From an uncultured Clostridia bacterium (lineage in GTDB: Bacteria; Bacillota; Clostridia; Oscillospirales; CAG-272), in the NCBI GenBank assembly GCA_944391815.1, contig CALXUV010000072.1:1-50873 (forward strand): DNA of 50,873 nucleotides. Reading direction: 5' to 3'. The notes beneath the pieces are model-generated. The model searched no databases and was not told the origin of the DNA. It worked only from the letters and a program-made list of their open reading frames with translations. The position numbers and the translations under genes were made by a program. Positions 1 to 50,873 of this stretch are shown piece after piece. The first letter of the stretch is position 1, and each line of letters begins with the position of its first letter.

Positions 1-61
1 CAGCAGTCTTTGCCGGTTTGCCGGAATGGAATAGGTCGGAATTTTGTCTTACAATAACAGA

Positions 62-97
62 GGGAATGGCTTGATTTGTCTGAGCCATTCCCGTTTT
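62..97 (+). terminator. Rho-independent terminator of an upstream gene
   Basis: A perfect 10-bp stem (GGGAATGGCT at 62-71, AGCCATTCCC at 83-92) with an 11-nt loop is followed by GTTTTGG. It probably ends a gene left of the window. No coding frame is evident in bases 1-157. Confidence 0.7.
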
Positions 98-157
98 GGC
101 GAAAATATTCAAAAATAATGCGTTTCAACCTTTACCGTATCATTTTGAAGGTAGGTA

Positions 158-186
158 TTGAAAAATATCAGAAAACATGATATAAT
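158..186 (+). promoter_or_regulatory. Sigma-A-type promoter for the GH10 gene
   Basis: TTGAAA at 158-163 and TATAAT at 181-186 are separated by 17 nt, about 58 nt before the xylanase start. The -35 is one base off consensus and the -10 is perfect. Confidence 0.65.
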
Positions 187-243
187 ATCTTGACGCCTCA
201 CTGATTTTAAATATAGTTAAAAGTATTGCAAGGGGAAGTATAT

Positions 244-1533
244 ATGGCTATTAAGGAATTTTTGGAAAAAAGCGGAGCATATGCAGTTTGGGCAGATCAA
301 GCAATTGCAAAGAACCGAATTGGAAAATTTAATATCAATTTTTCCTCTCAAAAAAAGCTTGACAAGATGAAAGTAAGTTATCAATTAAAACGCCATGATT
401 TTGATTTCGGCTGCAACATTTTTATGATGGACCAATACGAGACAGCAGAAGAAAATGCAAGATACCTTGCAATGTGGAAACGGGTTTTCAATACAGCGGT
501 TGTCCCTTTGTATTGGGAGGGAACCGAACCCGAACAGGGTTTGTACAGATATATTGAAGACAACGGTGTCGATATGTATCGCCGCCCGCCTGCAAAAAAA
601 GTAGTTGAATATTGTTTGAAAAACGGTATCACGCCCAAAGGACATCCTCTTTTTTGGCATGAATTTATCCCCTCTTGGATTCCCAATGATTGGAACGAGT
701 TGCTTCCTCTCATAGAAAAAAGATTTGCAGAGATTGCGGAGCTTTTTGCCGATGACATTCCCGTTTTGGACGTGCTGAACGAACCGTCCAGAATCTGGGA
801 TATGACCTTTGAGCATGCAACCGACGGATATACCATGGTAGTACCGCCAGATGGGTACATTGAGCAGGTTTTAGAACTTGGCAGAAAGTATTTTCCGAAC
901 AATGAATTGATCTTGAATGATGCTGTAAGCGCATCCTTCTGTGATTTCAGAGGCATCTATGGCGGATATTATCAACTCAACAAGCGGCTGATTGAGTCAG
1001 GGTATAAACTAGACAGAATCGGTCTTCAATGTCATACCGATGATGACGAAAGGTTTAAGAATGTATTTGTTGCCGACCGACTGAATTCGTTGCTTAATAT
1101 TTACGGTTCGCTTGGCAAGAAGGTCGTGATCTCTGAAATCAGTATCCCAAGCAATATTGGTGAGGATGTGCAGGCAAAGGCTGTCGAGATGCTGTACAAA
1201 GTCTCGTTTTCCAACCCACACGTATCGGGCGTTTTTTGGTGGAATCTTGACGATAACGGAATACAAACATTCAAAAACAGGGCTGCTTTAGGTGAAAATC
1301 TTCCCTCAACAGGATTGATAAGAAATGGTGTTCCCAAAGAAAGCTACCGCGTTCTCGACCGTTTGATCCATGAGGAGTGGCATACGGAAGGAAGTGTTAC
1401 CACAGACGGTCATGTTGCGTTTGAGGGATTTTTCGGGACATATGAAATTGTGGTGCAGACCAACGAAGAGACATACACCTTTGAGGTTTCGCTGAACAAA
1501 AATGATACTCGGGAAATAAATCTTGTCATATAA
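244..1533 (+). CDS. GH10 endo-1,4-beta-xylanase, cytosolic
   Basis: Glycoside hydrolase family 10 retaining enzyme cleaving internal beta-1,4-xylosidic bonds of xylan or xylo-oligosaccharides. From the ATG at 244 the protein has 429 residues, filled mostly by one (beta/alpha)8 domain. Visible GH10 motifs are GHPLFWH (about 133-139), DVLNEP with the acid/base Glu180, and VISEIS with the nucleophile Glu298, then a WWNLDD segment. The last ~70 residues look like a small beta-rich appendage. There is no signal peptide, so it probably acts in the cytosol on imported oligosaccharides. I chose ATG 244 because AGGGGAAG (231-238) sits just upstream; a TTG at 226 in the same frame would lie before that site. 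It is transcribed alone, from the promoter at 158 to the hairpin at 1573. Substrate is inferred from the family. Confidence 0.9.
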   Translation: MAIKEFLEKSGAYAVWADQAIAKNRIGKFNINFSSQKKLDKMKVSYQLKRHDFDFGCNIFMMDQYETAEENARYLAMWKRVFNTAVVPLYWEGTEPEQGLYRYIEDNGVDMYRRPPAKKVVEYCLKNGITPKGHPLFWHEFIPSWIPNDWNELLPLIEKRFAEIAELFADDIPVLDVLNEPSRIWDMTFEHATDGYTMVVPPDGYIEQVLELGRKYFPNNELILNDAVSASFCDFRGIYGGYYQLNKRLIESGYKLDRIGLQCHTDDDERFKNVFVADRLNSLLNIYGSLGKKVVISEISIPSNIGEDVQAKAVEMLYKVSFSNPHVSGVFWWNLDDNGIQTFKNRAALGENLPSTGLIRNGVPKESYRVLDRLIHEEWHTEGSVTTDGHVAFEGFFGTYEIVVQTNEETYTFEVSLNKNDTREINLVI

Positions 1534-1572
1534 GATGAACCTAATTCATTGGCATCTTTTTTGTCAACTCGT

Positions 1573-1611
1573 CCCAAAACAAAGCACCCATGAGGGTGCT
1601 TTTCGTTTTGG
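1573..1611 (+). terminator. Terminator after the GH10 gene
   Basis: The stem AAGCACCC/GGGTGCTT around an ATGA loop is extended outward by CCAAAAC/GTTTTGG, giving a long, nearly symmetrical hairpin 40 nt after the xylanase stop. The arms carry A- and T-rich flanks, so it could work in both directions. Confidence 0.75.
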
Positions 1612-1855
1612 AGGCGCCATACTTTAAGATAACCGCTATTCGGAAAAATCGAAAAATAAAAAACACGCTGGAAATTTTGTCGACCTTTCATTCGGGATTG
1701 AGCCGCAGAATCGCTGTTTTATGGCAGATTTTGAGAGATTTTTCTCTTATAATCTGTCATTTTTTATTTTTCGCTATTGCAAAAATCATGTTTCTGTGAT
1801 ATGATTTAGGTGAATTTGATTTGGCATAATAAACTGCAACTAAAACAATGGCTGA

Positions 1856-2110
1856 CTTTGTCAGTTAATTGTTAATTCCATACGTTATTCAGCTCCCGGA
1901 TTTGGCAATGCTCTGAGCAATCGGTGCGGCGTAAAATATAAAGTGATTGATACATTTATAGCGGAAAACAATATTGATGTAAACGCTTTTTCCTCGTTTG
2001 CCGGTGATGATGTTTATGAATTTGAAAAGCGGAAAAGCGTTATCCCGCTTAAGCTTTTGACACGTTTTTTTGACAGAAATCCAATTCAGATTTTCTGTTT
2101 GAATACATAA
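1856..2110 (+). pseudogene. Start-less open frame, possible gene remnant
   Basis: In the 672-base gap between the xylanase and the esterase, one frame stays open for 84 codons from TGA (1853) to TAA (2108) without an ATG. Its translation has protein-like composition (for example GFGNALSNRCGVKYKVID, then AENNIDVNAFSSFAGDD). The only plausible start is GTG at 1943, with no ribosome binding site. I do not recognise the family. It may be the interior of a decayed gene or chance. The rest of the gap (1612-1852, 2111-2205) is AT-rich with nothing identifiable except the esterase ribosome binding site. Confidence 0.25.
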
Positions 2111-2205
2111 AGATAAATGCTCAGCAGTTTTGATACTGATAACAAGGTCAAATCAAATATAACACGTTTCGTTAAACCAAAAAGTATGAAAGGCAGGCAA
2201 TAAGA

Positions 2206-2976
2206 ATGGCTCTCATGAATTTAAAATTCTTCAGCGAAAGTTTGGGAATGCAGACAGAGGTATACGTTGTGATCCCGCAAAAGAGCTCGGTCGGCGAGAT
2301 AGGCATAAACTCAAAAAAGGATGCCGACAAATACAAATGTCTGTATTTACTGCACGGACTCAGTGACGATCATTCGATATGGCTCCGAAGGACTTCCATT
2401 GAAAGGTATGCGCAGGAGTACGGAATTTGCGTGGTAATGCCGTGCGGAGCACGAAGTTTTTATACAGACTTAAAGTACGGAGAAAAGTATTACACATACA
2501 TAGCAAAAGAATTACCGCGTATTATCCGTGAATTCCTGAACGTATCCGAGAAAAGAGAAGACAACTTTATAGCAGGTCTTTCCATGGGGGGCTACGGCGC
2601 TTTGAAGATCGCGTTAAGAGAATGCGGAGCATTTGCGGCGGCGGCAGGGCTCTCTTCCGTGGCTGATATTGAGCAACATGCAAAAAAACGGGAAACACTT
2701 TTCAAGCAGATCTGGGGCGAAAAAATTGAAATTCCTCCGGAGGACCGTCTTTTCGATCTGGCGAGAATGATGAACGAGCGCACGGATAAGCCGAGGATAT
2801 ATATGGCAGTCGGCACCGAGGATTTTCTGTATGATGATAATCAAAAACTCAGGGAGTTATTTAATAAACTTAATTATGACTTCACATACAAAGAGTCGGA
2901 AGGCAGCCACAGCTGGGTATTTTGGGACAAATACATTCAGGATGTTTTAAAATGGATGTTTGCTGTTTCAAAATGA
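2206..2976 (+). CDS. Esterase, S-formylglutathione hydrolase/tributyrin esterase family (alpha/beta hydrolase)
   Basis: A 256-residue alpha/beta hydrolase of the esterase D-like superfamily that also contains CE1 acetylxylan and feruloyl esterases. The oxyanion motif YLLHGLSDDHSIW lies near residue 48, the nucleophile elbow GLSMGGYG gives Ser126, VGTEDFLYDD gives the probable Asp206, and EGSHSW gives the catalytic His235. There is no signal peptide, so it is cytosolic. It starts at ATG 2206 behind AAAGGCAGG. Between a xylanase and a GH2 enzyme, removal of acetyl or other ester groups from imported oligosaccharides is a reasonable inference, but family members are promiscuous and the substrate is not shown by the sequence. 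No clear promoter is visible just upstream. Confidence 0.8.
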   Translation: MALMNLKFFSESLGMQTEVYVVIPQKSSVGEIGINSKKDADKYKCLYLLHGLSDDHSIWLRRTSIERYAQEYGICVVMPCGARSFYTDLKYGEKYYTYIAKELPRIIREFLNVSEKREDNFIAGLSMGGYGALKIALRECGAFAAAAGLSSVADIEQHAKKRETLFKQIWGEKIEIPPEDRLFDLARMMNERTDKPRIYMAVGTEDFLYDDNQKLRELFNKLNYDFTYKESEGSHSWVFWDKYIQDVLKWMFAVSK

Positions 2977-3172
2977 CAGAAATTTGTAAATATAGGTTTT
3001 AGATAAAAAGCAGTTGTATTTACATTAAATAAAGATACGAGTTTTATCGTAAATTAATTTGGTTTCATGATACTGAAAAACATTTGTTTTTTAAATATGA
3101 CAAAAAATTGATGATGTTTTTTAATGATATAAATAATCCGAATAAAAATTTGCAGATTTATTTAAGATATAC

Positions 3173-3200
3173 TTGAAAAAAATGATCAGCGTGCTATAAT
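3173..3200 (+). promoter_or_regulatory. Promoter for the GH2 gene
   Basis: TTGAAA (3173-3178), 16-nt spacer, TATAAT (3195-3200), 45 nt before the start codon. The gap from 2977 to here is AT-rich and shows no other feature. Confidence 0.6.
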
Positions 3201-3245
3201 GCAGAAAAGCAAATCCGGTCAGGCAATTACGAAAGGAAGAATTTT

Positions 3246-5573
3246 ATGAGGCAAAAAGTATTGTTCGATGGTAATTGGCTTTTCCACAAAGGCGATATCA
3301 AACGTCCGCTCCCCACATCAAAAGGCCCGATTTATTTTCAGTCAAAAACCGAAAGAATGCTGTGGGGTCCGGCGTCTATCAGGTATAACGCAAATCCTGA
3401 TCAGTTTTACGGTGATAAAGAAATATGCTCTGATACATGGGAATACGTGACTTTGCCGCATGACTATACCATAAATGAAACCCCGTTGAAAGAAAACAAC
3501 TGTGCCCTCGGATTTCTACCGTACCGGAATGCCTGGTACCGAAAAAATTTTTTTATAGGTGATGATGACAAGGGCAAACGTCTGATTTTGTTTTTTGAAG
3601 CAGTTGCGACCGAATGTACGGTATATCTGAACGGCTGTGTTCTTAAACATAATTTCAGCGGATACAACAGTTTCGAAGTTGATATAAGCGATTTCGTTAA
3701 GTTCGGGGAAGACAACGTGCTGGCGGTTTACGTAAATGCCGAAAATCATGAGGGATGGTGGTACGAGGGAGCCGGAATTTACCGCCATGTATGGCTTATA
3801 AAGACAGGCGATGTTGCCGTTGATACTTACGGCGTTTACGCTATGCCGAAAAAAGTGAGCGAAACACTTTGGCGTATCGAGGTGCAGACCGAAGTAATCA
3901 ATGCTTCTTACATTCCGGTAACTGTCAGTGCTAAAACTGTGTTCTACGATGAAAACTGCATGGCAGTTGCGGAAGGTAATGGAATTGTTACTGTTCCTGA
4001 CAGGGAAAAAAGTATAGCAAAATATTCAATCGAGGTTCAAAATCCAAAACTTTGGGATACGGAAAACCCGAATCTGTACAGTGTGGTCACAACTCTGTTT
4101 GTAGACGACACTCCTGTAGATGAATACCGGACTCATACCGGTTTCCGGGAATTCAGGGCAGACAGTGAAAAAGGACTGTTTCTGAACGGCAAGCCGGTCA
4201 AAATCAAAGGAGTCTGTGCGCATCAGGATTTCGGAATTACCGGTAGAGCGGTTGCGGATAACGTTCAGAAATATAAAATCCGTATGCTTAAAGAAATGAG
4301 CGCCAACGGTTACCGAACAAGTCATTATCCCCACAGTGAAGCGACTATGGATGCCCTTGACGAAATGGGATTTATAGTTATGGACGAAGTACGGTGGTTC
4401 GATTCTTCGGAATACGGAAGAGAATATCTTGAAATGATGATAAAACGAGACAGAAACCGTCCGTCCGTGTTTTTGTGGTCAATAGGAAACGAAGAACCGC
4501 ATCACAAGACCGATGAAGGCAGAAGAATATGCAAAAACCTGAAAGCATTTGCAAAAAAGCTTGATGACACAAGGCTTGTGACCAGTGCGGTAGATAAACC
4601 TGACGGCGCAACAGTTTATGATGAGTTGGAAGCACTTGGGGTGAATTATAATCTCGATGTTTATGAGAAACTCCACGAAAAATACCCTGAAAAGCCGATT
4701 TACGCATCTGAATGCTGTGCAACAGGCACAACGCGTGGATGGTATGACGATTATTACAAAGCCAAGTCATATATTTCTGCTTACGATAAAGACGCTAACA
4801 ATTATTTTCTCGCAAGGGAAAAAACGTGGAAATTTCTGGTCAGTCATGACTGGATAATGGGTGGCTATCAGTGGAACGGATTCGACTACCGCGGCGAGTC
4901 TTCATGGCCGAGAATTTGCTCGCAGTCAGGCGCAATTGATTTGTATTTACAGAAAAAGGATGCATTTTATCAAAACAAATCACATTGGACGGAAGAGCCT
5001 ATTGTACATTTAATGCCACACTGGAACTTCACCGGGCGGGAAGGAGAGCCTATAAATGTATGGGCATACACCAACTGTCCGGAGCTGGAGCTTTTCCTCA
5101 ACGGTAAGAGTCAGGGAATCAGAAAAGTTGAAAAATACGGTCACGGTGAATGGGTTGTGCCATTCGAACCGGGAGAAATAAAGGTATATGGTAAAGAAAA
5201 CGGCAGGGAAGTCTGCTCTGACGTTCAGAAAACCACTAAATCAGCATATAAACTTTGTCTCAGGCTCGAAAATGGACCGGTTTACGCAAACGGTCAGGAT
5301 GTAGCGGTAGTGACGTGTTACTGTATAGATAAAGACGGACTTGAAGTTCCGAACGCAGTCCCGACAGTTGAATTCCATTCAAACAGGCTCGGAGAGGTGA
5401 TAGGAACCGGCTCGGATATATCAGATCATATACCTCCGTCTTCAACGGTCAGAAAAATGAGAGCCGGCAGAATAACAGTCGCTGTAAGAGCAGGAAACGA
5501 GCGGGGAGGGTTAATGCTTTATGCTGAATCTGACTCCCTTACCGGAGCTGCTCTGAAAATTGAACTGAAATAA
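3246..5573 (+). CDS. Glycoside hydrolase family 2 protein (beta-galactosidase-like)
   Basis: A 775-residue GH2 exo-glycosidase in the usual order: sugar-binding jelly-roll (about 1-190), immunoglobulin-like domain (about 190-300), TIM barrel (about 305-590), then C-terminal beta domains of the DUF4982 type. The barrel begins with LNGKPVKIKGVCAHQD; the acid/base Glu416 is in WSIGNEE, and the nucleophile Glu489 is in PIYASE. RTSHYPHSEATMDALDEMG is the classic GH2 segment before the acid/base residue. No signal peptide is present, so substrates must be imported. It starts at ATG 3246 after GAAAGGAAG. The family covers beta-galactosidases, beta-glucuronidases and beta-mannosidases; motifs favour the DUF4982 beta-galactosidase-like group, but the sugar is uncertain. 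Confidence 0.88.
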   Translation: MRQKVLFDGNWLFHKGDIKRPLPTSKGPIYFQSKTERMLWGPASIRYNANPDQFYGDKEICSDTWEYVTLPHDYTINETPLKENNCALGFLPYRNAWYRKNFFIGDDDKGKRLILFFEAVATECTVYLNGCVLKHNFSGYNSFEVDISDFVKFGEDNVLAVYVNAENHEGWWYEGAGIYRHVWLIKTGDVAVDTYGVYAMPKKVSETLWRIEVQTEVINASYIPVTVSAKTVFYDENCMAVAEGNGIVTVPDREKSIAKYSIEVQNPKLWDTENPNLYSVVTTLFVDDTPVDEYRTHTGFREFRADSEKGLFLNGKPVKIKGVCAHQDFGITGRAVADNVQKYKIRMLKEMSANGYRTSHYPHSEATMDALDEMGFIVMDEVRWFDSSEYGREYLEMMIKRDRNRPSVFLWSIGNEEPHHKTDEGRRICKNLKAFAKKLDDTRLVTSAVDKPDGATVYDELEALGVNYNLDVYEKLHEKYPEKPIYASECCATGTTRGWYDDYYKAKSYISAYDKDANNYFLAREKTWKFLVSHDWIMGGYQWNGFDYRGESSWPRICSQSGAIDLYLQKKDAFYQNKSHWTEEPIVHLMPHWNFTGREGEPINVWAYTNCPELELFLNGKSQGIRKVEKYGHGEWVVPFEPGEIKVYGKENGREVCSDVQKTTKSAYKLCLRLENGPVYANGQDVAVVTCYCIDKDGLEVPNAVPTVEFHSNRLGEVIGTGSDISDHIPPSSTVRKMRAGRITVAVRAGNERGGLMLYAESDSLTGAALKIELK

Positions 5574-5689
5574 AATTACAAGACTCATGTTTACTTTTTC
5601 GGGCAATTTTTTTACGGTTGTTTTATGTGTATTATAAAGAATATAAGGCGTTTTTAGTTATTTAATCTAAATAGGAGAATTTATTAGAA

Positions 5690-6703
5690 TTGATTTTAGA
5701 TGGACTTTATACAAAAGAGCAATTAGCATGGGTTACAAACAATGTCGCTTTAAAAACAGAGCCTTGGTTTGGAGCATACAGGTCTTTAATCAGAGATATA
5801 GAAGAAAGTCTGAAAACGGAGCCGATAGCGGATGCCGATTTCAATATCCCCGGAGCGTATATTGACGGAGAGGGACATGTCCGGAACAAGCAGCATCTTT
5901 GTCACCTGGGGCTTACCGCTCATGCGTGTGCGCTTGCGTATGCTGTCGGCGGTGATGAAAAGTACTGTAAAAAAGCAGAGGAGTTGCTTTGCATGTGGTT
6001 TGATACCAATAAAAGTGTTTCGGGTCACGACGGAGCTCTTTCCATGTGTTATCTCGGAACATCTCTTTTGTTTGCCACAGAATTATTGCAGCATTCCGGA
6101 AAAGAAAAATCAGAATTTATCATCAAAGCCGAAAATTGGGTAAGAAATGTGTTTTTGCCCACGGCAAACTCCATTCGTGAAGGTAAAAACAATTGGGGCG
6201 ACTGGGGACTTCTTGCTTCGGTGACAGCTTACCGAATGCTCGGAGATGTTGAAAACATAAAAGAATGCGCAAGGCTCTTAAGAAAACATATTGACGAAAC
6301 CATAAGCAGTGACGGAAGCATGCCGAGAGAAACAGCAAGAGGAAACCGCGGTATCTGGTACACCTATTTTGCACTCGCTCCGATGACTTGTTGCAGTACA
6401 GTAATTTACAACAGCTGTGGTACAGATTTGTTTTCGTATGTGGGAAACGAAGGTCAGTCGATCAGAAAAGCACTTGATTTCCTGCTTTACTACTACGAAA
6501 ATCAGAATGAATGGAAATACTGCGAGGAAAAACAGGACCTTTTGCCGTTTGTAAAAGCATGGCCCTTTAATTTGTTTGAGGCTATGGGCGATCGCTACGA
6601 CTGTGAAAAATATACCGGATTTGCTTCAAACCACAGACCTGTCGGAAGCACTGCGCATCATGCTGCCTGGAGCTATACTACTTTGCTTGCAAAGCGGAAG
6701 TAA
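5690..6703 (+). CDS. Alginate lyase-family-like polysaccharide lyase/hydrolase
   Basis: A 337-residue, mostly helical protein resembling the alpha/alpha-barrel alginate lyase superfamily, whose members open uronic-acid-containing polysaccharides by beta-elimination. Supporting segments are KNNWGDWGLLASVTAYRMLG (about 164-183), the DGSMPRETARGNRG stretch (about 208-221) followed by aromatic residues, and a C-terminal SNHRPVGSTAHHAAWSYT. There is no signal peptide. I use TTG at 5690 as start because it follows AGGAG (5673-5677), though the 12-nt spacing is long and no ATG is available nearby. It follows the GH2 gene by 116 bases and ends at a terminator, so both may be co-transcribed. Substrate and even lyase activity are inferred; other alpha/alpha-barrel families are possible. 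Confidence 0.6.
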   Translation: MILDGLYTKEQLAWVTNNVALKTEPWFGAYRSLIRDIEESLKTEPIADADFNIPGAYIDGEGHVRNKQHLCHLGLTAHACALAYAVGGDEKYCKKAEELLCMWFDTNKSVSGHDGALSMCYLGTSLLFATELLQHSGKEKSEFIIKAENWVRNVFLPTANSIREGKNNWGDWGLLASVTAYRMLGDVENIKECARLLRKHIDETISSDGSMPRETARGNRGIWYTYFALAPMTCCSTVIYNSCGTDLFSYVGNEGQSIRKALDFLLYYYENQNEWKYCEEKQDLLPFVKAWPFNLFEAMGDRYDCEKYTGFASNHRPVGSTAHHAAWSYTTLLAKRK

Positions 6704-6735
6704 CAGTAATGATTTTTTCCTGAGTCAATTTAAAT

Positions 6736-6768
6736 AAGCGTGGGGCTTTTTACTCCACGCTTTTTGGA
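6736..6768 (+). terminator. Terminator after the lyase-like gene
   Basis: AAGCGTGG (6736-6743) pairs with CCACGCTT (6755-6762), followed by a T run. It closes the glycan-degradation region. Confidence 0.8.
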
Positions 6769-6873
6769 TTTTGGCTATGATTTAATCGGTAATAAATAGG
6801 TTAACGAATTATTTGACCGGGTTTTTTTGAAGTTTTTTTGAACAAAAATTTCCAATAAAATTTCCATAACCCA

Positions 6874-6902
6874 TTGACAAATAGTATTGTCCGTGATATA
6901 AT
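6874..6902 (+). promoter_or_regulatory. Consensus promoter for the zinc-ribbon/nitroreductase pair
   Basis: A perfect TTGACA (6874-6879), 17-nt spacer and perfect TATAAT (6897-6902). It is one of the strongest promoters in the window, and an inverted-repeat operator follows directly. Confidence 0.85.
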
Positions 6903-6910
6903 ATACTCAC

Positions 6911-6956
6911 ACGAACAATTATTCGTATAAACGAAAATACATGAAACATATTTCGT
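6911..6956 (+). promoter_or_regulatory. Putative operator: repeated ACGAA/TTCGT inverted repeats
   Basis: ACGAA-N6-TTCGT (6911-6926) covers the expected transcription start, and a second, wider pair ACGAAAATA...TATTTCGT spans 6931-6956. Two inverted repeats with the same half-site just downstream of a consensus -10 suggest a repressor roadblock or RNA hairpins. The regulator is unknown; the small HTH gene at 8038 is only a positional candidate. Confidence 0.45.
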
Positions 6957-6978
6957 AAAAATGTAAGGAGGACATTAA

Positions 6979-7194
6979 ATGGGGGGAAAATTAAGAGTAA
7001 ATTGTCCGGTTTGCGGACGCAGTTTATTTAAAGGAAGTAAAAATTCGGAGCTTGAATGCAACTGCCCTAAATGTAACAGCTATCTGACGGTTAACTTTGT
7101 CGCAAACGGAATAAGCGTGATTGTAAAAGAAGAGAATAAATTAACGGGAAGCGGTATTTCAGGAGAGGAGTGTAAGGCGCTTGGAAACGGATGA
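6979..7194 (+). CDS. Small zinc-ribbon protein
   Basis: A 71-residue protein with two cysteine pairs, CPVCGRS (about 9-15) and CNCPKCNSYL (about 28-37), the arrangement of a zinc ribbon similar to small Com-like or nucleic-acid-binding ribbons. It starts at ATG 6979 with a strong AAGGAGG (6964-6970). Its 3' end overlaps the nitroreductase start by 14 bases, and AGGAGAGGAG inside it serves as the next ribosome binding site, so the two proteins are translationally coupled. The function is unknown; pairing with a flavin reductase under a strong, apparently operator-controlled promoter hints at a metal- or redox-responsive unit (inference). Confidence 0.65.
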   Translation: MGGKLRVNCPVCGRSLFKGSKNSELECNCPKCNSYLTVNFVANGISVIVKEENKLTGSGISGEECKALGNG

Positions 7195-7678
7195 GTGCAT
7201 AAAAACAAGGAGAAGCGTCAGGTTTTATAAGGATGAGGTGCCTGATAACGAAATCCTGAATAAAATCATAAGTTCGGCAATTTATGCTCCGTCAGGCCTG
7301 AATCTTCAGCCGTGGAAAATAAAAATACTTAAAGATAGGGATACGATTAAAAAAATATCAGATCTTTGCCAAAAAAGCAGATTTGCGGCTCAAGCACCGA
7401 TTTTACTAATCGTATTTCTTGACAGGGACGTAACGTATGATTTTACAAAAGATGTGCTTTCATGCGGCATGCTGATGCAGAACATCATGCTTATGGCAAA
7501 CTCAGAGGGGCTTGGCAGCTGTCTGATAGGAGAAATAAACGATAAAAGCGATGAGGTAAAGAAAATATCCGGAGTAAATGACGGAAAATTAATTTTTATG
7601 GGAATTATTACGCTTGGTTACCAAAGGGGAGTTACAGCAGTGACAAGCAGAAAACCGGTTGAGAAAATTCTGATCTGA
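7181..7678 (+). CDS. Nitroreductase-family FMN-dependent oxidoreductase (short form)
   Basis: A 165-residue member of the nitroreductase superfamily, homodimeric FMN enzymes that use NAD(P)H or other donors to reduce quinones, nitro compounds or enones. The N-terminal TRRSVRFYKDE and the SAIYAPSGLNLQPWKI segment are the family's FMN-phosphate-binding signatures; ANSEGLGSCLIG and the closing ITLGYQ are also typical. At 165 residues it is a short variant. TTG at 7181 is the start: AGGAGAGGAG lies 10 bases upstream and the conserved N-terminus begins a few residues in. It is coupled to the zinc-ribbon gene by a 14-base overlap. The substrate cannot be deduced. Confidence 0.85.
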   Translation: METDECIKTRRSVRFYKDEVPDNEILNKIISSAIYAPSGLNLQPWKIKILKDRDTIKKISDLCQKSRFAAQAPILLIVFLDRDVTYDFTKDVLSCGMLMQNIMLMANSEGLGSCLIGEINDKSDEVKKISGVNDGKLIFMGIITLGYQRGVTAVTSRKPVEKILI

Positions 7679-7834
7679 AACACTTGAAAAACTCAGTCAG
7701 ATTAATTGGAGTTTAAGCTCTGCTTGTCAGTCTGCTTTGTAACGATAAATCGATGTTTATATGATTAAATTTAATCGTGAGAAAATAATGCTGAAGAGAT
7801 AAGTTGGACTTGTTAAAGTATCAAGATGAACCTG

Positions 7835-7870
7835 GCATTACGAAAAGACTTTTTTCGTAATGCTTTTTTT
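7835..7870 (+). terminator. Terminator of the zinc-ribbon/nitroreductase unit
   Basis: GCATTACGAAAA (7835-7846) pairs with TTTTCGTAATGC (7852-7863) and a T run follows. The remaining bases of the 359-base gap (7679-7834, 7871-8037) show no gene; an unused AGGAGGG at 7981-7987 lies before the next CDS. Confidence 0.85.
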
Positions 7871-8037
7871 ATTTAAGTAAGCAAAAATAATATGATAATT
7901 TCAAATTGTTTTTGAAAAGGCTTAATATCATTGTAAAAGGTCAGAATAACATCTTCTGACGACAAAAGTAAAAATAAACGAGGAGGGATCAGGGCATAAA
8001 CGTAAAAATTGGTTTTGCCTTAAAAAAAACGAAATAT

Positions 8038-8391
8038 ATGACAACAAACGAAAGACGGGAGAAAATAATGCGTATTCTGTACGCAAAAGGGCATTGTACG
8101 ACATCTGAGCTTGCTGAAAACTTCGGTGTTTCGGAAAGAACAGTAAGAAGAGATATAGGTCTTCTGTCGCTGTCCAAACCAATTTACACTAAATCAGGAA
8201 AGAACGGAGGCGGGATTTATATTGTTGAAGGGTACCGGATTGACAGAAATTATTTCAGTACAGAAGAAGAAAATCTGTTGAAAAAAGTTGCCGAAATAGC
8301 CAAAAGATATGGCTGTTTACTCACAGAAGAAGAAAAGGATTTTCTCGATAAAACGCTCAGTTATCATTCAAAACCCAAAAAAGGAGCATAA
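8038..8391 (+). CDS. Small HTH regulator (YafY/DeoR-type N-terminal domain)
   Basis: A 117-residue protein consisting mainly of a winged helix-turn-helix: RREKIMRILYAKGHCTTSEL, then AENFGVSERTVRRDIGLLS, then a wing with GKNGGGIYI. This matches the N-terminal domain of YafY/DeoR-like regulators, but the usual C-terminal ligand-sensing WYL or sugar-phosphate domain is absent; only about 50 helical residues follow. It starts at ATG 8038, which lacks a close Shine-Dalgarno; AGGAGG at 7981 is too far, and upstream codons remain open in frame, so a non-ATG start is possible. It probably represses or activates a nearby promoter, with the one at 6874 a candidate. Confidence 0.7.
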   Translation: MTTNERREKIMRILYAKGHCTTSELAENFGVSERTVRRDIGLLSLSKPIYTKSGKNGGGIYIVEGYRIDRNYFSTEEENLLKKVAEIAKRYGCLLTEEEKDFLDKTLSYHSKPKKGA

Positions 8392-8527
8392 AACTTTAAA
8401 ACAAAATGAATCAGATTCTGAACAGATTCAGGGCTTTAAAGCAATGGCAAAGGTAGTATTTTTTTAGTGGTAAAGAGATATAAAAAACACCGGTTTTTAA
8501 AATAAAAGAAAAAATTTGTTTTTCCTC

Positions 8528-8556
8528 TTGACAAAATCTGCAAAATGTTGTATAAT
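8528..8556 (+). promoter_or_regulatory. Consensus promoter of the glutamate synthase operon
   Basis: Perfect TTGACA (8528-8533), 17-nt spacer, perfect TATAAT (8551-8556). Transcription should begin near 8563, right at the base of the leader hairpin. The GSIII promoter at 15840 has the same layout. Confidence 0.85.
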
Positions 8557-8566
8557 GCGATTTGAT

Positions 8567-8632
8567 GAGCAAAGACGTTCATTTGGTACAGAACTATCTG
8601 CACCGAAAGAATGTCTTTGCTCTTTTTATTTT
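8567..8632 (+). promoter_or_regulatory. Leader hairpin/attenuator before gltB1, probable ANTAR target
   Basis: GAGCAAAGACGTTC (8567-8580) pairs with GAATGTCTTTGCTC (8609-8622, one G-U pair). The interior continues as TTTGGT/ACC-G-AAA and CAG/CTG around a six-base loop AACTAT (8592-8597), then TTTTTATTTT. This is an intrinsic terminator placed between promoter and start codon, so full-length transcription should need antitermination. The outer stem GCAAAGAC/GTCTTTGC recurs in the GSIII leader. An ANTAR RNA-binding antiterminator encoded in the same block is the likely partner, although the canonical hexaloop (A1, G4) is not exactly met. Confidence 0.7.
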
Positions 8633-8660
8633 CTATTATTCAAGGAAAGGACAAGGCAAA

Positions 8661-9752
8661 ATGATAGAAGGTCAGGTAAGGATTCCTTCCGGTTGCGCGA
8701 TCGCAGCCATGATTTCAAAAGAAGGTAATAAAGTTAACGGTGAGAAAATAATTGCCGCCATGAAACCTATGCATGACCGTTCAAACGGTCTGGGCGGAGG
8801 CTTTGCCGCATACGGAATATATCCGGAGTATAAGGATTTTTACGCTTTTCACCTTTTTTTCAGTGACAGGGATACAAGAAAAAACTGTGAAAAGTATCTG
8901 AGAGAAGGCTTTGAGATAGTAAAGTCGGAGATAATTCCCACAAGAAAAATTCCGGCAATCAAAGACGAACCTATAATATGGAGATATTTCGTAACTCCTT
9001 TGAAATCAGTACTTCTTTCGCTTCAGCTTGACGAAAAGGAATTTGTTGCCCGTACCGTTATGAAGATAAATACCGAAATGAACGGTGCGTATGTTTTTTC
9101 GAGCGGAAAAAATATGGGTGCGTTCAAAGCGGTCGGATTTCCGGAGGACGTAGGAGTATTTTACCGGCTTGAGGAGTATGAGGGATATTCATGGACTGCG
9201 CACGGCAGATACCCGACTAACACACCGGGATGGTGGGGCGGAGCTCACCCGTTTACTTTGCTTGACTACTCGGTAGTGCACAACGGAGAAATATCCTCCT
9301 ATGACGCCAACCGCAGATTTATTGAGATGTTCGGCTACAAATGTACCCTTCAGACAGATACCGAAGTTATAACCTACATCATGGATTATCTGCTCAGGAA
9401 GTGCGGTCTTTCGCTGAAAGAGGCGGCGGCGGTAGTTGCGGCACCTTTCTGGTCGACGATAAACTCAGTTCAGGATGAAAAGGAAAAACAGAAACTCAGA
9501 TATCTGAGGACGGTTTTCAGCAGTTTGCTTGTAACAGGACCATTTTCAATAGTACTCGGGTTTGACGGAGGGCTTATGGCGCTCAATGACAGACTTAAAC
9601 TGCGTTCAATGGTCGTCGGAGAAAAAAGCGATATGGTCTACATAGCCAGCGAAGAAGCGGCGATACGTGTAATGGAACCGGATGCCGGGCATATTTATGC
9701 TCCTGCGGGCGGGGAACCGGTTATAGTTTGTCTTAAGGACGGTGATTATTGA
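8661..9752 (+). CDS. Glutamate synthase subunit GltB1, class II glutamine amidotransferase
   Basis: The free-standing glutaminase part of a split, archaeal-type glutamate synthase: it hydrolyses glutamine and passes ammonia to the FMN subunit encoded next. The 363-residue protein has the Ntn fold with SGCAIAA near the N-terminus (Cys12), SWTAHGRYPTNT, VVHNGEIS and LQTDTEVITY, all in family order. If Cys12 is the catalytic N-terminal nucleophile, an 11-residue leader must be removed, as in full-length GltB. ATG 8661 has AAGGAAAGG upstream; the frame is open further back, but that stretch is the leader hairpin. Its stop overlaps the next start by one base. Confidence 0.85.
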   Translation: MIEGQVRIPSGCAIAAMISKEGNKVNGEKIIAAMKPMHDRSNGLGGGFAAYGIYPEYKDFYAFHLFFSDRDTRKNCEKYLREGFEIVKSEIIPTRKIPAIKDEPIIWRYFVTPLKSVLLSLQLDEKEFVARTVMKINTEMNGAYVFSSGKNMGAFKAVGFPEDVGVFYRLEEYEGYSWTAHGRYPTNTPGWWGGAHPFTLLDYSVVHNGEISSYDANRRFIEMFGYKCTLQTDTEVITYIMDYLLRKCGLSLKEAAAVVAAPFWSTINSVQDEKEKQKLRYLRTVFSSLLVTGPFSIVLGFDGGLMALNDRLKLRSMVVGEKSDMVYIASEEAAIRVMEPDAGHIYAPAGGEPVIVCLKDGDY

Positions 9753-11257
9753 TGAGTATACAGTATGTTTATCCGGAATTTGAAGTTGTAAGGAACGAAA
9801 AAAGGTGTATAGCTTGCCGCGTATGTGAAAGACAGTGTGCAAACGGCGTTCACAGCTACGATCCGGACGGAAAAGTAATGATAAGCGATGAAGCGCAGTG
9901 CGTCAACTGTCAGAGATGCGTTTCTCTTTGCCCGACTCGTGCGCTTAAAATAGTAAAAAGCGATTGCCGGCTGAGGGAAAACGCCAACTGGCAGGATGAA
10001 ACCGTAAAGGAGATATACAAGCAGGCGGGAAGCGGAGGGGTGCTTCTCTCATCAATGGGTAACCCCAAGCCCATGCCGGTTTACTGGGATAAGATACTTA
10101 TAAATGCTTCACAGGTCACAAATCCTTCGATCGATCCTCTGCGTGAGCCGATGGAAACAAAAGTTTTCCTCGGAAAGAAAAACGGTGAAATCCGTAAAGA
10201 TGAAAACGGAGATATTATCTGTGAGCTTCCGCCGCAACTTGAACTTTCGATGCCGGTTATGTTTTCGGCAATGAGCTACGGTTCGATAAGCTATAATGCC
10301 CACAAATCACTTGCACTTGCGGCAACAGAGCTGGGAATACTCTACAACACGGGAGAAGGCGGACTTCATGAGGATTTTTACTGCTACGGCCCGAATACGA
10401 TAGTGCAGGTTGCGTCCGGAAGATTCGGAGTTCACAAAGATTATCTTGAAGCCGGAGCGGCGGTAGAAATAAAAATGGGACAGGGCGCAAAGCCCGGAAT
10501 AGGCGGACATCTGCCCGGTGCAAAAATAGTCGGGGACGTATCGAGAACGAGAATGATTCCCGAGGGCTCGGATGCCATTTCTCCGGCACCTCATCACGAC
10601 ATATATTCAATAGAGGACCTGAGACAGCTGGTTTATTCGCTGAAAGAAGCAACTGAATACAAAAAGCCGGTTATAGTCAAAGTAGCTGCAGTACATAACA
10701 TCGCTGCGATAGCAAGCGGAATAGCGAGAAGCGGAGCCGATATTATAGCAATTGACGGATTCAGAGGCGGAACCGGCGCGGCTCCCACGAGAATACGTGA
10801 TAATGTCGGTATACCGATAGAGCTTGCACTTGCTTCGGTAGACAAGAGGCTGAGGGACGAAGGAATACGCGGAAATGTATCAATTGTTGTCGGAGGAAGC
10901 ATAAGAAGCTCAGCTGATGTTGTCAAGGCGATAGCTCTCGGTGCTGATGCCTGCTATGTGGCAACAGCGGCACTGCTTGCTCTCGGATGTCATCTCTGCC
11001 GTACCTGCCAGAGCGGAAAATGCAACTGGGGAATAGCTACACAGAACCCGGAACTTGTAAAACGGCTTAATCCTGAGATCGGAAGCCGCAGACTTATAAA
11101 CCTTATGCACGCATGGAATCATGAAATAAAAGAACTTATGGGCGGAATGGGTATCAATTCAATTGAAGCCCTCAAAGGTAACAGACTTATGCTCAGAGGT
11201 ATAGGTCTTACCGAAAAGGAACTGGAGATACTCGGTATATCGCATGCAGGCGAGTGA
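9752..11257 (+). CDS. Glutamate synthase subunit GltB2, FMN-binding domain with N-terminal ferredoxin
   Basis: The 501-residue synthase core, which uses FMN to reduce 2-iminoglutarate to glutamate. Two [4Fe-4S] motifs, CIACRVCERQC and CVNCQRCVSLCP, occupy about residues 21-63. The FMN barrel follows with SAMSYGSISYNAHKSLA, MGQGAKPGIGGHLPG, DGFRGGTGAAPT and VVGGSIRSSADVVKA; CHLCRTCQSGKC near the C-terminus is the usual cluster-binding loop. Such archaeal/clostridial forms keep the amidotransferase and GXGXG domains on separate polypeptides, here the genes at 8661 and 13150. ATG 9752 overlaps the gltB1 TGA and has AAGGACGG upstream. Electrons probably come from the polyferredoxin and flavoprotein encoded downstream. 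Confidence 0.9.
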   Translation: MSIQYVYPEFEVVRNEKRCIACRVCERQCANGVHSYDPDGKVMISDEAQCVNCQRCVSLCPTRALKIVKSDCRLRENANWQDETVKEIYKQAGSGGVLLSSMGNPKPMPVYWDKILINASQVTNPSIDPLREPMETKVFLGKKNGEIRKDENGDIICELPPQLELSMPVMFSAMSYGSISYNAHKSLALAATELGILYNTGEGGLHEDFYCYGPNTIVQVASGRFGVHKDYLEAGAAVEIKMGQGAKPGIGGHLPGAKIVGDVSRTRMIPEGSDAISPAPHHDIYSIEDLRQLVYSLKEATEYKKPVIVKVAAVHNIAAIASGIARSGADIIAIDGFRGGTGAAPTRIRDNVGIPIELALASVDKRLRDEGIRGNVSIVVGGSIRSSADVVKAIALGADACYVATAALLALGCHLCRTCQSGKCNWGIATQNPELVKRLNPEIGSRRLINLMHAWNHEIKELMGGMGINSIEALKGNRLMLRGIGLTEKELEILGISHAGE

Positions 11258-11267
11258 AGGTGGAACT

Positions 11268-11438
11268 ATGAAAAGAATTAAAAGCAGTACCGGCAAACTT
11301 GTGATGTCTGCAATGATGGCGGCAGTTGTATGCGTCAGTACGATGGTTGTGAAAGTACCTGTTCAGGCGACGGGAGGCTACATCAACTTCGGAGATGCGG
11401 CTGTAATAATATGCGGGGTAATAAAGGTGACTCACTGA
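11268..11438 (+). pseudogene. Truncated ECF-transporter S-component remnant
   Basis: From ATG 11268, with AAGGTGG before it, the 56 residues read like the N-terminus of an energy-coupling-factor substrate-binding subunit: a basic start, a hydrophobic helix SAMMAAVVCVSTMVVKVPV, then ATGGYINFGDAAVIICG, which matches the family's GYxNxGD segment. Intact S components are about 170-200 residues with six helices; here the frame stops after VIKVTH and the next gene begins 27 bases later. I read it as the stub of a deleted gene. It may still be translated as a single-helix membrane peptide, because its start and ribosome binding site are intact. Its substrate is unknown. Confidence 0.6.
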
Positions 11439-11465
11439 ATTTCTGAACGGATAGGGAGAACAAAT

Positions 11466-11894
11466 ATGAAACGGGTATATGTAAATGAAGAATGGTGCCT
11501 CGGATGCCATCTCTGCGAATACAACTGCGCATTCGCAAATTCCGGGGAGGTCAATATGGTGAAGGCGCTGAAAGGAAAGAAAATATCGCCGAGAATATCT
11601 GTATGCGATAAAGATAATATCCATTTTGCCGTATCATGCAGACATTGCGAGGACGCTATATGCGTAAAAAGCTGCATTGCGGGTGCGCTCCATTACGAAA
11701 ATTCAGTTGTAGTTATAGATAAAACAAAATGTGTCGGATGTCTTACCTGCGTGCTTGTATGTCCTTACGGTGCAGTTACTGAAAGCGACAGCGGTGTTGC
11801 GACAAAATGCGAACTCTGTACAACAAATTTCCGTGGTACGCCGGCGTGCGTTGAGGGATGTCCGAATAAGGCAATAGTTTTCGAGGAGAGGTAA
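11466..11894 (+). CDS. Polyferredoxin, four [4Fe-4S] clusters (HycB/CooF-like electron carrier)
   Basis: A 142-residue iron-sulfur protein with four cysteine groups: CLGCHLCEYNC, CRHCEDAICVKSC, CVGCLTCVLVCP and CELCTTNFRGTPACVEGCP. This is the electron-transfer subunit pattern of HycB/CooF/NarH-type proteins. Between GltB2 and an NAD(P)H-type flavoprotein it most likely links that flavoprotein to the glutamate synthase FMN, replacing the classical GltD subunit (inference from position). ATG 11466 follows AGGGAGAAC. Only five bases separate its stop from the next start. Confidence 0.85.
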   Translation: MKRVYVNEEWCLGCHLCEYNCAFANSGEVNMVKALKGKKISPRISVCDKDNIHFAVSCRHCEDAICVKSCIAGALHYENSVVVIDKTKCVGCLTCVLVCPYGAVTESDSGVATKCELCTTNFRGTPACVEGCPNKAIVFEER

Positions 11895-11899
11895 GCGGT

Positions 11900-13147
11900 A
11901 TGGAAAGATATCTTATTATAGGCAACGGAGTTGCGGCTGCGGGTTGTATAGAAGGAATACGGAGCACTGACAAAACCGGACATATAACAGTGGTTTCCAG
12001 GGAAAATTATCCGGTATACTGCCGTCCTTTGATCTCGTATTATCTTGAAGGTAAAACCGAACTTGACAGAATGATGTACAGAGGTAAGGATTTTTACCGT
12101 GAAATGTCCTGCGATGTTATTTACGGAAAATCAGTGGTAAAGCTCGATGAAAAAGAGCACAGGGCACATCTATCCGACGGAAGTGTAATTGAATATACAA
12201 AGGCGTGCCTTGCAACGGGCTCAGTTCCTTTTCTGCCGCCCATGCAGGGAATTGAAAAGGTAAAAGAAAAATTTTCTTTTATGACAATTGACGATATGCT
12301 TTCAGTTGAAAAAGCAGTGGGACCGGAAAGCAAGGTACTGATAATCGGAGCGGGACTCATAGGTCTTAAATGTGCCGAGGGAATTGCCGGCAGAGCAGGA
12401 AAAATCACCGTTTGCGACCTTGCCGGAAGAATACTTTCAAGTATACTTGACGACGAGTCGGCGGAGATTGTAAAAAAGCATATTGAAAATCAGGGAATAG
12501 AATTTCTTCTTGGCGATACCGCAGAGCGGTTCGATGCAGAAAAAGCTTACATGAAGAGCGGAAAGACGGTGGATTTCGACGTTCTGATTACGGCAGTCGG
12601 CGTCCGTGCCGATACCGTTCTTCTTCGCGATACGGCAGCAAAAACCGTGCGTGGCGTGTTAGTTGACAGTCATATGAAAACGGATGCGCAGGATATATAT
12701 GCGGCAGGAGACTGTACGGAAAGCTATGACGTTTCGTCCGGACAGAATAAAGTTATGGCGTTGCTTCCGAGTGCGTACATGGAAGGAAAGTGCGCTGGAG
12801 TAAACATGGCGGGAAAAGAACAGACACTTGACGGTGAAATCCCGATGAACTCAATAGGATTTTTCGGACTGCATATAATGACAGCCGGAACCTATTGCAC
12901 GGAAAATGACGGAGGCAGTGTAATAACTGTGAGATATGAAAACGGACTGAGAAAATTCTTCCTTAAAGACGGTTATCTCAGCGGTTACATATTCGTCGGA
13001 GAAGTTGAAAGAGCAGGAATTTTCACATCACTTATAAGAAAGCGCGAACCTCTTTCGGAGGTTGACTTTGAACTTCTCAAAAAAAATTCGGATTATTCAG
13101 GTTTTTCTTCGGAAAACCGTAGAAAAATTTTCGGAGGTGTGGTATAA
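11900..13147 (+). CDS. FAD/NAD(P)-dependent oxidoreductase, rubredoxin/nitrite-reductase type
   Basis: A 415-residue two-dinucleotide-binding flavoprotein. The FAD site YLIIGNGVAAAGC is at residues 3-15, the NAD(P)H-binding VLIIGAGLIGLKCAEG lies near 150, and the FAD C-terminal motif DIYAAGDCTE near 270. Overall it resembles the NirB/rubredoxin-NAD reductase group. Within this operon it probably takes electrons from NAD(P)H and hands them to the adjacent polyferredoxin for glutamate synthesis. Start ATG 11900 follows GAGAGG. The next CDS begins two bases after its stop, indicating one transcript. The cofactor preference cannot be read from the motif. Confidence 0.85.
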   Translation: MERYLIIGNGVAAAGCIEGIRSTDKTGHITVVSRENYPVYCRPLISYYLEGKTELDRMMYRGKDFYREMSCDVIYGKSVVKLDEKEHRAHLSDGSVIEYTKACLATGSVPFLPPMQGIEKVKEKFSFMTIDDMLSVEKAVGPESKVLIIGAGLIGLKCAEGIAGRAGKITVCDLAGRILSSILDDESAEIVKKHIENQGIEFLLGDTAERFDAEKAYMKSGKTVDFDVLITAVGVRADTVLLRDTAAKTVRGVLVDSHMKTDAQDIYAAGDCTESYDVSSGQNKVMALLPSAYMEGKCAGVNMAGKEQTLDGEIPMNSIGFFGLHIMTAGTYCTENDGGSVITVRYENGLRKFFLKDGYLSGYIFVGEVERAGIFTSLIRKREPLSEVDFELLKKNSDYSGFSSENRRKIFGGVV

Positions 13148-13149
13148 TT

Positions 13150-13869
13150 ATGGTAATAGACGCAACGGAACACGATTTCAGACTTCTGAATGAAAAACTC
13201 CGCAGTGCAGACGGAGACTGCCATATAGTCGGATGTTGCGGGGAAAGATTCATAGCCGCCGGAATGAAAGAAAAAAACATCGTAATAGACGGCGTCCCGG
13301 GCAATGCTCTGGGAGCGTATCTTGACGGTGCAAAAATAACCGTTAACGCAAATGCGCAGGATGCGGTCGGCGACACAATGAACGACGGAATGATAGTGGT
13401 AAAAGGCAATATAGGAGACGCCGCCGGATATGCCATGAGAGGCGGAAAAATCTATGTAAGAAATAACGCCGGATACCGTGCGGGAATACATATGAAGGAG
13501 TACAAAGATAAAATACCGGTAATGATAATCGGCGGACGGTGCGGAAGCTTTCTCGGAGAGTATCAGGCGGGCGGTGTCATCATTGTGCTCGGTATGGGTG
13601 ACGGAGAAGGAAAAATAGTCGGCAATTTTCCATGTACCGGTATGCACGGCGGAAAGGTTTTTCTGCGCGGAGCGCATAAAGATATAAAACTGCCTTCACA
13701 GGTAAGTGCAAAAAAGGCAGGCGCAGACGATATGCGCGAGATAGCAGAGTACCTGAGCGAATACTGTAAAATATTCGGACTTGATGCTGACGAAATAACA
13801 GATTCGGAGTACACTCTCATAACTCCTGACAGTTCAAACCCTTATAAACAGCTGTATGTTGCTAACTGA
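13150..13869 (+). CDS. Glutamate synthase subunit GltB3, GXGXG domain
   Basis: A 239-residue right-handed beta-helix corresponding to the C-terminal structural domain of bacterial GltB. Its repeated Gly-x-x-x-Gly-x-x-x-Gly pattern is clear: DAVGDTMNDGMIVVKGNIG, DAAGYAMRGGKIYVR, then GRCGSFLGEYQAGG. In GltB this domain holds the ammonia channel and domain packing together; here it is a separate chain, completing the split enzyme with the genes at 8661 and 9752. A GGAGGT site (13133-13138) precedes ATG 13150. The order gltB1-gltB2-redox pair-gltB3-glnA on one strand makes a GS/GOGAT operon. Confidence 0.88.
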   Translation: MVIDATEHDFRLLNEKLRSADGDCHIVGCCGERFIAAGMKEKNIVIDGVPGNALGAYLDGAKITVNANAQDAVGDTMNDGMIVVKGNIGDAAGYAMRGGKIYVRNNAGYRAGIHMKEYKDKIPVMIIGGRCGSFLGEYQAGGVIIVLGMGDGEGKIVGNFPCTGMHGGKVFLRGAHKDIKLPSQVSAKKAGADDMREIAEYLSEYCKIFGLDADEITDSEYTLITPDSSNPYKQLYVAN

Positions 13870-13897
13870 AAGATAAAAAATTTAAGGCGGTATAAAT

Positions 13898-15112
13898 ATG
13901 AATTATTCGGCAAAAGAAGTAATGCAGTACGTAACGGAAGAGGATGTGAAGTTCATCAGGCTTGCGTTTTGTGACGTTTACGGAAAACAGAGGAATATTT
14001 CGGTAATGCCGGGAGAGCTTGAGCGTGCCTTTGATGAAGGAATCGCCATTGACGCCTCGGCAATTCCGGGATTCGGCGACGAAACGCATTCTGACCTTTT
14101 CCTCAGACCCTGCCCAACTACTTTGTCGCTTCTTCCATGGAGACCTGAACACGGAAGGGTTATCAGGATGTTCTGTGATATAAACAAACCTGACGGAAGT
14201 CCGTTTGAGGGTGACACAAGGAATGTTCTGAAGAAGGCTTGCGCTGAGGCGAAGCAGTCCGGACTTGAATTCCGTTTCGGTGCGGAGCTCGAGTTTTACC
14301 TTTTCAAAACAGATCATAACGGTTACCCGACAAAAGAGCCCTACGATCATGCCGGATATATGGATATTGCGCCTGATGATAAGGGAGAAAATGTACGCAG
14401 GGAAATATGTCTTACGCTCGAACAGATGGGAATATATCCCGAAAGCTCACACCACGAAGAAGGACCGGGACAGAATGAAATAGATTTCAGATATTCTGAT
14501 CCCATAATTGCGGCGGATAATTCCGTTACGTTCCGGTCGGTCGTGCAGGCGATTGCTCAGCGTAACGGACTCTGGGCTGATTTTTCACCCAAACCGCTTG
14601 AAAACCTTCCCGGTAACGGTTTTCACATAAACATGTCGGTAAAAAACGATGCCGACGGCGTTTATCTTAACCGAATGATAGCGGGAATTCTCGATAAAAT
14701 ACAGGATATTACGGTTTTCCTGAATCCCGAGGAGAATTCGTACAGACGTTTCGGGCACAGTAAAGCACCGAAATATATTTCATGGTCGTGTGAAAACAGG
14801 TCCCAGCTGATAAGAGTACCTGCAACCAACGGAGCTTTCAAACGCGCCGAGCTGCGTTCACCTGATCCGAGTGCGAACCCGTATCTGGCGTTTGCGGCGG
14901 TAATGTATGCGGCAACCGAAGGGATAACCGGCAATGCCGAACTTCCGGCTGCCACCGATATCAATCTTTTCACCGCTGACAAGGAAGTTTGCGACAGATT
15001 CAGACAGCTTCCTCAAACGCTCAAACAGGCGGCAAAGGAAGCGGCGGAAAGTAAATTTGTAGCGTCTCATTTCAGTAAACTGATAATAGATGCATACTGC
15101 AAGAGAACCTGA
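13898..15112 (+). CDS. glnA: Glutamine synthetase, type I-like (short)
   Basis: ATP-dependent glutamate-ammonia ligase of the GSI fold, 404 residues (typical GSI is about 440-470). Beta-grasp N-terminus followed by catalytic barrel: GAELEFYLFK, SSHHEEGPGQNEIDF, a diverged loop LPGNGFHINMS (usually GSGMHxH), NRSQLIRVP and RAELRSPDPSANPYLAFAA. It gives the operon its glutamine-forming partner for the split GOGAT. ATG 13898 follows AAGGCGG, and an ANTAR regulator gene follows 58 bases after the stop. A second, unrelated-size glutamine synthetase (GSIII) starts 1 kb away. Related gamma-glutamyl ligases share this fold, so true glutamine synthetase activity is likely rather than certain. Confidence 0.85.
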   Translation: MNYSAKEVMQYVTEEDVKFIRLAFCDVYGKQRNISVMPGELERAFDEGIAIDASAIPGFGDETHSDLFLRPCPTTLSLLPWRPEHGRVIRMFCDINKPDGSPFEGDTRNVLKKACAEAKQSGLEFRFGAELEFYLFKTDHNGYPTKEPYDHAGYMDIAPDDKGENVRREICLTLEQMGIYPESSHHEEGPGQNEIDFRYSDPIIAADNSVTFRSVVQAIAQRNGLWADFSPKPLENLPGNGFHINMSVKNDADGVYLNRMIAGILDKIQDITVFLNPEENSYRRFGHSKAPKYISWSCENRSQLIRVPATNGAFKRAELRSPDPSANPYLAFAAVMYAATEGITGNAELPAATDINLFTADKEVCDRFRQLPQTLKQAAKEAAESKFVASHFSKLIIDAYCKRT

Positions 15113-15170
15113 TAACTGCCTGAGAACGGAAAAGGCAACCGTTCAAAAAAATAAAGACAGGGAGGTATGT

Positions 15171-15755
15171 ATGTCGCTGCGCGAACATGTTTACAGCGTT
15201 CTCATAGTTTCTTCAAACGAAAATTTCAGTGCCTCTCTGACTGATTTTATGCCGGTCGGAAATTTCAGTCCGGTTTCGACTGCAACAAGTGTGAGTGAGG
15301 CAAAGCGCAGGCTTCAGGATCGTAAATTTGACTTCGTGATAATAAATTCTCCTCTTCCGGACGACTTCGGTTCTAAGCTGGCAACGGATATTTCTGCTGC
15401 AAGCCAGAGCGTTGTTTTGCTTCTGGTGCGCAATGAGATTTATGAAGGTGTATACGAAAAAGTCACCGACAGCGGAGTAATAACACTGTCAAAGCCTGTT
15501 TCAAAAGCAGTAATGACAGAGGTGTTGCGGATAATGGGTGCGGTAAGGGAAAGACTGCGTGCTCTTGAAAGGAAAACCTCGACTCTCGGTGAGAAAATGG
15601 AGGAGATAAGAACGGTCAACAGAGCAAAATGGCTTCTTATCGAACACCTGAAGATGACGGAAAGCGATGCACACAGATATATAGAAAAACAGGCAATGGA
15701 CAGGTGCGTATCCAAATCGGAAATAGCGAAAAGCATCATTTCAACATACTCCTGA
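15171..15755 (+). CDS. ANTAR-domain antitermination regulator with degenerate receiver (NitR-like)
   Basis: A 194-residue protein: receiver-like domain (about 8-120), a coiled linker, and an ANTAR RNA-binding three-helix domain (about 135-190) with IRTVNRAKWLLIEHLKMTES and the typical spaced alanines. ANTAR proteins bind paired RNA hairpins and prevent terminator formation; NitR of Clostridium saccharobutylicum does this next to glnA for nitrogen genes. The receiver lacks its phospho-acceptor: the position reads IIN59SPLP instead of D, and the acidic pair is SSN (14-16), though Lys108 is kept. Control is therefore likely by ligand or partner protein. ATG 15171 is favoured by GGAGG five bases upstream over the in-frame ATG 15090, which lies inside glnA. 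Confidence 0.85.
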   Translation: MSLREHVYSVLIVSSNENFSASLTDFMPVGNFSPVSTATSVSEAKRRLQDRKFDFVIINSPLPDDFGSKLATDISAASQSVVLLLVRNEIYEGVYEKVTDSGVITLSKPVSKAVMTEVLRIMGAVRERLRALERKTSTLGEKMEEIRTVNRAKWLLIEHLKMTESDAHRYIEKQAMDRCVSKSEIAKSIISTYS

Positions 15756-15839
15756 AAAAACAAGGGAGCAGCTCATAAGGCGGTCAGATGCGACGCAAAA
15801 AGTTTTTGAAAAAAATTCTGATTTTTTTGAAAAAAGGTA

Positions 15840-15868
15840 TTGACAAATCGAAATAAATGGTGTACAAT
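15840..15868 (+). promoter_or_regulatory. Promoter of the GSIII-amt operon
   Basis: TTGACA (15840-15845), 17-nt spacer, TACAAT (15863-15868). The predicted start near 15875 is a few bases before the leader hairpin, the same geometry as at 8528. Confidence 0.8.
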
Positions 15869-15880
15869 ATGTTTCGTTAA

Positions 15881-15921
15881 GGCAAAGACGTCTTTTGAAA
15901 GGTGTCTTTGCCTTTTGCTTT
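15881..15921 (+). promoter_or_regulatory. First leader hairpin of GSIII, related to the gltB1 leader
   Basis: GGCAAAGAC (15881-15889) pairs with GTCTTTGCC (15904-15912); two wobble pairs and CTTT/AAAG extend the stem inward. TTTTGCTTT follows, so it may itself terminate. The outer stem shares GCAAAGACGT/GTCTTTGC with 8567-8622. GCCTTT at its 3' edge (15910-15915) could instead pair with AAAGGC (15979-15984) of the downstream terminator, an alternative fold expected for antitermination (inference). Confidence 0.7.
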
Positions 15922-15977
15922 AACCGTAACAACCGGTAGTAAAAGTCGGTCACAGCATTAATAAAAGAATACAAAAA

Positions 15978-16025
15978 CAAAGGCAATGGCGTCTTCGGTG
16001 AAAAACCCGGGGCGCCTTTGTTTTT
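15978..16025 (+). terminator. Attenuator terminator in the GSIII leader
   Basis: CAAAGGC (15978-15984) pairs with GCCTTTG (16014-16020), with an internal GGT/ACC helix, then TTTTT. It lies between promoter and start codon, so it acts as a leader terminator. The 340-base gap 15756-16095 is thus explained as promoter, hairpin, attenuator and ribosome binding site (AAAGGAGAA, near 16081). Confidence 0.75.
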
Positions 16026-16095
16026 AAAAAAAGCCAACCGAAATGCCGGTTAAGACGAACCGGTGTTTCCGAAAAAATAAAAAGGAGAAAAAGTT

Positions 16096-18192
16096 ATGGC
16101 AAAGGTTTCGGATTATTTTGGAAGTATGGTTTTCGATGACAGAGTAATGAAAGCAACTCTGCCGGCAAAAGTATATGCTTCGCTCAGAAAAACCATAGAC
16201 GAGGGACAGCAACTTGACATAGGAGTAGCCAACGCCGTTGCAACGGCGATGAAAGACTGGGCTGTTTCAAAAGGTGCAACGCATTACACACATTGGTTTC
16301 AGCCGCTGACAGGAATAACTGCCGAAAAACACGACAGCTTCATTGCTCCGTCCCCTGACGGCGGAGTTATTATGGAGTTTTCGGGTAAAGAGCTGATAAA
16401 AGGCGAACCCGATGCTTCTTCTTTCCCTTCCGGCGGACTTCGCGCCACTTTCGAAGCGAGAGGTTATACAGCATGGGACCCGACATCTTATGCTTTTGTA
16501 AAAGGTAAAACACTTTGCATTCCTACGGCGTTCTGTTCATACGGCGGCGAGGCGCTTGATAAAAAAACACCTCTTCTCCGTTCAATGGAAGCGCTGAATG
16601 TTCAGGCACTGAGAATACTTAAACTTTTCGGAAATGACTCGGTAAAATGCGTAAAGACATCGGTGGGACCTGAACAGGAATATTTCCTTGTTGACAAAGA
16701 AATGTATGACAAGAGAAAGGATCTTGTCTATACAGGCAGAACGCTTTTCGGTGCAAAGCCGCCCAAAGGACAGGAAATGGACGACCATTATTTCGGAGTG
16801 ATAAAGCCCCGGGTAGCCGCGTACATGGAGGATCTGAACGAAGAGCTCTGGAAGCTGGGAATACTCGCCAAAACCGAACACAACGAAGTGGCACCTGCAC
16901 AGCATGAGCTTGCCCCGATCTATTCAACAACAAACGTGGCAACGGATCACAACCAGCTGACAATGGAAATAATGCAGAAGGTTGCGGCAAAACACGGACT
17001 TGTGTGCCTGCTGCATGAAAAACCGTTTGCCGGGGTTAACGGAAGCGGAAAGCATAACAACTGGTCGATATCCACCGACAGCGGCGTCAATCTTCTTTCG
17101 CCCGGCGAAACACCTTATGAAAACGCACAGTTCCTGCTTTTCCTCTGTGCCGTGATAAAAGCGGTAGACGATTATCAGGATCTGCTCAGAATATCGGTTG
17201 CGACAGCAGGAAACGATCACAGACTCGGAGCAAACGAGGCTCCGCCTGCAGTTGTTTCGATGTTCCTCGGAGACGAGCTGAGCGCAGTGCTTGACGCAAT
17301 AGAAAATGACGCTCCGTACAGTGCGGCTGAAAAAACTCAGATGAAGCTCGGTGTAAGCGTACTTCCGAAATTCACAAGAGATACAACCGACAGAAACCGC
17401 ACATCGCCGTTTGCATTTACCGGCAACAAGTTTGAATTCCGTATGCTCGGTTCGTCAAACAGTATCGCTTGTGCAAACATTATGCTGAATGCGGCAGTGG
17501 CAGAATCGCTTGAACAGTATGCTGATATCCTTGAAAAGGCAGAGAATTTCCGCGATGCGCTCCAGAAGCTGATTAAAGATACAATAAAAGAGCATAAGAG
17601 AATAATTTTCAACGGAAACGGTTACGATGAGCAGTGGATAAAAGAAGCAACGGAGAAGAGAGGTCTTCTTAATTATGCGACAACCGCTGACTGTGTCGGA
17701 CATCTTCTCGACGAAAAGAATGTAAATATGCTGACAAAGCATAAGGTATTTTCCGAAACAGAGCTTAAATCGAGATACGAGATAACGCTTGAAAATTACT
17801 GCAAGACGGTAATTATAGAAGCAAAAACAATGTGCGATATGGCGAGAACAGAGATAATACCTGCGGTAGAAAGCTATGCAGCGGACGTTGCAAAAGCAAT
17901 GAGTCTGAAGCAGTCTGTCGGCGAGGCAATTTCGGTTTCTTATGAAAAAGCACTGCTTGTAAAGCTTACCGGACTTGTTGAATGTATGGCAATGAAAACT
18001 GACGAGCTTGAAAAAGCACTCGGAAAAGTTGCCTCTGAGTCAGACATAGCGGATGAGTCAATGGCAGTCAAAGACGAACTGCTTGTCAAGATGAGTCAGC
18101 TCAGAGCTGTTTGCGACGAAGCGGAAACTGTAACCGCAAAGAAATACTGGCCTTTCCCCCGTTACGGCGAACTGCTTTTCGGGGTAAGATAA
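16096..18192 (+). CDS. glnN: Glutamine synthetase type III (GSIII)
   Basis: A 698-residue class III glutamine synthetase, the large dodecameric form found in Bacteroidetes, cyanobacteria and rumen Clostridia. Diagnostic segments are THWFQPLTG (about 73-81), [17 protein letters not shown] (about 192-202), [28 protein letters not shown] (about 314-327) and [14 protein letters not shown]. Length equals the family norm. It assimilates ammonium with ATP and glutamate. It starts at ATG 16096 behind AAAGGAGAA and is followed 31 bases later by the ammonium channel, so uptake and fixation are co-transcribed. The leader suggests antitermination control shared with the glutamate synthase operon. Confidence 0.95.
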
Positions 18193-18223
18193 ATAAAAAA
18201 TAAAAAGACGGGAGATAATTGAA

Positions 18224-19972
18224 ATGGCAGAAGAGTTTTCGGAACTGGTAAAAGAAGCGGTAACTTCTGAAGTTTTCGCTGTCTGGTTCCTGATCGGTGC
18301 GGCACTGGTATTCTTTATGCAGGCCGGATTTGCAATGGTGGAGACGGGTTTCACAAGGGCGAAAAACGCAGGAAACATCATAATGAAAAACCTGATGGAT
18401 TTCTGTATCGGAACTGTGGTTTTCGTTCTCCTCGGATTCAGCTTGATGATGGCGCAGGATTACGTTTTCGGAATAATCGGAATTCCGAATCTTGAAATTT
18501 TCACCGACTTTGGAAATTTCGTTGACAACTACGCTTCAAGTTTTGTTTTCAACCTTGTATTCTGTGCTACCGCTGCAACCATAGTCTCGGGAGCAATGGC
18601 TGAAAGAACAAGATTCATAGCCTACTGCATCTATTCGGGAGTCATTTCGCTTTTTGTATATCCGATCGAAGCAGGTTGGGTTTGGAACTCAAAAAGTTGG
18701 CTTGTTAATCTCGGATTCCATGACTTCGCAGGCTCGGCGGCAATTCATACGGTCGGCGGACTTACGGCTCTCATCGGAGCGATAATGGTCGGACCGAGAC
18801 TCGGAAAGTATCTGAAAGACAAATCCGGAAAAGTGACAAAGGTAAACGCAATTCCCGGACATTCCATAACTCTGGGAGCCCTCGGATGCTTTATCCTTTG
18901 GTTCGGATGGTACGGATTCAACGGTGCGGCGGCTTGGGACGGTGCCTCACTTGCTTCAATTTTCCTTACCACGACTATTGCGCCTGCGGTTGCAACTTGC
19001 ACCACGATGGTGTTCACCTGGATTAAAAACGGAAAGCCTGATGTTTCGATGTGTCTTAACGGTTCGCTTGCCGGACTTGTCGGAATCACGGCAGGATGCG
19101 ATGCGCTTGACGCACTCGGCGCAACAGTGGTCGGAGTTGTTTCCGGTATTCTGGTAGTTGTGGCAGTTGAATTCCTGGATCTCAAATTACATATCGATGA
19201 CCCGGTCGGAGCTGTCGGAGTACATCTGGCAAACGGAGTCTGGGGAACGCTTGCAGTCGGACTTCTTGCAAACCCTGCAGCTCCTGCCGGACTTGAAGGA
19301 CTGTTTTATACCGGCAATCCGAGACTTTTCGGAGTACAGCTGCTCGGAATCGTCTGTATCATTGCATGGACTGCAGTTTGCATGACTGTTACCTTCATCG
19401 TTCTGAAGAAAACAGTCGGACTGAGAGCTTCTGCAGAGGAGGAAATCAAAGGTCTGGATCTCACCGAGCACGGACTTCCCAGTGCTTATGCTGACTTTGT
19501 TCCGGCGGTTGAAAGCCTTGACTACGGATTTGAAAACGCCACTGTGGTTTCCGGAGAGATCCCGGTAGCGGAAGCGGTTCCGGTAAAGAAGGTTCCGGAA
19601 TTCTCAGACGGTTCACCTAAATTCACAAAGGTTGAGATAATCTGTAAGGAAAGCCGTTTCGAATCGCTGAAAAAGGCAATGACAGGGCTCGGAATAACCG
19701 GAATGACTGTTTCGCATGTACTCGGCTGCGGACAGCAGAAGGGTAAACCGGAATATTACCGTGGAGTTGAGGTTGAAGCGACGCTTCTCCCCAAGGTACA
19801 GGTTGACATCGTGGTAAGTAAGGTTCCGGTAAGAAGCGTAATCGAGACAGCAAAGAAGGTTTTGTATACCGGTCATATCGGAGACGGAAAAATATTTGTT
19901 TACGACGTTGAAAACGTTGTAAAGGTCCGCACCGGCGAAGAAGGATACGACGCGTTGCAGGACGTTGAATAA
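18224..19972 (+). CDS. amtB: Ammonium transporter fused to a C-terminal PII domain
   Basis: A 582-residue fusion. Residues 1 to about 410 form an Amt/Rh channel with about eleven membrane helices; DFAGSAAIHTVGG and DDPVGAVGVHLANGVWGT carry the two pore histidines. After a linker rich in Val, Pro and Glu, about residues 465-575 are a PII (GlnB/GlnK) domain: KVEIICKESRFESLKKAM, a T-loop with YYRGVEVEATLLPKVQVDIVV, and TGHIGDGKIFVYDV. In stand-alone PII the T-loop reads YRGxEY, with the last Tyr uridylylated; here that position is Val. The fused domain probably gates the channel by binding ADP/ATP and 2-oxoglutarate rather than by covalent modification. The start at 18224 follows GACGGGAG. Confidence 0.92.
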   Translation: MAEEFSELVKEAVTSEVFAVWFLIGAALVFFMQAGFAMVETGFTRAKNAGNIIMKNLMDFCIGTVVFVLLGFSLMMAQDYVFGIIGIPNLEIFTDFGNFVDNYASSFVFNLVFCATAATIVSGAMAERTRFIAYCIYSGVISLFVYPIEAGWVWNSKSWLVNLGFHDFAGSAAIHTVGGLTALIGAIMVGPRLGKYLKDKSGKVTKVNAIPGHSITLGALGCFILWFGWYGFNGAAAWDGASLASIFLTTTIAPAVATCTTMVFTWIKNGKPDVSMCLNGSLAGLVGITAGCDALDALGATVVGVVSGILVVVAVEFLDLKLHIDDPVGAVGVHLANGVWGTLAVGLLANPAAPAGLEGLFYTGNPRLFGVQLLGIVCIIAWTAVCMTVTFIVLKKTVGLRASAEEEIKGLDLTEHGLPSAYADFVPAVESLDYGFENATVVSGEIPVAEAVPVKKVPEFSDGSPKFTKVEIICKESRFESLKKAMTGLGITGMTVSHVLGCGQQKGKPEYYRGVEVEATLLPKVQVDIVVSKVPVRSVIETAKKVLYTGHIGDGKIFVYDVENVVKVRTGEEGYDALQDVE

Positions 19973-19986
19973 ACAGTAACCCCGCA

Positions 19987-20033
19987 GGGTGCCGGAAGGT
20001 TTATGCCTGAAAAAAGCATAAAGCCCGGCACCC
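19987..20033 (+). other. Long hairpin between amtB and purC
   Basis: GGGTGCCGG (19987-19995) pairs with CCGGCACCC (20025-20033), with an inner TTTATGC/GCATAAA helix. No T run follows, so it is a weak terminator at best; it may separate or stabilise the two transcripts. Confidence 0.5.
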
Positions 20034-20074
20034 TTGAAGTGTAGTAAAAAGAAAAACGGAAAGAGGAAGAAAAA

Positions 20075-20800
20075 ATGGAAAAGAAATCGCTTTTATACGA
20101 AGGCAAAGCCAAAAAAGTTTATCAAACAGAAAACCCCGAGCAACTTATTGTGCAGTACAAGGACGATGCCACTGCATTCAACGGTCTGAAAAAGGGTACG
20201 GTAGCCGGAAAAGGCATCATCAACAATCAGATGAGCAACCGTCTTATGAGGCTGATAGAAAAATCCGGAGTGCCTACTCATTACGTCGAGGAGCTGAGTG
20301 AGAGAGAAACTCTTGTAAAAAGAGTAACAATAGTGCCCCTCGAAGTCATAATAAGGAATATTTCAGCCGGATCATTTTCCAAACGCTACGGAGTTGAGGA
20401 GGGTATCGAATTTGAAAACCCGACAATAGAGTTTTCATATAAAAACGATGAGCTCGGCGATCCGCTGATCAACAGTTACCACGCCATAGCCCTGAAACTT
20501 GCAACAGAAGAAGAGATAGCCACAATAAAGGATTATTCTTTCCGTATAAACGAAGTGCTGAAAAATATCTGGAAGGAATGCGGCGTTATTCTTGTGGATT
20601 TCAAACTTGAGTTCGGAAAAACATCCGACGGAAGAATAGTGCTCGCAGATGAGATAAGCCCGGACACCTGCCGTCTTTGGGACGAAAAGACAAAGAAAAA
20701 GCTTGACAAAGACAGATTCCGCCGTGATCTCGGAGGAACAGAGGACGCGTATGCCGAGGTTATGTCAAGGCTTACTAAATATCTCAGCGACAACAAATAA
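20075..20800 (+). CDS. purC: Phosphoribosylaminoimidazole-succinocarboxamide synthase (SAICAR synthetase)
   Basis: Joins aspartate to CAIR with ATP in purine biosynthesis. The 241-residue protein is of normal bacterial length, with YEGKAKKVY near the N-terminus, DDATAFNG, the VEVIIRN-like segment PLEVIIRNISAGS (about 88-100), LVDFKLEFG and LADEISPDTCRLWD, all PurC signatures. ATG 20075 follows AAAGAGGAAG. It is the first of four nucleotide genes on this strand, and the only one that does not use glutamine; guaA starts 24 bases after it. No purine riboswitch or PurR box was recognisable in the short upstream stretch. Confidence 0.95.
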   Translation: MEKKSLLYEGKAKKVYQTENPEQLIVQYKDDATAFNGLKKGTVAGKGIINNQMSNRLMRLIEKSGVPTHYVEELSERETLVKRVTIVPLEVIIRNISAGSFSKRYGVEEGIEFENPTIEFSYKNDELGDPLINSYHAIALKLATEEEIATIKDYSFRINEVLKNIWKECGVILVDFKLEFGKTSDGRIVLADEISPDTCRLWDEKTKKKLDKDRFRRDLGGTEDAYAEVMSRLTKYLSDNK

Positions 20801-20824
20801 TCGGAAAACGGCGGGAGAAAAAAC

Positions 20825-22363
20825 ATGCAGGAAAAAATACTCGTGCTTGATTTCGGAGGCCAGTACAGCAAACTTATAGCAAGACGTGTACGTGAGCAGA
20901 ACGTATACTCCGAAATCAGGCAGTACAATAAGATAACCGTCAAAGAAATAAAAGATGCCGCTTACTCGGGTATAATTTTCACCGGAGGACCTTGCAGTGT
21001 ATACGAAGAGACATCACCGCACTTTGACAAAGCGGTTCTCGACTGCGGCATACCTGTGCTTGGAATATGCTACGGTGCGCAGCTGATGGCATATATGGCA
21101 GGCGGCAAGGTTGAAAGCGCAGCAAACAGCAGCGAATACGGAAGAACAAAACTGTTTGCGACCGAATCAACGCTTTTCGAAAGCGTTCCGGCTGAAAGCA
21201 TTTGCTGGATGAGCCATACGGACTATATAAAAAGCGTGCCTGACGGATTTTCGGTAACGGCGCATACAGAAAAGTGCCCGACAGCGGCAATGGCGGATCC
21301 CGTAAGGAAGCTTTATGCCGTTCAGTTCCACCCGGAGGTTATGCACACCGAATACGGAACACGGATAATCGCCAATTTTCTGTTTTCGGTATGCGGATGT
21401 ACCGCAAGCTGGAAAATGGACGACTTCGTTGAAACGTCGGTAAAGAAATACAGAGAAGAACTGAAAGGCAAAAAGGTTCTTATGGCACTGTCCGGAGGAG
21501 TGGATTCGTCGGTTGCCGCCGCACTTCTCGGAAAAGCGATAGGTGAAAATCTTGTATGCGTTTTCGTTGACCACGGAATGATGAGAAAAAACGAAGGAAA
21601 CTTCGTTGAAAATACTTTCAAAAACAGTTTCGGCCTTAATCTCATCCGGGTGAACGCCGAGGAAAGATTTCTCGGAAAACTGAAAGGTGTAACCGAGCCG
21701 GAAGAGAAAAGAAAGATTATCGGCAAAGAGTTCATCCGGGTTTTTGAGGAAGAGGCAAAAAAACTCGGAAAGACAGAAATTCTGGCACAGGGTACTATTT
21801 ACCCTGATGTTATTGAAAGCGGAAAGGGCGACAGCGCCACAATCAAGAGCCACCACAACGTCGGAGGTCTCCCGTCGGTTATGGACTTTGAAAGAATTGT
21901 AGAACCTCTTGCAGAACTTTTCAAGGATGAAGTAAGGAAGGTCGGAAAGGTTCTCGGACTTCCGGACAGACTTGTTTACAGACAGCCTTTTCCGGGACCC
22001 GGACTTGCAGTGCGTGTTATAGGCGAGGTGACAAAGGAAAAACTCGATATGCTCCGTGAGGCTGACGCTGTTTTCTGTGAGGAAACCGAGAAGCTGACAC
22101 CGCCGGATCTGATGCCGGATCAGTATTTTGCGGTTATGACAGATCTTATGAGCGTCGGAGTAAAGGGAGACGCAAGAATTTACGGACCGGTGGTTGCGCT
22201 GCGCGCAGTAAACACAGATGATTTCATGACTGCCGAATGGACAAAACTGCCTTCCGAAGTTCTGGAAGCGGCGAGCGGAAGAATAACCGGCGAGATAAGC
22301 GGAATAACAAGAGTGGTTTACGATATAACCTCAAAGCCGCCGGCAACGGTTGAGTGGGAATAA
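20825..22363 (+). CDS. guaA: GMP synthase (glutamine-hydrolysing)
   Basis: Converts XMP to GMP using ATP and glutamine ammonia. The 512-residue enzyme has an N-terminal class I amidotransferase with FTGGP, GICYGAQLMAY (catalytic Cys) and VQFHPEV (catalytic His), then an ATP-pyrophosphatase domain with ALSGGVDSSVAAALL (about 220-234) and a C-terminal dimerisation domain ending in DITSKPPATVEWE. Length is normal. ATG 20825 follows GGCGGGAG. Overlap of only 12 bases between its stop and the pyrG start indicates an operon with purC, pyrG and purF. Confidence 0.97.
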   Translation: MQEKILVLDFGGQYSKLIARRVREQNVYSEIRQYNKITVKEIKDAAYSGIIFTGGPCSVYEETSPHFDKAVLDCGIPVLGICYGAQLMAYMAGGKVESAANSSEYGRTKLFATESTLFESVPAESICWMSHTDYIKSVPDGFSVTAHTEKCPTAAMADPVRKLYAVQFHPEVMHTEYGTRIIANFLFSVCGCTASWKMDDFVETSVKKYREELKGKKVLMALSGGVDSSVAAALLGKAIGENLVCVFVDHGMMRKNEGNFVENTFKNSFGLNLIRVNAEERFLGKLKGVTEPEEKRKIIGKEFIRVFEEEAKKLGKTEILAQGTIYPDVIESGKGDSATIKSHHNVGGLPSVMDFERIVEPLAELFKDEVRKVGKVLGLPDRLVYRQPFPGPGLAVRVIGEVTKEKLDMLREADAVFCEETEKLTPPDLMPDQYFAVMTDLMSVGVKGDARIYGPVVALRAVNTDDFMTAEWTKLPSEVLEAASGRITGEISGITRVVYDITSKPPATVEWE

Positions 22364-23983
<1,620 letters not shown>

Positions 23984-23986
23984 AAT

Positions 23987-25393
23987 ATGGGACTGCGGGA
24001 AGAATGCGGAGTTTTCGGAGTTACGTTCGGAGAAAAAACCAACGTAGCAGGAATGGTTTATTACGGGCTTTACGCACTTCAGCACAGAGGTCAGGAGGGG
24101 TGCGGAATATCGGTAAACAGTGACGGAATTTTCACTTCTGTAAAAGACGTCGGTCTGGTAAGCGAGGTGCTGACAGACGAAAACATGAAAAAGTTTCCTG
24201 CCGGCAGAATGGCGGTGGGACATGTCAGATACGGAACAACCGGAGGAAACACAAGAACAAACTGCCAGCCGATAGAGGTAAATCACAGAATGGGCAAGAT
24301 GGCGATAGCACATAACGGAAATCTCAGCAACGCCGAGGAGCTGCGAAGCCGACTTGAACTTTCAGGCGCAATATTTCATACCACAAGCGACACCGAGATA
24401 ATAGCGTACATTCTCACAAAAGAAATGCTCGATGACGGAAGCACAGAAAAAGCTATAAGCAGAGCGATGAACAAACTCGAGGGAGCTTATTCGCTTGTGA
24501 TAATGACCTCAGATAAGCTTTATGCCGTAAGAGACGCTAACGGTTTCCGGCCGCTTTGTTTCGGAAAAACCGGTGACGGGGGATACGTCGTAGCCTCTGA
24601 AAGCTGTGCGCTCTCGGCAGTCGGAGCGGACTTCGTCAGAGACGTTGAACCCGGCGAGATAATAATTTTCGAAAAAGAAGGTGTAAGGTCGATAAGAACC
24701 GGCTGCGGTACCGCACGCAAAAGGACATGTATTTTTGAGTACATATACTTTGCAAGGCAGGATTCGGTAATAGACGGAATACCGGTACATGAGTCAAGGC
24801 GTCAGGCAGGCAGAATTCTCGCAAAGGAATATCCGGTGAACGCCGATATAGTCGTAGGAGTACCGGACAGCGGTATAGATGCAGCACTTGGATATTCCGA
24901 GGAATCGGGAATACCTTACGGACTTGGACTTATCAAGAACAAATATGTCGGACGGACATTCATTTCCCCGGGTCAGGACAATCGGCTTGACAGGGTAAAA
25001 ATAAAACTGAGTCCTGTAAAGTCGGTGATATCCGGAAAAAGCGTAGTGCTGATTGACGACTCGATAGTCAGAGGCACTACCAGCAGAAGGATAGTAAAGC
25101 TTTTAAGGGACGCCGGAGCAAAGGAAATACACGTCAGGATATCGTCTCCGAGATTTCTGCACCCTTGCTATTACGGAACAGATATCGATTCGGAAGAACA
25201 TCTGATAGCAAGTAACCATACAGTGCCGGAAATATGCGAAATGATATCGGCTGACAGTCTCGGTTTTTTGCCGCTTGATTCCCTTGGTGACCTTACCGGA
25301 AACGACGGTTACTGCGCAGCGTGTTTTGACGGCGATTACCCGACTCGTGTGCACAGCGGCAGCAAAGACAGATTTGAACAGAAAACAGTGTAA
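23987..25393 (+). CDS. purF: Amidophosphoribosyltransferase
   Basis: First committed step of purine synthesis: PRPP and glutamine give phosphoribosylamine. The 468-residue protein begins MGLREECGVFGV; cleavage after Glu6 would expose the nucleophile Cys7. QHRGQEGCGI and GHVRYGTTGG belong to the Ntn glutaminase, and VVLIDDSIVRGTT is the PRPP loop. Cysteines in KRTCIFEYIYFA, HPCYYG and GYCAACFDG match the [4Fe-4S] ligands of Bacillus-type PurF, so it is probably an oxygen-sensitive form. CGGAGG precedes ATG 23987. Last gene of the cluster. Confidence 0.96.
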   Translation: MGLREECGVFGVTFGEKTNVAGMVYYGLYALQHRGQEGCGISVNSDGIFTSVKDVGLVSEVLTDENMKKFPAGRMAVGHVRYGTTGGNTRTNCQPIEVNHRMGKMAIAHNGNLSNAEELRSRLELSGAIFHTTSDTEIIAYILTKEMLDDGSTEKAISRAMNKLEGAYSLVIMTSDKLYAVRDANGFRPLCFGKTGDGGYVVASESCALSAVGADFVRDVEPGEIIIFEKEGVRSIRTGCGTARKRTCIFEYIYFARQDSVIDGIPVHESRRQAGRILAKEYPVNADIVVGVPDSGIDAALGYSEESGIPYGLGLIKNKYVGRTFISPGQDNRLDRVKIKLSPVKSVISGKSVVLIDDSIVRGTTSRRIVKLLRDAGAKEIHVRISSPRFLHPCYYGTDIDSEEHLIASNHTVPEICEMISADSLGFLPLDSLGDLTGNDGYCAACFDGDYPTRVHSGSKDRFEQKTV

Positions 25394-25637
25394 TAAAGCG
25401 GCTGAAATTTTTCCGGTAAAAAGCAAAACAAGATAAGATAATTGCTTACTGTGGTACTGCGGCAAATATATTTCCGGAAAAGGCGGAAAGTGCAGTTAAG
25501 AGTTATTACGGTCAATAAAACCGGAAGCCGGTTCAAAGAGTTCAGAATACCGTCGTAAATCAGATGAACTTGGGACCGAAGTACAGCCGATACAATATAA
25601 ATTAAAGAAACTCAGAAGACGGAAAAGAGGAAATTCA

Positions 25638-26738
25638 ATGCAGGATTACAACGTAAAGCTGATAACCGAAAGCGGAGAGGAATATTACGGATATTCGTTC
25701 GGTGCGGTGAAGGAAAGCATAACTGAGATAGTTTTCAATACGTCGCCGGTAGGATACCAGGAGATAATATCCGATCCGTCATATACCAACCAGACAGTGG
25801 TAATGGCGTATCCGCTGATCGGAAATTACGGCTGCGCAGACGATGATTTTGAAAGAGATAACTTAACCATCGGCGGACTTGCCGTACGGGATTACAATGA
25901 CAGTCCCTCAAATTTCAGGAGCACGGCAACGCTCGGACAGGTAATGAAAAAGTACGGCATACCCGGCATAAGCGGAATAGATACAAGAAAACTTGTCAGG
26001 TCGATAAGAGACAAGGGAACCGGACTTGCGCTTATCTGTTCGCCGGAAGTAAGTCTTTCCGAAGGACTTAAGAAAATAAAGGAATATGTCGTTCCTCACA
26101 GTGCGGTTTCCGAAGTCAGCCGGAAAACCGAGATAAAAGAATCAGGTCCGGAAGCCCGCTATAACGTTGTGGCAATAGACTGCGGAATGAAACAGAGTAT
26201 AGTAAAAAAGCTGACGGAAAAAAATTGCTCTGTAACCGTTGTGCCTTACAACACAAGTGCCGAGGAGATTGAGAAAAAGCATCCGGACGGAATTTTCATT
26301 TCAAACGGACCGGGTGATCCTACCGACGTCACCGAGGTAATCGAAACCGTGCGTAAACTTAAAGGCAGATATCCGATTTTCGGAATTTGTCTCGGACATC
26401 AGATTATTTCACTTGCTTACGGTGCAAAGACTTACAAGCTGAAATTCGGTCACCGCGGCGGAAACCATCCGGTAAAAAATCTGAAAACCGGCAAGACCGA
26501 GATAACATCCCAGAATCATTCTTATGCAGTTGATGCCGAGAGCCTGAAAAGCACTCCGCTTACGGTGACGCATATAAATCTGCTTGACGGAACGATCGAG
26601 GGAGTTGAGTGCGTGCAGGACAGGATATTCTGTGTGCAGTACCACCCGGAAAGCGCCCCGGGGCCGGAAGACAGCACCTATCTGTTTGACGGATTCATAA
26701 GACTGATGGAGGAATCTAAAAATGCCGAAAAGAACTGA
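25638..26738 (+). CDS. carA: Carbamoyl-phosphate synthase small (glutaminase) subunit
   Basis: Hydrolyses glutamine and channels ammonia to CarB for arginine and pyrimidine synthesis. The 366-residue protein has the N-terminal CPSase domain ([20 protein letters not shown], about 33-52) and a class I amidotransferase domain with [13 protein letters not shown] (Cys) and [10 protein letters not shown] (His). Start ATG 25638 follows AAAAGAGGAAA. The 244-base gap before it shows no PyrR-type site; a TTGGGA/TACAAT pair at 25570-25596 is a weak promoter candidate with short 15-nt spacing. It overlaps carB by 17 bases. Confidence 0.96.
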
Positions 26739-29700
26739 TATAAAGAAAATACTGGTAATAGGTTCGGGACCTATCGTAATAGGTCAGGCGGCTGAGTTTG
26801 ACTACGCAGGAACGCAGGCGTGTCTTGCACTTAAAGAAGAGGGTTACGAGGTAATACTGTGCAATTCAAATCCGGCGACGATAATGACGGATAAATACGT
26901 AGCGGACAAAGTGTACATGGAGCCGCTGACGCTTGAATATATGGCGAAAATAGTAAGAAAAGAAAGACCGTGTGCAATTCTTCCGGGTATCGGCGGTCAG
27001 ACAGGCCTCAACCTTGCCATGCAGCTTGAAAAGAAAGGTGTACTGCGTGAATGCCGCACAAAACTGCTCGGCACTTGCAGCGAGAGTATAGAAAGAGCAG
27101 AGGACAGAGAGCTTTTCAAGGAGCTGTGTCTGAGTCTCGGTGAGCCGGTGTTGCCGAGTAAGGTTGCCGGAAGCATTGATGAAGGAGCGGCTGTTGCGGC
27201 TGAGATAGGTTACCCGGTAGTTCTCAGACCCGCTTTTACCCTCGGCGGAACGGGAGGAGGCTTTGCCGACGATGAAAAACAGCTGAGAGACATTATGAAA
27301 AACGCCCTTGTGCTTTCTCCGGTGCACCAGGTTCTGGTCGAAAAAAGCATAAAGGGTTATAAAGAGATAGAGTACGAGGTAATGAGAGACGCTACCGACA
27401 CAGCTATAACGGTATGCAATATGGAAAACCTCGATCCGGTCGGAATACACACAGGAGATTCAATCGTCGTCTGCCCGTCTCAGACGCTGACAAACAAAGA
27501 ATACCACATGCTTCGCAACAGCGCGCTTAAAATAATCCGTGCTCTGAAAATAGAAGGCGGATGCAACGTACAGTTTGCACTCGATCCTGAGTCGTTCCGT
27601 TACTATCTGATAGAAGTTAACCCGAGAGTTTCAAGGTCGTCGGCACTCGCATCCAAAGCGACAGGGTATCCTATTGCCCGTGTTTCGGCAAAAATAGCAG
27701 TCGGAATGACTCTGGAAGAGATAAGACTTGCCAATACATGTGCGGCGTTTGAACCGGCACCCGATTATGTCGTTACCAAAATGCCGAGATTTCCTTTCGA
27801 CAAATTCGTTGATGCCAGCCGCAAACTCGGTACCCAGATGAAAGCGACGGGTGAGGTGATGAGCGTCGGCAGAACCTTTGAGGAAAGTCTTCTCAAAGCT
27901 GTCCGTTCGCTTGAAATCGGAATCTGCCACATCCATTACTCAAAGTTTGATACGTTTGCCGAAAATGAGCTTGTAGAGTATATAAAAATCGGAACAGACG
28001 ACAGAATATACGCGATAGCAGAGCTACTGAGAAGAAATGTTCCGGTGAGCGTAATAACCGCAGCCACCGCAATTGATAAGTTCTTTATCGATAAAATTCA
28101 GAAAATAATCGATATGGAACGGTTGCTTTCAGCCTCAAAGGGCGACATTCAGATTCTTGCCGAGGCTAAAAAAACCGGATTTTCCGACAGAGAGATCGCC
28201 AGGCTGTGGGGAATGAAAGAAAATGATATTTTTTCGCTCAGAAAGAAGGAAAAAATATTCCCGGTTTACAAAATGATAGACACCTGTGCATCGGAATTTG
28301 AAAGCTACGTGCCGTATTTTTATTCTACGTATGAAGAGGAAAACGAGTCAAGGGTAACCTCGGAAAAGAAAATAATAGTTCTGGGTTCCGGACCTATAAG
28401 AATAGGACAGGGAGTGGAGTTCGACTATTCGGCTGTACATGCGATAAAAACGATCAAGGAATCGGGATATCAGGCAATTATAATAAACAACAACCCCGAA
28501 ACCGTATCAACCGATTACACGACATCCGATAAGCTTTACTTTGAACCGCTTTGCACCGAAGACGTAATGAACGTGATAATGCTTGAAAATCCGGACGGAG
28601 TAATAGCAACGCTGGGCGGACAGACTGCGATAAATCTCGCTGAGCCGCTGGCAAAACTCGGGGTACGGATAATCGGTACAGACTGTGAGGCAATCGATAA
28701 GGCGGAAAACAGAGATGCCTTTGAAAAGCTTCTGAAAGAGCTTGACATACCTCAGCCTTCAGGATGTGCGGTTACAGATATAGAATCCGGAATAAAAGCG
28801 GCTAAAGAAATAGGATACCCGGTGCTTGTCCGTCCGAGTTTTGTGCTCGGAGGAAGGGCAATGCAGATAGTTTCCAAAGAAAAGGATCTGCAGAATTACC
28901 TGAAAACTGCAGTGGAAATCGACAAGGATAAACCGGTACTGGTGGATAAATATATCTGCGGTAAAGAGGTTGAGGTTGATGCCGTCTGTGACGGAAAGGA
29001 CGTTTTTGTCCCGGGAATAATGGAGCTGGTTGAGAGAACGGGAATACATTCGGGAGATTCGATCAGCGTTTATCCGACGTACAGCATAAGCGAAAAGGTA
29101 AAAAAGACTATACTTGACTATGCGGTAAGACTTGGTCTCGGAATAGGAATAAAAGGACTTTTCAATATACAGTTCATCGTCGATAAAGACGAAAGCGTCT
29201 ATATAATTGAGGTCAATCCCCGTTCTTCAAGAACAGTGCCGTTTCTTTCCAAAGCGACGGGCTTTGAAATAGCCGACATAGCGACAAAAGTATGTCTCGG
29301 AGTGAGCCTGAAAGAGCAGGGAATTACCGAAGTTTATCCCAAGGAAAAGAAAAAGTGGTATGTAAAGGCTCCTGCGTTTTCATTTTCAAAGTTAAGCGGA
29401 ATGGATTCATATCTTTCTCCGGAAATGAAGTCGACAGGCGAGGCTATCGGTTACGACGGAAAGCTTCACAGAGCGATGTACAAAGCGCTTATAGCTTCCG
29501 GAATAAAACTTCAGAATTACGGAACTGTAATAGTCACCCTTGCCGATGAGGATAAGGAAGAAGCACTTCCGCTTGTCAGAAGATTCTACGATATGGGCTT
29601 TAATATTGAGGCGACGGTGGGAACGGCTGATTTCCTGAAAGCTCACGGACTGCGCACAAGACTCAGGAGAAAGTTAAGCGAGGGAAGCACTGAAATACTT

Positions 29701-29901
29701 GATTCGATAAGAGCCGGATACGTCAGCTATGTAATAAATACACGTGCGATACTGTCGGGCATACATTATGAGGACGGTGTGGCGATAAGAAGATGTGCAA
29801 GCGAAAACAACGTCACGATGTTCACGTCGCTTGATACCGTGAAGGTGCTACTCGACGTCCTTGAAGAAATAACTATCGGAGTTTCGGCAATAGACGAGTA
29901 A
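26722..29901 (+). CDS. carB: Carbamoyl-phosphate synthase large subunit
   Basis: ATP-dependent synthesis of carbamoyl phosphate from bicarbonate and ammonia delivered by CarA. The 1059 residues comprise two homologous ATP-grasp halves (each starting with a GSGPIxIGQ motif, near residues 14 and 552), an oligomerisation domain between them, and a C-terminal MGS-like allosteric domain from about 930. The two ATP-grasp sites carry [12 protein letters not shown] and [12 protein letters not shown], and both end in EVNPR-type metal-binding motifs. Start ATG 26722 lies inside carA, with GGAGGAA at 26709. Length is normal. Confidence 0.97.
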
Positions 29902-30152
29902 CCGTCCCGGAGTTCTTCGGTAATCCGAACCGGAACTTAAATAATCGGTTTTGCGGTAAAACAGATTATCTGTCCTGAAATATTTACGACCGTAAAAAAG
30001 CCGACACTTAAAAGGAAATATTCATTGCCGGAAAAGCTGTCGGCAAAAAGAAATAGCTTTTTGAAAGTTGATTCAGAAAAAAACTCTGCCTGAAACGGCA
30101 GGGAAGCTCAGTATAAATTTAAAGCCGCTACATGCGGAAGAGAGGAGATATT

Positions 30153-30941
30153 ATGCATCTTACTAAAATGCAGGGACTCGGTAACGATTATTTGTATATA
30201 TACGGACAAACTGAAAATCCGGAAGAACTGTCGATAAAGCTTTCCGACAGGCATTTCGGGATAGGTTCGGACGGAATAATCCTGATTTTGCCGTCGTCAA
30301 AGGCAGATTTTAAAATGAGGATATTCAATGCGGACGGCAGTGAAGCAAAAATGTGCGGAAACGGAATAAGGTGCGTGGGAAAATACGTATATGACAAAGG
30401 GTATACCGACAAAAAGCATCTGACAGTGGAAACGCTTTCAGGTATCCGGGTGCTTGACCTTGACGCAAGCGGCAAAAAAGTACGGGCTGTGACAGTTGAC
30501 ATGGGAATAGCAGAGGCAGGAGAGGAAAACAGCATAGTAATTGACGGAAGCGAAATAAAATATATTCCTGTGTCGGTAGGTAATCCGCACGCCGTCATCT
30601 TTACCGAAAACGCAGAGCAGGCTCCGCTGACGGTGACCGGACCGAAGATTGAAAAGAACGAGAGATTTCCGGGCGGGGTAAACGTAGAATTTGCCGAAGT
30701 AATAAACGAAAACCGGATAAGAATGAGAGTCTGGGAAAGAGGAAGCGGAGTAACCATGGCTTGCGGCACAGGAGCCTGTGCGACAGCGGCGGCGGCGGTA
30801 AAAAAAGGTTATTGCCGTGAAGATGAGGAAATAGAGGTTTTGCTTGACGGAGGAATACTGAAAATAAAGGTGCTTCCGGATAAAACGGTAATGATGACAG
30901 GACCTGCTGAGACAGTTTGCGAATGTGAGGTGGAAATATGA
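30153..30941 (+). CDS. dapF: Diaminopimelate epimerase
   Basis: Interconverts LL- and meso-diaminopimelate for lysine and peptidoglycan. The 263-residue protein starts MHLTKMQGLGNDY, the family N-terminus, and holds the two catalytic cysteines in MCGNGIRCVG and MACGTGACATA. ATG 30153 is preferred over the in-frame ATG 30132 because GAGAGGAG lies between them. It overlaps dapL by four bases (ATGA), so translation is coupled. The 250-base region before it contains two short hairpins (GCCGACA/TGTCGGC at 30000-30044 and CTGCC/GGCAG at 30086-30101) but no convincing promoter. Confidence 0.95.
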   Translation: MHLTKMQGLGNDYLYIYGQTENPEELSIKLSDRHFGIGSDGIILILPSSKADFKMRIFNADGSEAKMCGNGIRCVGKYVYDKGYTDKKHLTVETLSGIRVLDLDASGKKVRAVTVDMGIAEAGEENSIVIDGSEIKYIPVSVGNPHAVIFTENAEQAPLTVTGPKIEKNERFPGGVNVEFAEVINENRIRMRVWERGSGVTMACGTGACATAAAAVKKGYCREDEEIEVLLDGGILKIKVLPDKTVMMTGPAETVCECEVEI

Positions 30942-32134
30942 TCCCGAATGAGAATTATAAGAATCTGAAAGACAGTTATCTTTTTTACAATATTTCAAAG
31001 AAAGTAAATGCGTTCATAAAGGAAAACGAAGGACTGCACATTTACAGAATGGGAATAGGAGATGTTTCCCTGCCGCTCTGCGATGAGGTTGTAAAAGCTC
31101 TGCACAGGGCAGTGGACGACCAGGCAAACAAAAGTACATTCCATGGTTATATGCCTGAATGCGGAGCGGATTTTTTCAGAAAAGCGGTGGGCGACTATTA
31201 CCGTAAGAGAGGCACACAGATAGCGGATGACGAAGTGTTTGTATCAAGCGGAGCGAGCGACGAACTCGGTGATATTCTCGATATACTCGGACGGGATAAG
31301 ACGGTTCTTATAATGGAACCGGCATACCCTGCGTACGTTGACGCAAATATAATCTGGGGCAACCGTATAATAAGGCTGGACGCCGGAATGGAAAACGGTT
31401 TTCTGCCTATGCCAACCGATCTTGCGGAAAAGGACGGGGTTAAGCCCGACATCATTTATATATGCTCTCCGAATAACCCCACCGGCGCAGTTTACGACAG
31501 AGAAAAGCTCGGCAAGTGGGTGGAGTTTGCATTGGCAAATGATGCTGTTATACTTTTTGACGCCGCGTACGAGGCGTTTATAGAAGATGATAAGCTTCCG
31601 CACAGTATTTTTGAAATATCCGGCGCTGAAAAGTGTGCAATCGAGATTTGTTCGCTTTCCAAAACGGCGGGCTTTACCGGAACACGCTGCGGATATACTG
31701 TAATTCCCAAGGCACTTGAAAGAGCATCAATGAATCTTAATTCTATGTGGGTAAGAAACCGCACAACTAAAACCAACGGCGTATCGTATATTATACAGAG
31801 AGGGGCGGCTGCTGTCTTTACCGAAGAAGGACAGAGACAGATAAAAGAAAACATTAAGGTTTACAAAAACAATGCCCGTTATCTTATGAAAGCACTCGAC
31901 ACTCTCGGTATAAAGTATACAGGAGGCAAAAATGCACCGTATATCTGGCTTGAATGTCCGCAGAAAATGGGAAGCTGGGAGTTTTTCGATTATCTGCTCA
32001 GTAAAGCGCAGATAGTCGGAACTCCGGGTGCAGGTTTCGGAAAATGCGGAGAGGGTTATTTCAGATTTTCTACCTTCGGAAGTCCTGAGGATACAATGGA
32101 AAGTGCAAAAAGGCTTGTCAGTCTTTTAAGCTGA
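30938..32134 (+). CDS. dapL: LL-diaminopimelate aminotransferase
   Basis: PLP-dependent aminotransferase converting tetrahydrodipicolinate directly to LL-diaminopimelate with glutamate. This bypasses the acylated intermediates and feeds DapF. The 398-residue protein has the DapL N-terminus ENYKNLKDSYLF, MGIGDVSLPL, SSGASDELGDILD, ICSPNNPTGAVYD, and the PLP-lysine segment CSLSKTAGFTGTRCGY. Presence of DapL beside dapF is typical of many Clostridia, plants and chlamydiae. It starts at ATG 30938 within the last codons of dapF. The reverse reaction ties lysine synthesis to the glutamate pool made upstream. Confidence 0.95.
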   Translation: MIPNENYKNLKDSYLFYNISKKVNAFIKENEGLHIYRMGIGDVSLPLCDEVVKALHRAVDDQANKSTFHGYMPECGADFFRKAVGDYYRKRGTQIADDEVFVSSGASDELGDILDILGRDKTVLIMEPAYPAYVDANIIWGNRIIRLDAGMENGFLPMPTDLAEKDGVKPDIIYICSPNNPTGAVYDREKLGKWVEFALANDAVILFDAAYEAFIEDDKLPHSIFEISGAEKCAIEICSLSKTAGFTGTRCGYTVIPKALERASMNLNSMWVRNRTTKTNGVSYIIQRGAAAVFTEEGQRQIKENIKVYKNNARYLMKALDTLGIKYTGGKNAPYIWLECPQKMGSWEFFDYLLSKAQIVGTPGAGFGKCGEGYFRFSTFGSPEDTMESAKRLVSLLS

Positions 32135-32178
32135 CAGGGTTAACTTAGTAATAAAAGAGAAAGTTTTTCCGGCAGAGA

Positions 32179-32304
32179 GCTTAATCGGATTTCTGTAAAT
32201 AGGAAATAATTCGTACAGCGTAGTTAACCGAATTAATGCATAGGCGAGTATTTCCGAAAGCTTAGTTAATCGAATTTAAGCAAAACCGAGTATTTCCGAC
32301 AGAC
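32179..32304 (+). repeat. Diverged tandem repeat, about three 42-nt units
   Basis: Units at 32221-32262 and 32263-32304 share TAGTTAA(C/T)CGAATT and GAGTATTTCCGA(A/C)AG at identical spacing; a more degenerate unit lies at 32179-32220, preceded by TTTTTCCGGCAGAG. It fills the space between dapL and the decayed gene that follows. No protein or known RNA is evident. Confidence 0.6.
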
Positions 32305-32344
32305 AATGCCAATTTTGTTTCTGTAAAAAGAGCTTTTTAAGCCT

Positions 32345-32716
32345 ATGTACAAGTATTATATCGACATAGCAAAGAAAAACGGCAAGAAAATATTCATGCA
32401 CAGCGACGGATACATAATTGACATTATTCCCGATCTTATCGAACTCGGTCTTGATGCTCTCAACTGTCAGATACTCTGCATGGGTGCGGAAAATCCGGCA
32501 AAATTCAAGGGAAAAATAACGTTTTGGGGTGAGATTGACAGACAGCACCTCCTGCCTTACGGAAGCGAAACGGATATAGAAAATGCGGTAAAGAGCGTTT
32601 ACGAAAATCTCTGGCAGGACGGCGGATGTATTTCGCAGTGCGAATTCGGAATCGGAGCAAAGCCGGAAAACGTTATGGCAGTTTACAGAGCCCGGGAGAA
32701 TATCAGAAATCATTGA
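32345..32716 (+). pseudogene. C-terminal fragment of a uroporphyrinogen-decarboxylase-family protein
   Basis: The 123 residues match only the C-terminal third of URO-D-like proteins: KKIFMHSDGYIIDIIPDLIE, GLDALNCQI, KGKITFWGEIDRQHLLPYG and CEFGIGAKPENV. Full members have about 330-380 residues, so the TIM-barrel N-terminus and much of the active site are gone. The ATG at 32345 has no ribosome binding site; the upstream sequence is the 42-nt repeat instead of coding DNA. This looks like a deletion remnant. Relatives include corrinoid methyltransferases as well as haem enzymes, so the original role is unknown. Confidence 0.75.
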
Positions 32717-32758
32717 CCTGAAAAAAACATACCGATGATAATTTCTTATTTCATTGGT

Positions 32759-32801
32759 AAAAAATCACCCGTCATCATTCTTGGATGACGGGTGATTTTG
32801 A
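32759..32801. terminator. Strong bidirectional terminator
   Basis: AAAATCACCCGTCATC (32761-32776) pairs perfectly with GATGACGGGTGATTTT (32784-32799). A and T runs on the flanks allow use from both sides; it separates the plus-strand genes from convergent citrate synthase, whose stop is about 175 bases away. Bases 32802-32975 show nothing else. Confidence 0.85.
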
Positions 32802-32975
32802 GTTTAAGCGGGAAATTTTGCGAATTGCCGTAATTTGAATCAGTAATTTATTTTCTGAATTATTTGCTGTTTACGGAAAAAACATCAGCAGCTTATAAAA
32901 AATCCGTTCTGCCGAAAGTATAGTTTAGCCTCCCGGTTTTTTTAAAAGTAAAACAGCGGGAAAAGCTCGGTTATG

Positions 32976-34340
32976 TCATCTGTCGGCTATGCAGACGTAA
33001 GGAGTTATCTCGGCTACCGATGTATAGGCGGGACGAATGATTTTGTTGCCGTTGATCAGCTCTTCTATTCTGTGGGCACTCCATCCGGCGACTCTCGCTA
33101 TCGCAAACAACGGTGTAAAGAGTTCGTCTGGAAGTCCCAGCATTTCGTAAACCAGTCCGCTGAAAAAGTCTATATTGGGGCTGACTCCTTTGTAGATACG
33201 GCGCTTTTTGCCGATCAGCTCTGTTGCAATCTCGGCTACGTCCCTGTAAAGTGCGAATTCCTTCTTTTTGCCCTTTTCTTCGGAAAGGAGCTTTGTATAT
33301 TTTTTAAGAATGTTTGCACGCGGATCGGAAATCGAATACACGGCGTGTCCCATTCCGTATATGAGTCCGGAATTGTCAAACGCCTGCTTATCAAGGATTT
33401 TTTCGAGGTATGCGGAGATTTCTTCCCTGTCTTTCCAGTCGGAAACGTGTTTCTTTATATCGTCGAACATACGTTTTACCATAATGTTCGCCCCGCCGTG
33501 CTTGGGACCTTTGAGAGAGCAGAGGGATGCCGCCATTGCCGAATAAGTGTCGGTGCCCGAAGAGGTTACGACATGGTTGGTGAAGGTAGAGTTGTTTCCT
33601 CCGCCGTGTTCGGCATGCAAAACGAGCGCAAGATCGAGAATTTTTGCTTCCAGATGCGAATAAGACGAGTCAGGGCGCAGAAGTCTCAGAATATTTTCGG
33701 CGGTTGACAGCTTAGGATCGGGGTTGTGCATGATAAGACTTTTTCCGTGTCCGAAATGCATATAAGCCTGATAAGAGTAGACCGCAAGCAACGGAAAGTC
33801 TGAAATAAGGTTTATGCACTGGTTAAGCACGTTCTGAACCGAGGTGTCATTTGCGTTCGGATCGTATGAAGAAAGGGTAAGAATGCTTCTTGCCATACAG
33901 TTCATAATGTCGCGGCTCGGAGCTTTCATTATAACGTCTCTGGTGAAGTTTCTCGGCAGTCCGCGGTAAGCTGAGATAAGTTTTTCAAAATTCTTTAATT
34001 CCGATTTATTCGGAAGCGTCCCGAAAAGAAGAAGGTAAACCGTTTCCTCAAAACCGAATCTGTCATCATTTTCAAATCCCGCAACCAGATCCTCAATGTT
34101 TATTCCTCTGTAATAAAGCTCGCCCTCGCACGGTACATCTGCGCCGTTTTCTTTTTTTGACGATATAATTGTGGAAATCTCGGTAAGACCTGTTACCACT
34201 CCTTTTCCGTCAAGGTCACGCAGTCCTCTTTTTACATCGTATTTACCGTACAGAGCCGGATCTATTCTGTTGTTTTCAGTACAGATTTCCGAGAGATGTT
34301 GTATCTCATCCGAAAAATGGCTATGTTTTTGTCTGGTCAA
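32976..34340 (-). CDS. Citrate synthase
   Basis: Condenses acetyl-CoA and oxaloacetate to citrate, here presumably for 2-oxoglutarate and glutamate supply in an anaerobe. The 454-residue protein carries the active-site histidines in GPKHGGAN and YGMGHAVYSISDPRA, and the aspartate in SPNIDFFSGLVY; LHAEHGGGNNSTFTNHVV is the other family signature. The first ~40 residues form an N-terminal extension. The start is TTG at 34340 with GGGAGG eight bases upstream; no ATG is well placed. It is transcribed alone from the promoter at 34392-34420. 2-methylcitrate synthase has the same fold and cannot be excluded. Confidence 0.92.
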   Translation of the reverse strand: MTRQKHSHFSDEIQHLSEICTENNRIDPALYGKYDVKRGLRDLDGKGVVTGLTEISTIISSKKENGADVPCEGELYYRGINIEDLVAGFENDDRFGFEETVYLLLFGTLPNKSELKNFEKLISAYRGLPRNFTRDVIMKAPSRDIMNCMARSILTLSSYDPNANDTSVQNVLNQCINLISDFPLLAVYSYQAYMHFGHGKSLIMHNPDPKLSTAENILRLLRPDSSYSHLEAKILDLALVLHAEHGGGNNSTFTNHVVTSSGTDTYSAMAASLCSLKGPKHGGANIMVKRMFDDIKKHVSDWKDREEISAYLEKILDKQAFDNSGLIYGMGHAVYSISDPRANILKKYTKLLSEEKGKKKEFALYRDVAEIATELIGKKRRIYKGVSPNIDFFSGLVYEMLGLPDELFTPLFAIARVAGWSAHRIEELINGNKIIRPAYTSVAEITPYVCIADR

Positions 34341-34391
34341 TATATTATCCTCCCGAATGGAATATTTTACAAATAGTTAAGTACATAACTA

Positions 34392-34420
34392 ATTATAGCA
34401 CAAAAGCTTCAAATTGTCAA
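34392..34420 (-). promoter_or_regulatory. Consensus promoter of citrate synthase
   Basis: On the minus strand TTGACA (plus 34415-34420), 17-nt spacer and TATAAT (plus 34392-34397), about 52 bases before the TTG start. Confidence 0.85.
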
Positions 34421-34454
34421 GTTTTGCGGATTTTACCTTATAATGGCTCATATT

Positions 34455-34491
34455 CGGATATGTTGACAAATACCGTCGGATATGTTACAAT
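34455..34491 (+). promoter_or_regulatory. Promoter overlapped by a direct repeat, divergent from citrate synthase
   Basis: TTGACA (34463-34468), 17-nt spacer, TACAAT (34486-34491). CGGATATGTT occurs at 34455-34464 and 34477-34486, 22 bases apart, so one copy runs into the -35 and the other into the -10. This looks like two turns of a protein-binding site; it also sits upstream of the citrate synthase promoter. The promoter faces the DUF362 gene 465 bases away. Confidence 0.55.
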
Positions 34492-34493
34492 TG

Positions 34494-34537
34494 ACTGTAC
34501 GAAAATTGTCGTTGAAAAGAACCCGGTACAGTTTTTT
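34494..34537 (+). other. Hairpin with T run at the predicted transcript start; long leader follows
   Basis: ACTGTAC (34494-34500) pairs with GTACAGT (34526-34532), and TTTTTT follows. Transcripts from the promoter above would begin inside this element, so it could end a roughly 40-nt RNA. Bases 34538-34956 are AT-rich, without a convincing gene or known riboswitch. Confidence 0.35.
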
Positions 34538-34956
34538 AAACGGTAATCAGTGAAAAATATTCAGCCTGATATCAAGTGCAATTTGACCTCATATCTGTTC
34601 TTGGAAAGTCAGGATGTGACATATCAGAAAAATTCAAAACTTGGTTTTGATAAATTTACAATACACAGAAAAGGTCTGCAAATTTTTTTCATATAATTGT
34701 TAAATAAAGTCGATAGTAAGAGAAGGCAAATAATTAAAACTCAGCTGCTTTTTCTGACAGAATATATTATCGGGCCAAAGATACGATAAAGCGGAAAACA
34801 TATCCGGAGTTTTTATTTCAGATTATAATTTCTTGGCTGCAATATTCAGCGGTTACCGAAACAGTTTCCTTTAAAGAAGATAAAAGCCGGAAAGTTATTA
34901 AAAAAACGACAGGAAATGCCTGAAACGGCCGGAAACGGCATTATAGAGGAGAGGAA

Positions 34957-36159
34957 ATGGAAAACACATCAAAATATTATTCTGCAGGTGACGGCGTTTC
35001 GATTGTAAAACTGGAAGAATACGACTTTGAAAGTGCGACCGAAGCATTAAAAAATGCACTTTCTCCGCTTGGGGGACTTGATTTTGTAAAACCCGGAATG
35101 AAAGTGGTGATAAAAGCTAATCTTGTTTCCGCAATGAAACCGTCGGAGGGTGCTACAACACATCCGGTTCTGCTCTGCGCGCTTGTTTCTATGCTTAAAG
35201 AAAAAGGGGCTTCGGTAATAATCGGCGACAGTCCCGGTGGACTTTACAACAGTGCGTTTTTATCGAGAATTTACAATGTTACCGGCATGCATGAAACGGA
35301 AAAATACGGAGCGGAGCTCAACCGTGACTTTTCGCAGAAAAATGCCGTATTCCCGGAAGGAAAGGTGCTGAGAAATTTCTCATACACCAGATATCTTGAC
35401 GAAGCCGACGTGATAATAAATTTCTGCAAGTTAAAAAGTCACGGAATGATGGGTATGTCCTGCGGTGCAAAGAATATGTTCGGAGCGGTTCCCGGGGTTA
35501 CAAAGCCCGAATATCATTTCCGCTTCCCGAAATATGAAGATTTTGCAGATATGATCGTGGATCTTGACGAATATTTTCATCCTGTGCTGACCATAGCCGA
35601 TGCAGTTGTGGGAATGGAAGGCAACGGTCCGACGGCCGGAACTCCCAGAAAGATAGGATGTATTCTTGCCGGTAAGTCTCCGCATACTCTTGACTTCGTT
35701 GCGGCGGAGCTGCTTGGTTTTTCAAAAGAGGAGCTGCCTATCCTTATGGCGGCTCACAGACGCGGACTGATTCCGGACTCTGTCAGCGAAATTACGGTTT
35801 ACGGGTCGCTTGAAGAGGTAAAACTGACAGATTTTCAGAGGGTGGTGGAGCGTAGCTCGCTTGAGTTTTCAGGAAAGGGAAACAGTAAGCTGAGGGCATT
35901 TTCGTCTTCCTTGCTGAAAATTTTGCTCAGGACAAGACCCGAACCGAAAAAAGAGAAATGCGTCGGCTGCGGAATATGCGCCGGTATATGTCCCGCAAAA
36001 GCCATAAAAATAGTCAACAAGAAAATAAGAATTGACAGAAAAAAGTGTATCAGATGTTTCTGCTGTCAGGAATTCTGTCCGAAAAGTGCGATAGTCGTAC
36101 ACAGAACAGCCGTTGCAAGGCTTCTTGATTCCGGAAAAAGAGATAAAATAAAAAAATAA
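34957..36159 (+). CDS. DUF362 protein with C-terminal 2x[4Fe-4S] ferredoxin domain
   Basis: A 400-residue protein of the DUF362 iron-sulfur family. The N-terminal domain (about 1-300) has KVVIKANLVSAMKPSEGATT, IIGDSPGG, and the family core KLKSHGMMGMSCGAKNMFG. The C-terminus has CVGCGICAGICP and CIRCFCCQEFCP, each a [4Fe-4S] site. Members are widespread in anaerobes and poorly characterised, probably redox enzymes. It starts at ATG 34957 with GAGGAGAGGAA. A CCGGAAA/TTTCCGG hairpin follows the stop, and the Gld-type ABC genes begin 107 bases later, so the two could be co-transcribed. Confidence 0.85.
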   Translation: MENTSKYYSAGDGVSIVKLEEYDFESATEALKNALSPLGGLDFVKPGMKVVIKANLVSAMKPSEGATTHPVLLCALVSMLKEKGASVIIGDSPGGLYNSAFLSRIYNVTGMHETEKYGAELNRDFSQKNAVFPEGKVLRNFSYTRYLDEADVIINFCKLKSHGMMGMSCGAKNMFGAVPGVTKPEYHFRFPKYEDFADMIVDLDEYFHPVLTIADAVVGMEGNGPTAGTPRKIGCILAGKSPHTLDFVAAELLGFSKEELPILMAAHRRGLIPDSVSEITVYGSLEEVKLTDFQRVVERSSLEFSGKGNSKLRAFSSSLLKILLRTRPEPKKEKCVGCGICAGICPAKAIKIVNKKIRIDRKKCIRCFCCQEFCPKSAIVVHRTAVARLLDSGKRDKIKK

Positions 36160-36266
36160 AACCGGAAATGTTTTCCGGCATACAAATTTCATTCATAAGT
36201 AAATCCCGGAATATAAAAAAAGCGGCTTGAAAAAAGGAAGTACAAATCATAAGAAAGGAAAAGAAA

Positions 36267-37301
36267 ATGATTTCATTCACCGGAGTAAGGTCAGGTAATA
36301 CCCTCACTAACCTCACCTTCAGATCCGAAAACAGGGTTCTGTGTGTGGCTAACGCCGCCCCGGAAGATATAAAAGAGCTTGCGGACTTAATCTGTATCGG
36401 AAAAACTCCGATTGAGGGCTCTTTTGAATGTACAAACGGCAAAGCCGTATACATATCGTTCAAACCCGGATTTTTCGATTGCCTGAACGGACGGCAGATC
36501 CTGAAAACTTATTCCCGGGTTTCATGTAATGGCAAATCCGAACCTGAATTTTCAGACGATGACCTTCTTTTGGATCAGCGCCTTGAAAATCTCGGCAGCT
36601 TTGAAAGAGCCAAGGTTCTTTTAAAGGTTGCCGGTGCGATGGGTGCATACTTTATTTTTGCGGACAGTCCTGCTTACGGGTTAAACGAAACTGAGTCTCA
36701 GGAAATTATTTCCTCAGTAGTTTCTCTTGCCGGAAATGTGATTTATACCGCTGACTGTCTTTCCGACGCAGTCAAAGCCGACGATATAGCCGTTATTTCC
36801 GGCGGCAGGGTAATCTTCTGCGGCGCACGGAATGAAATAAAATCAGCACTTGAAGCGGAGCCGGTTCATCTGATAACGGTTTCCGGAAAACAGGCAGAGG
36901 TGAAAGAGAAGTTTTCGGATGAAAATACGCTTGGTATCGAGGAAATAAGCGGTGGATTTTATAAAATAAAGTACAGGTGCGGCAATGAAGAGCTTGGAAA
37001 ACTTCTTTCGGAAATAAAAAAATCCGGGATTACGCTTGTAAGCTCTGTGGAGTCTTCGGAAAACAGGCTTCGTGAAGTGCTGACGAAGATGGCGGAAAGA
37101 GATCAGGTCAGGCGGGAAAATCAGATCGTCCAGGAGCAGAGTGTCTCAGGACCGGCAACGCTCGGTATCGGAGATGTGACTTTTGCAAAAGAAATTCCGA
37201 ATATGTTTGAAAATAACGATGACTGCGAAGAAGACGATAGTCAAAACGCAGACGGAGAGAGCACATTGTTTTCTCCTGAAAACCATAAAGGCGGGGAGTA
37301 A
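36267..37301 (+). CDS. Degenerate ABC ATPase-like protein (Gld-type pseudo-ATPase)
   Basis: Length (344 residues) and layout resemble GldA-type ABC ATPases, but the catalytic motifs are missing. Where Walker A is expected (about 28-36) the sequence is ANAAPEDIKE with no GxGKST lysine; the following GKTPIEGSFECTNGK matches the usual PTSGxVxVxGK. The signature region reads LENLGSFERAKVLLKVAG, Walker B is YFIFADSPAYGLNE with Asp133 kept but the catalytic Glu replaced by Ser134, and the H-loop His position is Ala162. A Gln/Arg-rich segment and an acidic tail close it. It is followed three bases later by a permease and then a GldG-like protein, so it is probably a structural partner. Homology rests on spaced similarity, so it is tentative. 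Confidence 0.6.
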   Translation: MISFTGVRSGNTLTNLTFRSENRVLCVANAAPEDIKELADLICIGKTPIEGSFECTNGKAVYISFKPGFFDCLNGRQILKTYSRVSCNGKSEPEFSDDDLLLDQRLENLGSFERAKVLLKVAGAMGAYFIFADSPAYGLNETESQEIISSVVSLAGNVIYTADCLSDAVKADDIAVISGGRVIFCGARNEIKSALEAEPVHLITVSGKQAEVKEKFSDENTLGIEEISGGFYKIKYRCGNEELGKLLSEIKKSGITLVSSVESSENRLREVLTKMAERDQVRRENQIVQEQSVSGPATLGIGDVTFAKEIPNMFENNDDCEEDDSQNADGESTLFSPENHKGGE

Positions 37302-37304
37302 TAA

Positions 37305-38192
37305 ATGGGAAAAGCAGGGATGATTTACCTCAGTTCCCTTAAAAGGGTACTGTGTTCGGTAAGGTCATATATTTACTGTCTTGCCGTGCTTGTCGGACTT
37401 ACCGTAATCACGGCGGTATATAATATAAGCAGAGGAATACCGTCAACCGAAATAGGTCTTATGTATCTTACGGTTCCGATGATGTTTTTGTTTCCGCTGG
37501 TTACTGCCGGAAATCTCTGTGATGACATTAAAAGCGGAGTTTTCAGATTCTATATTTCTTCCGGGGCTGGTTGCAGTGATATAGTGATAGCAAACCTTCT
37601 GGTTTCCTACGCTTTTCTGCTTCTTCCGGTGCTTTACATGCTCACGCTTTCCGTTATAATGAGTTTTTTCGCTCAGACGGCTTTTTCTGCGGCAGTCGTT
37701 TCGATAATCGGGTTTGCCCTTATCGGAATTGCAGTCATGAGTGCTCTTTGCGCTGTTTCTGCGGCATGTGAAAGAAAAATCACTGCGTATGCTGTAAGCT
37801 ACGGACTGATTGTTTTTTTCTTTGTTTTCGGAATTATTTACGATAATCTCCCGTTTGATCGGACAGCGGCAGTGGCGGTTTGCCTCGTGATTTCCGCTTT
37901 GCCTGCCGGCATTTGCTATTATTTCAGCCGAAGTGTTTATCTTTCAGCACCGGTATTTCTTATTATGGGGATAATAACAGTTGCAGTGTCGGCAACTTCT
38001 ACGGAAAACGCTGTGCTCACTGCAAAGAAACTGCTTGGATTTTTTGTACCGAACACAGCGCAGTCGGGATTCTATTTCGGAATACTGGATTTTCGTTCGG
38101 TTATATTACTACTGAGTTTTTCGCTTGTATGTGCGGTAATAACATATTTCAGCCTGAAATGCAGGCAGATCAGCCGGAAGGAGAATAAATAA
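37305..38192 (+). CDS. ABC-2-type membrane permease (GldF-like)
   Basis: A 295-residue integral membrane protein with about six hydrophobic helices, including SYIYCLAVLVGLTVITAVY (about 18-36), a long hydrophobic block at about 90-150, and FFFVFGIIYD near 175. The helix-rich layout and the cytoplasmic segment LCDDIKSGVFRFYISSGAG after helix 2 are typical of ABC-2 permeases; in that family the segment couples to the ATPase. It sits between the pseudo-ATPase and the GldG-like gene with 3-base and 1-base gaps, so translation is coupled. Substrate unknown. Confidence 0.7.
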   Translation: MGKAGMIYLSSLKRVLCSVRSYIYCLAVLVGLTVITAVYNISRGIPSTEIGLMYLTVPMMFLFPLVTAGNLCDDIKSGVFRFYISSGAGCSDIVIANLLVSYAFLLLPVLYMLTLSVIMSFFAQTAFSAAVVSIIGFALIGIAVMSALCAVSAACERKITAYAVSYGLIVFFFVFGIIYDNLPFDRTAAVAVCLVISALPAGICYYFSRSVYLSAPVFLIMGIITVAVSATSTENAVLTAKKLLGFFVPNTAQSGFYFGILDFRSVILLLSFSLVCAVITYFSLKCRQISRKENK

Positions 38193-38193
38193 T

Positions 38194-39687
38194 ATGTCAC
38201 TGAAAAATAACCCGGCATACCGGAATGCGCTGAAAGTAACGGCTTTTATTGCAGTGATGCTTGTGCTGAATTTGCTTGTTTCAGTTATACCCGAAGGTTT
38301 TATAACGGCTGATGTCACTTCAAACAAAATGTATACAGTGTCAGATCACACAAAAGAAGTTCTGAAGGAAAACAGCGAAAAAGTGGAGCTTTGTCTTATC
38401 GCAACGGGAACTGCTCCCAATGAAAGCATCCGCAATTTTCTTAGCAAATACACGAAAGTAAACAAAAATATAAGCGTCAGGATCCTTCAGACCGAAACCG
38501 ATCTGCAAGAGATAAGCCGTTATACACAATCGCCCGAGTCGGGCAGTGTAATTGTGCGGAGCGAAAAGAGATCGGTATATCTTCCTTACAGCACGTTTTT
38601 CGATTACAGCGCCGATGCAGAATCAAGCGCCTATTACGCTTACAACATCTATTACAGCAACGGTTATGTAAATTGCAGCTATCCTGAATTTAAAGAGCTC
38701 TATGGAGAAGTACTCGGACTTTACGACGGTTACAGGTATGAAAGCGAAGTAACCGACGCAATTAAATACTGCATCAGTGACGAATTAAAAACTGTGTATG
38801 TTCTGCAAAGCGGAGATGGTTCAGGTCTTGGATACGACATGACGGACAGAATAAGGGACTGTATGACGGAGTTGAAAACCCTTGACAGCACGGCAAATGA
38901 AATTCCGGACGATGCGGATGCGTGTATAGTTATGGCGTATTCGGATATCAGTGCCGAAAGCCGTAGAATTCTGAGTGATTATGCCTCCGGAGGAGGAAAA
39001 ATACTGGTAATGAATTCCGGAATGACGGAAAAGCCGGAGCTTTCAGGTCTTTGCCTTGAAATGGGTATAAGTCTCAGCAGTGAAATGGTTTTTGAAGACA
39101 ATGAAAATTACTGCTACGGCGGGTATAACGCTCTTGTTATGCCTGATGTCAGCGAAGACGAAGCAGGCAAAGCGTTAAGCGACGCCGGCGCAAACGTTGT
39201 AATGATCGGAGCTACCTCGATCGGGATATCTGAAACCTTGCCTCAGGGTGTCACAGTACAACCGCTTATGATTACGTCGCCGGAGGCTTATGCCAAAAGC
39301 AGCGTTGAAAACGGATTTGCTTTTGAAGAAGGAAAAGATATCAGGAAAAGCCACAACTTAGCTGTAAAAGCCGAAAATGCAAATGGAGGACAGCTGGCTG
39401 TTGTGTCAAGCGCAGTTTATATAGATGACGAATACGATATCTACTCTGACTGTGGAAATAAAATATTTACCGTTTCGCTTATTTCGCAATTAACCGGTAG
39501 TGAAGAAAGTTCTGAAATTCCGGCGGTTGCGGCGGCAAGAGCAACGGTTGAAGATAACGGTGCGCTGAAAGCCGCTTTTGCGGTGATGTGCGTGGTTTTC
39601 GTCCTGATTGTTGTTTTCGTATTTCTGCGTGTGAAAAAGCAGTATTTTGCAGGCAGGAAAAAGCAAGGATATGTAACTTCTGCCTGA
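38194..39687 (+). CDS. GldG-like auxiliary protein of a Gld-type ABC system
   Basis: A 497-residue protein with an N-terminal membrane anchor (about 13-36, AVMLVLNLLVSVIP) and a C-terminal helix (about 460-485, VMCVVFVLIVVFVFLRV). The long extracellular part between them begins DVTSNKMYTVSDHTKEVL, the signature of the gliding-motility auxiliary component (GldG) superfamily. The middle contains YASGGGKILVMNSGM, an alpha/beta, ThuA-like pattern seen in this group. GldF/GldG proteins outside Bacteroidetes are uncharacterised and not evidence for gliding. It ends the three-gene operon. Confidence 0.8.
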   Translation: MSLKNNPAYRNALKVTAFIAVMLVLNLLVSVIPEGFITADVTSNKMYTVSDHTKEVLKENSEKVELCLIATGTAPNESIRNFLSKYTKVNKNISVRILQTETDLQEISRYTQSPESGSVIVRSEKRSVYLPYSTFFDYSADAESSAYYAYNIYYSNGYVNCSYPEFKELYGEVLGLYDGYRYESEVTDAIKYCISDELKTVYVLQSGDGSGLGYDMTDRIRDCMTELKTLDSTANEIPDDADACIVMAYSDISAESRRILSDYASGGGKILVMNSGMTEKPELSGLCLEMGISLSSEMVFEDNENYCYGGYNALVMPDVSEDEAGKALSDAGANVVMIGATSIGISETLPQGVTVQPLMITSPEAYAKSSVENGFAFEEGKDIRKSHNLAVKAENANGGQLAVVSSAVYIDDEYDIYSDCGNKIFTVSLISQLTGSEESSEIPAVAAARATVEDNGALKAAFAVMCVVFVLIVVFVFLRVKKQYFAGRKKQGYVTSA

Positions 39688-39825
39688 AAGCCCGTTTATA
39701 GTAAATATAATAAACAATCCTTGAAGATTTTATTTGAAACCAAATACCGTATTGTTAAGACGTTTTATTCGGAATATCTTACTGAAATCCGCAGTACGGA
39801 TATGCGAAAGCTAAAAGGGGGGACT

Positions 39826-40035
39826 ATGAAATACAGTAATATCTGTCCGAAATGCAGATGTAATGATATATTGAAAGTTAAGGGAAAGGTGGGAGCTTAC
39901 GGCTCCGGAAACAACATTCCGACGGGTGTTTTTTCCGCTGTTTTGGTTGACCGTTATATCTGCTGTAACTGTGGGTATTCGGAGGAATGGATCGAAAAAG
40001 ACTATCTTCCGAAACTGATAAAGAAATACAGGTAG
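39826..40035 (+). CDS. Small zinc-ribbon protein
   Basis: A 69-residue protein with CPKCRCND (about 7-14) and CCNCGYSEEW (about 45-54) and a Gly-rich link GAYGSGNNIP, a zinc-ribbon nucleic-acid-binding type common as orphan genes in Clostridia. ATG 39826 follows AAAAGGGGGG; the frame extends back to 39721, but that part lacks a ribosome binding site and similarity. It stands alone between the Gld-like operon and a terminator. Confidence 0.65.
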   Translation: MKYSNICPKCRCNDILKVKGKVGAYGSGNNIPTGVFSAVLVDRYICCNCGYSEEWIEKDYLPKLIKKYR

Positions 40036-40147
40036 AAATTTACGATAAGGATGGACAGAAAAATAAGGCATTGACTTTTATTTTGCCAATATGTTCAGAT
40101 AAAAATTAATTACGGGTTCGTATCTTTATTCGATTTAAAGAAAATCA

Positions 40148-40195
40148 AAACGGGACTGTGCGACCGGCTTAAAAGCCGGATACACGGTCCCGTTT
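40148..40195. terminator. Bidirectional terminator between convergent genes
   Basis: AAACGGGAC (40148-40156) pairs with GTCCCGTTT (40187-40195), with an inner CCGGCTT/AAGCCGG helix; TTGTTTTTT follows. Either the zinc-ribbon gene or the minus-strand reductase could use it. The rest of 40036-40399 shows nothing. Confidence 0.8.
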
Positions 40196-40399
40196 ATTGT
40201 TTTTTACAGTATGGGTTAGTATCAGATTTCCGGTGGATTCATCTCACTTGAAGCGTCGGTTGAACCGGAAATACTGATCGGATTTTCTCTGCGTTTGACA
40301 AAAATATCGGTGAGATAAATTTACAGAAATCAGTTAACTTGACTTATGCTGATTTTTAAGTTAATCCGAAAAGTTTTTTTCCGACACTTTTCTAAAAAT

Positions 40400-41020
40400 T
40401 TATCTTATGAAATTAGTTCTGACAACCGCAGGCGGCGCGGGAATTTCAACCCCGGCTTTTCTTCCGGCTTCCATACATTTCAGCATATAAGCCATATTGA
40501 TTGCCAGAGTCCGCATTGTCTGCATTCCTTCCTCGTCCTGTCTTGCCTGCTCTGCGTTGCTTCCGTGTACCTGATTCCAGTACTGCGAGCTGACTACCGG
40601 CATACAGTTTATTGTGAAATATTTGTTGATTTCATCGAAGGCAGCCGAAGCTCCGCCTCTTCTGCAACAAACAACTGCCGCCGCAGGTTTCATATACATT
40701 TTTGACGATGAAGACATAAAAAGTCTGTCCATAAATGAAGAAAGTGCACCGCTGCACGCAGCGTAATGAACCGGAGAGCCGAAAACGAACCCGTCAAATT
40801 CACCGAGCCTTTCGTTTATACGGTTTACTGCGTCGTCACGAAAACATTTACCGTTTTTTTTACAGACACCGCATCCGATACAGGAAGCTACCGGATCATT
40901 GCCGAGCCAGAATATTTCGCTTTCGATGCCTTCCTTTTCAAGTGTAGTGGCGATTTCGGACAAAGCCTCGGCGGTAACTCCGGATTTGTGCGGTCCGCCG
41001 TTTATCAACAAAACTTTCAT
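40400..41020 (-). CDS. Flavodoxin-like NAD(P)H-dependent FMN reductase
   Basis: A 206-residue flavodoxin-fold protein of the multimeric FMN reductase/iron-sulfur flavoprotein group. VLLINGGPHKSGVTAEAL (residues 3-20) is the FMN-phosphate loop; CIGCGVCKKNGKC (about 47-59) is the compact cysteine motif seen in iron-sulfur flavoproteins; FGSPVHYAACSGALSSFMDR contacts the flavin ring. It probably moves electrons between NAD(P)H or ferredoxin and small acceptors. The start has AAGGAG upstream on the minus strand. The serpin gene upstream ends 75 bases before it and may be co-transcribed. Confidence 0.85.
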   Translation of the reverse strand: MKVLLINGGPHKSGVTAEALSEIATTLEKEGIESEIFWLGNDPVASCIGCGVCKKNGKCFRDDAVNRINERLGEFDGFVFGSPVHYAACSGALSSFMDRLFMSSSSKMYMKPAAAVVCCRRGGASAAFDEINKYFTINCMPVVSSQYWNQVHGSNAEQARQDEEGMQTMRTLAINMAYMLKCMEAGRKAGVEIPAPPAVVRTNFIR

Positions 41021-41095
41021 GTAGGGTACTCCTTGCTTTTTTTACATTTTATGCGTGGGAGCGAAAAATATTACGTAAGTTTAATATGCAGAATT

Positions 41096-42415
41096 TTACG
41101 GAGATATATAACTTCCCATATAAACGGGAACATTGTTGCTGTCAAAAACGAAATAAAGGAACGGTCTGTTGAATTCAAGAACATTTTCGTTTATCGGTTC
41201 CTCGGTGACAGTTTCATCCGGTGCAGGAGCGGATTCTGTTGCCTCTTCTGTCTTGAATGTAACATCAGCGTCCGGAGCATTTATTCCTCCCGATCCGAAC
41301 GAAAACACATTTGCATTGATCAGGTTGCCGATATAAAGCTGTACGGGGGTTACAGCAAGAGCGGACAGAACGTTTTCTCCGGTTCTGAAAGGGGTAATAA
41401 GACCTGCTTTTACCATAAGTTTGGAGTAGTCAGTTGCGCCGGAAATTCTGAACTGAGGAATTTTGACGGTGATACTGTTTTCGGTTTCATAATCAAGAAG
41501 TCCCGACACTTTCATACCGGATACCGTCGAAGCGACAGAAGCGAGTGAAACGCCCTCATCGGGCAGAAGTGCCACAAAGGTACAACCGTTACTCATTTCC
41601 TTTGCAAAGCCTTTTGCACCGCTGATGTCAAGCTGATAAGCTGAGTCGGAGGTAATAAAGGTAGTTTCTTTTTCTCCGTCAGCCGAGAAAAAGACGGATT
41701 TTTCCGAAAATACAAACGGTGTCTCCCATGTAATTGATCCGTAAAGCGAGGATGCAACACTTACTGACTGAGTATCGTAAAGTGTGGAATCAAGCGAAAA
41801 ATCCGGGAGTTTAGCTTCTGATTTTGCCCATTCAAGCAGGTAGTCATTGAAAAATGAGTTCTGTGAGTCAAAAGTGTAACCGGATGCACCGTAGTAATCA
41901 GCGTTTATTTTGAGGAAGGACTCGCTTACTGATATACTGTCAGATGAATTATTGATCCAGAAGGCGCCGGAAAGGGTAAGTTTTTCGTTGCGTTTAAGAT
42001 AACTCACATAAGTGGCGAGATATTCGTTTAAATCGCTTATGCTACCCGATATTCCGAGAAAATCAAGCAGTTCCTGCTGGGTAACCGTGTCCGCTCCGTT
42101 CACCGCCAAAGAAGTAATACTCAGCAGTGCAACAGGGGAGATAACGGAGTTTGAAGAGCCGAAAGAAGCGCTTCCGCACAGTTTAGCCGAATAATTTTTA
42201 ATCGCAGTGGTAAAATTGTAATCGGTGATTTTTTCCGCAATCGGATTTGCATTCAAACCTTCTGTAAGATTGCGGTATGTAGAATAATTATCGGCGTTTG
42301 AATCGGAGTCTTCGGAGGGAGTTGAGGCACAACCTACAAACGTTAAAATAAAAGCAAGCATCAGGGCTGAAAAAGATATTCCCTTTCTTGCGGTTTTTCT
42401 TTTCACTGAAAACAA
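41096..42415 (-). CDS. Serpin-family lipoprotein
   Basis: A serine protease inhibitor fold, about 439 residues. The N-terminus is a lipoprotein signal with lipobox FVGC (Cys29), so it is exported and membrane-anchored. Serpin signatures are VISPVALLSITSLAVNGAD (breach/hinge region) and FNRPFLYFVFD...VPVYMGSYISP at the C-terminus. The predicted reactive loop is acidic, EEATESAPAPDETVTEEP: Ala replaces the usual hinge Gly and prolines occur at about P10 and P8, so inhibitory action is uncertain. I prefer TTG 42415 as start, with AAAGGAG eight bases upstream; a GTG at 42433 would overlap that site. Bacterial serpins may protect cellulosome-like enzymes or counter host proteases. Confidence 0.85.
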   Translation of the reverse strand: MFSVKRKTARKGISFSALMLAFILTFVGCASTPSEDSDSNADNYSTYRNLTEGLNANPIAEKITDYNFTTAIKNYSAKLCGSASFGSSNSVISPVALLSITSLAVNGADTVTQQELLDFLGISGSISDLNEYLATYVSYLKRNEKLTLSGAFWINNSSDSISVSESFLKINADYYGASGYTFDSQNSFFNDYLLEWAKSEAKLPDFSLDSTLYDTQSVSVASSLYGSITWETPFVFSEKSVFFSADGEKETTFITSDSAYQLDISGAKGFAKEMSNGCTFVALLPDEGVSLASVASTVSGMKVSGLLDYETENSITVKIPQFRISGATDYSKLMVKAGLITPFRTGENVLSALAVTPVQLYIGNLINANVFSFGSGGINAPDADVTFKTEEATESAPAPDETVTEEPINENVLEFNRPFLYFVFDSNNVPVYMGSYISP

Positions 42416-42490
42416 AAGCGTTTCTCCTTTCACAAGTGATAAGCAGGTTCAGCTTGTATACATAATCAGACAATATCAGTTGCAAAGTAC

Positions 42491-42519
42491 ATTATATCAT
42501 AGTAAGTCGTGATAGTCAA
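42491..42519 (-). promoter_or_regulatory. Promoter of the serpin gene
   Basis: On the minus strand TTGACT (plus 42514-42519), 17-nt spacer, TATAAT (plus 42491-42496). It is back to back with the mscS promoter, whose -35 is 35 bases away. Confidence 0.75.
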
Positions 42520-42553
42520 GTGCATAAATTTAATTTACAATTGACACTAAGTA

Positions 42554-42582
42554 TTGACTTTTTTCGATAATTGTTTTATAAT
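42554..42582 (+). promoter_or_regulatory. Promoter of mscS
   Basis: TTGACT (42554-42559), 17-nt spacer, TATAAT (42577-42582), 48 bases before the start codon. Confidence 0.75.
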
Positions 42583-42629
42583 ATATAGTATCAGATACGC
42601 ATCTGAAATATTGAAAGGTAAAAAAAACA

Positions 42630-43439
42630 ATGAATTGGGAGACATTTCTCGAAAATCTTCTCGGATGGCTAATAGCATTCGGAGGAAAATTGATTCTGGC
42701 AATCATAGTTGTGACGTTAGGATTCAAACTGACTAAGCTTTTTCTGAAACTGCTTATGAAGTCTAAGAGATTTCACAAAATTGACCCCGGGGCGCAGACT
42801 TTTATATTCAGTTTTCTGTCAATTACGCTTAACGCCGTAATAGTACTGACGGCAGTTGCGATACTGGGAGTTCCGATGACCAATTTTGTGGCTGTGCTCG
42901 GTTCTGCCGGTCTTGCGATCGGACTTGCTCTTCAGGGAAGCCTTGCAAATCTTGCGGGCGGTCTGATGATACTGATGTTTCATCCGTTCAGGATAGGAAA
43001 TTACATTGTAGCTGATAATGTATCAGGCACGGTAAAGGAAATCACAATTCTTTATACAATTCTTGACACACCGGATAATGTGAGAATAGTGGTTCCGAAC
43101 GGACAGCTTTCTAATGCCGTCGTGCAGAATTATTCGGTTAACGAAACCCGCAGATGTGAAATCACACTGGGAGTGTCATATAAAAGCGATATGCGCAACG
43201 TTTTAAGTGTTCTGAAGAACATGTGTAACGAGTGTGAGATGGTCTTAAGGGATCCGGAGCCGTTTGTAAGAATCAGTTCTTACGATGAATCGCAGATAAC
43301 TGTAAAAGTCAGGGTTTGGGTTAAAGCTACCGATTATTGGACGGTGTATTTTGACCTTACCGAAAAAGCAAAGGAAGTATTCGACGCAAACAATATCGAG
43401 ATACCTTTCCCGCAGCTTGATGTACACCTTGATAAATAA
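42630..43439 (+). CDS. mscS: Small-conductance mechanosensitive channel (MscS family)
   Basis: Opens on membrane tension to release solutes in hypo-osmotic shock. The 269-residue protein equals the minimal MscS length: three helices (about 13-33, 55-80, 88-118), the last containing the pore motif GSAGLAIGLALQGSLANLAG, then FHPFRIGNYI and a cytoplasmic beta/alpha-beta vestibule with VPNGQLSNAVVQNYS. ATG 42630 follows GAAAGG. It is transcribed alone, divergently from the serpin gene, and ends at the hairpin at 43471. Confidence 0.93.
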   Translation: MNWETFLENLLGWLIAFGGKLILAIIVVTLGFKLTKLFLKLLMKSKRFHKIDPGAQTFIFSFLSITLNAVIVLTAVAILGVPMTNFVAVLGSAGLAIGLALQGSLANLAGGLMILMFHPFRIGNYIVADNVSGTVKEITILYTILDTPDNVRIVVPNGQLSNAVVQNYSVNETRRCEITLGVSYKSDMRNVLSVLKNMCNECEMVLRDPEPFVRISSYDESQITVKVRVWVKATDYWTVYFDLTEKAKEVFDANNIEIPFPQLDVHLDK

Positions 43440-43470
43440 TATACACAGCTTTTTACCGTATTCGACTGAT

Positions 43471-43497
43471 AAAGCCTTGCCTTTTGGCAGGGCTTTT
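43471..43497 (+). terminator. Terminator after mscS
   Basis: AAAGCC/GGCTTT and TTGCC/GGCAG arms around a TTTT loop, followed by TTTGTATTT. Confidence 0.75.
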
Positions 43498-43633
43498 GTA
43501 TTTGAAAATGCAGAAAATAATTTTATACTGAATAAAAATCAGTGGAAAATTCGGTTTTCCCCGCTTGCAGCAGTATAGAATAGCATAATTAAGGTGAATA
43601 ATAACTACATAAAAATTAAAGGGGGAGACCGAA

Positions 43634-45271
43634 ATGGAAGAAAAAATGTTTTGTTTTCAGTGCCAGGAAACAGCCAAAGGCACCGGATGTACTGTTTCAG
43701 GGGTGTGCGGAAAGGGACCTGAACTTGCTGCACTTCAGGATCTGCTGATACATGAAAGCCGCAGTTTAGCGTCGGTTGTGTATAAGCGGGTGCAGATGGG
43801 AGAGGAGATTCCGGAAGACATCGCGCCTATGCTTTCCTGTAATCTTTTCACGACAATAACCAACGCGAATTTTGATGAAGATGCAATAAGGGAAAGAATA
43901 AAGTTAACATTAAACAGAAAGGCAGAGCTCATCGGAAACTCGGAAAACGGCGAAGCATTCGAAAAGGAATCACTTTGGGACGGCGAGGGCGATTATGTTG
44001 AGAAAGGCAGAACGGTCGGTGTTCTTTCAAGGGAAAATGAAAATATCCGAAGTCTGACAGAGCTTGTAACATACGGGCTGAAAGGAATTTCGGCTTATAT
44101 GAAGCATGCCGGAGTTCTCGGTAAACGGGATAGGGATACCGAGGAATTTCTTGTCCGTGCACTCGCACTTACTCTCGGAAACCGGCTTGATGAAAAGCAG
44201 CTTACCGATCTTGTGCTTGAAACAGGCAAATTCGGCGTGCAGGTGATGGCGCTTCTTGATAACGCAAACGTTTCCGCTTACGGTAATCCGAAAATTTCAA
44301 AGGTAAAGACCGGAGTAGGAAAAAATCCGGGAATACTGGTTTCCGGTCATGATCTGAAAGATCTTGAAATGCTGCTTGAACAGTCCCGGGGAAGCGGCGT
44401 TGATATATACACTCATTCCGAGATGCTTCCGGCACACTATTATCCGTATTTTGAAAAATACAGTAATTTTATCGGAAATTACGGAGGTGCATGGTGGGAG
44501 CAGAAAAAGGACTTTGCTTCCTTTAACGGTGCAATCCTTATGACGACCAACTGCATAGTGCCGCCTTCCGACTCATACAAAGAAAGACTTTATACCACCG
44601 GAACTGCCGGATATCCGGGATGCAGACATATTCCGGGAGCTGCAGGGGAAGAAAAAGATTTTTCTTGCATAATTGAGCACGCAAAGAAACTTCCTGCGCC
44701 CACGGAAATTGAAAACTCTGAAATAACCGGAGGCTTTGCCCATTCTCAGGTAATAAAACTTGCCGATAAGATTGTCGAAGCCGTAAAAAAAGGAAAAATA
44801 AAAAAGTTTGTGGTCATGGCAGGATGTGACGGCAGATCCCCGAAGAGAGAATATTATACCGAATTTGCACGCAGACTTCCGAAAGATACAGTAATACTGA
44901 CGGCGGGATGTGCAAAATACCGTTATATAAAAATGAATCTCGGTGAAATAGACGGAATACCCCGTGTGCTTGACGCAGGTCAGTGCAACGATTCCTATTC
45001 GCTGGCGGTGACCGCTCTGAAACTCAAAGAAATTTTCGGACTTTCAGATATAAACGATCTTCCGGTCATTTACAATATTGCATGGTATGAGCAGAAAGCG
45101 GTAATAGTACTGCTGGCTTTGCTTTATCTTGGAATCAGAAATATACGCCTTGGCCCGACTCATCCGGCTTTTCTTTCATCAGAGGTAGGCAGAGTGCTTA
45201 AAGAAAAATTCGGACTCAAAGAAATAACAACACCGGAAAAAGATATGGAATATTATTTTGCAACGGTCTGA
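43634..45271 (+). CDS. hcp: Hybrid cluster protein (hydroxylamine/NO reductase)
   Basis: A 545-residue hybrid-cluster protein, an oxygen-sensitive enzyme reducing nitric oxide or hydroxylamine and linked to nitrosative stress. The N-terminal cluster motif [19 protein letters not shown] is the close-spaced form of strict anaerobes. Hybrid-cluster ligands are visible in [37 protein letters not shown] and [13 protein letters not shown] 43634 follows AGGGGGAGA. It stands alone between the mscS and its own terminator; no Hcr-type reductase gene is adjacent, so electrons must come from elsewhere. Confidence 0.96.
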
Positions 45272-45422
45272 TATTAAAGCTCCGGTAATTCAGTTTTCTG
45301 CCGGAAGGATTTAAATTCGCCCTTATGTTCTTACTTGAAGATCAGTCTTATTTTCGGAACAGAAACCAATCAAAAAATGTAAGAATATAGTTTAAGACTT
45401 AACCCGTAAACATTCAAACATC

Positions 45423-45460
45423 AAATGAGCCTTCAGCTTAAATGCAGAGGCTCATTTTTT
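45423..45460 (+). terminator. Terminator after hcp
   Basis: AAATGAGCC (45423-45431) pairs with GGCTCATTT (45449-45457) and a T run follows. Bases 45272-45422 contain no gene. Confidence 0.8.
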
Positions 45461-45517
45461 TGCGTTAGCTGACGGTGGAAGTAATTCTTAAAAAACGGCT
45501 ATGTTAAAATTCGTTGC

Positions 45518-45546
45518 TTGAAAAAAAGATAAATATGTTGTATAAT
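45518..45546 (+). promoter_or_regulatory. Promoter of the XRE regulator gene
   Basis: TTGAAA (45518-45523), 17-nt spacer, TATAAT (45541-45546); the start codon is only 20 bases on, giving a short leader. Confidence 0.75.
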
Positions 45547-45566
45547 GAAAACGATCGGAGGAAGTA

Positions 45567-46391
45567 ATGTTTGGGGATAATCTGAAAAAACTGAGAAGAT
45601 CGGCAGGAATGTCTCAGCAACAGCTTGCCGACAGACTATGTGTGGTAAGGCAGACTGTTTCAAAGTGGGAAAAAGGAATTTCCGTGCCGGACTGTGAAAT
45701 GCTGGTGCGTATTTCCGGAATATTGGGTGTACCGGAGGAAATATTTTTGACTGATATCAGAAAAGTAAGCGGCGAAAAGTCAGAGAATACCGGAAACGAA
45801 ACTGAAGTCAGCCTTTTTAATGCTGAATCGCTGATTCCTGATGGGCAGCATCGCTTGTCAAAAACAGAAGCAGAACAAAAAAGCGGTTTTCTTTGTGACC
45901 CGAAAACCGAGTACGGTAATGTCAGCGGTACCGAAGCGGGGAGTGAGTCTGAATCCCTGACAGATGAAAACCATTCCCGCTTCTTTGCTGATAGCACGGA
46001 CGAGATAGCCCGTAAACCGGAAAACGGTGATTTGCCGCCGTATGAGAAACCGAAAAAACGTTCTGATGTGACCGCAAAGTTAAAATCGGGCGCGCTTCTT
46101 ATAATTTTTATGATCACCGCACTGCAAGCTGCGGTAATGCTGATTTTTGAAATTGCCCCCCTGATACATAATTTTCTTGTTTCTGCAAATGTCTCGGCTT
46201 TTCCTGACTGCATAGGCGGGGCGGAAAACCCTACCGAAATTTATGTTTTCTCCACCGACATCGGAATACCCGGCAACCTGTTTTTTATATTTTCATGTTT
46301 TTTGTCCTCGGCTTGCGCCTTTTCTCTTTTATGTAAAAAACGGAAAAAAAGTGTGCAAAACAAAGAAACACGGCGTTATCACCGGAATTAA
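45567..46391 (+). CDS. Membrane-anchored XRE-family HTH regulator
   Basis: A 274-residue protein with an N-terminal Cro/CI helix-turn-helix (about 5-60; RRSAGMSQQQLADRLCVVRQ then TVSKWEKGISVPDCEML). A long, low-complexity, Ser/Glu-rich linker (about 65-165) follows, and two hydrophobic helices at about 174-200 (LIIFMITALQAAVMLIF) and 235-258 (LFFIFSCFLSSACAFSLL). It is thus a DNA-binding domain tethered to the membrane, a layout found in Bacillota. CGGAGG precedes ATG 45567. The small lipoprotein gene that follows could be its target or partner. Confidence 0.8.
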   Translation: MFGDNLKKLRRSAGMSQQQLADRLCVVRQTVSKWEKGISVPDCEMLVRISGILGVPEEIFLTDIRKVSGEKSENTGNETEVSLFNAESLIPDGQHRLSKTEAEQKSGFLCDPKTEYGNVSGTEAGSESESLTDENHSRFFADSTDEIARKPENGDLPPYEKPKKRSDVTAKLKSGALLIIFMITALQAAVMLIFEIAPLIHNFLVSANVSAFPDCIGGAENPTEIYVFSTDIGIPGNLFFIFSCFLSSACAFSLLCKKRKKSVQNKETRRYHRN

Positions 46392-46512
46392 AAAATATGA
46401 TATTTAAACAACTTAAAATATTATTTTTTGAATGAAAATATCGAAATACTGAAGAAAAAACAGAGTGCTTTTCTTCGTAAAACAAGCAGGAAAATTATTT
46501 AAATATGACTTA

Positions 46513-46536
46513 GTCGCCGGAGGCGACATGAGGTGA
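46513..46536 (+). promoter_or_regulatory. Hairpin presenting GGAGG plus a two-codon open frame
   Basis: GTCGCC (46513-46518) pairs with GGCGAC (46522-46527) around GGA. Four bases after GGAGG is ATG AGG TGA (46528-46536); AGGTGA also serves as ribosome binding site for the lipoprotein six bases on. A minimal leader frame or a masking hairpin may influence translation (inference). Confidence 0.35.
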
Positions 46537-46541
46537 ATTCA

Positions 46542-46979
46542 ATGTCAAAAAAAGTAATAATGATAGTTATGTGTGCGATTGTTTTGGTATTCACGGCAGG
46601 TTGCGGCAGCGATGTACCGGAAATTGACGGGTATACATGGGAAATGCATTCCGTCCAGGCGGGAAGTGACGGTCGGTATATTGCATGCTCGCCATCGTTT
46701 TCTGACGGAAACCCGGACGCCGTTGTTCTTGAGCTTGAATGCAAAGCAGACAACGGAAAATTAACCCTGAAAAATCTGAGTGATGATAAAAGTTATGAGG
46801 GTACATACAGAATTTTAAGCAGTGACATAAAATCAAATACCTATGAAATTGTATTCGGCGAGGTGACAGGTTATGCGGTGTGCGCAATGACCGAATATCA
46901 CGACGGAAGCGAAAAACCGACATTTATAATCAACATTGATGAAAAAGCGATTAATTTTTTTCCGGAAGAAAACGGCTGA
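46542..46979 (+). CDS. Small secreted lipoprotein, unknown function
   Basis: A 145-residue protein with a clear lipoprotein signal: KK, then hydrophobic IVMCAIVLVF, then lipobox TAGC with Cys21 as the acylation site. The mature part (about 125 residues) is beta-strand-rich with DGYTWEMHSVQAG, YEGTYRILS and GYAVCAMTEYHDGSEKPTF. This pattern occurs in many small lipoproteins of gut Clostridia of no known function. ATG 46542 follows GAGGTG. It follows the membrane-anchored XRE gene by 150 bases and may form a sensor-like pair (inference). Confidence 0.75.
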   Translation: MSKKVIMIVMCAIVLVFTAGCGSDVPEIDGYTWEMHSVQAGSDGRYIACSPSFSDGNPDAVVLELECKADNGKLTLKNLSDDKSYEGTYRILSSDIKSNTYEIVFGEVTGYAVCAMTEYHDGSEKPTFIINIDEKAINFFPEENG

Positions 46980-47288
46980 TGCCTTGAAATTTACAAAAAC
47001 GGTCCGGCGGTTTGCGCTAATGTAATTAAGCAGTTTTTTTAGATTCAGGAGATTTTTGCTTGAAACGCAGTTTGGGGTTTCGATGTTCTGAAATTGTTTT
47101 GATGCGCCAAATTTTTTTTGAAATCTTTTTCATATTCCGGATGATTTCATATTCAGAATGCTTTTATATTCCGGATGTTTTCAGAATTTTGAAATCTGAA
47201 AGTTTAAGGATTCTGGCTGAATTTTTCGATATGACTTCTCAAACCAAGCGAAAACCGGATAAAAACGTAATCCCTATATCAGATTAAA
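46980..47288. other. AT-rich gap without a convincing gene; short direct repeat
   Basis: An open frame of 75 codons starts at 47060 but its composition and missing partner context argue against a gene. ATATTCCGGATG occurs twice, at 47132-47143 and 47166-47177. Nothing else is recognised. Confidence 0.5.
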
Positions 47289-47328
47289 AAAGCATACCTG
47301 TCTTGCACATAAGTGACGGGTATGCTTT
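47289..47328 (-). terminator. Terminator of the minus-strand GH43-like gene
   Basis: AAAGCATACC (47289-47298) pairs with GGTATGCTTT (47319-47328). On the minus strand the stem is followed by TTTTTT; it could also terminate plus-strand transcripts. Confidence 0.8.
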
Positions 47329-47340
47329 CTTTATTTTCGG

Positions 47341-48795
47341 TCAGAGCGGGAAATATTCTTTTGATCTGTACATATAAATGTTTCCGTAGCTCCAGTTGTA
47401 GTCGCTGGCGTTGTGACGGTCAAAGGTTATCCAGTAGTAATATCTGCGTGTTCCGGAGTCGTGTGCGAAAACCGTGCCCCAGCCCCTGAACCCTCCGTCG
47501 TCGTAATTGCATTTCAGCGGTTCTCTTTTTGAAAAATCGTTATATGGATAAACGTCATATTTTGCCCTTGAATTAAAATCTGTTCCGCAGATGAAATAGT
47601 ACCCGTCCTCAAACGGAACCATTAGTCCCCCGGTTTTTCCGCCGGTAGGGGTGCAGTCAGCGTAGGTAAAACCGTCGAGCGGACTGTCTGAAACAAAACG
47701 CAGGTATTTGTAACCCTCTTTGCCGAAAAGACGGCAGACTGTCAGATTCCATTTACCGTCGATAAAGCAGAGATCCGGGTCTTCGTCGCCGCTTATTCCG
47801 GCAAACCGGAAATTGTCTCCGTCCTTGGATTCCTTAAGAAGCTTTACGTCAATAATATTTATCCCGAAACGCGGATCGGCTGAGGTTTTCGCCCTTGCCA
47901 GAACGTGCCCGTGACTGAAAGAGCACATCCATATGTACCAAAGTCCGGCACTGCGGTCAAAAATAACCGAGCTTGCTACGTCGGTGCAGCATTTTCCGTC
48001 TCCGGTATCGAAAAGCATCGCTCCCTCAAGCCGGAAATCGCAAAGAGACGGGCAAAGCGAAATAACCGACTGATACATTTCCGATTCAAGACGGGAGGTA
48101 AAGGTAAAGAATATCCTGCCGTTTTCGACTATCGGGGTTCCGTCTTCGTATCGGATGGGCTTCATGTCGGCATGGCTTATTCCGTCGCAGAGAAAAGCCT
48201 TTACTTTGCTTATTTCAAGCCGGGAATTCTCGCTCAGCTGACAGCATACGGCGGCAACTGTGTCGGAAAAAACATTGTAATATGAGAGCTTTTCAAAATC
48301 TTTAAACCGGAAATCCTTTAACAGCTTTTCAGTCTGACAATCGGTTTTGTAAATGCTTACCCCGCTGTTTCTGAAAGTCAGCGTCACGGTGCATCCCTCA
48401 ATCTTTCCGGCGGTAAACGGGATTTTTTCTTTTTCAAAGGAAATTTCTCCTTCGCCTTTGTCGCTTATCAGCACGGAAAAACCAAGTCCGTTGTCTTCAA
48501 GGGATATGCCGACCTTGCAGTTTTCGGCGGCTTTTACGGAAAATGAATAGCTGATAATCGGGAAAAATTGCGAAAACATTCGCTTGACGTAGCCACCACT
48601 GCTGCTTTTCAGCGTGTAGATGCCGCCGGAAACGGATTCTGAAATATCTCCTTCCGTTTCCAAAAGCGGATACGGATCTCCTCTTTTGTCGGAAATGAAG
48701 TCTTTTGAAAAACTCATTTCTGAAATGTCGAGTTTAAGTCTACGGTATGGATTCAGAGAAAAACAACGTCTGAAATTAAGTTCACTTGGTTTCAT
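47341..48795 (-). CDS. Probable glycoside hydrolase with GH43-like beta-propeller
   Basis: A 484-residue cytosolic protein with no signal peptide. The N-terminal 200 residues are a beta-rich module (jelly-roll-like, VGISLEDNGLGFSVLIS). The rest resembles a five-bladed beta-propeller as in GH43/GH117-type enzymes, with FAGISGDEDPDLCFIDGKWN (about 330-349), GGLMVPFEDGYYFICGTDF and GFRGWGTVFAHDSG. The acidic residues in DEDPD are plausible catalytic or metal ligands. The family is assigned by pattern only, so the substrate is unknown. AAAGGAATC precedes the ATG at 48795. An AraC regulator gene lies upstream on the same strand, with 288 bases between them and no clear promoter. Confidence 0.55.
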   Translation of the reverse strand: MKPSELNFRRCFSLNPYRRLKLDISEMSFSKDFISDKRGDPYPLLETEGDISESVSGGIYTLKSSSGGYVKRMFSQFFPIISYSFSVKAAENCKVGISLEDNGLGFSVLISDKGEGEISFEKEKIPFTAGKIEGCTVTLTFRNSGVSIYKTDCQTEKLLKDFRFKDFEKLSYYNVFSDTVAAVCCQLSENSRLEISKVKAFLCDGISHADMKPIRYEDGTPIVENGRIFFTFTSRLESEMYQSVISLCPSLCDFRLEGAMLFDTGDGKCCTDVASSVIFDRSAGLWYIWMCSFSHGHVLARAKTSADPRFGINIIDVKLLKESKDGDNFRFAGISGDEDPDLCFIDGKWNLTVCRLFGKEGYKYLRFVSDSPLDGFTYADCTPTGGKTGGLMVPFEDGYYFICGTDFNSRAKYDVYPYNDFSKREPLKCNYDDGGFRGWGTVFAHDSGTRRYYYWITFDRHNASDYNWSYGNIYMYRSKEYFPL

Positions 48796-49083
48796 ATGAT
48801 TCCTTTCTCCGGCATGACCGGAAATCTGTGAGATTTTTTTAGCGAAAATTTAATAATAACGCAGAGTTACGAATGTGCAAATCTGCCAAGGATTTTTGTA
48901 AGGATTTCTGAAAATTACTGAAACAGCGGACTGCTTTCGTATATAAATTTGCTTCAAAAAAATATTTCAGGCAAATTGAAATGCGGAAACTCTTTGCGGT
49001 AACAATCAAAATTACCTTTTGAAATCAGAATGCCTTTGTTATTGTTTAACGCTTTTAAAACAGCAGAGACGGCAGACGGCAAA

Positions 49084-49953
49084 TCAGTTTTTTGAACTGT
49101 TTGCTTTTGAGGGCGGATAACCGTATCTTTTTTTAAAGCAGGCGCTGAAATAATTCTGGTTTGCGTAACCGCACATAAGAGCGCATTCTTTTACGCTGTA
49201 ACCGGCAGAAAGCAGTTTAAGAGATTTTTCCAGTTTAAGTATATCGTAATATGCCGCGGCTCCGCAGCCGAGATATTTGTGTACGGTTTTTTCAAGTGCC
49301 GGAACGCTCATTTTGCAGTATCCGGCTATATCCGTAACCGTCAGATTTTCTGAAATGTGACTTTCCATGCAGTCGAGAATGCGTATATAATTTTCGTAAC
49401 TCCGGCTTTGAGGTGCAGACTCGTTTTTCAGCGGTACGTCGAGTGCCAAAGCAAAGAAAAGCTCAAGTCTCTTGATAAAAATTGAGGCTTTGTATTCCTT
49501 GCCCGGAATAATTCTGTTTATCCAGATACCTTTTTCCGTAATTGATTTGTCTGTGTAATCCGAAAGCGGTTCCATTTCAAATATCTCTTCAAGCTGTCCG
49601 TAGAGCTCACCGATTTCCTTTTGCAGATCGTCGGACAGATAGAAAACATTTTCACTGAACTTCGGAAACGGAGCGGCGGAAAAAGTGAGAATAACCGAAA
49701 CAGGCTTACTTGAAGAATCTTCCCAGATTGCGTGAAATTCACCCGGACGGTGTACCGTCATCTGTCCTTTTGACAAAAGATAAACCTTTTTTCCGGCAGT
49801 TATACCGACCGTGCCGCGCAGAACGCAGACAGCCTCGTAGAAGTTATGGCTTTCTCCCTTGAAAGAATAGTTTTTACTGAATTTCTGTTTTGAAAATGTG
49901 AAAAGCTCACCGATCGAAACCGGATTTTGTATCTTACATCCTTTGTTGTTCAT
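49084..49953 (-). CDS. AraC-family transcriptional regulator
   Basis: A 289-residue regulator. The N-terminal cupin domain (about 20-130) contains MTVHRPGEFHAIWED, the sugar-sensor arrangement of AraC-type activators. The C-terminal double helix-turn-helix (about 190-285) has AGYCKMSVPALEKTVHKYLG and the second-helix signature ALMCGYANQNYFSACFKKRY typical of AraC/XylS. The start is ATG 49953, with AAAGGAG six bases before it; the frame begins earlier at 49968. It probably controls the adjacent GH43-like gene in response to a sugar (inference). Confidence 0.88.
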   Translation of the reverse strand: MNNKGCKIQNPVSIGELFTFSKQKFSKNYSFKGESHNFYEAVCVLRGTVGITAGKKVYLLSKGQMTVHRPGEFHAIWEDSSSKPVSVILTFSAAPFPKFSENVFYLSDDLQKEIGELYGQLEEIFEMEPLSDYTDKSITEKGIWINRIIPGKEYKASIFIKRLELFFALALDVPLKNESAPQSRSYENYIRILDCMESHISENLTVTDIAGYCKMSVPALEKTVHKYLGCGAAAYYDILKLEKSLKLLSAGYSVKECALMCGYANQNYFSACFKKRYGYPPSKANSSKN

Positions 49954-49993
49954 AAAAACTCCTTTCAATATTTTAAATTGAGAGATATGAAAA

Positions 49994-50065
49994 GGTATCA
50001 GAAATTATAGAAAGATGATAAAAAAAAGTATATACATATATTTTTTTATGTGTTAAAATGATACC
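49994..50065 (-). promoter_or_regulatory. Inverted GGTATCA/TGATACC sites around the araC promoter region
   Basis: GGTATCA (49994-50000) and TGATACC (50059-50065) are 58 bases apart. A minus-strand -10 (TATAAT, plus 50004-50009) lies between them, with no good -35, so activation by a bound regulator, perhaps autoregulation, is plausible. The 487-base gap to the next gene is otherwise AT-rich with no gene. Confidence 0.35.
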
Positions 50066-50440
50066 AAAGCCGGAGCAAAGTTACTCATCTGTATAAGCAA
50101 TTATAAAATATAACCGGCAATTTTGTCAATATGTAAAGAAAAAAACGCTCTTATATATTTTATTTCCGGATAACAGACATAAAACAGCGGTGAATTATTG
50201 CAGTTAACTGAAAATTTTGCGTTACCGGAATATTGTCAGCACATAACCTGATAATAATTAAAGGAAGTTTTTAAGAGAACGGTAAAATCAAGCGAGAAAG
50301 CGCAGCCCGATAAAAACATCCTTGACTGTAATTTACGTAATATATGCAAACACATATAAATAATTTGTAGTCTGACACATCATACAAATACAAAATACAA
50401 ACCGAAAAAGTAAAAAAGCGATAAGTACAGGAGGCAGAAA

Positions 50441-50873
50441 ATGGGAAAAACAACACTTGTGGTAATGGCAGCCGGTATGGGAAGCCGGTTCGGAGGATTA
50501 AAGCAAGCGGAGCCGATAACGCCGGACGGAAAATGCATACTTGATTTTTCCGTTTACGACGCCAAAGCGGCAGGATTTGACAAAGCGGTTTTCATAATCC
50601 GCAAAGATATGGAAGATGATTTCAAAAGACTTGTCGGAGACAGAATATCGAAAACGATAGACACAGCTTATGTTTATCAGAGCACCGAGGATCTTCCTCA
50701 GGGCAGAACAAAACCGCTCGGAACAGGTCATGCGATACTCTGCTGCGAAAAAGAGGTAAATACTCCTTTTGCGATAATAAACGCCGACGACTATTACGGT
50801 CACAATGCTTTTTTTGAAATGCATAAGCATCTTGCTTTTGCAAAAAGCGGAGAATACGCAATGACTGCGTATC
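50441..50873 (+). CDS. Nucleotidyltransferase (partial, cut by the window end)
   Basis: The first 144 residues of a sugar-phosphate nucleotidyltransferase-like protein. The N-terminus TLVVMAAGMGSRFGGLKQ is the G-x-G-(T/S)-R-x-x-x-x-K nucleotide-binding loop, GLKQAEPI aligns with the Lys-containing motif, and FAIINADDYYG carries the metal-binding Asp. The frame runs past the window end, so the C-terminus is missing. CAGGAGG precedes ATG 50441. The exact sugar and nucleotide are unknown. Confidence 0.85.
   Translation, partial: MGKTTLVVMAAGMGSRFGGLKQAEPITPDGKCILDFSVYDAKAAGFDKAVFIIRKDMEDDFKRLVGDRISKTIDTAYVYQSTEDLPQGRTKPLGTGHAILCCEKEVNTPFAIINADDYYGHNAFFEMHKHLAFAKSGEYAMTAY

Follow-up and report, generated by a model that had tools for sequence, protein, structure and literature searches.

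Two described systems bear closely on the locus reported here. NitR has been proposed to act as an antiterminator that induces glutamine synthetase (GS) and GOGAT genes in nitrogen limitation (PMC6316151, PMC4676874); the passages of these two papers available to us contain no description of its RNA element. EutV is reported to act on a pair of hairpins, P1 and P2, that precedes eutP and other genes of Enterococcus faecalis (PMC3369931). From the need of EutV for P1 in vivo (PMC3369931), and from the loss of in vitro antitermination when the linker was lengthened (PMC8934654), a single hexaloop might be judged too little. An ANTAR dimer is nevertheless reported to contact one hexaloop at a time, and the same authors named natural single-hexaloop sites as possible and asked for bioinformatic work on them, while antitermination was still held to need contact with each of two hairpins (Walshe 2022, PMC8934654). 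Can natural leaders with one hexaloop be found?

Leaders and proteins of two nitrogen units

The window, a stretch of 50,873 nucleotides from an uncultured Clostridia bacterium, carries two nitrogen units on its forward strand. A scan of positions 7500-20900 on both strands found 21 promoter-like sites, the top two of which precede these units: TTGACA-17-TATAAT at 8528-8556, with 12 of 12 consensus bases, and TTGACA-17-TACAAT at 15840-15868, with 11 of 12, both as an earlier sequence-only reading of this DNA had claimed. Unit 1 opens with a GOGAT glutaminase-type domain protein (8661-9752; Pfam GATase_2) and a GOGAT synthase domain protein with a ferredoxin domain (9749-11257; Pfam Glu_synthase). 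The rest of the GOGAT cluster comprises a 4Fe-4S protein (11466-11894), a pyridine nucleotide-disulphide oxidoreductase (11900-13147) and a GXGXG domain protein (13150-13869). These are followed by a glutamine synthetase I homologue with an altered active site (13898-15112) and a NitR-like ANTAR protein, a receiver and then an ANTAR domain (15171-15755). The NitR-type arrangement, an ANTAR gene adjoining a GS gene inside a nitrogen cluster, is thus present. Unit 2 contains a type III glutamine synthetase (GSIII; 16096-18192; Pfam GSIII_N, 270.6 bits) and, as its next gene, an ammonium transporter fused to a PII domain (18224-19972).

The leader of unit 1 carries a single ANTAR-type hexaloop hairpin of up to 7 bp, GATGAGC-AAAGAC-GTTCATT at 8564-8583, its loop closed by a C-G pair. 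This hairpin is mutually exclusive with the intrinsic terminator at 8567-8622, which is followed by a U-rich tract from 8623. In unit 2 there are two such elements, AAGGC-AAAGAC-GTCTT at 15879-15894, overlapped by a terminator at 15879-15914, and a tandem copy, AAGGC-AATGGC-GTCTT at 15980-15995, overlapped by a terminator at 15979-16025. In the computed folds the hexaloop hairpin is an alternative fold of the terminator 5' arm, and a scan of the leaders for hexaloops with A at the first and G at the fourth position (A1/G4) found both bases in all three elements, contrary to the earlier claim that the motif does not fit this hexaloop. Another item of the scan, AAG-AATGTC-TTT at 8607-8618, has three pairs and falls within the 3' arm of the first terminator; we did not use it.

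The arms said earlier to pair do fold, as the three terminators. The GCAAAGACGT/GTCTTTGC stem, taken for the recognition element in the sequence-only reading, was rejected as such, being the terminator; the long GCAAAGAC/GTCTTTGC stem is the terminated state that ANTAR binding would prevent. The first terminator had been given a six-base loop; the predicted loop has four bases (ACTA), and six if one pair is opened. The letters GCCTTT (15910-15915) and AAAGGC (15979-15984) stand as described, and their pairing is possible, because the hexaloop motif occurs twice. It is not general: among 57 GSIII leaders, a second hexaloop element was found in 29 and not in the other 28.

The ANTAR domain scores 57.1 bits against a curated Pfam cut-off of 27.3, bearing out the gene proposed at this position, while the receiver stays below its own cut-off (Response_reg, 28.0 against 30.2 bits). 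In 31 of 31 aligned ANTAR proteins of the family, Asn replaces the phospho-acceptor Asp, the position being set by alignment to 1s8n. Lys149, Glu160 and Tyr164 of EutV correspond, in our own register of the alignment, to K153, E164 and H168, which are invariant in the same 31 proteins. Since the receiver lacks the phospho-acceptor, a protein partner is the probable source of the signal, with the GS homologue from the gene immediately preceding the ANTAR gene as the best candidate. In this homologue the Glu of the catalytic flap has become Lys (residue 289) and its Arg partner Asp (residue 61), and it falls under the equivalog cut-off of TIGR00653 (327.1 against 429.15 bits). Among 72 GS homologues with an adjacent ANTAR gene, counting that of the window, the flap residue is Lys in 71 and Arg in one. 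At class level, the GS encoded beside 15 ANTAR genes keeps the flap Glu in 13, with one position not covered and one in an alignment gap. The altered neighbour, the Asp-to-Asn receiver and the use of one hexaloop per terminator are absent from the sequence-only reading.

The hexaloop motif in related genomes

The seed search for a promoter-hexaloop model gave 41 leaders, among them L001, the window's own, entered as the window. The alignment has 37 rows, leaving out L030, the minus-strand leaders of L045 and L059 and the plus-strand leader of L058. Since seeds were picked for C, A1, G4, a closing G and at least four stem pairs, invariance among model matches and much of the pairing in the alignment are built in, and the covariation counts from elements picked in this way rest on stems chosen as paired. 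To avoid this bias, we assembled 109 GSIII or GOGAT leaders for which protein match and promoter were the sole criteria, whatever the loop. Ninety-nine of them have a hairpin with a 6-nt loop and at least 5 pairs 8-32 nt after the -10 box, and 10 have none of that description. A1/G4 is found in 80 of these 99 hairpins and other loop letters in 19; with it, and with A1/G4 in all three window elements, falls the suggestion that RNA recognition may be new for want of these bases. When the loop string alone is the criterion, 103 of the 109 leaders qualify, and stem positions 2-6 pair in 95, 98, 98, 93 and 84% of cases. Across 32 distinct stems, 4.13 of 5 positions are paired against 3.05 with shuffled partners (sd 0.15, highest 3.5), so the covariation check proposed earlier came out in favour of the hairpin.

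The model returned 129 matches. The loop string is missing from two of them, L203 and L196, the latter with T in place of the closing C, which leaves 127 checked leaders in 64 genomes with the consensus hexaloop C(AANGNN)G. The second loop base is A in 127 of 127. Among the further targets are amtB, gdhA, purF, pyrG and guaA; targets are nitrogen or glutamine-using genes. The element is present in the cultured species Neglectibacter timonensis and Enterocloster hominis (L313, L297). L213, L214 and L218 score above threshold with no nameable nitrogen gene downstream and may be false matches; L119 and L173 run to their contig ends. A strict terminator test is passed by 111 of the 127 leaders against 160 of 381 shuffles. 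A loose test is passed by 327 of 381 shuffles, making terminator prediction unspecific by itself, and its result of 127 of 127 leaders is set aside as too lax.

The motif tracks ANTAR genes. In 198 genomes of the window's family, model matches occur in 63 of 86 genomes with an ANTAR gene and 2 of 112 without; omitting the 25 training genomes leaves 38 of 61 against 2 of 112, and within 27 mixed genera the counts are 37 of 50 against 1 of 63. Class-wide they are 40 of 156 against 1 of 137, with lists matched by eye and the 41 positive genomes counted by model match rather than by loops checked singly. The association is partly due to relatedness. The two exceptions in the family are G189, where the hexaloop is a proper one, and G179, whose match is L203. 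No match was found in 23 of the 86 ANTAR-bearing family genomes; in 11 of these the ANTAR regions were read, and three (L226, L228, L233) have single hexaloops with other stems. The window ANTAR gene is the only one found in its genome (94.5% complete) and, with the motif tracking such genes, one ANTAR regulator probably controls both units by way of a common leader motif, in agreement with the sequence-only reading.

Within that genome, an exact-arm search gave one forward and one control match, its gap limit excluding leader 1, and a degenerate loop pattern gave 54 sites against 63 for a control pattern. Of the 51 non-leader sites of the loop pattern, 50 were read (L314-L343, L383-L402), and at none of these does a stable hexaloop connect with a convincing terminator; the remaining site is at window position 16231 on the minus strand, inside the GSIII gene. 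No hexaloop element was found upstream of the second GSIII copy (L403).

Proposed mechanism and rival explanations

On the computed motif, its mutual exclusion with the terminator, the stem covariation, the ANTAR linkage, the targets, the missing P1 and the altered residues, we consider it highly probable that the leaders are attenuators on which the window ANTAR protein acts by NitR-type antitermination through a single hexaloop. Transcription would start at the near-consensus promoter, and by default the nascent RNA would fold into the terminator a few dozen nucleotides past the start. Alternatively, a small hairpin would arise from the first 16-20 nt, displaying the hexaloop C(AANGNN)G, and the ANTAR protein (15171-15755) would bind that single loop, presumably in nitrogen shortage. 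The bound hexaloop would hold the terminator 5' arm and RNA polymerase would read on into the GOGAT/GS-like/ANTAR operon, which would amount to autoregulation, and into GSIII-amtB, where two such switches would act in series. The signal would reach the regulator from a protein partner, for which the GS homologue is the best candidate. Extended to all Clostridia, the proposal becomes tentative, and we think it rather less likely to hold than to fail as a whole: NitR-type ANTAR regulators would control nitrogen and glutamine-using genes via single-hexaloop attenuators at the transcript start, and in gut lineages a dedicated GS homologue (flap Glu-to-Lys, usually Arg-to-Asp) would read the signal and act on a non-phosphorylatable receiver, a pathway from pseudo-enzyme to pseudo-receiver to RNA.

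Might the leaders instead be canonical dual-hexaloop targets, with a P1 that is degenerate or lies further upstream of a misplaced start? The two-hairpin rule is backed by E. faecalis genetics and biochemistry (PMC3369931) and the start sites used here are predictions, but we judge this improbable. A G-C-closed A1/G4 hexaloop 2-30 nt upstream was found for only 3 of 127 leaders, 0 of 33 tandem elements and 0 of 16 class-level elements, and a relaxed scan for P1-like hairpins on both sides gave no clear enrichment (35 of 127 leaders against 155 of 635 shuffles, ~28% versus 24%). The predicted start lies a median of 2 nt from the hexaloop stem, too close for the P1 of the known dual motif to fit in between. 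The finder used for dual sites does detect one: run over 36 further ANTAR loci, of which two overlap, it gave a single convincing hit, L368, a textbook dual site next to an EutV-like gene. Very improbable, in our estimate, is a metabolite riboswitch, for glutamine for example, or another self-contained attenuator that merely lies near an ANTAR gene. A leader and terminator before nitrogen genes would suit it, yet Rfam models gave 0 matches at gathering score in the window and none at the leaders of seven relatives (L284, L247, L313, L297, L279, L243, L260), an aptamer of this size would be very small, and the motif follows ANTAR genes even within genera.

We give as little credence to the idea that the inverted repeat is a DNA site, an operator immediately past the promoter to which a repressor or an activator binds. 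The nearly fixed spacing between hexaloop and near-consensus promoter and the partly palindromic motif are what such an operator would predict; however, 118 of 125 distinct leaders have G-U at stem pair 2, which can pair as RNA but not within a DNA palindrome, and the loop letters lack two-fold symmetry. In 117 of 127 leaders the hexaloop and the terminator arm overlap by 4 nt or more, and in 33 leaders tandem copies lie 62-176 nt further downstream. Least probable of all, we believe, is that the ANTAR protein binds the hexaloop but favours termination or takes another route. Sequence is compatible with either direction of effect, and we infer ours; the hexaloop hairpin excludes the terminator, in 118 of 127 leaders the minimum-energy fold down to the U tract does not contain this hairpin, and NitR is reported as an antiterminator (PMC6316151).

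Comparison with known systems

Published work on ANTAR proteins builds on a target of two hairpins, and leaders such as these will escape any search that requires both. The 127 checked leaders in 64 genomes, together with the class-level examples, make the natural use of single hexaloops, the question raised by Walshe 2022, directly testable. Ammonium assimilation in gut Clostridia also gains a concrete regulon and an unexpected candidate sensor, the GS homologue in whose catalytic flap a Lys is conserved. How does one hexaloop suffice? Why is it sited at the first transcribed bases?

As in NitR of Clostridium saccharobutylicum and Clo1313_2030-2036 of Clostridium thermocellum, as described, the ANTAR protein is encoded with ammonia-assimilation genes. 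The adjacent GS differs: its flap residue is usually Lys in the window's family, and Glu beside 13 of 15 class-level ANTAR genes. With the EutV system the leaders share the A1/G4 hexaloop and a terminator overlapping the last hairpin, and their putative regulator shares the ANTAR output domain (PMC3369931). Measured against the description of ANTAR targets by Ramesh 2012, they have the A1/G4 hexaloop on a paired stem and the terminator overlap, and they lack the two hexaloop hairpins with a short linker. Unlike EutV with its P1 and P2, there is one hexaloop here; the receiver has Asn where EutV has a phosphorylated Asp; and the invariant A at the second loop base sets the checked leaders apart from EutV targets. 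Where Walshe 2022 defined a minimal unit, we find a large natural set of single hexaloops sitting on terminators.

In GlnA-GlnR of Gram-positive bacteria, a GS is reported to sense nitrogen on behalf of a co-encoded regulator (PMC9249791). There the regulator binds DNA; here the candidate partner is an RNA-binding ANTAR protein and the interaction is putative. The GlnA flap residue Glu304 and Arg62, which fix the glutamine-bound state in that system, correspond to Lys and Asp here. On our best reading, the locus would work by NitR-type antitermination on an A1/G4 hexaloop, both of a known kind, and what is new is a single hexaloop per switch.

Two nitrogen units and their leader hairpins

Two neighbouring nitrogen units lie in the window, each presumably a single transcript to judge from gene order. 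Unit 1, behind a near-consensus promoter (8528-8556), carries split GOGAT genes (glutaminase, synthase, 4Fe-4S, oxidoreductase and GXGXG; 8661-13869), a GS I homologue (13898-15112) and an ANTAR gene (15171-15755), the single one found in the 2.35 Mb genome. Unit 2 (promoter 15840-15868) carries the type III GS (GSIII; 16096-18192) and an ammonium transporter-PII fusion, a single protein of 582 aa (18224-19972). An ORF with an HTH_11/DeoR-like helix-turn-helix (8038-8391) lies directly 5' of unit 1.

What would an ANTAR protein recognize in these leaders? Terminator stems occupy 8567-8622 in the unit 1 leader and 15879-15914 and 15979-16025 in that of unit 2. In all three, the 5' arm can fold alternatively into a small hairpin (8564-8583, 15879-15894 and 15980-15995, respectively) with a C-G-closed loop, AAAGAC or AATGGC. 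All three are A1/G4 hexaloops as known from ANTAR targets. The sequence-only reading, which held that the motif misfits this hexaloop, went wrong by inspecting the long stem: that stem is the terminator.

Conservation of the hairpin and its link to ANTAR genes

Of the 86 family genomes with an ANTAR gene, 40 supplied GSIII loci. In a seed scan, 41 leaders from these loci combined a promoter and C(A..G..)G with four or more stem pairs; in the 37 aligned, 88.4% of stem cells were paired, versus 70.5% after shuffling the partners and 41-49% after sliding them. Since the scan had itself required paired stems, the test was repeated without loop or stem criteria on GSIII and GOGAT starts identified by protein match (loci L034-L063 and L234-L313), the sole further criterion being a promoter that matches the consensus at 10 or more of its 12 bases. 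A six-base-loop hairpin of at least five pairs lies 8-32 nt 3' of the -10 box in 99 of these 109 leaders, and 80 of the 99 have A1 and G4, for which chance is 1 in 16. Further downstream, A1/G4 occurs in 9 of 24 such hairpins at 60-84 nt and 6 of 21 at 100-124 nt, the intervals where tandem copies sit. With the loop string as sole criterion, 103/109 leaders qualify, and stem positions 2-6 are paired in 95, 98, 98, 93 and 84%. Counted over 32 distinct stems, 4.13 of five positions are paired on average, versus 3.05 with shuffled partners (sd 0.15, highest 3.5). GSIII leaders alone give 3.92 versus 3.15 (26 stems; highest shuffled 3.65); the six distinct GOGAT stems are too similar for this comparison.

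R1, a covariance model of promoter and hexaloop, was run on the same 198 family genomes as the ANTAR scan (E <=1e-5). It matched 63/86 genomes with an ANTAR gene versus 2/112 without (Fisher 1.8e-29), or 38/61 versus 2/112 (7.7e-20) once the 25 model-source genomes were removed; one of the two exceptions, G179, has no proper hexaloop. Within 27 genera holding both kinds, the counts are 37/50 versus 1/63 (permutation P <=1e-5); G179 was left out here, but no ANTAR-bearing genome of its genus is in the set. A class draw of 293 genomes gave 40/156 versus 1/137, the 41 genomes spanning 19 families, with lists matched by eye and loops taken without individual check. Among named genome contigs, 80 have a close ANTAR relative; R1 matches (E <=1e-5) occur on 47 of these, 83 in all and 82 with the loop. 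Carriers include Neglectibacter timonensis, Enterocloster hominis, Mediterraneibacter glycyrrhizinilyticus and Eubacterium sp. 14-2.

C(A..G..)G stands at the expected place in 127 of 129 R1 matches (L094-L222). The constancy of C, A1, G4 and G across the 127 reflects selection, these being seed letters; the second loop base, left free by the seed scan, is A in all 127, and the third is A in 89, T in 18, G in 12 and C in 8. At pair 2, 118 of the 125 distinct leaders have G-U, evidence in favour of RNA. The stem begins a median 2 nt (largest 15) from the predicted start, and the terminator arm shares 4 nt or more with the hexaloop element in 117/127. Predicted terminators fold strongly, with a median of -21.6 kcal/mol, and reach <=-10 kcal/mol in 111/127 leaders versus 160/381 shuffles. 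In 33 leaders (29 of 57 GSIII, one guaA, three unassigned), another hexaloop hairpin lies 62-176 nt further downstream, its terminator read by eye, without scoring.

The nearest window-gene homologue 3' of the 127 leaders is GSIII in 57, GOGAT in 47, amtB-PII in 3, GS I in 3, ANTAR in 1, guaA in 1 and none in 15; 110 of the 112 assigned genes start within 300 nt. NCBIfam names cover 10 of the 15: gdhA (3), pyrG (2), dapF (2), purC, purF and purA. The predicted regulon of relatives therefore extends to glutamine-consuming biosynthesis, the element preceding gdhA, purC, pyrG, dapF, purF, purA or guaA at L097, L105, L162, L164, L169, L186, L192, L193, L195, L220 and L221.

One hexaloop instead of two

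Why one hexaloop, when the described ANTAR target pairs two hairpins, P1 and P2? Provided the start predictions hold, none of the 127 leaders has upstream room for P1 and a linker (about 17 nt). A G-C-closed A..G hexaloop 2-30 nt upstream was found in 3/127 leaders, 0/33 tandem elements and 0/16 class-level elements, and a looser search on both sides found one in 35/127 leaders versus 155/635 shuffles. Dual sites are detectable where present: on 36 other ANTAR loci, the dual-hexaloop finder recovered one textbook case (L368:1704-1830, with terminator), directly 3' of a EutV-like ANTAR gene with receiver Asp (AAGCAC-ATCGTT-GTGCTT, linker 11, GGC-AAAGCA-GCC). Against the sufficiency of a single hexaloop, PMC3369931 reports that loss of P1 ablated EutV induction in vivo, and PMC8934654 that a longer linker abolished the EutV effect in vitro. 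The single form recurs in other families of the class, upstream of GS-ANTAR operons in 15/22 regions, compared with 0.68 on average (at most 3) over 200 shuffles and with 14/132 other stretches of the same loci; this set of 24 genomes was hand-picked, with two loci of unclear orientation omitted and six genomes already model-positive, two of them among the 15. Separately, L226 (~3120) and L233 (minus strand, ~2189) have a single hexaloop and terminator directly after the ANTAR stop codon, apparently attenuators in an intergenic position instead of a promoter-proximal one.

The ANTAR protein, its GS neighbour and the proposed working

The window protein's ANTAR domain is complete. In EutV, Lys149, Glu160 and Tyr164 hold G4 (PMC8934654). 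By our register, their counterparts are K153, E164 and H168, invariant in 31/31 aligned family proteins; EutV Arg142 has no match in this alignment. The receiver has Asn in all 31, where 1s8n and EutV have Asp.

Directly 5' of the ANTAR gene, the GS homologue belongs to a comparison of 81 sources, 72 with a long match, its own included. Residue numbers follow motifs, apart from Glu304 and Arg62, both named in PMC9249791. D54, E134, E196, H245, R298, R316, E333 and R335 are kept in 71-72/72, the flap Glu is replaced by Lys in 71 and Arg in one, and Arg62 by Asp in 59. A family set drawn from 43 sources gave 40 matches, with flap Lys in 31 and Glu in 2, one of the latter only a 23% match. Such a Lys-flap, Asp-for-Arg-partner GS I homologue is conserved beside ANTAR genes, and may either serve as a pseudo-enzyme sensor or act on a different amine. 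Across 20 model-positive genomes of the class, the receiver position holds Asn (15), Gly (2), His (2) or Val (1), and the flap Lys (14), Glu (3), Asn, Ser or Asp (1 each); in 30 model-negative ones, 15 GS lie beside ANTAR genes, with Glu kept in 13, uncovered in one and a gap in one. The mixed flap residues outside the family indicate that the single hexaloop extends further than the Lys-flap GS does.

How is the switch most likely to work? ANTAR binding to the leader, the sign of its effect and the signal are what we infer. By default, both leaders would terminate early. Under nitrogen shortage, the ANTAR protein would hold the hexaloop and block the terminator, so that units 1 and 2 are read; its own gene would be read with unit 1, and GSIII would stand behind two switches in series. 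As the receiver lacks a phospho-acceptor, a partner protein probably supplies the input, with the GS homologue as natural candidate.

Control of nitrogen genes by ANTAR antitermination is already described, as is NitR, the clostridial nitrogen ANTAR regulator (PMC3369931, PMC6316151 and PMC4676874). The leader hairpin may already be drawn in the primary NitR paper, outside the literature searched. As far as that literature shows, the transcript-start single-hexaloop form, its breadth and the adjoining Lys-flap GS are new.
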